A DNA stretch of 35,638 nucleotides, taken from NCBI GenBank assembly GCA_012515535.1, contig JAAYYF010000151.1, positions 1 to 35,638 on the forward strand. The letters run 5' to 3'. Positions 1-35,638 of this stretch are shown piece by piece (the first letter of the stretch is position 1; each line of letters begins with the position of its first letter). The notes under the pieces were generated by a model. The model saw nothing but the letters and a program-made list of their open reading frames with translations, had not been told where the DNA came from and did no database searches. This DNA is from Deinococcales bacterium. GTDB lineage: Bacteria > Deinococcota > Deinococci > Deinococcales > Trueperaceae. The translations under genes and the position numbers were made by a program.

Positions 1-1
1 C

Positions 2-1192
2 AGCCGCCTCGTGAACCGCGACCGCGCGCTCGAGCGCTTCCCCATGCTCAGGCACGAGGGCCTGCGCGGCGCCGTCGAGTACCACGACGGCCAGTTCGAC
101 GACGCCCGCATGAACGTGGCGCTGGTGCTGACGGCCGCCGAGCACGGCGCCACGGTGCTCAACTACGCCGTGGTCGAGGAGCTGATCAAGCTCGACGGGC
201 GCGTGCGCGGCGCCGTGGTGCGCGACGACCTCGCCGAGGCCTACGCTGGCCAGGAGCGCTACGAGGTGCGCGCCGACGTGGTGATCAACGCCACCGGGCC
301 GTTCGTGGACGCGGTGCGCCGCCTCGACGACCCCGACGCCCCCGACATCCTCAAGACCAGCTCGGGCATCCACGTCGTGCTGCCCGGGCGCTTCAGCCCG
401 CCCGACACCGGCCTGCTCATCCCCAGGACCGAGGACGGCCGCGTGCTGTTCCTGCTGCCGTGGCTGGGCCACACGCTGGTGGGCACCACCGACAACGCCG
501 CGCCGGTGGAGGCCGACCCGCAGGCGTCGAGCGCCGACGTGGCCTACATCCTCAGGCACGTGCGCCACTACTTCGACCTGCCGGTCGCGGAGAACGACGT
601 GCTGTCGGCCTGGTCGGGCCTGCGCCCGCTGGTGCAGCCCGAGGGGCTGGCGGCGGCGCAGCACGGCGGCAGCCGCGCCGCCGCCGCGGGCAGCACCTCG
701 CGCCTGTCGCGCGACCACACCGTGCTCGTGAGCGAGTCGGGGCTGGTGACCATCACCGGCGGCAAGTGGACCACCTACCGCAAGATGGCCGAGGACGCCG
801 TCGAGGTGGCCATCGCCGAGGGCGGCCTCGCGCCCAGCGGGCCCAGCGTCACCGCCAGCCTGCCGCTGGTCGGCGCCGCGGGCTACGTCGCGGGCGGCGA
901 GGAGGCGCTGGCGGAGCGCTACGGCCTCGACCCCGACGTGGCGCGCCACCTGCACCACGCCTACGGCGACCGCGCGCCGCAGGTGGCCGCCCTGGCGCAG
1001 GGCGGGCTGGGCGCGCGCCTGGTGGAGGGCCTGCCCTACCTCGAGGCGGAGGTCCGCTACGCCCGCGAGGTGGAGTTCGCCCAGACCTCCGACGACGTGC
1101 TGGAGCGCCGCACGCGCCTGGCGTTCCTCGACCGCCTGGCGGCGGAGACGGCGCGCGGGCGGGTGGAGGAGCTGCTCGAGCGGGTGCCGTGA
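2..1192 (+). CDS. glpD: Glycerol-3-phosphate dehydrogenase, 5' end cut by window edge
   Basis: FAD-dependent oxidation of glycerol-3-phosphate to dihydroxyacetone phosphate, normally at the inner face of the membrane with electrons passed to quinone. The frame is open back to base 2, so the gene starts outside the window; the GTG at 11 is not a credible start. Counting from that codon, the sequence shows the family block YHDGQFDDARMNVAL (24-38), the NATGPFVD segment (93-100), LLPWLGHTLVGTTD (148-161) and GGKWTTYRKMAEDAVE (250-265). A helical C-terminal domain of about 110 residues follows, as in DAO_C. About 140 N-terminal residues, including the FAD-binding GxGxxG, are missing compared with the usual 520-560 residues. 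It converges on the binding-protein gene and has no evident link to the pyrimidine genes. The family assignment is firm. Confidence 0.95.
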   Translation, partial: SRLVNRDRALERFPMLRHEGLRGAVEYHDGQFDDARMNVALVLTAAEHGATVLNYAVVEELIKLDGRVRGAVVRDDLAEAYAGQERYEVRADVVINATGPFVDAVRRLDDPDAPDILKTSSGIHVVLPGRFSPPDTGLLIPRTEDGRVLFLLPWLGHTLVGTTDNAAPVEADPQASSADVAYILRHVRHYFDLPVAENDVLSAWSGLRPLVQPEGLAAAQHGGSRAAAAGSTSRLSRDHTVLVSESGLVTITGGKWTTYRKMAEDAVEVAIAEGGLAPSGPSVTASLPLVGAAGYVAGGEEALAERYGLDPDVARHLHHAYGDRAPQVAALAQGGLGARLVEGLPYLEAEVRYAREVEFAQTSDDVLERRTRLAFLDRLAAETARGRVEELLERVP

Positions 1193-1219
1193 GGCGCACG
1201 CCGCTCCCCCTTAACGCAC

Positions 1220-1251
1220 GCCGCGCGGCGCCACCTTCGGCGCCGCGCGGC
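1220..1251. terminator. GC hairpin between convergent glpD and ABC binding-protein genes
   Basis: Perfect 13-bp inverted repeat (1220-1232 and 1239-1251) with a 6-base loop ACCTTC. It lies in the 87-bp gap between two convergent stop codons, 28 bases from each, so it can serve both strands. No T-tract follows on either side. It is therefore terminator-like by position and structure only. Confidence 0.6.
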
Positions 1252-1279
1252 TGCCTGTACCCGGTCGTCTAGCCTCTAG

Positions 1280-2326
1280 CTACTGCAAGGCGTCGTAGAC
1301 GCTCGGGTCCACCACCTGCTCCCAGGTGTAGGCGTTCTCGATGAGGCCCACGTCGACCAGCAGCGCGACGGAGCGCTCGAACGCCTCCTGGTTCAGGGCG
1401 CCCACCTGGGTGTCGGGGGCGGGCCTGACCAGCTTGGCGACCTCGGCCATCTGCCAGGTCTGGTGGATCAGGGGGCTCTGACGGCTGCCCGAGCCGGCGC
1501 AGGTGTCGCCGCAGTGCGCCAGCACGATCTGCACCGCCTCCTCCTGGTTCTCGATGGCGTACTCCCAGCCGCGGATGGTGGCGCGCAGGAAGCGCTCGGC
1601 CACCTCGCGCCCGCTGAGGCCCGAGCCCTTGAAGTCCTCGGTGGCGAGCGTCTGCGGCGTCGCGAAGATCGAGTCCTCCAGCAGGTCGGCGCCGATGCTG
1701 GCCGGGTCGAGGACGTTCAGCGTGTTCAGCTCGTAGCCGAGCCCCACGATCTGGTCGAGCTCGTTGTAGGTCATGGCGCTGGCGGCGTCGACCTCGTTGG
1801 GGAACACCAGCGAGGGGTCGAAGGCGTACACCACCGCGTCGATGTCGGGGTCGGTGACGGTGGGGTCGAGGTTGGAGGTGAAGCCGGCGGCGGAGAACAC
1901 CGCCTCGGCGGCGAACTCGTTGCCGAAGCCCCACACGCCCACGCGGCGGCCGGCCAGGTCGGCGATCTCCTCGATGCCCGAGTTGCCGAGCGCCACCAGG
2001 CGGTAGCCGGAGGTCTGGTAGACCTGCGCCAGGATCACGACCTCGAGGCCCTGGTCGCGCTGGGTGAGGATGTTCGCCACCCAGTCGGTGCCGAAGTCGG
2101 CGTTGCCCGACGCCACCGCCACGGTGGGGTTGACGTTGCCGCCGTCGAGGACCGTGACCTCGAGGCCCTCCTCGGCGTAGAAGCCCTTGTCCTGCGCCAC
2201 GAAGTAGCCGGCGAACTGCGCCTGCGGGAACCACTTCGACTGGAAGTTGACGGGGATCAGCTCCTGAGCCATCCCCACGGGCAGGAACACGAGCAGCGAG
2301 AGCACGGACAGCGCACTGCGTTTCAT
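1280..2326 (-). CDS. ABC transporter substrate-binding protein, NMT1/THI5-like
   Basis: Extracytoplasmic solute-binding protein of 348 residues, presumably delivering substrate to the two permeases encoded just upstream. Residues 1-20 form a signal peptide (MKRS, hydrophobic core, then A20/Q21). The NMT1/THI5 signature segment KWFPQAQFAG (31-40), continuing through YFVAQDKGFY, is clear; this family binds pyrimidine precursors, taurine/sulfonates and riboflavin-like ligands. Because the same operon encodes PreTA and dihydropyrimidinase, uracil, thymine or a dihydropyrimidine is the likeliest ligand, by inference. C272 and C276 in an HCGDTC motif could form a disulfide. The ATG start has an excellent AGGAGGT ribosome site at 2332-2338, five bases away. 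It is the last gene of the operon, 75 bases after permease 2, and ends facing a shared terminator hairpin. Confidence 0.9.
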   Translation of the reverse strand: MKRSALSVLSLLVFLPVGMAQELIPVNFQSKWFPQAQFAGYFVAQDKGFYAEEGLEVTVLDGGNVNPTVAVASGNADFGTDWVANILTQRDQGLEVVILAQVYQTSGYRLVALGNSGIEEIADLAGRRVGVWGFGNEFAAEAVFSAAGFTSNLDPTVTDPDIDAVVYAFDPSLVFPNEVDAASAMTYNELDQIVGLGYELNTLNVLDPASIGADLLEDSIFATPQTLATEDFKGSGLSGREVAERFLRATIRGWEYAIENQEEAVQIVLAHCGDTCAGSGSRQSPLIHQTWQMAEVAKLVRPAPDTQVGALNQEAFERSVALLVDVGLIENAYTWEQVVDPSVYDALQ

Positions 2327-2331
2327 CCATT

Positions 2332-2338
2332 ACCTCCT
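2332..2338 (-). promoter_or_regulatory. Strong ribosome binding site of the binding-protein gene
   Basis: On the minus strand this reads AGGAGGT, a full Shine-Dalgarno match five bases before the ATG. It is far stronger than the sites of the two permeases, which rely on stop/start coupling. This fits the usual need for many binding-protein molecules per transporter. Confidence 0.75.
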
Positions 2339-2401
2339 GGTTGCCTTACGGTCTGGTCGATCTGGCCGGTGACGCGCGGACCTCGAGCGGTGTTCACATG
2401 G

Positions 2402-3565
2402 TCATGACCCCCTGTTGGACGGATGCCAGCCCGTGAGCAGGCGCTCCAGCAACGAGACGACGGCGTAGATGCCCATCGAGATCAGGCTCGAGACGAGGAT
2501 GGCGGCGAACACCACGTCGAAGGCGCCGCGGTGGGCCGAGAGGCTGATGCGCTGCCCCAGGCCGTTGGGCGGGCCGGGGATGAGGAACTCGGCGACGATC
2601 ACGCTCACCACCCCCACCACCACCGCCACCTTCAGCGCCGTGAACAGGTACGGCAGGGCGTTGGGGAGGCGCAGGCGGAAGAACGCCTGCAGCGGGCTGG
2701 CGGCGTAGGAGCGCAGCAGCTCGAGCTTCAGCGGCTCGACGTTGGTGAGTCCCTGCACGGTGTTCAGCACCACCGGGAAGAACGCCACGATGACCACCAC
2801 CGCCGCCTTCGACTGCCAGTCGACGCCCAGCGCGCGCCCCAGCACCGGCGCCAGCCCCACGATGGGCACGGCGCCGAAGGCGGTGGCCAGCGGCAGGAAG
2901 CCGCGCTGCAGGAACGGCGTGAACGCCACGGCGGTGCCCACCAGGAAGCCGAACAGCAGCCCCACGCCCAGGCCGAACGCCACCTCGCGCACGAAGGTCA
3001 GGTAGGCGTCGGCCATCAGCACCGACCACGACGACACCAGCGCGGCGCCGATGTCGGAGACGCGCGGGAAGATCCCCTTGGGCACGCGGCTGCCCACCAC
3101 CAGCCCCTCCCAGGCGAGCAGCAGCAGGAACGCCACCGCCGCGGCCGGCAGCGCGCGCTGCAGGCGGTGCTGCCAGGCGGGGTCGTGGCCCTGCAGGTCG
3201 ATCACGCTCACGCGCGCGGTGGCCGCCACGGCCGCCAGCAGCGCGCCGCCCAGCACCGCCCAGTAGCCCCAGCCCGCGACGCTGGGCAGGGCGCGCTGCG
3301 CCAGCAGCGCCAGGAACGCCGCCGCCAGCGCGAACGGCGTGGCGGCCGGCACCACCCAGGCGCCGCCGTGCAGCGCCGGCAGCAGCGCCAGCGCCAGCAG
3401 CGCCGCCAGCGGCGCGGCCAAGGCGCCCGTGAGCCCCTCGCCGCCGGCGCCGAACGGGCCCAGCAGGCCCGCCAGCGCCACCAGCGCGGGCAGCGCCGCG
3501 GGCCAGAACGGTCGCAGCCGCAGCAGCCCCGGCCGCGCCGGGGCGCGCTCCTGGGCGCCGATCAT
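2402..3565 (-). CDS. ABC transporter permease 2, SsuC/TauC-like core with extra N-terminal helices
   Basis: Inner-membrane subunit of 387 residues. The core from about residue 138 to the end resembles the usual 250-residue SsuC/TauC/ThiX-type permease. It has about six helices and a cytoplasmic EAA-type loop (NVEPLKLELLRSYAASP, 275-291) that should contact the ATPase. Residues 1-137 are an added block with about four hydrophobic helices (about 20-37, 47-64, 72-90, 98-116) that the family normally lacks. The ATG start overlaps the stop of permease 1 as ATGA (3562-3565), so translation is probably coupled. The same frame stays open far upstream, antisense-like, through permease 1, but the ATGA overlap and the loss of membrane-protein character upstream place the start here. 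Its EAA loop closely matches that of permease 1 (SYAASP in both), so the two probably form a heterodimer. Confidence 0.88.
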   Translation of the reverse strand: MIGAQERAPARPGLLRLRPFWPAALPALVALAGLLGPFGAGGEGLTGALAAPLAALLALALLPALHGGAWVVPAATPFALAAAFLALLAQRALPSVAGWGYWAVLGGALLAAVAATARVSVIDLQGHDPAWQHRLQRALPAAAVAFLLLLAWEGLVVGSRVPKGIFPRVSDIGAALVSSWSVLMADAYLTFVREVAFGLGVGLLFGFLVGTAVAFTPFLQRGFLPLATAFGAVPIVGLAPVLGRALGVDWQSKAAVVVIVAFFPVVLNTVQGLTNVEPLKLELLRSYAASPLQAFFRLRLPNALPYLFTALKVAVVVGVVSVIVAEFLIPGPPNGLGQRISLSAHRGAFDVVFAAILVSSLISMGIYAVVSLLERLLTGWHPSNRGS

Positions 3566-5514
3566 CGCCGCTCCCAGGGGGCGATCAGGCGCTGCGCCAG
3601 CCCCACCAGCGCCACCAGCCCGATGCCCAGCGCCGCCGAGATCAGCAGCAGGATCCACACGTCGGCCACGTTGCCGGCCTGCACCTGGCCCACGATGGCG
3701 TAGCCGAGGCCGAAGCGGTTGTTCGACTCCGTCTCGGCCACCAGCGCCCCCACCAGCGCCGCGGCGGCGCCGAGCTTGAGGCTGGTGAAGAAGAACGGCA
3801 CCGCCGCCGGGAAGCGCACCTTCCAGAACACCTCCACCGGGGAGGCGGCGTAGCTCTTCATCAGGTCGAGGGCCAGCGGGTCGACGGAGCGCAGGCCCGT
3901 GACCGTGCCCACCGTGACCGGGAAGAAGGCGATGTAGGCGCCGATCAGCGTGGCGGGCACCAGGCTGGCCTGCACCGTCACGCCCACGTTGCCGAGCAGG
4001 AGCAGCAGCACCGGCACCAGCGCGATGATCGGCACCGTCTGCGAGGCGATCACCCACGGCAGCAGCGCGCGCTCGGCGGGCCGCACGGCCACGAACACCA
4101 CCGCCAGCAGCACCCCCAGCAGCGCCCCCACCGCCAGCGCCAGCAGCGTGCCGCCCGCCGTGTACAGCGTGGCGCGCACCACGTTGCGCGCGTCGGCGAG
4201 CGGGTAGGCGGTGAGGAACGGCCCCAGGCGCTGCGCGATCCAGTGCGGGAACGGCATGGGGTGCTGCGGCATGCTCAGGAAGCAGTCGAGCGCGGTGGCG
4301 CCGCAGGCGGGCCGGTCGTAGTAGGTGTACGATGCCGCCCACAGGCGCTGTCCCGGCTGCGGCGCCACCGCCAGCGTCACCACGCCCGCGGCGGGGTCGC
4401 TGACCAGGTAGTCGGGGTACTGGCGCAGCTGCGCGTTGCGCGTCGGGGGGCGCGCGAACGTCACCTGCGCGCCATCGCGCTCGTAGTCGACGCCCTCGAC
4501 CGCCTCGCGCCCGTCGACCGTGACCACGCCGCGCGCGCCCGCGAAGGTGAAGGTGCGGGTGGCGCCGTCGACGCGCTCGCGCGGGCGCTCGGCGGCCGAG
4601 GAGAGCTCGCGGTCGTCGAGCATCAGGCGCCGCGCGGGGTCGTTCTCCACCAGCGGCACGTGCTGCAGCTCGAAGGTGCGGTTGACGCCGTCGACGGCGC
4701 CCACCAGCAGCTCCGCGAGCGCCAGGCCGCTGGCGGCGCGGGGCGGGACGGGGCTGGGCTGCGCCAACGCCACCGTGCCGCTGGCGGCGTCGACCACGGC
4801 GTAGTCGGCGGTGAGGCGCCGCACCGGGGCGTTGAAGGGCGGCGGGGCGGCCAGCGTCACGCGCTGGCCGTCGGCCTCGAAGCCCGCCCCCTCGAGCACC
4901 AGCCGCTCGCCTACCAGCACCGGCCCCTCGCCGAGCGGGAAGGTGAAGGCGACGGTCACGCCGTCGGCGCGCTCGGCGGCGTCGACGACGCCCGCCTCCA
5001 GCAGCCGGCCGCCCAGGTAGAGCGGCCGGCCCGCCTCGGCGGGGTCGGCGAAGCGGAACAGGTGGCCGGCGGCGCCCGGCGCCAGCCCCTCGTCGAGCGG
5101 CCCCGCGAGCTCCGCGCCCCAGGTCAAGAGCGGGCCCGCCACCGCGCCCTCCAGCACCAGCTCGCCGCCGTCGAAGCCGAAGGGGGCCGCGAGCGGCGCC
5201 CCGTCCTTCACGAGCACCAGGCGCTCGGGGGCGCCGGCGGCCGCCTCCAGCTCGGCGGCGCCGCCGAACGTCAGCCGGGCGCCGGGCGCGGCGCCGGCCG
5301 CGGGGTCGTCGGGCACCGCCGCCAGCGGGTGGGCGGCGGTGGTGGTCACGAGCCAGTTGGCGAGGTTCTCCATGCGCTTGCGTGCCAGCGGCAGGCCGAG
5401 CCACAGCGCCACCGGGTACATGAGCGCCACCCCCAGCGCCAGCACCGTGAGCACGGGCAGCGCGCGCCCGAGGCGCGCCCGCGCCCCGCCGGCGTCGGCG
5501 GCGCCCAGCGCCAC
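3562..5514 (-). CDS. ABC transporter permease 1 with about 400-residue beta-repeat insertion
   Basis: A 650-residue membrane subunit, more than twice the usual size of the SsuC/TauC family. Helix 1 is at about 17-38. The normal permease core resumes at about 441 (DARNVVRATLYTAGG) and includes an EAA-type loop at 543-580 (SVDPLALDLMKSYAASP). Between them lie roughly 400 residues with no helix-length hydrophobic stretch. This region has repeated beta-type modules: DGVTVAFTF (184-192), VDGVNRTFEL (274-283) and VDGATRTFTF (315-324). The last leads into VTVDGREAVEGVDYERDGAQ (331-350) and VTFARPP (351-357). By analogy with the family, helix 1 runs outward, so the insertion should be extracytoplasmic. 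C404 and C411 lie at its end. GTG start, one base after the ATPase stop; overlaps permease 2 by four bases. The permease assignment is firm; the role of the insertion is unknown. Confidence 0.85.
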   Translation of the reverse strand: MALGAADAGGARARLGRALPVLTVLALGVALMYPVALWLGLPLARKRMENLANWLVTTTAAHPLAAVPDDPAAGAAPGARLTFGGAAELEAAAGAPERLVLVKDGAPLAAPFGFDGGELVLEGAVAGPLLTWGAELAGPLDEGLAPGAAGHLFRFADPAEAGRPLYLGGRLLEAGVVDAAERADGVTVAFTFPLGEGPVLVGERLVLEGAGFEADGQRVTLAAPPPFNAPVRRLTADYAVVDAASGTVALAQPSPVPPRAASGLALAELLVGAVDGVNRTFELQHVPLVENDPARRLMLDDRELSSAAERPRERVDGATRTFTFAGARGVVTVDGREAVEGVDYERDGAQVTFARPPTRNAQLRQYPDYLVSDPAAGVVTLAVAPQPGQRLWAASYTYYDRPACGATALDCFLSMPQHPMPFPHWIAQRLGPFLTAYPLADARNVVRATLYTAGGTLLALAVGALLGVLLAVVFVAVRPAERALLPWVIASQTVPIIALVPVLLLLLGNVGVTVQASLVPATLIGAYIAFFPVTVGTVTGLRSVDPLALDLMKSYAASPVEVFWKVRFPAAVPFFFTSLKLGAAAALVGALVAETESNNRFGLGYAIVGQVQAGNVADVWILLLISAALGIGLVALVGLAQRLIAPWERR

Positions 5515-5515
5515 C

Positions 5516-6352
5516 TCAGTACCCGGCCTTCGCCAACCGCGGCTCGGCGGGCGGGCCGGCGGCGGCCTGCGGCCCCAGCTGGCCCACGCGCAGCGCCTCG
5601 CGCACGCGGGTGGTGAGCTCGAAGAAGCGCTCCGACTCGCGCGTCTCGGCGTCGCGCGGGTAAGGCAGGTCGACGTCGATCACCTCGCGGATGCGCCCGG
5701 GGCGCGCCGTCATCACCACCACCTGCGAGCTCAGGAACACCGCCTCGGCGATCGAGTGGGTCACGAACACCACCGTCTTGCGCGTCTCCTGCCAGATGCG
5801 CAGCAGCTCGAGGTTCATGGCCTCGCGCGTGATCTCGTCGAGGGCGCCGAACGGCTCGTCCATCAGCAGGATCTTGGGGTCGATGGCCAGCGCCCGCGCG
5901 ATCGACACGCGCTGCTGCATGCCGCCCGACAGCTGCCAGGGGTAGGAGCGGTGGAACGACTCGAGGCCCACCATGGCCAGCAGGCGCTCGGCGCGCGCCC
6001 GCCGCTCGGCGCGCGGCACGCCCATGATCTCGAGGGGCAGCATCACGTTGGCCAGCACGCTGCGCCACTCGTAGAGCGCCGGCGCCTGGAACACGTAGCC
6101 GTACTCGCGCGCCTCGCGCGCCTCGCGCGGGGCGCGGCCGGCCACGCGGATGCGCCCCTCGGTGGGCTCGATGAGGTCGGCGATGAGGCGCATCAGCGTC
6201 GTCTTGCCGCAGCCCGAGGGCCCGATGAGGCTGACGAACTGCCCGCCCTGGATGGTGAGGTCGGCGTCCTGCAGCGCCACCGCCTCGGCCTTGCCGACGA
6301 CGAAGCGCTTGCTGACGCCCGCCACCTCGATCATCGCGGGGCTCTCGCTCAT
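5516..6352 (-). CDS. ABC transporter ATP-binding protein, nitrate/sulfonate/pyrimidine type
   Basis: Cytoplasmic ATPase subunit (278 residues) that powers the two adjacent permeases. All motifs are intact: Walker A GPSGCGKTT (44-52), Q-loop Q89 (YVFQAPAL), signature LSGGM (141-145), Walker B ILLMDEP (161-167), D-loop ALD (170-172) and switch His199 (FVTHS). The sequence resembles SsuB/TauB/ThiZ proteins. About 30 residues at the C terminus (after VGQLGPQ) are Ala/Pro-rich and look disordered. It starts four bases after the dihydropyrimidinase stop and ends one base before the GTG of permease 1, so it is part of the same message. M7 is a possible alternative start. Confidence 0.92.
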   Translation of the reverse strand: MSESPAMIEVAGVSKRFVVGKAEAVALQDADLTIQGGQFVSLIGPSGCGKTTLMRLIADLIEPTEGRIRVAGRAPREAREAREYGYVFQAPALYEWRSVLANVMLPLEIMGVPRAERRARAERLLAMVGLESFHRSYPWQLSGGMQQRVSIARALAIDPKILLMDEPFGALDEITREAMNLELLRIWQETRKTVVFVTHSIAEAVFLSSQVVVMTARPGRIREVIDVDLPYPRDAETRESERFFELTTRVREALRVGQLGPQAAAGPPAEPRLAKAGY

Positions 6353-6356
6353 CGGG

Positions 6357-7769
6357 TCAACCAGCCACCGCTTCGCGCGCGCCCTCGTGGGCGCTGGCCG
6401 GCTCGCGGCGCAGCAGGCGGCCGCGCCCGGGGTCGCCGACGAACTCGCCGTCCCGCACGGCCACCTGGCCGCGCACCGTGACGACGCTGGGGCGCCCGTC
6501 GATCTCGACGCCCTCGAAGCCCGAGTAGTCGACGTTCATGGCCTGCGTCTCGGCGCTGATGGCGCCGCGGTAGTGGGGGTCGTAGACCACGATGTCGGCG
6601 TCGGCGCCCACCGCGATCACGCCCTTCCGCGGGTAGAGGCCGAACAGCTGCGCGGCGCGCGTGCTGGCGGCGCTCACGAAGCGCTCGAGGCTCAGGCGTC
6701 CGCGGCTCACCCCGTAGGTGTAGAGCAGGTTCACGCGGTCCTCGATGGTGGGGATGCCGTTGGGGATCTTGGTGAAGTCGCCGCGCCCCATCTCCTTCTG
6801 GCCCTTGAAGTCGAAGGGCGCGTGGTCGGTGGCCACCGTGTCGATGACGCCGGCGGCCAGCGCGTTCCACAGCGGCGCCTGGTTGCGCCTGTCGCGCAGC
6901 GGCGGCGACATCACGTACTTGGCGCCCTCGAAGCCGGGGCGCTCGGCGTAGCTCTTGTCCAGCAGCAGGTGCGGCACCACCACCTCGATGGCGAGGTCGA
7001 CGCCGCGCCGCTTGGCCGCCAGCGCCGCCTCCAGCGCCGGCTCGCAGCTCAGGTGCACCACGTAACCCTTGGCGCCGGTGAGCTCCACGAAGGTGGCGAA
7101 GTGCGCGGTGCCGTCGGCCTCGACGCGCTCGGGGCGCGAGGGCTCGTGCCACTCGGGGCCGCCCTTGCCCTCGGCCAGCAGGCGCTGCTGCAGCTGCGCC
7201 ACCAGCTCGTCGTTCTCGCAGTGCGCCGCCACCGTCACGCCGAGCTCCTTGGCGAGCGTGAGGGTGCGGAACAGCTCGGCGTCGGTGACGCCGAAGAAGC
7301 CCTTGTAGGCCAGGAACACCTTGAACGACGTCATGCCCTCGGCCACCAGCTCGCGCAGCACCGCCTCGGTCTGGTCGTCGTAGCGCGTGACGCCGATGTG
7401 GAAGCTGTAGTCGCAGGCGCTGTTGCCCTCGGCCAACGCCGTCCAGTTGCGGTAGCCGGCCATCAGGTCCTCGTTGCGCGAGGGCGCCATCATCTCGATG
7501 TAGGTGGTGGTGCCGCCCACCAGCGCCGCCTGGCTGCCGGTGGTGTGGGTGTCCTTGGTGAAGGTGCCCATGAACGGCAGGTGGATGTGCACGTGCGGGT
7601 CGATGAAGCCGGGGAAGACGTACTTGCCCGTGGCGTCGATGACCTCGGTGCCGGGCGGCGCCTCCAGGTCCTTGCCGATGCGGGAGATGGTCTCCCCCTC
7701 CACGTAGACGTCGGCCACCATGCGGCTGCCGGCGTTGACGATCTCGCCGTTCCTGATGAGCAGGCTCAC
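6357..7769 (-). CDS. hydA: Dihydropyrimidinase (D-hydantoinase family)
   Basis: Zinc amidohydrolase that opens 5,6-dihydrouracil or dihydrothymine to N-carbamoyl-beta-alanine or its methyl homologue, in the cytoplasm. The 470 residues carry the full metal site: H59/H61 (DPHVH), carboxylated Lys K150 (TSFKVFLAY), H183, H239 and D315 (ATDHAPF). Y155, S288 in MSPPLRD and N337 in the IPNGIP motif are substrate-contact residues typical of dihydropyrimidinases. The ring-reducing enzymes PreA and PreT lie just upstream, which favours dihydropyrimidinase over allantoinase or a general hydantoinase. GTG start with AGGAG at 7774-7778, four bases upstream. It follows preA after 33 bases and precedes the ABC ATPase by four. 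The gene is often named hydA, dht or pydB. Confidence 0.93.
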   Translation of the reverse strand: MSLLIRNGEIVNAGSRMVADVYVEGETISRIGKDLEAPPGTEVIDATGKYVFPGFIDPHVHIHLPFMGTFTKDTHTTGSQAALVGGTTTYIEMMAPSRNEDLMAGYRNWTALAEGNSACDYSFHIGVTRYDDQTEAVLRELVAEGMTSFKVFLAYKGFFGVTDAELFRTLTLAKELGVTVAAHCENDELVAQLQQRLLAEGKGGPEWHEPSRPERVEADGTAHFATFVELTGAKGYVVHLSCEPALEAALAAKRRGVDLAIEVVVPHLLLDKSYAERPGFEGAKYVMSPPLRDRRNQAPLWNALAAGVIDTVATDHAPFDFKGQKEMGRGDFTKIPNGIPTIEDRVNLLYTYGVSRGRLSLERFVSAASTRAAQLFGLYPRKGVIAVGADADIVVYDPHYRGAISAETQAMNVDYSGFEGVEIDGRPSVVTVRGQVAVRDGEFVGDPGRGRLLRREPASAHEGAREAVAG

Positions 7770-7802
7770 GATGCTCCTCTCGGGGCGGCGCGCGGGGCGC
7801 GC

Positions 7803-9158
7803 TCAGTGGATCTCGATGCCGACTTCCTCGCGGTACGCCACCATGGCGTCCCAGTCGGTGGTGACCTCGGGGCGGGTGCGCACCAGTTCGTTCCAGGTGA
7901 CGGGCGGGATCTTGGGCGGCCGCTCGACCATGGTGATGCAGCCGTCGACGGGGCAGACGAGGCTGCACAGGTCGCAGCCCACGCAGTCGTCCTCGCGCAC
8001 CACGGGCTGCAGCGTCGTGCCGCCCTCGTAGGTGTCGGGGTCGATGCGCAGGCCGTCGGCGGTGAGGTCGATGCACTGGTGGGCGCCCTCGTCGCAGGCC
8101 ACGTAGCAGAGGTTGCACTGGATGCACTTGCTCTCGTCGATGGTGGCGACGGTGCGGAACGACAGGTCGAAGTCGCCGAAGACGCTGATGCGCTCGACCG
8201 AGGCGCCCACCACCTCCTCGGCCTGCCGGGCGCCCTTCTCGTCGAGCCAGTTCGACAGGCCGGTGGTGAGCTCGTGGACGATGCGGAAGCCGTAGTGCAT
8301 CACGGCGGTGCAGACCTGGATGGAGGTGGCGCCCAGCAGCATGAACTCGGCGGCGTCGCGCCAGGTCTCGACCCCGCCCATGCCCGAGATGGGCACCGGC
8401 CGCGCCTGGTAGGTGGGGTCGGAGGTGATCTGCGACAGCAGGTGCAGCGCGATCGGCCGCACCGCTGGGCCGGCGTAGCCGCCGTGGCTGCCCTTGCCGC
8501 CCACGTTGGGGCGGATCTCGAAGCTGTCGAGGTCGACGCCGGCGATCGAGTTGATGGTGTTGATGAGCGAGATGCCGTCGGCGCCGGCGTTCAGCGCGGC
8601 GTGGGCGGGCGGGATGATGTTGGTGACGTTGGGCGTGAGCTTGACGATCACCGGGATGGAGGCGGCGCTGGTGACCCAGCCCGTGATCATCTCGCAGTAC
8701 TCGGGCACCTGGCCCACGGCGGCGCCCATGCCGCGCTCGCTCATGCCGTGGGGGCAGCCGTAGTTGAGCTCGATGGCGTCGGCGCCGGTGTCCTCGATCT
8801 GCTGCACCACGGTCTTCCACGCCTGCTCGTTGCTGCTGACCATGGCGCTGACGATCACGGCGCGGTCGGGCCATAGGCGCTTGACCTCTCTGATCTCCTT
8901 GAGGTTCACCTCGATGGGCCGGTCCGAGATGAGCTCGACGTTGTTGATGGCCACGAGGCGCTTGCCGCCGTACTCGAAGGCGCCGTAGCGGTTGCAGACG
9001 TTGAGCACCGGGTCGCCGATGGTCTTCCACACGGCCCCGCCCCAGCCGTACTCGAACGCCTTGTTGATCTGGTACGCCGAGTTGGTGGGCGGCGCCGAGG
9101 CGAGCCAGAACGGGTTCGGGCTGCGGACGCCCGCGAAGTTCGTGGTCAGGTCAGCCAT
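7803..9158 (-). CDS. preA: NAD-dependent dihydropyrimidine dehydrogenase, subunit PreA
   Basis: Catalytic FMN subunit that reduces uracil/thymine to the 5,6-dihydro forms with electrons from PreT. Residues 1-330 form a dihydroorotate-dehydrogenase-like barrel, with the active-site segment NYGCPHGMSERGMGAAVGQ at 132-150. The C-terminal part holds two [4Fe-4S] ferredoxin motifs: C345, C348, C351, C355 and C392, C395, C398, C402. In mammalian enzyme, as I recall it, the catalytic Cys lies in the loop that here reads AAVGQ with Val148. Escherichia coli PreA, also from memory, has Val there too, so this may be a bacterial trait rather than a defect. The length (451) is slightly above E. coli PreA. 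The ATG overlaps the preT stop by eight bases and has AGGAG at 9164-9168, so PreA and PreT are translated together as partners. Confidence 0.94.
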   Translation of the reverse strand: MADLTTNFAGVRSPNPFWLASAPPTNSAYQINKAFEYGWGGAVWKTIGDPVLNVCNRYGAFEYGGKRLVAINNVELISDRPIEVNLKEIREVKRLWPDRAVIVSAMVSSNEQAWKTVVQQIEDTGADAIELNYGCPHGMSERGMGAAVGQVPEYCEMITGWVTSAASIPVIVKLTPNVTNIIPPAHAALNAGADGISLINTINSIAGVDLDSFEIRPNVGGKGSHGGYAGPAVRPIALHLLSQITSDPTYQARPVPISGMGGVETWRDAAEFMLLGATSIQVCTAVMHYGFRIVHELTTGLSNWLDEKGARQAEEVVGASVERISVFGDFDLSFRTVATIDESKCIQCNLCYVACDEGAHQCIDLTADGLRIDPDTYEGGTTLQPVVREDDCVGCDLCSLVCPVDGCITMVERPPKIPPVTWNELVRTRPEVTTDWDAMVAYREEVGIEIH

Positions 9159-10587
9159 GGACGCTCCTGAAGTCGTTCGTGGTGCCGTGCATGTACCTCC
9201 CCCGCGTGGCGCTAGGGTCGCGCCTCAGCTCCTCCACGCCGAGCTGGCGGGCGATGGCGCGCGCCGCGATCTTGCCGTCCTCGGCGGCGGTGACCGTGAG
9301 GGCGTGGCCGGTGAGGCGCACGCAGTCGCCGGCCGCGAACACCTTGGGGTGGCTGGTGCGGAGCTCCTCGTCGACCTTCACGTAGCCACCGATCGACTCG
9401 ATGCCGAAGGCCGCGAACAGCGCGGTGAGCTTCTCCTGCCCGATGGCCTTGATGACCTGGTCGGCGGGCAGCACGAGCTCGCTGCCCGGCACGGGCTCGG
9501 GGCGGCGGCGGCCGCTGGCGTCGGGCTCGCCCAGGCGCATGCGCACGCAGCGCACGCCGGTCACGCGGCCGTGCTCGTCGCCGAGGATCTCTACGGGCTG
9601 GGTGAGGAGGCGGATGTCGACCCCCTCGTTGCGCACGAACGCCACCTCGAAGTCGTAGGCGGTCATCTCGGCGCGGCTGCGGCGGTAGAGCATGGTGACG
9701 CGCTCGGCGCCCAGGCGCTTGGCCACCGTGGCGGCGTCGACGGCGGTGTTGCCGGCGCCCACCACGATCACCTCGTCGCCGACCGGGATCTCGCGCAGCC
9801 GCTCGACGCCGTCCTTGTCGGCGAGCTTGGTGGCGGCGATGAACGGCAGCGCGTCGATGACGCCCTCGAGCTCCTCGCCGGGCACGTTCAGGCGCGGCAC
9901 GGGGCCGGTGCCGGCGGCGAGCAGCACGGCGTCGTACCCCTCGATGAGCTCCTGCGGCGAGACGTCGACGCCGACCTCGACGCCGGTGACCACCTCGACG
10001 CCGAGGCTCTGGATGAACTCGACCTCCTCGAGCGCCACCCGCGTGGGCTCGCGCATGACGACGATGCCGTAGGTGGAGAGGCCGCCGGGCAGCTCCTGGC
10101 GCTCGAACACCGTGGCGCGCACGCCGCGCTTGGCGAGCTCGCCGGCGGCGCTGAGGCCCGCCGGGCCGGCGCCCACGATGGCCACGCGCTTGCCGCTGTC
10201 GGGGGCGGGCTCGAACACCCGCGCGCCCGTCTCGAAGACGTGGTCGGTGGCGTAGCGCTGCAGGCGCCCGATGGCGATGGGGCGGTGCTCGGCGCCCAGC
10301 ACGCAGGCGCCCACGCACAGCTCGTCGACGGGGCAGACGCGCCCGCAGCTGTGGCCGATGAGGTTCGACTCCAGGATGGTGGTGGCGGCGCCCAGCAGGT
10401 TGCCGTTGGCGATCTGCCGGATGAACGTCGGGACGTCGATGCCCGTGGGGCACGCCTGGATGCAGGGGGCGTCGAAGCAGTAGAGGCAGCGGTTCGCCTC
10501 GACGGTGGCTTCGTTGGGCGTGTAGCGCGGGTAGGTCTCGGTGAACGAGTCCTGCAGCTGCGCCAGGGTCAGCTCGTGCTCTCGCAT
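9151..10587 (-). CDS. preT: NAD-dependent dihydropyrimidine dehydrogenase, subunit PreT
   Basis: Electron-input subunit of 478 residues that takes hydride from NAD(P)H through FAD and passes electrons through Fe-S clusters to PreA. The N-terminal helical domain has two cysteine groups, C34/C37/C42/C46 and C81/C85/C91/C95, as in the small subunit of glutamate synthase and the N-terminal part of eukaryotic dihydropyrimidine dehydrogenase. The FAD dinucleotide fold starts at VAIVGAGPAGLSAAGE (135-150) and the pyridine-nucleotide fold at VIVVGAGNTAVDAA (273-286). A C-terminal FAD segment VFAAGDCVRLTGHA is also present. The partner context (preA overlapping by eight bases) separates it from GltD. 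ATG start with GGAGG at 10591-10595. It lies 149 bases after mmsA, across a GC-rich gap with hairpins. Confidence 0.93.
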   Translation of the reverse strand: MREHELTLAQLQDSFTETYPRYTPNEATVEANRCLYCFDAPCIQACPTGIDVPTFIRQIANGNLLGAATTILESNLIGHSCGRVCPVDELCVGACVLGAEHRPIAIGRLQRYATDHVFETGARVFEPAPDSGKRVAIVGAGPAGLSAAGELAKRGVRATVFERQELPGGLSTYGIVVMREPTRVALEEVEFIQSLGVEVVTGVEVGVDVSPQELIEGYDAVLLAAGTGPVPRLNVPGEELEGVIDALPFIAATKLADKDGVERLREIPVGDEVIVVGAGNTAVDAATVAKRLGAERVTMLYRRSRAEMTAYDFEVAFVRNEGVDIRLLTQPVEILGDEHGRVTGVRCVRMRLGEPDASGRRRPEPVPGSELVLPADQVIKAIGQEKLTALFAAFGIESIGGYVKVDEELRTSHPKVFAAGDCVRLTGHALTVTAAEDGKIAARAIARQLGVEELRRDPSATRGRYMHGTTNDFRSVHG

Positions 10588-10680
10588 GCTCCTCCACGTC
10601 TCCCCTGCGTCCGCAGGGCCTGCTGTGGGCCTTCCGCCTGGGGCCGCGCCTGGGGCGCGCGCCGGGCGCGACGGGCGCCG

Positions 10681-10727
10681 CGGGGGCCCCCGACGCAGGC
10701 GGCGCGCGGACCGGGGTCCCGCGCGCC
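10681..10727 (-). terminator. Intercistronic hairpins between mmsA and preT
   Basis: Just past the mmsA stop on the minus strand lies a 9-bp perfect stem (10701-10709 with 10719-10727, loop 10710-10718). It is followed by a 12-bp self-complementary run, CGGGGGCCCCCG (10681-10692). Neither has a T-tract. In this position they could partly terminate mmsA transcription or act as an mRNA-stability barrier before preT. Confidence 0.4.
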
Positions 10728-10736
10728 GCGCTCAGG

Positions 10737-12224
10737 TCAGAAGGTCCGGCTCCAGTTCTGTGGCCAGCGCTCCACCACCACCTTCGTCTGCGTGTAGAAC
10801 TCGATGCCGTGGGCGCCCTGCGCGTGCAGGTCGCCGAAGAAGCTCTCGGACCAGCCGCTGAAGGGGAAGAACGCCATGGGCGCCGCCACCCCCAGGTTGA
10901 TGCCGATGTTGCCGGCGATGGCGCGGTGGCGGAACTCGCGCGCCGCGGCGCCGGAGCTGGTGAACAGCGAGGCCTGGTTGCCGAAGGCGCGGTCGTTGAC
11001 CAGCTGGATGGCCTCGTCGAGGGTGCGGGCGTGCATCAGCGACAGCACCGGCCCGAACACCTCGGTGGTGGCGAGGGTGCTGCCGGGCGCCACCTCGTCG
11101 ACGATGGTGGGGTGCACGAAGTAGCCGTCGGCGAAGCCGTCGACCGCCTTCTCGCGCCCGTCGACCAGCACGCGCGCGCCCTCGGCGGCGCCGGTGTCGA
11201 CGAGCGAGCGGATGCGCTCGCGCGACTCCTTGGTGATGACCGGCCCCATCTCGACGCCCTGCTCGAGGCCGTAGCCGACCTTGCGCTGCTCGGCGGCGGC
11301 CACCATGCGCTCGGTGAACTCGACGCGGGCGTCGCCGACCGTGATGGCCACCGAGGTGGCGAGGCAGCGCTGCCCGGCGCAGCCGAACGCCGAGTCGGTG
11401 AGGATGCGCGAGGTCATCTCCATGTCGGCGTCGGGCAGCACCACGGCGGGGTTCTTGGCGCCGCCCTGGCACTGGGCGCGCTTGCCGTTGGCGGCGGCGC
11501 GCGCGTAGATGTAGCGCGCCACCGGGGTGGAGCCCACGAAGCTGATGGCCTTGACGTCGGGGTGGTCGAGGATGGCGTCGACCGTCTCCTTGCCGCCGTT
11601 CACCAGCCCCACCACGCCGGGCGGGAAGCCCGCCTGCTCGAGCAGCCGGAAGAGCAGTTGCGTGGTCATGGGCACGCGCTCGGACGGCTTGAGCAGGAAG
11701 CAGTTGCCGGTGGCCACCGCGTAGGGCAGGAACCACAGCGGGATCATGCCGGGGAAGTTGAACGGCGTGATGGCCGCCACCACCCCCAGCGGCTGGCGGA
11801 TCATGTGCTCGTCGATGCCGTGGGCGATGTCCTCGTTGTTGCTGCCCTGCATCATGTAGGGCGCGCCGCAGGCGACCTCGACGTTCTCTAGCCCACGCTG
11901 CATCTCGCCCAGCGACTCGGCGTAGGTCTTGCCCGCCTCGTTGGTGATGGTGCGCGCGAGCTCCTCGAGGTTGTCGTGGAGCAGCTGCCGCAGCTTGAAC
12001 AGCGGCTTGATGCGGTCCACCACCGGCGTCTCGCGCCACTCGCGGAAGGCCTTCACGCCCGCCTGCACGGCGGCGTCGACCTCCTCCTTGGGGCTCAGGG
12101 GCACCACGGCCAGCGTCTCGGCGGTGGCCGGGTTGCGCACCTCCTGGCGCGCCGAGGCGCGCGAGCGCTGCCACTCGCCGCCCACGTAGTTGAGCAGTTC
12201 CTGCGCCGCTGATTCGATCGTCAC
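10737..12224 (-). CDS. mmsA: CoA-acylating (methyl)malonate-semialdehyde dehydrogenase
   Basis: NAD- and CoA-dependent aldehyde dehydrogenase that converts methylmalonate semialdehyde to propionyl-CoA and malonate semialdehyde to acetyl-CoA, releasing CO2. It has 495 residues, typical for MmsA. The catalytic Cys is C287 in GCAGQRC, and N155 is in ITPFNFPG. The usual ALDH glutamate motif is replaced by QGGAKN (253-258), which is diagnostic of the CoA-acylating MMSDH subfamily. Here it most likely ends the pyrimidine pathway, taking the semialdehydes formed from beta-alanine (uracil) and beta-aminoisobutyrate (thymine); a role in valine or inositol breakdown is the alternative. GTG start with only a weak GGTGG upstream. 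First gene of the leftward operon, with a good promoter about 75 bases upstream. Confidence 0.93.
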
Positions 12225-12297
12225 GAGCCACCGCCTTCAGGGAGATATGGAGGAGCCCGACCCTGGGTAGGGCCGGTCGCCGTTTGAAGATGCCGGC

Positions 12298-12326
12298 ATT
12301 GTACGCGCTCTCGCATGGTGAATCAA
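12298..12326 (-). promoter_or_regulatory. Sigma70-type promoter of the mmsA-pre-hydA-ABC operon
   Basis: On the minus strand the -35 TTGATT (12321-12326) is followed by exactly 17 bases and a -10 TACAAT (12298-12303). Each box matches 4 or 5 of the 6 consensus bases. Transcription would start near 12291, giving a leader of about 67 bases before the mmsA GTG. The leader contains a short CGACC/GGTCG inverted repeat that could be structured. This is the best promoter match in the window. Confidence 0.7.
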
Positions 12327-12606
12327 AGGAGGGGGCGTCACGAGAGGCGGGCGGCGGCGGGGGACGCTCCTGAGCGAGCGCGGGGACGGAGGGTCGTTCT
12401 ACGGGCCCCTCAGAGGCTCGTTAAAGGTTCTCGCCCGAACCTTTAACGAGCCTCTGAGGCTCCGCACGTCACACCACTTCTACCGCCTCGTCAGCGCCGG
12501 CACCGGCCCTGCGCCTACCGTCCTGACGGCTCCGGCACCGCAGGCGCCGCCCGGTGTACACGCGTGGCTCCTTCTCCCGAGCCACCGAAGCGTGGTTACA
12601 TGGGGC
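12327..12606. other. Divergent intergenic region between mmsA and the PLP-enzyme gene
   Basis: About 280 bases without a convincing gene. It holds the 23-bp hairpin described separately, the region upstream of the mmsA promoter, and whatever drives the rightward PLP gene. For the latter only a weak -10-like TTACAT (12596-12601) is visible a few bases before ATG 12607, with no good -35. The remaining sequence is GC-rich and I see no other structure in it. Confidence 0.5.
12408..12459. repeat. Perfect 23-bp inverted repeat (hairpin) in divergent intergenic region
   Basis: Arms 12408-12430 and 12437-12459 are perfectly complementary over 23 bp, with loop TCGCCC. The centre of each arm holds the AT-rich core GTTAAAGG / CCTTTAAC. 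The right arm also nests a second palindrome, GAGCCTC-T-GAGGCTC (12448-12462). There is no T-tract and no gene ends here: mmsA starts on one side and the PLP gene on the other. It is not repeated elsewhere in the window. It could be a regulator-binding palindrome, a small structured RNA or a remnant of a palindromic repeat element. Confidence 0.75.
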
Positions 12607-13821
12607 ATGAACCACAACCGGCGCGGGCGCTCGCTCGCCACGCTGGCCGTGCACGCCGGGCAGGGTCACGACCCCGCCACGGGCGCGCACGCCACGCCCA
12701 TCTACCAGACCAGCACCTTCGTCCTCGGCGACGTCGCGCGCGGCGCCGCCCTCTTCGCCGGCGAGGAGGCCGGCAACGTCTACAGCCGCATCGGCAACCC
12801 CACCGTGGCGGCCGTGGAGCGCAAGCTCGCCGAGCTGGAGGGCGCCGAGGGCGCGGTGGCGTTCGCCTCGGGCATGGGCGCCGCGGCGGCGGTGCTCCTC
12901 AGCCTGCTGAAGAGCGGCGACGAGGTGCTGATCTTGGGCCCCATCTACGGCGGCACCCGCGGGCTGCTCGAGGAGATGCTGCCGCGCTTCGGCATCACCG
13001 CGCGCGCCGTCACCGACGCGGAGCTCGAGGGCGCGGTGGGCGAGAACACGCGCATGCTCTACGTCGAGACGCCCACCAACCCCGACCTCACCATCCACGA
13101 CCTGGCGCTGGTGGGCGCGGTGGCCAAGCGTCACGGCCTCGTGAGCGTCGCCGACGGCACCTTCGCCACCCCCTACCTCACGCGTCCGCTCGAGCACGGC
13201 ATCGACCTGGTGCTGCACTCGGCCACCAAGTACTTAGGCGGCCACGGCGACCTGCTGGGCGGCCTGGTGGCGGGGCGCCTCGAGCTGCTGGAGCCGGTGC
13301 GCATGGAGGGCCTCAGGCACCTGGGCGCCACCATGGACCCGCACGTGGCGTTCCTGCTGCTGCGCGGCATGAAGACGCTCCACCTGCGCATGGCCGCCCA
13401 CTGCGCCAACGCGCGCGCGGTGGCCGAGGCGCTGGTGGGCCTGCCGGGCGTGGCCGCCGTGCACTACCCCGGCCTCGAGAGCCACCCGGGCCACGCGGTG
13501 GCGGCGCGTCAGATGGACGGCTTCGGCGGCATGGTGTCCGTGACGTTCGAGGGCGGCCGGCCGGCCGCGGCGGCGTTCCTCGAGGCGCTCGAGCTGTTCG
13601 ACCACGCGGTCTCGCTCGGCGACGTGGCCTCGCTCGCCTGCCACCCCGCCTCCACCACCCACCAGCTGCTGCCGGTCGAGATGCTCGAGGCCGAGGGCGT
13701 GACGGAGGGGCTGGTGCGGCTGTCGGTGGGGATCGAGGCCGTCGACGACCTGGTGGCCGACGTGAAGCGCGCGGCCGCGGCGGCCGCGGCGGTGGGGCTA
13801 GCGGCGGCGCGCGCCGGCTAG
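12607..13821 (+). CDS. Trans-sulfuration family PLP enzyme (cystathionine/methionine gamma-lyase-like)
   Basis: Cytoplasmic PLP enzyme of the Cys/Met metabolism family (404 residues from ATG 12607; a GTG at 12592 would add five). Family motifs are clear: PIYQTSTFV (31-39), phosphate-binding YSRIGNPT (59-66), SVADGTFATPY (180-190) with D183 for the pyridine nitrogen, and the PLP lysine K208 in HSATKYLGGHGD. The position that is Cys116 in Pseudomonas putida methionine gamma-lyase (YGCT) is Gly here (IYGGT, 113-117). The usual DNT after the pyridine-binding Asp is DGT. Specific naming as methionine gamma-lyase is therefore unsafe; cystathionine gamma-lyase/synthase or O-acetylhomoserine sulfhydrylase are equally possible. 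Stands alone, divergent from the pyrimidine operon and convergent with the GGDEF gene. The C terminus is a poly-Ala tail. Confidence 0.88.
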   Translation: MNHNRRGRSLATLAVHAGQGHDPATGAHATPIYQTSTFVLGDVARGAALFAGEEAGNVYSRIGNPTVAAVERKLAELEGAEGAVAFASGMGAAAAVLLSLLKSGDEVLILGPIYGGTRGLLEEMLPRFGITARAVTDAELEGAVGENTRMLYVETPTNPDLTIHDLALVGAVAKRHGLVSVADGTFATPYLTRPLEHGIDLVLHSATKYLGGHGDLLGGLVAGRLELLEPVRMEGLRHLGATMDPHVAFLLLRGMKTLHLRMAAHCANARAVAEALVGLPGVAAVHYPGLESHPGHAVAARQMDGFGGMVSVTFEGGRPAAAAFLEALELFDHAVSLGDVASLACHPASTTHQLLPVEMLEAEGVTEGLVRLSVGIEAVDDLVADVKRAAAAAAAVGLAAARAG

Positions 13822-13831
13822 CGGGCGCGCT

Positions 13832-13890
13832 CCGGCCAGCGAGCGCGGGCCGGCCAGCGAGCCGGCGCCGGCCTCACCCCTCGCTGGCCG
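13832..13890. repeat. Direct and inverted CGGCCAGCGAG repeats between convergent genes
   Basis: CCGGCCAGCGAGC occurs twice as a direct repeat (13832-13844 and 13850-13862). The second copy forms an 11-bp stem with its complement at 13880-13890, enclosing a CCGGCGCCGG palindrome (13862-13871). The structure spans the stop of the leftward GGDEF gene (13874) and follows the PLP-gene stop (13821). It is a likely bidirectional terminator without T-tract. Confidence 0.45.
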
Positions 13891-16800
13891 CCTCCGCGCC
13901 GGCGCCGCGCACCTGCTCGCGCAGCGCCGCGTCGGCCGCGCGCCGCGCCGCGGCCATGCGCCCGAGCAGGTCGCGCTCGGCGCTCTCGTTCTCCTCCACC
14001 CGCGCCCAGTCGCGGGCGCGCTCGAAGGCGCCCAGCGCCTCCTCGGGCCGGCCGGCGAGCAGCAGCGCCTCGCCCAGCTCGGTGGCGGCGCCGCGCGCGC
14101 CGTTGGCGTAGCCGATCCCCTCGGCGAGCTCCAGCGCGGCGCGCGCGTGCGCCATCACCGCCTCGGGCTCGAGCAGGCCGGACTCACGGCCCAGGCTGGC
14201 GAGGTTGAGGAGCGTGAGCGCCTCGCCGCTGGCGTGCTCCACGCGGCGGTAGTTGGCGGCGGCCTCCTCGAGGGCCGCGAACGCCTCCTGCGGGCGCCGC
14301 AGCATGCTCAGCACGATGGCCACGTTGCCGCGCGCCTGCGCCTCGCCGACCGCGTCGTCGAGCTGGCGCCTGAGCTCCGCGGCGGTGCCGAACGCCGCGA
14401 GCGCCGCGTCCGGCCGTCCGCCCATGCCCGCCACCACGCCGGCGGTGTTCCACGCCATGGCGGCGGTGTCGCCGGGGGTGTGGGGGGCGAGCAGCGCCAG
14501 CGCCTCGTCGATCTTGGCCGCCGCCTCCGCGTGGCGGCCACGCTGGGCGAGGAACAGCGCCACGGCGTCGGCCACCCAGCCGCGCAGCTCGGTGTCGGGC
14601 GCGTCGGCCAGCTGGCTCTCGGCGAGCTGGAACAGCTCCAGGCCCTCGCGGGCGCGGCCGCGCACGTCGAGGTAGCCGCGCAGCGCCCGCGCGAGCGGCC
14701 ACGCCAGCTCGGTGTCGCGGCGCTCCAGCGCCTCGCGCCAGGCGAAGACCAGGTTGGCGCGCTCGGCGTCGAGCAGGCGGTAGCCGCGGCTGCTGCTCTC
14801 GCTGCGCGGCATCTCGTTCACCTGGCGCGCCAGCTCGGCGTAGGTGCGCGCCACGCGCTCGCGCGCCGCGGCGGGGTCGCGCAGCCCCGCCCGGTAGCGC
14901 TCGGCGATGGCGGCGTGGACCGTGTAGCGCGCGCCCTCGCGCCGCACGAGGCTGCGCTCGAGGAGCGCCAGCAGGAAGAAGGGCGAGGCGCCGGCGGCGG
15001 CGCGGGCCGCCTCGGCGGTGAAGCCGCCCGGCACCGTGGCCAGCACCCCCAGCGCCTCCTGCTCCCAGGGGCTCATCAGCTCGCGGGTGACGTCGATGAA
15101 GCGCGCCGTGCGCGGCTGCAGCCCGGGCGCGGCCGCCAGCAGCTCGGGGTGGCGGTCGAGCTCGGCGCCGAGCTCGGCGGGGCTCAGCGCGCGCGTCCAG
15201 GCGGCGGCCAGCTCGATGGTCAGCGGCGTGGGCCCGACCTTCTCCACCAGCGCGTGCAGCTCCGCGTCGCCGGGCTCCTCCTCGGCGCCCACGCGCTCCA
15301 TGCCGTGGCGGAACAGCTCGCCGGCGGCGGCCACGCTCAGCTCGGGCACCTCGATGAGGCGCTCGTCGGCCAGCCGCAGCGGCATGCGTGAGGTGACGAG
15401 CAGCTGCAGGCCCGGCGCCGCGTCGAGCAGCGTCGCCAGCAGGCCGGCCTCGTCCACGATGCCGTCGACCTCGTCGAGCACCAGCCGCAGGCGGCGCTCG
15501 CCCAGCTGCCGGCCCAGCCCCTCGACGTCGTCGCTCGCCTCGAGCCCGAGCGCCTCCGCGATCAGCCCCGGCAGCACGGCCGCCTGGCGCACGGCGCGCA
15601 GGTCGACCCAGCGCGTGTCCTCCACCTCGTTGGCCAGCTCGAGGGCCAGCTGCGCCGCCAGGCGCGACTTGCCGATGCCGCCCGGGCCCACCAGCACCGC
15701 CAGGCGCGCGTCGCGCACGAGCGGGTTGGCGCCGGCGAGCCAGCGGCTGCGGCCCACCAGCGGTGACTCCCAGCGCGGCAGCTCCGGCGGCGCCTTGGCC
15801 TCCGCGCCCGCGCGCGCCAGCGCCCGCACGCGCTCCGGGTCGGCGCTCACCGCCTGGGGGCTGCGCGTGAGCGCCCCCTCGTCGGCCAGCCGCGCCACCA
15901 GCTCGGCGATGCGCGCCGGCAGGCCGGCGCCCGCCTCGGCCAGCGCCGCCACCGTGGCCGCGTCGGCCGGGCCGCCCAGGGCGGCCGCCAGCCAGCGCCC
16001 GGCCTCGGCGGGGCGCAGCGGCTCCAGCGCCACGTGCAGCGTCGCGGGGAACGCCGCGGTCGCGCCGTCGGGCACCGCCTCCACCAGCTTCGCGCCGCCC
16101 TTGCGCAGGCGGTCGGCCAGCAGCCGCCGCGAGCCGGGGTCGAGCCAGCGGCCCCCCTCGAGCAGCACCAGCAGCCCGTGGCCCTCGGCGTCGTAGGCGA
16201 GGCGCTCGGCCACCTCGCCCTCGGTGGGGTCGGCGGGCAGCAGCTCGCGGTACGCCTGCTCCATGGCCCGCAGGTAGACGCCGTGGTTGGGGGCGGTGGC
16301 CACGATGCTGCGCACCGCGCGCCCGGCGATGTGGCCGCGCACGCCCGCCTCGTGCAGGAAGCGCGTGAAGCCGGCGCCGGCGGGGCCCGTCAGCCGCAGC
16401 ACGCGCTCCTCGGCCGTGCCCGCGTTGGCGGCGAGGAAGGCGTCGAGCTGGGCGAGCTGCTCGTCGCGGCCCACCAGGCGCGTCTCGCGCAGCGCGCCGG
16501 GGTCGGGCTCGGGCGCCACCTCGCTGGCGACCACCATGTTGCGGCCGGCGCGCTTGGCGAGGTAGAGGCGCGCGTCGGCGCGCTCGAAGAGCTGCGCCTG
16601 GTCGGTGGGGGCGCCCGGCTCGTCGGTGGCCGCCACCCCCACGCTGACGTTCACGTTCACCCACACGCCCGCCTCGACCGGGTTGGCGATCACCTGGTCG
16701 CGCACGCGCCGCAGCACGCTCTCGGCCTCGGCGTGCCCGGTGCCGGGCAGGAGGATCAGGAACTCGTCGCCGCCGTATCGGAACAGCTTGTCGCCCGAGC

Positions 16801-17020
16801 GCAGCACGCGCGCCGCGCGCGCGGCCACGGCCTTGAGGGCGGCGTCGCCGGTGGCGTGGCCGTACACGTCGTTGAGGGTCTTGAGGTGGTCGACGTCGAG
16901 CATCGCCAGGGCGTAGTGCGCCCCGCTGCGGGCGTGCTCGCTGGCGAGCGCTCCGAGCGCGTCGGCCAGGCCCGCCCGCTGGTAGGCGCCGGTGAGGTCG
17001 TCGACGAGATGGCGCTCCAC
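13874..17020 (-). CDS. GGDEF / tandem STAND-type ATPase / TPR signalling protein
   Basis: A 1048-residue multidomain cytoplasmic protein. Residues 1-165 form a diguanylate cyclase domain with LDVDHLKTLND (41-51), active-site GGDEF (83-87) and an I-site RSGD (74-77) for c-di-GMP feedback. Two ATPase-like modules follow. The first starts at LVGRDEQL (182-189); its P-loop GPAGAGFT (212-219) lacks the Lys and its Walker B is eroded. The second starts at LVGRSRWL (421-428), with intact P-loop GPGGIGKS (445-452), Walker B LRLVLDEVD (511-519) and sensor LLVTSR (540-545), as in AfsR/MalT-like STAND regulators. From about 730 on, helical repeats look like TPRs. No DNA-binding domain and no membrane helix are visible. 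GTG start six bases after a TAGACT box, so probably leaderless. Its signal and partner are unknown. Confidence 0.85.
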   Translation of the reverse strand: MERHLVDDLTGAYQRAGLADALGALASEHARSGAHYALAMLDVDHLKTLNDVYGHATGDAALKAVAARAARVLRSGDKLFRYGGDEFLILLPGTGHAEAESVLRRVRDQVIANPVEAGVWVNVNVSVGVAATDEPGAPTDQAQLFERADARLYLAKRAGRNMVVASEVAPEPDPGALRETRLVGRDEQLAQLDAFLAANAGTAEERVLRLTGPAGAGFTRFLHEAGVRGHIAGRAVRSIVATAPNHGVYLRAMEQAYRELLPADPTEGEVAERLAYDAEGHGLLVLLEGGRWLDPGSRRLLADRLRKGGAKLVEAVPDGATAAFPATLHVALEPLRPAEAGRWLAAALGGPADAATVAALAEAGAGLPARIAELVARLADEGALTRSPQAVSADPERVRALARAGAEAKAPPELPRWESPLVGRSRWLAGANPLVRDARLAVLVGPGGIGKSRLAAQLALELANEVEDTRWVDLRAVRQAAVLPGLIAEALGLEASDDVEGLGRQLGERRLRLVLDEVDGIVDEAGLLATLLDAAPGLQLLVTSRMPLRLADERLIEVPELSVAAAGELFRHGMERVGAEEEPGDAELHALVEKVGPTPLTIELAAAWTRALSPAELGAELDRHPELLAAAPGLQPRTARFIDVTRELMSPWEQEALGVLATVPGGFTAEAARAAAGASPFFLLALLERSLVRREGARYTVHAAIAERYRAGLRDPAAARERVARTYAELARQVNEMPRSESSSRGYRLLDAERANLVFAWREALERRDTELAWPLARALRGYLDVRGRAREGLELFQLAESQLADAPDTELRGWVADAVALFLAQRGRHAEAAAKIDEALALLAPHTPGDTAAMAWNTAGVVAGMGGRPDAALAAFGTAAELRRQLDDAVGEAQARGNVAIVLSMLRRPQEAFAALEEAAANYRRVEHASGEALTLLNLASLGRESGLLEPEAVMAHARAALELAEGIGYANGARGAATELGEALLLAGRPEEALGAFERARDWARVEENESAERDLLGRMAAARRAADAALREQVRGAGAEAASEG

Positions 17021-17026
17021 GTCCGC

Positions 17027-17032
17027 AGTCTA
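17027..17032 (-). promoter_or_regulatory. TAGACT -10 box of a probable leaderless promoter
   Basis: On the minus strand GGTAGACTG lies six bases before the GTG of the GGDEF gene, with no Shine-Dalgarno. A TAnnnT box this close to the start codon would place the transcription start at or near the GTG. TAnnnT directly before leaderless genes is known in Deinococcus. No -35 is visible. Confidence 0.4.
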
Positions 17033-17072
17033 CCGGGCGGCCGCGGCGCCCGCGGCGGGCGGCGGCCGCGTG

Positions 17073-18710
17073 TCAGACGGGCAGGATCGCCACCAGGCCC
17101 AGCAGCAGGAGCTGCGTCAGCAGCGTCCACTCGCCCACGCCCAGGGCGTTGAGCAGCAGCGCCGGCAGCGCCGCCAGCAGCGCCGCCACCAGCTGCGGCT
17201 CCCAGCGCGAGGCCTGGGCGCCGCTCCAGCTGGCGTACTTCTCGAGGCTCAGGACCACCAGGCCCACCAGGGTGAGCGCGCCGATGAGCCCCGGCAGCGT
17301 CTCGGCCGCCAACGGCGCGCCCAGCTGCGCGGCGAGCCAGCGCAGCCCCAGCAGCGCCGGCGCCACCAGCAGCGTCAGGAGCAGCAGCGCCGGCAGGGCG
17401 CGGCCCCAGGCGCGGGTGAGCGGGTCGACGGGGCGCGTGCCGGTCTCGAAGGCGGGGCCCAGCAGCCCGGCGGCGACGCGCGCCAGGAACAGGCCGGCCA
17501 GCAGCACCCCGAAGGCGTCGCCCAGCAGGCCACCCATGCCGGCGGCCGGCAGGTCCGCGGCGGGCGTGGCGGCGAGCCCCCTCAGCGAGGGGCCGAGACC
17601 GCTGGCGCCCAGCAGCGAGGTCACGGCCAGCGCGGCGGCCACGAGCGCGCCGACGAGCCGCAGCAAGGGGCGGCGGTAGAGCGCCGAGGCGGTGCGCCAC
17701 GCCAGCGCCAGCCACTGCGGCGCGCGGCGCCCCGGCAGCGGCAGCGAGCGCCGCGGCCGCGTGGCGCCGGGACGGTCGTGGAGCGCGTCGAGCAGGCGGC
17801 GCTTCTCGCCCTCGTCGGCCACGCGCCCGCCCAGGCCCGCCAGGCCGGCCATGAGCTCGAAGGTGCGCAGCGCCTGCACCTGGCTCAGCACCAGGCTCTG
17901 GGGCGCGAAGCGCGGCGGCCAGTCGTGGGCCAGCGTGCGGCGCACGCACAGGTGCGAGGCCAGCGCCAGCAGCGCGGGCACCACGAGCGTGAGGGGCGTG
18001 GCGCGGGTGAGGCCGCCCAGCGGGTCGAGGAGGCTTAGAGGGTCGGCGAAGGGGCCGCTCGCGCCGCCCAGCAGCAGCTGGGCCGTGGCCACGCCCGCCA
18101 GCGGCATGACCGTCAGCGCGGTCAGGACGCCGAACGCACCGCCGGCGAAGCGCCGCTCGGCGCTCGGCCCCTGGCGCGGGTGGCCTACGTAGGCGAGCCA
18201 CCGGTAGCCCAGCAGGAACCAGGCGAGCAGCGCCAGGGCCGGGGCCGCGTACGGCGCGCTCAGGCCGAACCAGGCCGGCGCCACCAGCGACCAGGCGCCG
18301 CCCAGCAGCAGCGCCGCCGCCACCCCGCTCGCCTGCTTCACGAGCCAGCGCCAGCGCAGCACGTGCCACGGCCGCTGCGGCCCGAGCCCCAGGCGGTAGA
18401 GGTCGCGGCGGTCGAGGATCACCGGTGGGGTGCGGCCGCCCAGCCCGGCCGCGAGGAGCGCGACCAGGCCGGCGAGGGCGAAGAGGCCGCCCGGATGGGG
18501 CAGCCGCCGCTCGAGGGGTGCCAGCGACTCCACGCCGGCGACCGCGAACACCACCACCCAGAAGAGCAGGTAGAGGACGGTCCACCAGCCGACGGCGCGG
18601 CCGATCCAGCGCCGGTAGGCGTCCGCCGCGCGGCCCACGGTGCGGCGGCGCAGGTAGGCGACGGCGCTCGGGGCGGTCGCGCCCCGCGCGGGGGCGGCGC
18701 GCACGCTCAC
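17073..18710 (-). CDS. Large multi-helix membrane protein, probable ABC-2-type exporter permease
   Basis: A 545-residue integral membrane protein with roughly ten or more hydrophobic segments and a charged cytoplasmic-looking stretch in the middle (about 265-325, EGEKRRLLDALHDRPG). I recognise no specific family motif. The assignment as permease rests on the four-base GTGA overlap (18707-18710) with the preceding ABC ATPase, which makes a two-gene exporter, and on its hydrophobic pattern. ABC-2 permeases of this size occur, sometimes with internal duplication; the halves 1-270 and 330-545 both look like six-helix blocks. The substrate is unknown. It is the last gene of the unit. The 52-base gap to the GGDEF gene has a GC-rich inverted sequence but no clear terminator. 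Confidence 0.65.
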   Translation of the reverse strand: MSVRAAPARGATAPSAVAYLRRRTVGRAADAYRRWIGRAVGWWTVLYLLFWVVVFAVAGVESLAPLERRLPHPGGLFALAGLVALLAAGLGGRTPPVILDRRDLYRLGLGPQRPWHVLRWRWLVKQASGVAAALLLGGAWSLVAPAWFGLSAPYAAPALALLAWFLLGYRWLAYVGHPRQGPSAERRFAGGAFGVLTALTVMPLAGVATAQLLLGGASGPFADPLSLLDPLGGLTRATPLTLVVPALLALASHLCVRRTLAHDWPPRFAPQSLVLSQVQALRTFELMAGLAGLGGRVADEGEKRRLLDALHDRPGATRPRRSLPLPGRRAPQWLALAWRTASALYRRPLLRLVGALVAAALAVTSLLGASGLGPSLRGLAATPAADLPAAGMGGLLGDAFGVLLAGLFLARVAAGLLGPAFETGTRPVDPLTRAWGRALPALLLLTLLVAPALLGLRWLAAQLGAPLAAETLPGLIGALTLVGLVVLSLEKYASWSGAQASRWEPQLVAALLAALPALLLNALGVGEWTLLTQLLLLGLVAILPV

Positions 18711-19402
18711 GCGGCGGGCTGCCCTTCCTCCTCGACCAGCCGGCCGTCCTCGAGGGCGAGGAGGCGCGGCGCGAGGCGCGCGGCAAGCTCCTGCTGGTGG
18801 CCGGTGAGGAGCACGGCGCCGCCGGCCGCGGCCAGCCCGCGCAGGGCGTCGGCCAGCAGCTCCTGGGCGGCGAGGTCGAGGCCGTTGAACGGCTCGTCGA
18901 GCAGCGTCAGCGGCTGCTCGAGCGCCAGGGCCAGCGACAGCGACAGCTTCTGGCGCATGCCGCGCGAGTGGGTGGCGGGGAACTCGTCGAGCTTGCCGCC
19001 AAGGCCGAAGCGCTCGAGCCAGGTGAGGGCGCGCTCGTCGGCCTCGGGATCGCGGTAGACGAGCGCGTTGAAGCGCGCGTGCTCGCGCAGCGTGAGGTCC
19101 TCGTAGAGGGCGGGCTCGTCGGGCACGAACACGAAGCGCTCGCGGGCGCTGGGGCCGGCGGCCGTGCGCCCCTCGAGCTCCACGTCGCCTCGGCTCGGCA
19201 GCAGGCCCACCAGCGCGCGCAGGAGCGTGCTCTTGCCGGCGCCGTTGGGGCCGACCAGCAGCACCAGGTCGCCGGCCGCCAGCTCGAAGGTGGCGTCCTC
19301 GACGATGGGCACGCCGCCGAGGCTGACGCGCAGCTCGGCGACGCGCAGCAGGGGCGCGCTGCCGGGGCGGCGCTCGGGGGTCGTGGTCGACGGGGTGGTC
19401 AC
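18707..19402 (-). CDS. ABC transporter ATP-binding protein, exporter (ABC-2/CcmA-like) type
   Basis: Cytoplasmic ATPase of 231 residues that should drive the adjacent membrane protein. Walker A is GPNGAGKST (51-59), Walker B LTLLDEP (165-171) and switch His202 (TGHQ). The Q-loop region reads FVPDEPALYEDLT (92-104) without a glutamine. The signature is SRGMRQKL (146-153) instead of LSGGQ. Both features are common in ABC-2 exporter ATPases of the CcmA/drug-exporter kind and do not by themselves mean inactivity. The N-terminal 17 residues are Thr/Pro-rich. GTG start; a TAGAGT box lies nine bases upstream and there is no Shine-Dalgarno. The short form and unspecific motifs leave the cargo open. 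Confidence 0.88.
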   Translation of the reverse strand: MTTPSTTTPERRPGSAPLLRVAELRVSLGGVPIVEDATFELAAGDLVLLVGPNGAGKSTLLRALVGLLPSRGDVELEGRTAAGPSARERFVFVPDEPALYEDLTLREHARFNALVYRDPEADERALTWLERFGLGGKLDEFPATHSRGMRQKLSLSLALALEQPLTLLDEPFNGLDLAAQELLADALRGLAAAGGAVLLTGHQQELAARLAPRLLALEDGRLVEEEGQPAA

Positions 19403-19411
19403 AGGGCGTTC

Positions 19412-19417
19412 ACTCTA
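19412..19417 (-). promoter_or_regulatory. TAGAGT -10 box before the ABC exporter operon
   Basis: The minus strand reads GGTAGAGTG, nine bases before the GTG of the ATPase gene. It shares the context GGTAGA-S-TG with the box before the GGDEF gene (17027-17032). No Shine-Dalgarno and no recognisable -35 are present, so a leaderless or very short-leader transcript is likely. Confidence 0.35.
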
Positions 19418-19434
19418 CCAACCGGGTCGCGGCG

Positions 19435-19476
19435 CGCCGCGGGGCGGCCGGGCGCAGGGCGGGCCGCCCCGCGGCG
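19435..19476. terminator. 15-bp GC hairpin upstream of the ABC exporter operon
   Basis: Arms 19435-19449 and 19462-19476 pair perfectly around a 12-base loop. It is the second of two strong hairpins in the 165-base gap between the DUF4342 gene and the ABC operon, both read leftward. No T-tract follows. Confidence 0.5.
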
Positions 19477-19511
19477 TCACGGGCGGGGCCCGGGTGCCAG
19501 GCGCACGAGAG

Positions 19512-19547
19512 CGGCGCCGCCCCGAGTCGGTCCTCGGGGCGGCGCCG
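19512..19547. terminator. 15-bp GC hairpin after the DUF4342 gene
   Basis: Arms 19512-19526 and 19533-19547 are perfectly complementary with a 6-base loop TCGGTC, beginning about 20 bases past the DUF4342 stop on the minus strand. Position and strength suggest a terminator, but no T-tract follows. Confidence 0.6.
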
Positions 19548-19567
19548 GCGCACCGGAGGCGCGGCCG

Positions 19568-20023
19568 TCAGCCGCGGGTGATGTCGCCGCCCGGCGGCGT
19601 GGGCTCGGCGGTCTTCTCGACCGAGATGGTCAGGTTGGCGACCAGCGCGGCGATGGCGCCGATGGCGGCCCACACGGGCAGGAGCACCGTGCCGATCACG
19701 CCGATGGTGAGGGGGATCTCGATGAGGACCTTGCCGTCGTCGTTCTTGATGGTGATGCGGCGGACGTTGCCCTCGCGCACCAGCTCCTTCACCTTCGAGA
19801 CCACCGCCTCGCCCGAGACGCGGAACTCCTCGGTGACGGTGCGGCCGCCGCCCGTGGCGCCGGTGGAACCGGTGGCGCCCGTGGCGCTGGCGCCGCTGGC
19901 GCCGCTCACGTGGCTGGGGTCGTGGCTCGTGGTGCTGCCGGTGGGGTCGTAGGGGGCGCTGCCCGTGCCGTGCTCGTTGGCCGCGCCGGGCTGGTAGTCG
20001 TCGTGCCTGTTCTGGTCGTTCAT
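19568..20023 (-). CDS. DUF4342 domain small membrane-associated protein
   Basis: A 151-residue protein. The C-terminal half (about 62-140) is a clear DUF4342 domain. It has TVTEEFRVSGEAVVSKVKEL, then GNVRRITIKND, EIPLTIGVIGTVLLP and AAIGAIAALVANLTI, with one hydrophobic stretch that is probably a membrane hairpin or helix. The first 60 residues are hydrophilic and low-complexity, with a Gly-Ala-Thr/Ser run (GASGASATGATGSTGATGGG). The family function is unknown; members are often short and carry a UBA-like helical start. The frame stays open far upstream as an antisense shadow of the kinase gene, but ATG 20023 with AGAGGTGA at 20030-20037 fixes the start. Divergent from the UbiB-like gene. A TAGAGT box at 20071-20076 is the likely -10. 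Confidence 0.85.
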   Translation of the reverse strand: MNDQNRHDDYQPGAANEHGTGSAPYDPTGSTTSHDPSHVSGASGASATGATGSTGATGGGRTVTEEFRVSGEAVVSKVKELVREGNVRRITIKNDDGKVLIEIPLTIGVIGTVLLPVWAAIGAIAALVANLTISVEKTAEPTPPGGDITRG

Positions 20024-20051
20024 GTCGTCACCTCTCCCGCTTGGGTAGCCT

Positions 20052-20076
20052 GGGACGTTCCGTCCCGATGACTCTA
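20052..20076 (-). promoter_or_regulatory. TAGAGT box and leader hairpin of the DUF4342 gene
   Basis: On the minus strand TAGAGT (20071-20076) precedes a perfect 6-bp hairpin (20052-20057 with 20061-20066, 3-base loop) in the presumed leader, about 28 bases before the ATG. It is the third TAGA(G/C)T box found before a leftward gene in this window. The promoter call is tentative because no -35 is seen. Confidence 0.3.
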
Positions 20077-20251
20077 GGGTAGAGAGGGTACCCACCTCGT
20101 CGCATCCGCCGAAGGGATGACCCGGGGTAGGCCGTTGGGCCCGGCCGCCGGCACCACCATCGTCCGGCGCCGAGGCGCGCCTGGGGCGGCGCGCCTGCAC
20201 CGGCGCCGCGGTGAACGCGTGGCAAGATGACCGCGAGGTAGCCGCCCGACG

Positions 20252-22441
20252 ATGATCTACTTCGCCGTTCGCGTTCTGGTCTACACCCTCGCGGCCTACG
20301 CGGTGGTGAACGTGGTGCCGGGCCTGCGGCCGCCACCCGTGCCTTTCGTCCCGCAGCCCTACGCCATGCTGGCGGCGTTCCTCGCGCTCGGCGTCGCCTT
20401 CGGCGCCATGCAGGCGGTGGGGCGGCCGCTGCTGCTGTTCTTCGGCGGGCGCCTCTACATCTGGTCGCTGGGCCTGCTGTCGGTCGCCGCCATCGCCGTG
20501 TTCTTCCTGGTCGTGGCCTACCTGAGCCCCGAGCGCCTGGAGGTGCCGGGCGGCGAGGTGTTCTCGGGCGTGATGGGCGGCTTCATGATGGGCCTGGTGG
20601 TGACGCTGCTGGAGGCGCTGACGGGCCTCGACGCCCCGCGGCAGGACACCGCCGAGCGCACCACCCCGCGCTACTGGCGCTGGCTGTCGCTCTTCCCGGG
20701 CCGGCGCCGCAACCGCGCCGTCGAGGGCCTGCGCACCGTGCAGCTGATCGGCGTGGCGCGCGCCTACGCCGTCGAGATGGCGGTGAGCTACACGCCGCTC
20801 GCGCCCGTGCGCCGCTTCATGAAGCGCCTGCTCTACCGCCTGCGCCCGCGCCTCGACGAGGACGACCCCGCCGTGACGCTGCGCCTGATGCTGCAGGACC
20901 TCGGCCCCACCTTCGTGAAGTTCGGGCAGCTGGTGGCGAGCCGCGTCGAGGTGCTGCCGGCGCGCTGGCGCGAGCAGCTCGAGCTGCTGCAGGACCAGGT
21001 GCGCGCCTTCCCGTTCGCCGAGGCGCAGCGCGTGGTCGAGACCGAGCTGGGGGCGGCGCTGGAGACGTTGTTCCTCACCATCGACCCCGAGCCGCTGGCG
21101 TCGGCGTCGATGGGGCAGGTGCACGCCGCCGCGCTGCTCGACGGCACGCCGGTGGTGGTGAAGGTGCAGCGCCCCAACATCGCGGTGGTGGTGAAGGCCG
21201 ACCTCAACATCCTGCGCGACCTGCTGCTGACGCTCGAGGGCCGCTTCCGCGCCTTCCGTCGCCTGGGGCTGCTGCCGCTGTTCGACGAGTTCACCGACAG
21301 CCTCATCGACGAGCTCGACTACGAGACCGAGGCCTACCAGGCGCGCATGCTGCGTCACAACATGCTGGAGTTCGACTTCGTGGAGGTGCCGGCCGTCTTC
21401 CCCGCCTACTCGACGCGCCGGGTGCTCACCATGCAGCGCGTCAGCGGCGTGAAGATCACCGACGTGGCGGCGCTCGACGAGGCCGGCGTCGACCGCCGCG
21501 CGCTCGCCCTCGACCTGTTCCGCGTGCTCATCCAGCAGGTGCTGTTCGACGGCTTCTTCCACGCCGACCTGCACGCCGGCAACGTGTGGTACGACCTGCA
21601 CGCCCGCAAGCTGGCCTTCCTCGACATGGGCTCGGTGGGCCAGCTGTCGCGCTCCGACCGCCTGCGCCTGGCGCAGCTCATCTGGGCACTCCACGACCGC
21701 GCCGCCGCCCCCGCCGCGCAGGTGGTGCTGTCGCTGTGCGAACCGCCCGAGGCGCCGGTCGAGATGCCGAAGCTGCGCCGCGACGTCGAGCGCCTCATCA
21801 ACCGCCACCTGCTGCTCGACGCCGAGGCGGCGGGCATCTCGGAGCTGTTCGCCGAGCTCGTCACCCTGCTGGTGCGCCACGGCCTGCTGCTGCGGCCCGA
21901 GTTCACGTTGGCGTTCAAGGCCATCGGCCAGGGCGAGGCCATCATGCGCACGCTGATGGGCGACGAGCAGCCGGGCGCCATCGTCGACATCGCCTTCCGC
22001 ACCATCCGTCAGGCGCTCGTGCGCGAGCTCGACCCGCGCCGCCTCGGCCCCGACACGCTCCTGCCCCTCACGCGCGAGGCGCTGGGGCGCCTGCCCAACC
22101 TGGTGAGCGCCCTCACCAGCCTGCTCGACGACTTCGAGCGCGGCCGCACGGCGCTGCAGCTCGACGTGTCGAGCGTCAACCGCCGCGTCACCGACGTCCA
22201 GGACAGCTTCGAGCGCGGCTTCCGCCGCATGGTGCTGAGCATCTCCCTGGCGGGCCTGCTCCTGGGCTCGTCGCTGCTGCTCCTGGCGCCCTTGGGCGAC
22301 ATCGTGAGCGGCAACGAGGAGTTCGTCATCCGCCTGGTGGCGGGCATCGGCGTGACCGCCAGCGGGGTGATGACGATCAGCATCGTGGCGTCGATGCTGC
22401 TTCCGCTGGGGCGGGAGGTGGCGCGGCGGGAGCGGCGGTAG
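20252..22441 (+). CDS. UbiB/AarF/ABC1 family atypical kinase with N-terminal membrane domain
   Basis: A 729-residue protein. Residues 1-125 hold about four helices (about 2-22, 38-55, 68-90, 104-122) preceding the kinase, which typical UbiB proteins lack. The ABC1 kinase core shows the invariant KFGQ (223-226), the Ala-rich loop PLASASMGQVHAA (281-293), the ATP lysine K304 (VVVKVQRP), DELDYETEA (353-361), catalytic HADLHAGN (437-444) and metal-binding DMG (458-460). Two C-terminal helices (about 632-652 and 665-695) match the usual UbiB membrane anchor. Family members support quinone biosynthesis or membrane lipid handling; no quinone gene is next to it, so the role here is open. ATG start; a GAGGT at 20235-20239 is 12 bases away, longer than ideal. 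Divergent from DUF4342. Confidence 0.9.
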   Translation: MIYFAVRVLVYTLAAYAVVNVVPGLRPPPVPFVPQPYAMLAAFLALGVAFGAMQAVGRPLLLFFGGRLYIWSLGLLSVAAIAVFFLVVAYLSPERLEVPGGEVFSGVMGGFMMGLVVTLLEALTGLDAPRQDTAERTTPRYWRWLSLFPGRRRNRAVEGLRTVQLIGVARAYAVEMAVSYTPLAPVRRFMKRLLYRLRPRLDEDDPAVTLRLMLQDLGPTFVKFGQLVASRVEVLPARWREQLELLQDQVRAFPFAEAQRVVETELGAALETLFLTIDPEPLASASMGQVHAAALLDGTPVVVKVQRPNIAVVVKADLNILRDLLLTLEGRFRAFRRLGLLPLFDEFTDSLIDELDYETEAYQARMLRHNMLEFDFVEVPAVFPAYSTRRVLTMQRVSGVKITDVAALDEAGVDRRALALDLFRVLIQQVLFDGFFHADLHAGNVWYDLHARKLAFLDMGSVGQLSRSDRLRLAQLIWALHDRAAAPAAQVVLSLCEPPEAPVEMPKLRRDVERLINRHLLLDAEAAGISELFAELVTLLVRHGLLLRPEFTLAFKAIGQGEAIMRTLMGDEQPGAIVDIAFRTIRQALVRELDPRRLGPDTLLPLTREALGRLPNLVSALTSLLDDFERGRTALQLDVSSVNRRVTDVQDSFERGFRRMVLSISLAGLLLGSSLLLLAPLGDIVSGNEEFVIRLVAGIGVTASGVMTISIVASMLLPLGREVARRERR

Positions 22442-22586
22442 GTTGGCTCTTGCGTTCGGGCCTGCGTCGCTGGTGGTTCGTCCGCGATGGTGGGTGGCGA
22501 GGCAGGGCCGGGGGCAGAGCTCGGCTGCGCCGTCGCTGCCGGGTGCGAAGGCCGCTCGGGGTGCCGCCGCCCGACCGACCCTACGC

Positions 22587-22656
22587 CCCGAAGCGCCGAC
22601 GAAGGCGTGGGGCCCGAAGCACCGACGGGAACGAGACCGCCGGCCCCCCGAAGCGA
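22587..22656. repeat. Three CCCGAAGC direct repeats in intergenic region
   Basis: CCCGAAGCGCCGACG (22587-22601) and CCCGAAGCACCGACG (22613-22627) differ by one base. A shorter copy, CCCGAAGCGA, lies at 22647-22656, overlapping the loop of the terminator hairpin. They sit in the 262-base gap between the convergent kinase and PIG-L genes. The rest of that gap is GC-rich with no visible gene. Confidence 0.4.
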
Positions 22657-22669
22657 GGGGCCGGCGGTC
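22635..22669. terminator. 13-bp hairpin between convergent kinase and PIG-L genes
   Basis: Perfect arms 22635-22647 and 22657-22669 around a 9-base loop CCGAAGCGA. It lies between the stops of the rightward UbiB-like gene (22441) and the leftward PIG-L gene (22704), 34 bases from the latter. No T-tract follows on either strand. Confidence 0.55.
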
Positions 22670-22703
22670 GGCTACAGGCTATGGCTGGGTGGTCAGCCCA
22701 GGC

Positions 22704-25331
22704 TCATTCGTCGGCGCTGGCCGGCGGGGTGAGCAGGTTGGCGTACAGGCGGTAGGCGCCCGGCACGTTGTTCTCGATCTGCGTGTGCAGCACGAGGCTC
22801 GTGTAGGTGTAGCGCCCCTTGCCGAGGTCGGTGGTGAGCATGGAGCCGAGGAACGGCAGCTCGTCCCAGGTGTCGGGCCACTGGGCGTCGGTCACCGAGA
22901 AGAGCGGGGTGTAGTTCTCGTCCCACTCCTGCGCGAAGTAGAGGCCGCGCTCCTTGATCCAGCCGTCGAAGTCGGCGTCGGTGATCTGGTTGGGCGTGGT
23001 CATGAGCGGGTTCTCGGGCTCGAGGATCTCGACCTCGCCGTCGGCGGCGGTCACGCGCGAGAGCAGCGAGACGCGGCCGAGCTCGATCGGGAAGGGCGGC
23101 ACGGTCTCGGGGTCCCAGGCGTCGGCCGGGCGGTGGTACTGCACGAGCAGGTTGCCACCGTCGCGCACCCACTGCATCAGGCGCTCGTTGGCGGCCATCA
23201 GGTCGGGGCGCAGGCGGTAGGTGTAGATGCCCACCGCGATCGAGTCGTACTTGCTGAGGTCGCCGGTGGTGAGGTCGTCCTCGGTGAGGAGGTCGACGTT
23301 CATGCCGATCTGGCGCAGGCCCTCGTAGACGAGGTCGGAGCCGCCGGCCACGTAGCCGATGCGCAGGTTCGGGTCGAAGGCGACCTCGAGCGCCTGGACG
23401 TTGGCGCGGGCGGGCGTCACGAGGTAGGTGCGGCCCACGTGCTCGTAGTTGATGACGCGGATGTAGTCGGTGCTCTCGGCCTCGCCGTCGGCGCGGACGG
23501 TGAAGTCGTAGGAGCCCTGGGCGACGCCCTCGGCGGGCACGAGGGTGAAGGTGGCGCCGCGCGCGTCACCCTTGCGGTTGAAGCTGAGGGTGATGGCCTC
23601 GGGCTCGACGGTCCAGCCTTCGGGGGCGTCGATGGTGATGGTGGTCTCGGTGGGGCCGTCGACGTAGTTGACGGCAGCGACGCTCATCTCGAGCTCGGCC
23701 GGCTGCAGCAGGTTCAGCACGAGCTTGTCGGGCGTCACGCGCAGCGACACGTCGGGCAGCACGCCGATGATCTCGCGCGAGTCGACGGTGAACTCGAACG
23801 GCACGCCGTCGACCTCGTAGCGCACCACGCCGTAGACGTCGCCGTAGGCGCGGAACGGGTTCATGTTGCGGCGGTAGGGGTTGTAGTACGGCGCGTCCTC
23901 GGGGACGGTCACGAGGAAGGTCTGCTTGACGGTCTCGCCGTTGGTGAGCGTGGCGCCCTCGACGACGTCGCCGGTGGCCTCCACGGTCCAGCCCTCGGGC
24001 GTGACGAGGTCGAAGCTGAGGTTCTCGACGTTCACGTTGCCGCCGAGGTAGGCGCTGACGGTCACCTCGGTGCTGCCGCCGCGGGTGAGCTCGGGGTTGG
24101 CGGCGATCACGCGGGTGACGAGCGACAGGGCGCGACGGCTCGCCACCTGGAGCTCGAGCTCCTTCTGGGCGAGGCGGAAGTCGATGTCGTCGGCGGTAGC
24201 GGCGTCGACGTCGCTGGCGCCGGCGAGCGTGGCGCGCGCTTCACGCACCTTGGCCAGGGTGGTGGTCAGGTGGCCCTGCACGGCGGCGAAGTCGGGGTAG
24301 GCGGCCAGGGCGGCGTCGATGCCCGCCTGCACGTCGCGCAGCTGCGCGGCGAGGGTGGCGTTGCCGAGGCCCTCGGCCAGGTCGGCGACGGTGAACGGCA
24401 CGCCGGCGAACAGGTCGGTGTCGGTCTCGGGGGTGGTCACGTGCGAGCCGGCGAGGTGCAGGCGCGAGACGCCCGGGACCTCTTCACGCCAGCTGCCCAT
24501 GTCCTGGCTGCGGTGGTAGGCGCGCGACTGCTGGCCGAGCTGCTCGTAGGTGGCGCCGAAGAACTGGTCGAAGGCGCCGGTGTCGAGCTCGAGGGTGGCT
24601 TCGAGCTCGAAGTCGGCCTGGCCGCTGCCGCGGCCGGCGGGCAGGTAGAACTTGGCGGGCTGCCACGGCTCGAGGCCCTGCTCGAAGTGCTCGGGGAAGG
24701 CGTTGGGGTCGCCGGCGAGCTCGAAGGCGCGCTCGGTGGCGTAGGCCATGGCGCGGTGGTTGCCGTGCTGGCCGAAGACGTTCTGGAAGTTGGTGAAGAG
24801 GATGTCGGGGCGGCTCTCGCGGATGGCGCGCACGAGCTTCTCCATCATGACCTCTTCGCCCCAGATCTCGAGGGTCTCGACGGCCGACTTCGAGAAGCGG
24901 AAGTCGTAGATGGGGTCGTCGAAGCTCTCGCTGAGGAAGAACAGCTCGACCTTGAAGGCCTTGCTCGACTCCTCCATCTCGCGGCTGCGGAGCACGCCGA
25001 GGGCCTGCTGGTACTCGGTGCCGATCGAGTTCTGGCCACCCTCACCGCGGTTGGCGGTGACGGTGATGCTGCGCACGCCCATGCCGCGCGACAGCAGGGC
25101 GATCTGGCTGGAGCGCTCGTCGTCGGGGTGGGCGCCGACGGTCATGAAGCTGGCGACGGAACGCAGGGGGGTGAGCGCTTCGTACAGCTCGACGATGCCG
25201 CGCTGGCGCTCCTGCTCGACGACGCGCGCGTCGGTGCGGCTCTGCGCCGCGGACACGCCTACGAGGACGGCCAGCAGCAGCGCTACCAGCGTCCTGAAGA
25301 CCGGGGGACGACTCTTGACCTTTGCTCGCAT
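22704..25331 (-). CDS. Secreted PIG-L family deacetylase-like protein with NEW3-like and amidotransferase-like domains
   Basis: An 875-residue exported protein. Residues 1-30 are a signal peptide (MRAKVKSRPP, hydrophobic core, SAAQ). The PIG-L/LmbE domain has the zinc motif AHPDDE (67-72) and the distal histidines in QHGNH (188-192), which suggest N-acetyl-sugar deacetylase activity. A helical linker is followed by two beta domains with the APEGWTVE / TPEGWTVE signature of NEW3-type (alpha-galactosidase-associated) modules. A C-terminal Rossmann-like domain (LRIGYVAGGSD) then resembles ThuA or class-I amidotransferase folds. Similar composite proteins occur in several GC-rich and Bacteroidota genomes; the substrate is unknown. 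The frame is open to 25448, but the signal peptide and GGAGG at 25343-25347 favour ATG 25331. ATG 25349 is a weaker option. Monocistronic. Confidence 0.87.
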   Translation of the reverse strand: MRAKVKSRPPVFRTLVALLLAVLVGVSAAQSRTDARVVEQERQRGIVELYEALTPLRSVASFMTVGAHPDDERSSQIALLSRGMGVRSITVTANRGEGGQNSIGTEYQQALGVLRSREMEESSKAFKVELFFLSESFDDPIYDFRFSKSAVETLEIWGEEVMMEKLVRAIRESRPDILFTNFQNVFGQHGNHRAMAYATERAFELAGDPNAFPEHFEQGLEPWQPAKFYLPAGRGSGQADFELEATLELDTGAFDQFFGATYEQLGQQSRAYHRSQDMGSWREEVPGVSRLHLAGSHVTTPETDTDLFAGVPFTVADLAEGLGNATLAAQLRDVQAGIDAALAAYPDFAAVQGHLTTTLAKVREARATLAGASDVDAATADDIDFRLAQKELELQVASRRALSLVTRVIAANPELTRGGSTEVTVSAYLGGNVNVENLSFDLVTPEGWTVEATGDVVEGATLTNGETVKQTFLVTVPEDAPYYNPYRRNMNPFRAYGDVYGVVRYEVDGVPFEFTVDSREIIGVLPDVSLRVTPDKLVLNLLQPAELEMSVAAVNYVDGPTETTITIDAPEGWTVEPEAITLSFNRKGDARGATFTLVPAEGVAQGSYDFTVRADGEAESTDYIRVINYEHVGRTYLVTPARANVQALEVAFDPNLRIGYVAGGSDLVYEGLRQIGMNVDLLTEDDLTTGDLSKYDSIAVGIYTYRLRPDLMAANERLMQWVRDGGNLLVQYHRPADAWDPETVPPFPIELGRVSLLSRVTAADGEVEILEPENPLMTTPNQITDADFDGWIKERGLYFAQEWDENYTPLFSVTDAQWPDTWDELPFLGSMLTTDLGKGRYTYTSLVLHTQIENNVPGAYRLYANLLTPPASADE

Positions 25332-25342
25332 CGAAACGTGTG

Positions 25343-25347
25343 CCTCC
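25343..25347 (-). promoter_or_regulatory. Ribosome site deciding the PIG-L gene start
   Basis: GGAGG on the minus strand, 11 bases before ATG 25331. It lies inside the codons that an earlier ATG (25349) would use, so it supports the later start, which also opens directly into the signal peptide. The spacing is longer than ideal. Confidence 0.5.
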
Positions 25348-25519
25348 ATATCGCACTTGGGTGATCCTGGGGATCGCGCCGCGCCCGGCTGCCTCCGGGC
25401 GGCTCCAGCGCGGTTCTCGAGCCGGCTCTCGTCTACCTCTGCTCTCACCTCCGTGGCCTGGTTTCTCTCGCGCCCAGCGCGGTACGGCGCGACGGCCGTC
25501 CGGCGGCGGTTCGGATGAA

Positions 25520-25550
25520 CTCTTTACAAACCCTCTTTATAAACACTCAA
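25520..25550 (-). promoter_or_regulatory. AT-rich promoter candidate with tandem 13-base repeats
   Basis: Two near-identical direct repeats, CTCTTTACAAAC (25520-25531) and CTCTTTATAAAC (25533-25544), lie 13 bases apart in an otherwise GC-rich region. On the minus strand a -35-like TTGAGT (25545-25550) precedes them. With a 16-base spacer it lines up with TGTAAA (25523-25528) as -10. The repeats would overlap the promoter, a layout typical of operator sites. The transcript would reach the PIG-L gene with a leader of about 180 bases. Confidence 0.45.
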
Positions 25551-25571
25551 CTGTAAGTAGGTTATGCCAGG

Positions 25572-25607
25572 CTCCCGCGGGGGCGCCGGCGCGGCCGCGC
25601 CCGGGAG
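25572..25607 (-). terminator. GC hairpin ending the MoxR/VWA operon
   Basis: CTCCC (25572-25576) pairs with GGGAG (25603-25607). After a four-base bulge, GGGCGC (25581-25586) pairs with GCGCCC (25597-25602) around a 10-base loop. It lies about 40 bases past the DUF58 stop. No T-tract. Confidence 0.45.
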
Positions 25608-25644
25608 TACACAACCCATAGGCACGCGGCGATAGGCCGGCGCG

Positions 25645-26541
25645 TCAGCGGATCAGCCCGCTGCCCGCCCAGTCGACGAGCAGCAGCCGCTCCAGGTCGG
25701 TGTCGGAGCGCGCCGTGAGCCAGGTGCCGCCATGGCGCACGAAGCTCGTCTCCAGCTCGGCACGCCAGGCCGCCAGGCGCTCGGCGTAGCGCGCCAGCGT
25801 GGCGGCGTCGAGGCGCACCTCGCGCTCGGCGCCCGTCTCGGCGTCCTGCAGCGTCACGGCGCCGGCGCCCAGGCCGCTGGGGTCGAGCTCGCTCGGCGCC
25901 AGCACCTGCACCCCCACCACCTCCTGCTGGGCGGCGCGCAGCAGCGTCAGGGCAGGCTGCGGCGCCGCGAAGAGCCAGTCGCTGACCAGCAGCAGCAGGC
26001 CCGGCCGCGGCAGGCGGGCGCCGAGCTCGCGCGCCACCGAGGCGAGGTCCACCGCCCCGCCGGGCGCCTGGCGCGCCAGCCAGTCGAACAGGCGCCCGGC
26101 GGCGCGCGCGTTCTCGGCCCTGGGCCCCCACGCCAGGCCGCGCCCGGTGAACGCCGCCACGCGCACCCGGTCGGCGCCCGCCAGCCCCACGTAGGCCAGC
26201 GCGCCCGCCAGCCGCCGCGCGAACGCCGCCTTCTCCGGCTCGCCGAACGCCATCGAGGCGCTGAGGTCGACCACCACCGTCACCGCCAGGCGCTCGAGCA
26301 CCTCGAACTCGCGCACGTAGAGCTCGCCCGAGCGCGCCTCGACGTGCGGGTCGACGCGCCTCAGGTCGTCCCCGGGCTGGTAGGCGCGGTGCTCGGCGAA
26401 CTCCAGCCCCGGCCCCTTGGCCACCGACGGGTGCTCGCCCACCCCGCCGGCCGTGTAGGCGGCCGGCACGCTCAGGCGGCGGCGCGCCAGGCGCTGCAGC
26501 AGCTGCGGCGGCGGGGCGAGGGTCGGGTCGCTCGGGGCCAC
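25645..26541 (-). CDS. DUF58 domain protein of a MoxR/VWA operon
   Basis: A 298-residue protein with the DUF58 hallmark: GEHPSVAKGPGLEFAEHR (35-52), YQPGDDLRRVDP (54-65) and ARSGELYVREFE (69-80). The VWA-like VVVDLSASMAFG (89-100) has a DxSxS-type metal site. DUF58 proteins work with MoxR AAA+ ATPases, probably in assembling or metal-loading envelope or enzyme complexes. No membrane helices are evident, so it is likely cytoplasmic. GTG start seven bases after the moxR stop; last gene of the four-gene operon. The family assignment is firm, the client is unknown. Confidence 0.92.
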   Translation of the reverse strand: MAPSDPTLAPPPQLLQRLARRRLSVPAAYTAGGVGEHPSVAKGPGLEFAEHRAYQPGDDLRRVDPHVEARSGELYVREFEVLERLAVTVVVDLSASMAFGEPEKAAFARRLAGALAYVGLAGADRVRVAAFTGRGLAWGPRAENARAAGRLFDWLARQAPGGAVDLASVARELGARLPRPGLLLLVSDWLFAAPQPALTLLRAAQQEVVGVQVLAPSELDPSGLGAGAVTLQDAETGAEREVRLDAATLARYAERLAAWRAELETSFVRHGGTWLTARSDTDLERLLLVDWAGSGLIR

Positions 26542-26548
26542 GCGCGCC

Positions 26549-27595
26549 TCAGGCGGCCGCCACGGCGCGCGCGAAGAGCCGCGCCAGCAGCGCCTCGGCG
26601 TCCACGTCGGGGTTCGCCTCGCCCTCGTAGTTGAGCTGGAAGCGGTGGCGCAGCGTGGGCAGCAGCACGCGCTCGAGGTCGGCGAACGCCACGTTGTAGC
26701 GCCCCATCAGCAGCGCGTGCGCCTTCGCCGCCAGCAGCAGCGACTGGCCGCCGCGCGGGCTCACGCCGAAGCGCACGTAGCGCCGCACGTCCTCGTCGGC
26801 GCCCTCCGCCTCCGGGTGGGTGGCGAGCAGGAAGCGTGCCACCGCGCGGCGCACGTGCGCCGCCACCGGCACCTCGCGCACCAGCCGCTGCAGGCCGAGC
26901 ACCTCCTCGGGGGTGAGCACCTGGCGCGGCTCCGCCAGGCCCGCGCCGGTGGTCTGGTCGAGGATGGCGTCGAGCACCTCCTCGCGCGGGTACGGCATCA
27001 GCACCTTGACCAGGAAGCGGTCGAGCTGCGCCTCGGGCAGCACGTAGGTGCCCTCGAGCTCGATGGGGTTCTGGGTGGCGAGCACGAAGAACGGCTCCGG
27101 CAGCGGCATCGAGCGGCCGGCGGCGGTCACGGTGTGCTCCTGCATGGCCTCCAGCAGCGCCGACTGCGTCTTGGGGGTGGCGCGGTTGATCTCGTCGGCC
27201 AGCAGCAGCTGCGTGAAGATGGGGCCGGGCTGGAACTCCAGGCGCCCGCCGCCCTTGTCGTCGCGCAGCAGCATCATGGTGCCGGTGACGTCGGCGGGCA
27301 TCAGGTCGGGGGTGAACTGCACGCGCGCGAAGCGCATGCCGGCGGCGGTGGCGACGGTGCGCACCAGCAGCGTCTTGCCCAGCCCGGGCGCGCCCTCGAG
27401 CAGCACGTGGCCGCCGGAGATCAGGCCGATGAGGAGCTCGTCGACCACGTCGGCCTGGCCGAGCACCACGCGGGCGATCTCGGCGCGCAGCGCGGCCAGG
27501 CCGGCCAGGGCGCGCTCCAGGCCTTCGCGGTCGGCCAGCGCGGCGGCGGCCGTGGGGTTCGGGGTGAGGTCGGTCTTCTCGGGCACGGCTGTCAT
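26549..27595 (-). CDS. MoxR family AAA+ ATPase
   Basis: A 348-residue AAA+ chaperone-like ATPase with Walker A GAPGLGKT (68-75), Walker B LLLADEINRA (130-139), sensor ATQNPIELEG (173-182) and LDRF (191-194) with the Arg of the family signature. The segment FTPDLMPADVTGT (94-106) is typical for MoxR. About 25 N-terminal residues are variable. It overlaps the VWA gene stop as ATGA (27592-27595) and precedes the DUF58 gene by seven bases. It should form hexamers that remodel or activate VWA-domain partners, here the membrane VWA protein and DUF58 protein of the same operon. Confidence 0.94.
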   Translation of the reverse strand: MTAVPEKTDLTPNPTAAAALADREGLERALAGLAALRAEIARVVLGQADVVDELLIGLISGGHVLLEGAPGLGKTLLVRTVATAAGMRFARVQFTPDLMPADVTGTMMLLRDDKGGGRLEFQPGPIFTQLLLADEINRATPKTQSALLEAMQEHTVTAAGRSMPLPEPFFVLATQNPIELEGTYVLPEAQLDRFLVKVLMPYPREEVLDAILDQTTGAGLAEPRQVLTPEEVLGLQRLVREVPVAAHVRRAVARFLLATHPEAEGADEDVRRYVRFGVSPRGGQSLLLAAKAHALLMGRYNVAFADLERVLLPTLRHRFQLNYEGEANPDVDAEALLARLFARAVAAA

Positions 27596-30500
27596 CCCTT
27601 CCGTCTAGAGGCGAGCAGTTCGGGGGCGTAGCGCAGCGTCAGCTCGACGAGCAGGAGCGCGAGGGCGGCCAGGGCGAGCCACGGCCAGGCGGGCGCGGCG
27701 CGCCAGTGCCAGGCGCGGGGCGCGCCAACGGCGGCCAGGTCGGTGAGCACGCGGCCGCCCGTGGCGCGCGCGGCGGCGGCCAGGCGCTCGGGGTCGGCCA
27801 GGCCGAAGTCGAGCGCGGCCGGGTAGTCGCGCAGGAAGGCCGCGGGTGCGACCTCGGCACCGGCCGTCACGGCGTAGGCGCCGGGCTCGGCGGCCAGCGC
27901 CTCGGCCAGGTAGCGCCCGGCGCCGACCGCGCGCGCGCTCAGCGCCACGGCGCTGCCGTCGGGGCGCTCGAGGGTCAGCGCCGGCGGCTCGCGGCCGTCG
28001 GGCGCCTGCCAGGCGACCTGCAGCCGGTCGCCGCGCGCGCTCACGCTCAGGGGCGAGCGCTCCTCGGGGGCCGGGCGCGCCAGCTGCCGCAGCAGGTGGC
28101 TCCACAGCAGCGGGTAGCCCTCGAGCTCGAGCCAGCCGAGCGTCCAGGGGCCGGCCGCGTGCGCCGTGAACGCCACCACCTCGCCGGCGCCGTAGCGCCA
28201 GCTCGCCAGCAGCGGCACCTCGCGGCCGCCCTCGTCGGTGACCGCCAGGTGCAGGCGCGCGCCGGGCTTGAGGGAGGTGGGCACGAAGCCCTCCACCGGC
28301 GGCAGCTCGTCGGGCCAGGCGCGCAGGAACGGCGCGGCGCGGTCGCGCCAGGCGGGCACGGTGGCGCCCTCCGCGGTCAGCTCGCCGCTCTGCAGCAGCA
28401 CCTCGTGGGACATGATCCCGGGCAGGGCGGCGAAGTCGGCGCTGAAGTGGAAGGTGCCGCCGCCCAGGGTGGCGATCTCGCGCAGCTGCGCGGCGTCGGC
28501 CTCGGGGCCGATGCCGATGGTCGAGACCGTGACCCCGGCGGCGGCCAGCTGGGCCAGCACGCCCTCGAAGTCGCCGGGCTGCGACAGGCCGTCGCTCATG
28601 ACGATCACGTGCTTCGCGGCGGCGCCGCTGCCCGCCAGCTGCTCGTAGGCCTCCACCAGCCCGGGGTGGATGGCGGTGCCGCCGCGCGGCTCCAGCGCCG
28701 CGACGGCGGCGGCGAACGCCTCGGCCTCGGTCACGCTCGCGAGCGGCACCAGCGTGCGGGCGGTGGAGTCGAAGGCGATGAGCGCGGCGCGCGCCCCCTC
28801 GGGCAGCAGCTCGAAGGCGCGCAGCACCGCCACCTTGGCGATCTCGAGGCGCACGCGGTCGCCAGCGTACTGGCGCATGCTGTTGGAGCGGTCGATGACG
28901 AAGGCGAGCGCCAGCTCGGGCGCCTCGCGCGGCACCAGGCTGGAGGCGGGCGAGAGGCGCTCGAGCGGCGTCTCCAGGTAGCCGCCGGGGCCGAAGGCGC
29001 GCTCGCCGCCCAGCAGCAGCAGCGCGCGGCCGTGCGCCGCCACCGCCGCCTCGAGCTGCTCGAGGCGCTCGTGGTCGAGCGCGGCGGCCGGCACGTTGGC
29101 CAGCACGACGGCGTCGTAGGACAGGAGCGCCTCCCCCGCCGGCAAGGCGGCCGGCGCCACCACGTCCGCGGCGATGCCCTGGCTGGCGAGCGCCGCGGCG
29201 CTCACGGCGCCCCAGGCGGGGTCCGCGGCCACCAGCAGCACGCGGCCGGCGGGGCGCACGCTCACGCTGGCGCTGGCGGCGTCGTTGGCGGCGAAGGCGT
29301 CGCCGGGCAGCGCCAGCTCCGCGCGGTAGCTCACCGCGCCCGGCTCGGCCTCGTGCACCGGCACCGCGAAGCGGTTGGCGCCCGGCGTCAGCTCCACCTC
29401 GCGCGCGTCGACCAGCTCGCCGTCGCGGTAGGTGCGCAACGTGGCCACGCCGGCGCTGGTGGCGTGCGCCTCGACCTGCAGCGCGAAGCGGTCGCCGGCC
29501 ACCACCTCGGCGGGCGGGGTGAGCGCGCGCAGCGTGGCCTCGCCCCGCGGGGCGCGCGCCAGCGGCAGCGCGTCGACCGGCGTGCCAGCGGCGGCCAGGC
29601 GCGCCAGCGCGGCGACGAGGTCGCCGCGCGTCTCGGCGCCGTCGCCCACGAGCACCAGCCGCAGCGGCGTGCCGGCCGGCACCTGGGCGGCGGCCAGCTC
29701 CAGGGCGCCTTGCACGTCGCCGCCGGCCACGCTCACGACGCGGCCGCCGTCGCCGCGCAGCGCCGCGAGCCGGGCGGCCACCCCCTCCCAGCCGGGCAGC
29801 TCGCCGCTGCCCCAGGGCGCCCCGGGCGCGACCACCACGAGCCGCCCGCCGAGCGCCGGCAGCGGCAGGCGCGGCCCGAACGCCGCCGCCACCACCAGCG
29901 CCAGCGCGGCGCCGCGCAGCAGCCAGCGCGCCCCGCCGAAGGCGCGCCCGTGCTGCCGGCGCGCGAGCCACGCCTCCAGCACCAGCACAGCCGCCAGCAC
30001 CAGCAGCAGCACGAGGCGCAGGCTGGGCGCGGCGGCGCTCGCCCCGGCGGCGCCGACGGCGTCCGGGGCCGCCTCGGGACGGTGGAAGGCGTTCACGGCG
30101 AGGAGCCCCTCGCCCTGCGGCGTGGCGTAGCGGTAGACGCCGGCCAGGCCGGGCACGAAGGCGTCGGCGACCACCTCGGCGCCCTCGTACCCCAGGCGCG
30201 GCAGCGGCACCTCCGCGCCGTGCGGGTCGCTGAGGCGGCTGGCGCCGGCGGGCAGGGCGCAGGCCAGCCCCACGTGGCAGGCCGGCGCCACGCGCGCGCC
30301 GGCGTCGGGGGCGAGCAGCTCGAGCAGGTCGCGCACGAACAGCGGGAAGCCGGCGGTGGCGCTCCAGCCGCTCGCCTCGATGTCGAACGCCACGCGCACC
30401 TCCAGGCCGTGCGCCAGCCGCCGCGCCTGCAGCAGCGTGGCGCCCTCGGCGCTCACCAGCGCCTCGGCGCCGGGCGCGAGCGGCGCCGCCCAGGCGGCCA

Positions 30501-31785
30501 GCGGCGCGAGCGAGCCCCAGTCGGTGCGTGCCGCCAGGGGGTGGTCGGCGCGCCAGTGGGTGACCCCGAGCCCCTCGCGCGGCTGCGGCGCCGGCGCGTC
30601 CGCCGTCGTGGCGGCGCCGAGCCACAGCGTGCTCGTGAGAGGCGGCTCGGCCACGCGCACGCGGTCGAGCACCACCAGCCCGTACCCCGCCGCCTCGGTC
30701 GGCAGCTCGGCCGGCGCGCCGGCCGGGACCGGGAGCGACCGCAGCTCGACGTGGCCGAGCGCCTCCAGCGCGCGCGTGAGCGGCGCGTTGCCGGGGCCGA
30801 CGTAGAGGACGGGCAACTGGCGCGCGTCGGGCGCGAGCACGAACGCCGCGGGCGGGCCGCCGCCCTCGGGGGTGAGGGTCAGCGCCCCCGCGCCGTCGAG
30901 CTGCAAGCGCGCCTCGAACGCGCCCTCCAGCAGCCCGTCGTCGGCCGGCGCCAGGCTGACGTCGAGGGTCGCTCGGCGGTCGTGGCCGGGCTCGGCGCCG
31001 TGGAACGCGAGCTCTACCCTCGCCGCGCCCTCGTGGCCCACGGCCGCCAGGCCGCCGCTCAGGGTCCACTCGCCGGGGCGGTCGCCGGGCGTCACCCGGG
31101 CGGCGGTGATGGTCACGAGCGGCGGCGCGGGCAGCGGCGCCGCCTCCACGGCGGTCGCCCCCGCCGGCCCGGCGCTCGCGGCCCGCAGCGCCGCCTCGGC
31201 CGCGGCCGCCTCGCTCGAGCTCGCCCCGATCAGCAGCACGCGGCTGCGTTCGTCCGCCTCCAGCAGCGCGGCCGCCAAGGCGCCCGCCCGCTCCCAGTCG
31301 CCGGCGCCGTCGGTCGGCGCCAGGCCCGGCGCGAGGTCGGCCAGCCCGGTCGCCTCGGCCGGCCAGCGCGCGGCCACCGGCGCGGGCCTCTCGGCCACCG
31401 CCACCAGCGACACGCGCGCTCCGGGGCGCCGCGCCTGCAGCCCGAGCGCGCGGCGCACCTCGGCCAGCGCGGCGGCGTGCCGCGTCTCGTCGCGCTGCTG
31501 CCAGCCGGCGTCGACCAACAGCACCAAGTGGTCGTGGGCCGCGCCGACGTTCAGCGCCGGGCGCGCCAGCAGCAGCGCCACCAGCAGCAGCGCCAGCAGC
31601 TGGAGCAGCAGCGGCAGCGAGAGGGGCGGGCGCTGCAGCGCCACGCTCGGGCGCCGCTCGCCGCTCAGGCCCTCCCACAGCAGCAGGCTCGGGACGACCA
31701 CGCGCCGTCGGCGGCGCATGTGCAGCAGCAGGATGGGGCCGGCCAGCAGCAGCAGCGCCAGCCAGGCGGGGGCGTGCAGCGTCAC
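27592..31785 (-). CDS. Giant BatA-like / VWA membrane fusion protein
   Basis: A 1397-residue membrane protein. The N-terminus matches the BatA aerotolerance-type start: helix 7-22, RRRRRVVVPSLLLWEGL (24-40), helix 57-75. A VWA-like fold with a lost metal site (LVDAGW, 90-95) follows. Two mid helices (589-607, 622-637) begin a second half. That half has an amidotransferase-like domain (about 846-950, LLLLGGERAFGPGGY) and a VWA domain with intact MIDAS: DRSNS (965-969), T1037 and D1065 (MSDGLS). It ends with a C-terminal helix (1367-1383). Two proteins normally separate, a BatA-like and a BatB- or YegB-like one, seem to be fused. GTG start overlaps the upstream stop by GTGA; the stop overlaps moxR by ATGA. 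A MoxR/DUF58 partner is certain by context; the client is unknown. Confidence 0.85.
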   Translation of the reverse strand: MTLHAPAWLALLLLAGPILLLHMRRRRRVVVPSLLLWEGLSGERRPSVALQRPPLSLPLLLQLLALLLVALLLARPALNVGAAHDHLVLLVDAGWQQRDETRHAAALAEVRRALGLQARRPGARVSLVAVAERPAPVAARWPAEATGLADLAPGLAPTDGAGDWERAGALAAALLEADERSRVLLIGASSSEAAAAEAALRAASAGPAGATAVEAAPLPAPPLVTITAARVTPGDRPGEWTLSGGLAAVGHEGAARVELAFHGAEPGHDRRATLDVSLAPADDGLLEGAFEARLQLDGAGALTLTPEGGGPPAAFVLAPDARQLPVLYVGPGNAPLTRALEALGHVELRSLPVPAGAPAELPTEAAGYGLVVLDRVRVAEPPLTSTLWLGAATTADAPAPQPREGLGVTHWRADHPLAARTDWGSLAPLAAWAAPLAPGAEALVSAEGATLLQARRLAHGLEVRVAFDIEASGWSATAGFPLFVRDLLELLAPDAGARVAPACHVGLACALPAGASRLSDPHGAEVPLPRLGYEGAEVVADAFVPGLAGVYRYATPQGEGLLAVNAFHRPEAAPDAVGAAGASAAAPSLRLVLLLVLAAVLVLEAWLARRQHGRAFGGARWLLRGAALALVVAAAFGPRLPLPALGGRLVVVAPGAPWGSGELPGWEGVAARLAALRGDGGRVVSVAGGDVQGALELAAAQVPAGTPLRLVLVGDGAETRGDLVAALARLAAAGTPVDALPLARAPRGEATLRALTPPAEVVAGDRFALQVEAHATSAGVATLRTYRDGELVDAREVELTPGANRFAVPVHEAEPGAVSYRAELALPGDAFAANDAASASVSVRPAGRVLLVAADPAWGAVSAAALASQGIAADVVAPAALPAGEALLSYDAVVLANVPAAALDHERLEQLEAAVAAHGRALLLLGGERAFGPGGYLETPLERLSPASSLVPREAPELALAFVIDRSNSMRQYAGDRVRLEIAKVAVLRAFELLPEGARAALIAFDSTARTLVPLASVTEAEAFAAAVAALEPRGGTAIHPGLVEAYEQLAGSGAAAKHVIVMSDGLSQPGDFEGVLAQLAAAGVTVSTIGIGPEADAAQLREIATLGGGTFHFSADFAALPGIMSHEVLLQSGELTAEGATVPAWRDRAAPFLRAWPDELPPVEGFVPTSLKPGARLHLAVTDEGGREVPLLASWRYGAGEVVAFTAHAAGPWTLGWLELEGYPLLWSHLLRQLARPAPEERSPLSVSARGDRLQVAWQAPDGREPPALTLERPDGSAVALSARAVGAGRYLAEALAAEPGAYAVTAGAEVAPAAFLRDYPAALDFGLADPERLAAAARATGGRVLTDLAAVGAPRAWHWRAAPAWPWLALAALALLLVELTLRYAPELLASRRKG

Positions 31786-33050
31786 GGCGCGCCGCCCGGC
31801 GCGTGGTAGCGGCGCAGCAGCTCGACGTCGGCGGGCGAGAGGGCGTCGCGGCTGACGGGCGGCTCCTCGAGCCCGGGCCAGGCGAGGGCGCCGGGCGCCG
31901 CCCCGCTCACCACGGGCGCGAGCTCGTCGGGCAGGCGGTCGAGCGTCACGCGGCGCCCGGAGGCGTCGGTGATCGCGGGCAGCTCCAGGGCGTCGCCCCC
32001 GTCGGGAGCGGCCGGCAGGGCGAGGGCGCCCTCGCCCTCGAAGCCGGCGGTGGCGCTGCCGGCCACGGCCGCGTCGGCCATCGCCACCTGGTCGCCGCCC
32101 CCGCCGCCGCCCGGGTCGCCGGCGGCCTGGCGGCGGCGCGCGTACTCGCGCAGCTCCTGGTCGCGGGCGCTGGCGGCGGCGTAGCTGGGGTTGGTGCTGC
32201 CGTCGTTGCGCGCGTCCAGGCGGGACGCCTCGCCGGCGGGCGGGGCGGCGTCGCTGGTGGCACCGGCGCCGGTGACGAGCTCGGCGCCGCGCGCCTCGCC
32301 CGCCCGCTCCACCAGCGCGGCCTCGGACGCGCTGGTCGCGCTACGGGCCGTGGGGGAGGCGCTCGTGACGGGCGCCGCCGTGGAGCGCGCGGCCGCCGTG
32401 CGGGCGCCGGCCTCGCGCGGCGCGCTGGCGGTGCTGGTGGTGAGCGCCGGCCCTGCGCCCGCCGCCTCGGGAGCGTGACGGTCGAGCAGCTCACGGACGA
32501 ACGCCTCGGGCGCCGCGGGGGCGCCGTCCGTCCGTGCGCTCAGGGCGCTCGGCGGCTCGGCGGCGCCGAAGCCCGGCAGCAGGACCGCGCCGGCGAGCGC
32601 CAGCACGCCGCTCAGCAGCGCGGCGCCGACGCCCCGCCCGGGCAGCAGCGGCGCCAGCCGCGCCGGCTCCACGCGGGCGGCGGCCGCCTCGGCGTCGGCG
32701 TGGAGCGCCTGCGCCACCGGGTCACGCCGCCCCGCGAGCTCCAGGCTGGTGCTGAGGCGCTCGTCGAGCGCGAAGCGCCGCTCCGCCAGGCGCGCCACGG
32801 CGCTCAGGTCGGGGGCGCCGCGCCAGGCGATCAGCGCGCCAGCCGCGAGCGCCAGCGCCAGCGCGAGGGCGGCGTGCCAGGGGGCGGGGAGCGGGAGGGT
32901 GGGCGCGAGGCGGGCGGTGAGCAGGAGCAGCGCGCCGACCCAGGCGAGCACCGCCAGCGCCTGCGCCCAGGCGCGCAGCAGCCGCGCGAGGAGGAGCCGG
33001 CGCCTGGCCGCCCGCAGCCGCGCCAGCATCAGACCGGGGGCGGCGCCCAC
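31782..33050 (-). CDS. Membrane protein of unknown function, first gene of the MoxR/VWA operon
   Basis: A 422-residue protein. Helices lie at about 29-50, 58-76 and 140-162. Between the second and third is a conserved-looking cytoplasmic stretch, LAERRFALDERLSTSLEL (88-105), which resembles the N-terminal part of DUF4175-type proteins found in such operons. After the third helix comes a long Ala/Ser/Thr-rich, low-complexity region (about 165-330), then a short charged part. I do not recognise a catalytic domain. The stop overlaps the VWA gene as GTGA (31782-31785), so it is co-translated with it. The GTG at 33050 has no good ribosome site; ATG 33029 (residue 8) is an alternative. Function can only be inferred from the operon. 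Confidence 0.7.
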   Translation of the reverse strand: MGAAPGLMLARLRAARRRLLLARLLRAWAQALAVLAWVGALLLLTARLAPTLPLPAPWHAALALALALAAGALIAWRGAPDLSAVARLAERRFALDERLSTSLELAGRRDPVAQALHADAEAAAARVEPARLAPLLPGRGVGAALLSGVLALAGAVLLPGFGAAEPPSALSARTDGAPAAPEAFVRELLDRHAPEAAGAGPALTTSTASAPREAGARTAAARSTAAPVTSASPTARSATSASEAALVERAGEARGAELVTGAGATSDAAPPAGEASRLDARNDGSTNPSYAAASARDQELREYARRRQAAGDPGGGGGGDQVAMADAAVAGSATAGFEGEGALALPAAPDGGDALELPAITDASGRRVTLDRLPDELAPVVSGAAPGALAWPGLEEPPVSRDALSPADVELLRRYHAPGGAP

Positions 33051-33173
33051 CTGGCGCCGAGCGGCCGGTCAGCCGCGCCGGGTCGGGAACAGCGACCGGC
33101 CGGCGACGACGTTCGTGACGATGTGACCGGCTGCTGCACTACTTCTCCAAGTGTCTTGCAAAACTCCCTTCGA

Positions 33174-33202
33174 GCCTAAGAGGGCGCCGCCGCGGAAGTC
33201 AA
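33174..33202 (-). promoter_or_regulatory. Candidate promoter of the MoxR/VWA operon
   Basis: On the minus strand TTGACT (33197-33202) is followed after 17 bases by TTAGGC (33174-33179). The -35 is good (5 of 6), the -10 poor. It lies directly after the terminator of the DUF6351 gene and about 125 bases before the first gene of the operon. Confidence 0.35.
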
Positions 33203-33206
33203 TAGA

Positions 33207-33232
33207 AGGGCGCCCCGTGGTGGGGGCGCCCT
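33207..33232 (-). terminator. Rho-independent-like terminator of the DUF6351 gene
   Basis: A perfect 10-bp stem (33207-33216 with 33223-33232) around loop GTGGTG lies 23 bases past the stop. On the minus strand it is followed by TTCTATT, the only hairpin in the window with a T-rich tail. Confidence 0.75.
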
Positions 33233-33255
33233 CCGCTAGCGAGCTGGGCTGGAGC

Positions 33256-35469
33256 TCAGAACGCCACGCCGGGCTGCTCGTAGTCGCACACGCCCGTGGG
33301 GAAGATCTCCTTCAGGCGGGCCACATGCTCGGCGCTGGGCTGCCAGGCGCCGTAGACGCCCCTGGCGATGGCCTCGTCGACGCTCTGCAGCGAGCACTTG
33401 AAGACGTCGCCGGTGATGGGCGCGCCCGCCACCACGCGCGAGGTCGAGAAGACGCGGAAGCGCTCGGCGCAGGGGCCCGCCGGCCCGTCGTCGAGGACCC
33501 CCGCCCAGGCGTCGGCGCCAGCGTAGATCAGTTCGCCCCGGGCGTCGAAGCAGCTGTCGACGGCGCGCGCCGGCCGCGCCGCCGCCACGCTCAGCGACGG
33601 GTCGGCCGCCAGGTTGGCCATCCACTCGTCGATCACCTCGAACGCCAGCATGGTCTGGTCGAAACGCGCCTCGCCCGGCACGATGTCGGTGAACCAGATG
33701 ACCATGTTCTCCTCGGGATAGCCGGCGTCGCGGATGCGCTGGCGCGTGGCGAACGACTGCACGGTGTTGTGCATGTCGAGCTCGCGCTCGCGGTAGTTGC
33801 GCCAGTCGATGGCGGGGATGCTCAGCTCGCCGCGGTAGTAGAGGCCCGAGCCCAGCACCGCCGCGATGGCGCCCGGGTCGGCCTCGGTGCGCGGCGCCGG
33901 CGTCACGCCGTCTGCGCTCAGGTTCATGTTGCGGGCGCTCCAGGGGTCGAACCGCTCGGGGTCCTGGCACAGCTGCTCGATGAACGGACAGCCCTCCTGC
34001 ACCATCTCCGCCTGGTCCTTCCAGCCGCCCACGAAGGCGTTGAGGTCGAGGAACTCCTCGGGGGCGAGGGCGCCGTCCACCAGCGCCTTCAGGCCGTACT
34101 GCACGCCCACGTTGTCCCAGGTGCTGCGCGCGTAGCCGTCGTCGCGGCGGCCGTAGACGTTGACGGCGTCCTCGAAGTGCGTCCAGTGGGTGGTGGCCTG
34201 CTGCTCGGGGGTGATGCCCGGCGCGGTGCCGAAGCGGGGGTTGAGGGCCAGCGGCGAGAGGCCGCGCCAGCCGTTCACGCACTCCGACAGGCCGGGCGCG
34301 CCGCCGAGGTAGGCGTTCTCCAGGTCGTTCCAGGCCGCCATGCCCTGGACCAGGGTGCGCTCCTCCCAGTTCGCCCAGCGCGAGGCGGGGTCCTCGGCGA
34401 CCTTGGCGTCGAACCAGCGCTCCAGCAGCTCGCAGTCGCCGACGTGGATGGTCTGCGTGACCATGTCGGGGTAGGCGTACTGCGGGATGGCCGCGTCGAG
34501 CAGCGTGGGGTGGTTCTGCGCGTAGACGTACTGCTGTATGCCGCCGCCCGAGCCGCCCACGCCCACGGTGTAGTCGGGGATGCCGTAGGCGGTCACGAAG
34601 CGGTCCTTGACCATCAGCGCCGTCTCGCCGCCCAGGATCAGGTCGTAATGCTCGCCGGTCTTGGTGCCGGTGGAGTAGGCCACGGCGTAGCCCGCCTCGA
34701 GCAGCGGCAGCGGGAGCATGCTGCCGCGGCTGGGGCCGCCCTGGTAGCGGCCGATGCCCACCCCGCCCTGGAACGAGTAGACCAGGCGGCGGTTCCAGCC
34801 GCTCAGGTCGGGCTCCTCCACGCTGCGGCCGACGGGCGACAGCATGGCGATCGAGTAGATGAAGCGGTTGATGGTGCCCCGCTCCCAGCGCACCACGAAG
34901 TCGGCCTCGCTGCCGTCCGCGAGCGTCACCGTGGTCATGTCGGCGGGGCGCGGGCCGGCCGGGTCGTAGGGCTGGAGGCCGTTCGCATCGGAGAGGTAGA
35001 GGAAGTCGACGCGCGTCGCGAGGCTGCAGTCGGCGTCCAGCACCTCGCCGAGCATGACCGTCGCGCGGTGCGCCTCGGTGGCGCACATGAACGGCTGCTG
35101 CTTGGGGCCGGCGAACATCGGCCCGGTGATGGGGTGGTTCGTGAGCGTGAGCTGCGCCTTGTGCGGGCCGGCGAAGGCGGTGATGGTGGTGTCGCCGAGC
35201 GGCAGGCCGTCGACCACCCCCTCGAGCGCGTAGCCGGCGGCGGCGCGACCGAACGCCGCGGTGACCTCGCGGGTGCCGGCCCATACGCTCACGCGGTCGA
35301 GGCTCACCGTCTCGGGCACGTGGACCAGCAGGCGCGCGTCGCCGCCGGAGACGTACTCCGGCGGGCTGGAGGCGACCTCGATGACGAGCCCCTGCGCCAG
35401 CGCGACGCCGAGCAGCGCCCAGACGACGACGGACGAGAGAAGAGCGAGCGGGCGGACGCGGTAGGACAT
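33256..35469 (-). CDS. Secreted DUF6351 family protein, alpha/beta-hydrolase-like
   Basis: A 737-residue exported protein with a signal peptide (1-26, cleavage near ALAQ). The N-terminal beta domain shows EYVSGGDARLLV (38-49) and TNHPITGPMFAGPKQQPFMC (110-129), which I associate with the DUF6351 family. The central part has an esterase-like oxyanion region YSFQGGVGIG (231-240) and a nucleophile-elbow motif GVGGSGGG with S307 (303-310). The Asp and His of a triad are not assigned. About ten cysteines (for example C129, C148, C346) fit disulfides outside the cytoplasm. A polyester, tannin-like ester or peptide substrate is conceivable, but nothing visible decides. ATG start with GGGGAGG at 35473-35479, three bases away. 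Monocistronic, with its own terminator. Confidence 0.82.
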   Translation of the reverse strand: MSYRVRPLALLSSVVVWALLGVALAQGLVIEVASSPPEYVSGGDARLLVHVPETVSLDRVSVWAGTREVTAAFGRAAAGYALEGVVDGLPLGDTTITAFAGPHKAQLTLTNHPITGPMFAGPKQQPFMCATEAHRATVMLGEVLDADCSLATRVDFLYLSDANGLQPYDPAGPRPADMTTVTLADGSEADFVVRWERGTINRFIYSIAMLSPVGRSVEEPDLSGWNRRLVYSFQGGVGIGRYQGGPSRGSMLPLPLLEAGYAVAYSTGTKTGEHYDLILGGETALMVKDRFVTAYGIPDYTVGVGGSGGGIQQYVYAQNHPTLLDAAIPQYAYPDMVTQTIHVGDCELLERWFDAKVAEDPASRWANWEERTLVQGMAAWNDLENAYLGGAPGLSECVNGWRGLSPLALNPRFGTAPGITPEQQATTHWTHFEDAVNVYGRRDDGYARSTWDNVGVQYGLKALVDGALAPEEFLDLNAFVGGWKDQAEMVQEGCPFIEQLCQDPERFDPWSARNMNLSADGVTPAPRTEADPGAIAAVLGSGLYYRGELSIPAIDWRNYRERELDMHNTVQSFATRQRIRDAGYPEENMVIWFTDIVPGEARFDQTMLAFEVIDEWMANLAADPSLSVAAARPARAVDSCFDARGELIYAGADAWAGVLDDGPAGPCAERFRVFSTSRVVAGAPITGDVFKCSLQSVDEAIARGVYGAWQPSAEHVARLKEIFPTGVCDYEQPGVAF

Positions 35470-35481
35470 GGGCCTCCCCTT

Positions 35482-35498
35482 CCGGTAGCGCGTACCGG
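35482..35498 (-). promoter_or_regulatory. Palindrome before the DUF6351 gene
   Basis: CCGGTA (35482-35487) and TACCGG (35493-35498) flank GCGCG, forming a 17-base near-palindrome just upstream of the ribosome site. It could be an operator half-site pair or a 5' mRNA hairpin. Confidence 0.35.
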
Positions 35499-35597
35499 CG
35501 GACGCGGCCCTCGCGTGGTGCTCCGAGGCGCCGGCGCGGGCCCGCGGCAGGCCCGGCCTCCACCGGAACGGCTGACTAGCTTGATGACCTTGGCTAG

Positions 35598-35626
35598 AGG
35601 CTAAGCGACGCCCCCACGGGGCGCAA
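35598..35626 (-). promoter_or_regulatory. Candidate promoter of the DUF6351 gene
   Basis: Minus strand TTGCGC (35621-35626), 17 bases, then TAGCCT (35598-35603), a TAnnnT-type -10. It would give a leader of about 120 bases including the palindrome at 35482-35498. Matches are modest. Confidence 0.3.
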
Positions 35627-35638
35627 GGGGAGCGGCGG

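Follow-up and report, generated by a model that had tools for sequence, protein, structure and literature searches.

Why does one permease of an ABC importer in a Trueperaceae bacterium carry a 354-residue insertion outside the membrane, and what could this insertion do there? The question arises from permease 1, a 650-residue protein encoded at 3562-5514 on the minus strand of the window, the whole stretch of 35,638 nucleotides analysed here. Docking of binding proteins in type I importers usually relies on short loops, and the well-studied exception is MalF P2, a periplasmic loop (the second of MalF) that joins helices 3 and 4. In the E. coli MalFGK2-MalE transporter, P2 is a folded periplasmic insertion (residues 91-271) that contacts the binding protein (PMC3150292).

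The importer and its operon

Permease 1 lies in a minus-strand cluster that runs from a CoA-acylating methylmalonate-semialdehyde dehydrogenase (10737-12224) through the dihydropyrimidine dehydrogenase subunits (7803-10587), namely a PreT-like protein (9151-10587) and PreA (7803-9158), a dihydropyrimidinase/D-hydantoinase (6357-7769) and the importer ATPase subunit (5516-6352) to permease 1, its partner permease 2 (2402-3604) and an NMT1/THI5-type binding protein with a non-lipoprotein signal peptide (1280-2326). Since the operon encodes enzymes of pyrimidine breakdown, the substrate is probably a pyrimidine base (uracil or thymine) or a related ring compound. By hydropathy alone, permease 2 of most Trueperaceae is extended at its N-terminus by about four helices, compared with about two in other Deinococcota counterparts, so both permeases have changed in Trueperaceae.

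Elsewhere on the minus strand of the window are a 1048-residue protein (13874-17020) with an unusual combination of an N-terminal GGDEF domain, an NTPase-regulator-like middle (GPGGIGKSRL) and a C-terminal TPR region; a 914-residue ORF (22704-25448) with a PIG-L de-N-acetylase domain and an NPCBM-associated NEW3 domain; a 1357-residue ORF (27605-31678) that matched nothing in Pfam at E 1e-5 and lies downstream of a same-strand pair of a MoxR-type AAA ATPase and a DUF58 protein; and a 737-residue DUF6351 protein (33256-35469) of a tannase-like family of unknown function, near full length.

Class and topology of permease 1

The Pfam domain BPD_transp_1 (PF00528) covers residues 463-649 only (E 1.3e-17, 64.5 bits against a gathering threshold of 26.4). 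The modelled core superimposed on CmpB/NrtB in Foldseek (E 1.6e-7, TM-score 0.74-0.76 by target length, about 20-22% identity), and phmmer matched permease 1 to NrtB/CmpB at E 9.7e-9. As judged by hydropathy, charge distribution, the structural model and the operon, permease 1 has the marks of a type I importer: six helices, cytoplasmic ends, an EAA-type loop, and an ATPase and a binding protein in the same operon. The scores were under the NCBIfam equivalog cut-offs for SsuC (39.5 of 347 bits), TauC (26.8 of 342) and NrtB (31.8 of 209). On sequence grounds, permease 1 is an NrtB/SsuC-like type I permease, yet one outside SsuC, TauC or NrtB proper.

The six helices were placed by hydropathy at residues 21-39, 457-475, 496-514, 518-536, 574-592 and 621-639. 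Both termini are assigned to the cytoplasm, and the loop of residues 40-456 to the outside, by the positive charges and the EAA-type loop. Helix 1 is long (residues 8-49, hydrophobic part 21-39; 5368-5493), with its N-terminus predicted to be cytoplasmic, and helices 2-6 with the EAA-type cytoplasmic loop make up the core (residues 444-650; 3565-4185). The extracytoplasmic loop following helix 1 contains Cys404 and Cys411 (4282-4305), which, together with Pro421 and Pro423, are invariant across 23 aligned sequences of insert-bearing and insert-free Deinococcota counterparts. The two cysteines may form a disulphide conserved in this permease group, at the base of the insert.

A folded, repeat-built insert between helix 1 and the core

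The original prediction, made from the DNA alone, held that the extra length of this permease is a large insertion between helix 1 and the core, and both parts were borne out: the permease domain is confined to the C-terminal part, insert-free counterparts have stop-to-stop frames of only about 286-350 residues, and all of the additional sequence lies between helix 1 and Cys404. The predicted borders (4195-5391, residues 42-440) overlap the insert but extend into helix 1 on one side and over the conserved Cys/Pro loop on the other; we place the insert at residues 50-403 (4306-5367). A frameshift or misassembly is excluded, as had been claimed, because the frame is open in 16 other genomes too; in a 17th, it is interrupted by a contig end.

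AlphaFold2 was run on the whole of permease 1 with 22 relatives and on the insert alone. The whole protein gave a mean pLDDT of 89.9 and a pTM of 0.72, with insert blocks mostly above 90, while the isolated insert gave a pLDDT of 92.1 and a pTM of 0.84 and was predicted to consist of about 30 strands and one short helix. The confident fold excludes unfolded low-complexity filler, and the topology, read from hydropathy and charge, excludes a cytoplasmic segment; either would have spoken against the original prediction. Together with the profile comparisons below, these results support a folded, extracytoplasmic, all-beta insertion built of repeats. Within the genus, the insert is under purifying selection, with dN/dS of 0.24-0.50 compared with 0.03-0.21 in the core; the ratio is usually lower in H2 than in H1 and highest in N0, the three parts described below. 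These values are simple NG86 estimates, and dS is moderately high in some pairs.

The motif repeats noticed by eye are present as VDGVNRTF (residues 274-281), VDGATRTFTF (residues 315-324), which continues into VTVDGREAVEGVDYERDGAQVTFARPP, and the diverged ADGVTVAFTF (residues 183-192). In hhalign profile comparison, they resolve into two tandem copies, H1 (residues 147-266; 4717-5076) and H2 (residues 267-403; 4306-4716), which match each other at E 1.1e-24 with 35% identity, far beyond chance. Each copy contains an inner module of 50-60 residues, J1 in H1 (residues 178-236; 4807-4983) and J2 in H2 (residues 311-365; 4420-4584), with the common pattern ERxDGxxxxFTFxxxxGxVxVDGxxLxEGxDYxRDGxxVxFxxPPxxNAxLR; J1 and J2 match at E 2.7e-20. 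Each inner module is flanked by two pieces which, when joined together, look like the module itself. Considering that the profile support for this is moderate (82% probability and E 1.1e-5 for outer 1 versus inner 1; 45% probability and E 2.2e-4 for outer 2 versus inner 1; reversed controls, E 0.1-0.5), H1 and H2 are each likely, not certainly, one beta-module nested inside another. The N-terminal beta part N0 (residues 58-146; 5077-5343) is only loosely related to the modules (best E 2.3e-5) and evolves fastest.

The invariant or near-invariant residues of H1 are mostly structural (Tyr, Phe, Gly, Leu and Asp), and H2 adds a conserved set of R295, E309, R310, P311, E313, R314, R346, R359, N360 and R364. 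Most conserved polar residues of H2 fall in two near-invariant stretches where the chain crosses between the outer and inner modules, the outer-to-inner crossing at residues 309-317 (ERPRERVDG; 4564-4590) and the inner-to-outer crossing at residues 357-366 (PTRNAQLRQY; 4417-4446). Under the nesting model, the two crossings would lie side by side.

Likeness to known folds

Neither the whole insert nor its profile led to a known family: no solved structure matched the insert at E 0.001 or below, no PDB chain matched its profile, and no Pfam, NCBIfam or PHROG domain was above its cut-off. No Pfam match to a substrate-binding-protein domain of the OpuA or GlnPQ type was found in the insert, and the operon has its separate NMT1 binding protein. 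In the open-access literature, we found no published description of this insertion, and in this respect too the original prediction stands.

For single modules, the original prediction had pointed to a likeness to phage-tail proteins. Foldseek matched one module to the phage CBA120 tailspike TSP4 (7rej_B) over 65 columns at 3.0 Å with 23% identity, and to gp48/gp49 of phage B2 over 71 columns at 3.5 Å with a TM-score of 0.63 by target. These matches of 65-71 columns reached a probability of 0.92 with 23-24% identity, and their E-values of 0.55-0.64 are individually non-significant. In a search of the PDB with the module profile, residues 214-239 of TSP4, in the XD2 region, were among the best matches (E 0.03-0.08), with clearly unrelated HisF scoring similarly. 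The BFVD matches at E 1e-5 to 1e-3 came almost exclusively from structural proteins of phages and had low TM-scores. The module was under the cut-off for CBM_X2 (PF03442; best E 1.2e-5, 25.7 bits against 28.9) and for DUF2460 (PF09343; best E 9.1e-5, scores of 12-16 against 30.4), and a search with the module consensus returned only cyanophage structural proteins at a non-significant E of about 1. A tblastn search with the whole insert for a direct phage or plasmid origin gave no match. The likeness to phage-tail modules, to which TSP4, gp48/gp49, DUF2460 and CBM_X2 all point, may be present but is weak, each single match being below its cut-off or non-significant. The small beta-modules XD2 and XD3 of TSP4 and of T4 gp10 may resemble those of the insert, but they are trimeric and arranged in line, whereas the insert modules are monomeric by context, duplicated and apparently nested.

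Distribution and evolution of the insert

Three features that the original prediction had missed are the tandem duplication of the double module, the restriction of the insert to a single family and a short natural variant. The insert profile hit a single locus in each of 18 Trueperaceae genomes, out of 39 searched; the 72 genomes from other Deinococcota gave no hit. These 18 are all of the Trueperaceae genomes with the importer, and they include one matching T. radiovictrix RQ-24T. The binding protein was present in exactly the same 18 genomes, and PreA in these and in one incomplete genome. When one genome per GTDB species was scanned for the motif with a single peptide pattern, only records from Trueperaceae or Deinococcota MAGs were returned. 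H2 is present in all 18 genomes; in G012, where the gene is cut by a contig end, it was read from the upstream contig, and in G017, the genome that matches T. radiovictrix RQ-24T, the insert lies in a 619-residue frame. In the pair G006 and G022, with frames of 445 and 432 residues, the insert consists of H2 only, and all ten of the conserved H2 residues are kept.

In other Deinococcota families, the cluster has the same order, and the permease 1 counterparts lack the insert: the Cys loop that closes it in Trueperaceae comes almost immediately after helix 1. These syntenic counterparts, from the Deinococcus and Thermus side, are 43-47% identical to permease 1 over residues 404-649 and share its Cys pair. 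The cyanobacterial nitrate and bicarbonate permeases NrtB and CmpB, of about 280 residues, have a core that is alike and also have no insert.

In a protein tree of the transporter and the dihydropyrimidinase, the Trueperaceae formed two groups, both with support of 100 and both with long inserts. The H2-only pair falls inside the second group, where branching is poorly supported. As all H2 copies form one clade (support 100), the duplication came first and N0 and H1 were lost later in one lineage. A short insert as the ancestral state is excluded by this clade and by the nesting of the short-insert lineage within Trueperaceae. In per-gene trees, the ratio of the Trueperaceae stem to the mean crown depth was highest for the cores of permease 1 (3.4) and permease 2 (3.2), followed by the binding protein (1.9), compared with 0.8 for the ATPase, 0.56 for PreT, 0.39 for PreA and 0.20 for the dihydropyrimidinase. 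On the branch where the insert arose, the outward-facing or channel-forming parts changed and the enzymes did not. This burst is compatible with co-adaptation to the insert and also with replacement by the genes of a distant relative.

A putative docking platform and its alternatives

The reading that we favour, and to which we give about an even chance, is that the insert is an extracytoplasmic docking platform for the cognate binding protein, one of three roles that the original prediction had put forward, the others being an envelope contact and a pre-receptor. We infer the contact with the binding protein from the position, fold, duplication, range, co-occurrence and conservation of the insert and from the precedent of MalF P2; its face, the effect on transport and the substrate are likewise inferred. 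The insert would be a rigid beta-domain of tandem nested double modules, anchored by the lengthened helix 1 and the Cys404-Cys411 loop, that keeps the binding protein on or near the translocation mouth. H2 would be the working unit and N0 and H1 a dispensable extension, and the candidate contact face is the invariant Arg/Glu/Asn set of H2, mostly at the junction of the outer and inner modules. Insert and binding protein occur in the same genomes, one copy each and nowhere else in the phylum; the insert is predicted to be outside the membrane and to fold both alone and within the permease; the lineage without N0 and H1 retains H2 with its polar residues; and the stem burst includes the binding protein. 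The phage modules that single insert modules may resemble, the XD2 and XD3 beta-jellyrolls of TSP4, are described as mediating protein-protein binding (PMC8825819). On the other side, insert-free counterparts are paired, in the same operon, with a similar and likewise unlipidated binding protein, so the insert is not required for docking, and the conserved junction residues may simply hold the two modules together. The idea that the insert compensates for an unlipidated binding protein was not supported, the outgroup binding proteins being unlipidated too.

The burst, which reached both permeases, would also fit a structural brace that stabilises the pairing of permease 1 with permease 2 or forms a cap over the translocation mouth, with no specific contact to the binding protein, and the additional N-terminal helices of permease 2 in the same family agree with this. 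We consider a brace unlikely: the binding protein changed as well, and a tandem duplication followed by the loss of one copy suggests reach rather than a fixed brace. The burst could instead mean that the old operon received permease 1, with the insert already in place, along with permease 2 and the binding protein from a donor lineage that is unsampled, in which case the insert would have whatever role it had in the donor. Long stems for precisely these three genes and not the enzymes are what such a transfer predicts, but the nearest sequence relatives are still the syntenic Deinococcota genes (43-47% compared with 28-42% for other permeases) and the species-wide motif scan with its single peptide pattern found the insert in Trueperaceae only. 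We hold this to be the least probable of the explanations.

Contact with the envelope, in which the insert would tether the importer to, or hold it at a distance from, peptidoglycan, an S-layer or some other layer of the wall specific to Trueperaceae, fits the restriction to one family, the weak scores of the modules on surface and carbohydrate families such as CBM_X2, and the three-layered wall of T. radiovictrix, whose outermost layer is 20-90 nm thick (PMC3072082). That only one importer per genome bears the insert is odd for a general wall anchor, however; no wall-binding family reaches its cut-off, and one lineage shed more than half of the insert length, so that we regard this explanation as distinctly improbable. 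Still less can be said for a pre-receptor, in which the conserved arginines of the insert would capture the substrate, or an anionic ring compound, for delivery to the binding protein or the channel. The Arg/Asn set of H2 and the confinement to one importer would suit it, but a complete binding protein is kept in the operon, no ligand-binding family matched, and the modules have the look of assembly units more than of ligand pockets; we hold it to be very unlikely.

If the insert is a docking platform, it may work like MalF P2, with which it shares the design of a large folded extracytoplasmic insertion in a type I importer permease, but it differs by position and sequence. P2 has about 180 residues; the insert has 354, follows helix 1 and precedes helix 2 in a core of six helices, and, unlike P2, is made of duplicated, apparently nested modules whose sequence matches no PDB chain. 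P2 is known to contact the binding protein, whereas for the insert such contact is a proposal. A more far-reaching version, which we offer tentatively and think rather doubtful, is that a docking module of the phage-tail type was recruited into the permease, duplicated and turned into a receptor platform, to which the permeases and binding protein re-adapted in one burst. Insertion of such a module into a loop is plausible because the N- and C-terminal strands of XD2 and XD3 are adjacent (PMC8825819). If true, this recruitment would mean that a MalF-P2-like device arose a second time, independently.

Within one operon context, a single orthologous importer exists in three natural states, namely without the insert, with H2 only, and with N0, H1 and H2. 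The value of an added docking domain is therefore directly testable, including in the cultured T. radiovictrix. The locus also shows a transporter that gained a large ectodomain between helix 1 and helix 2 and retained its core.
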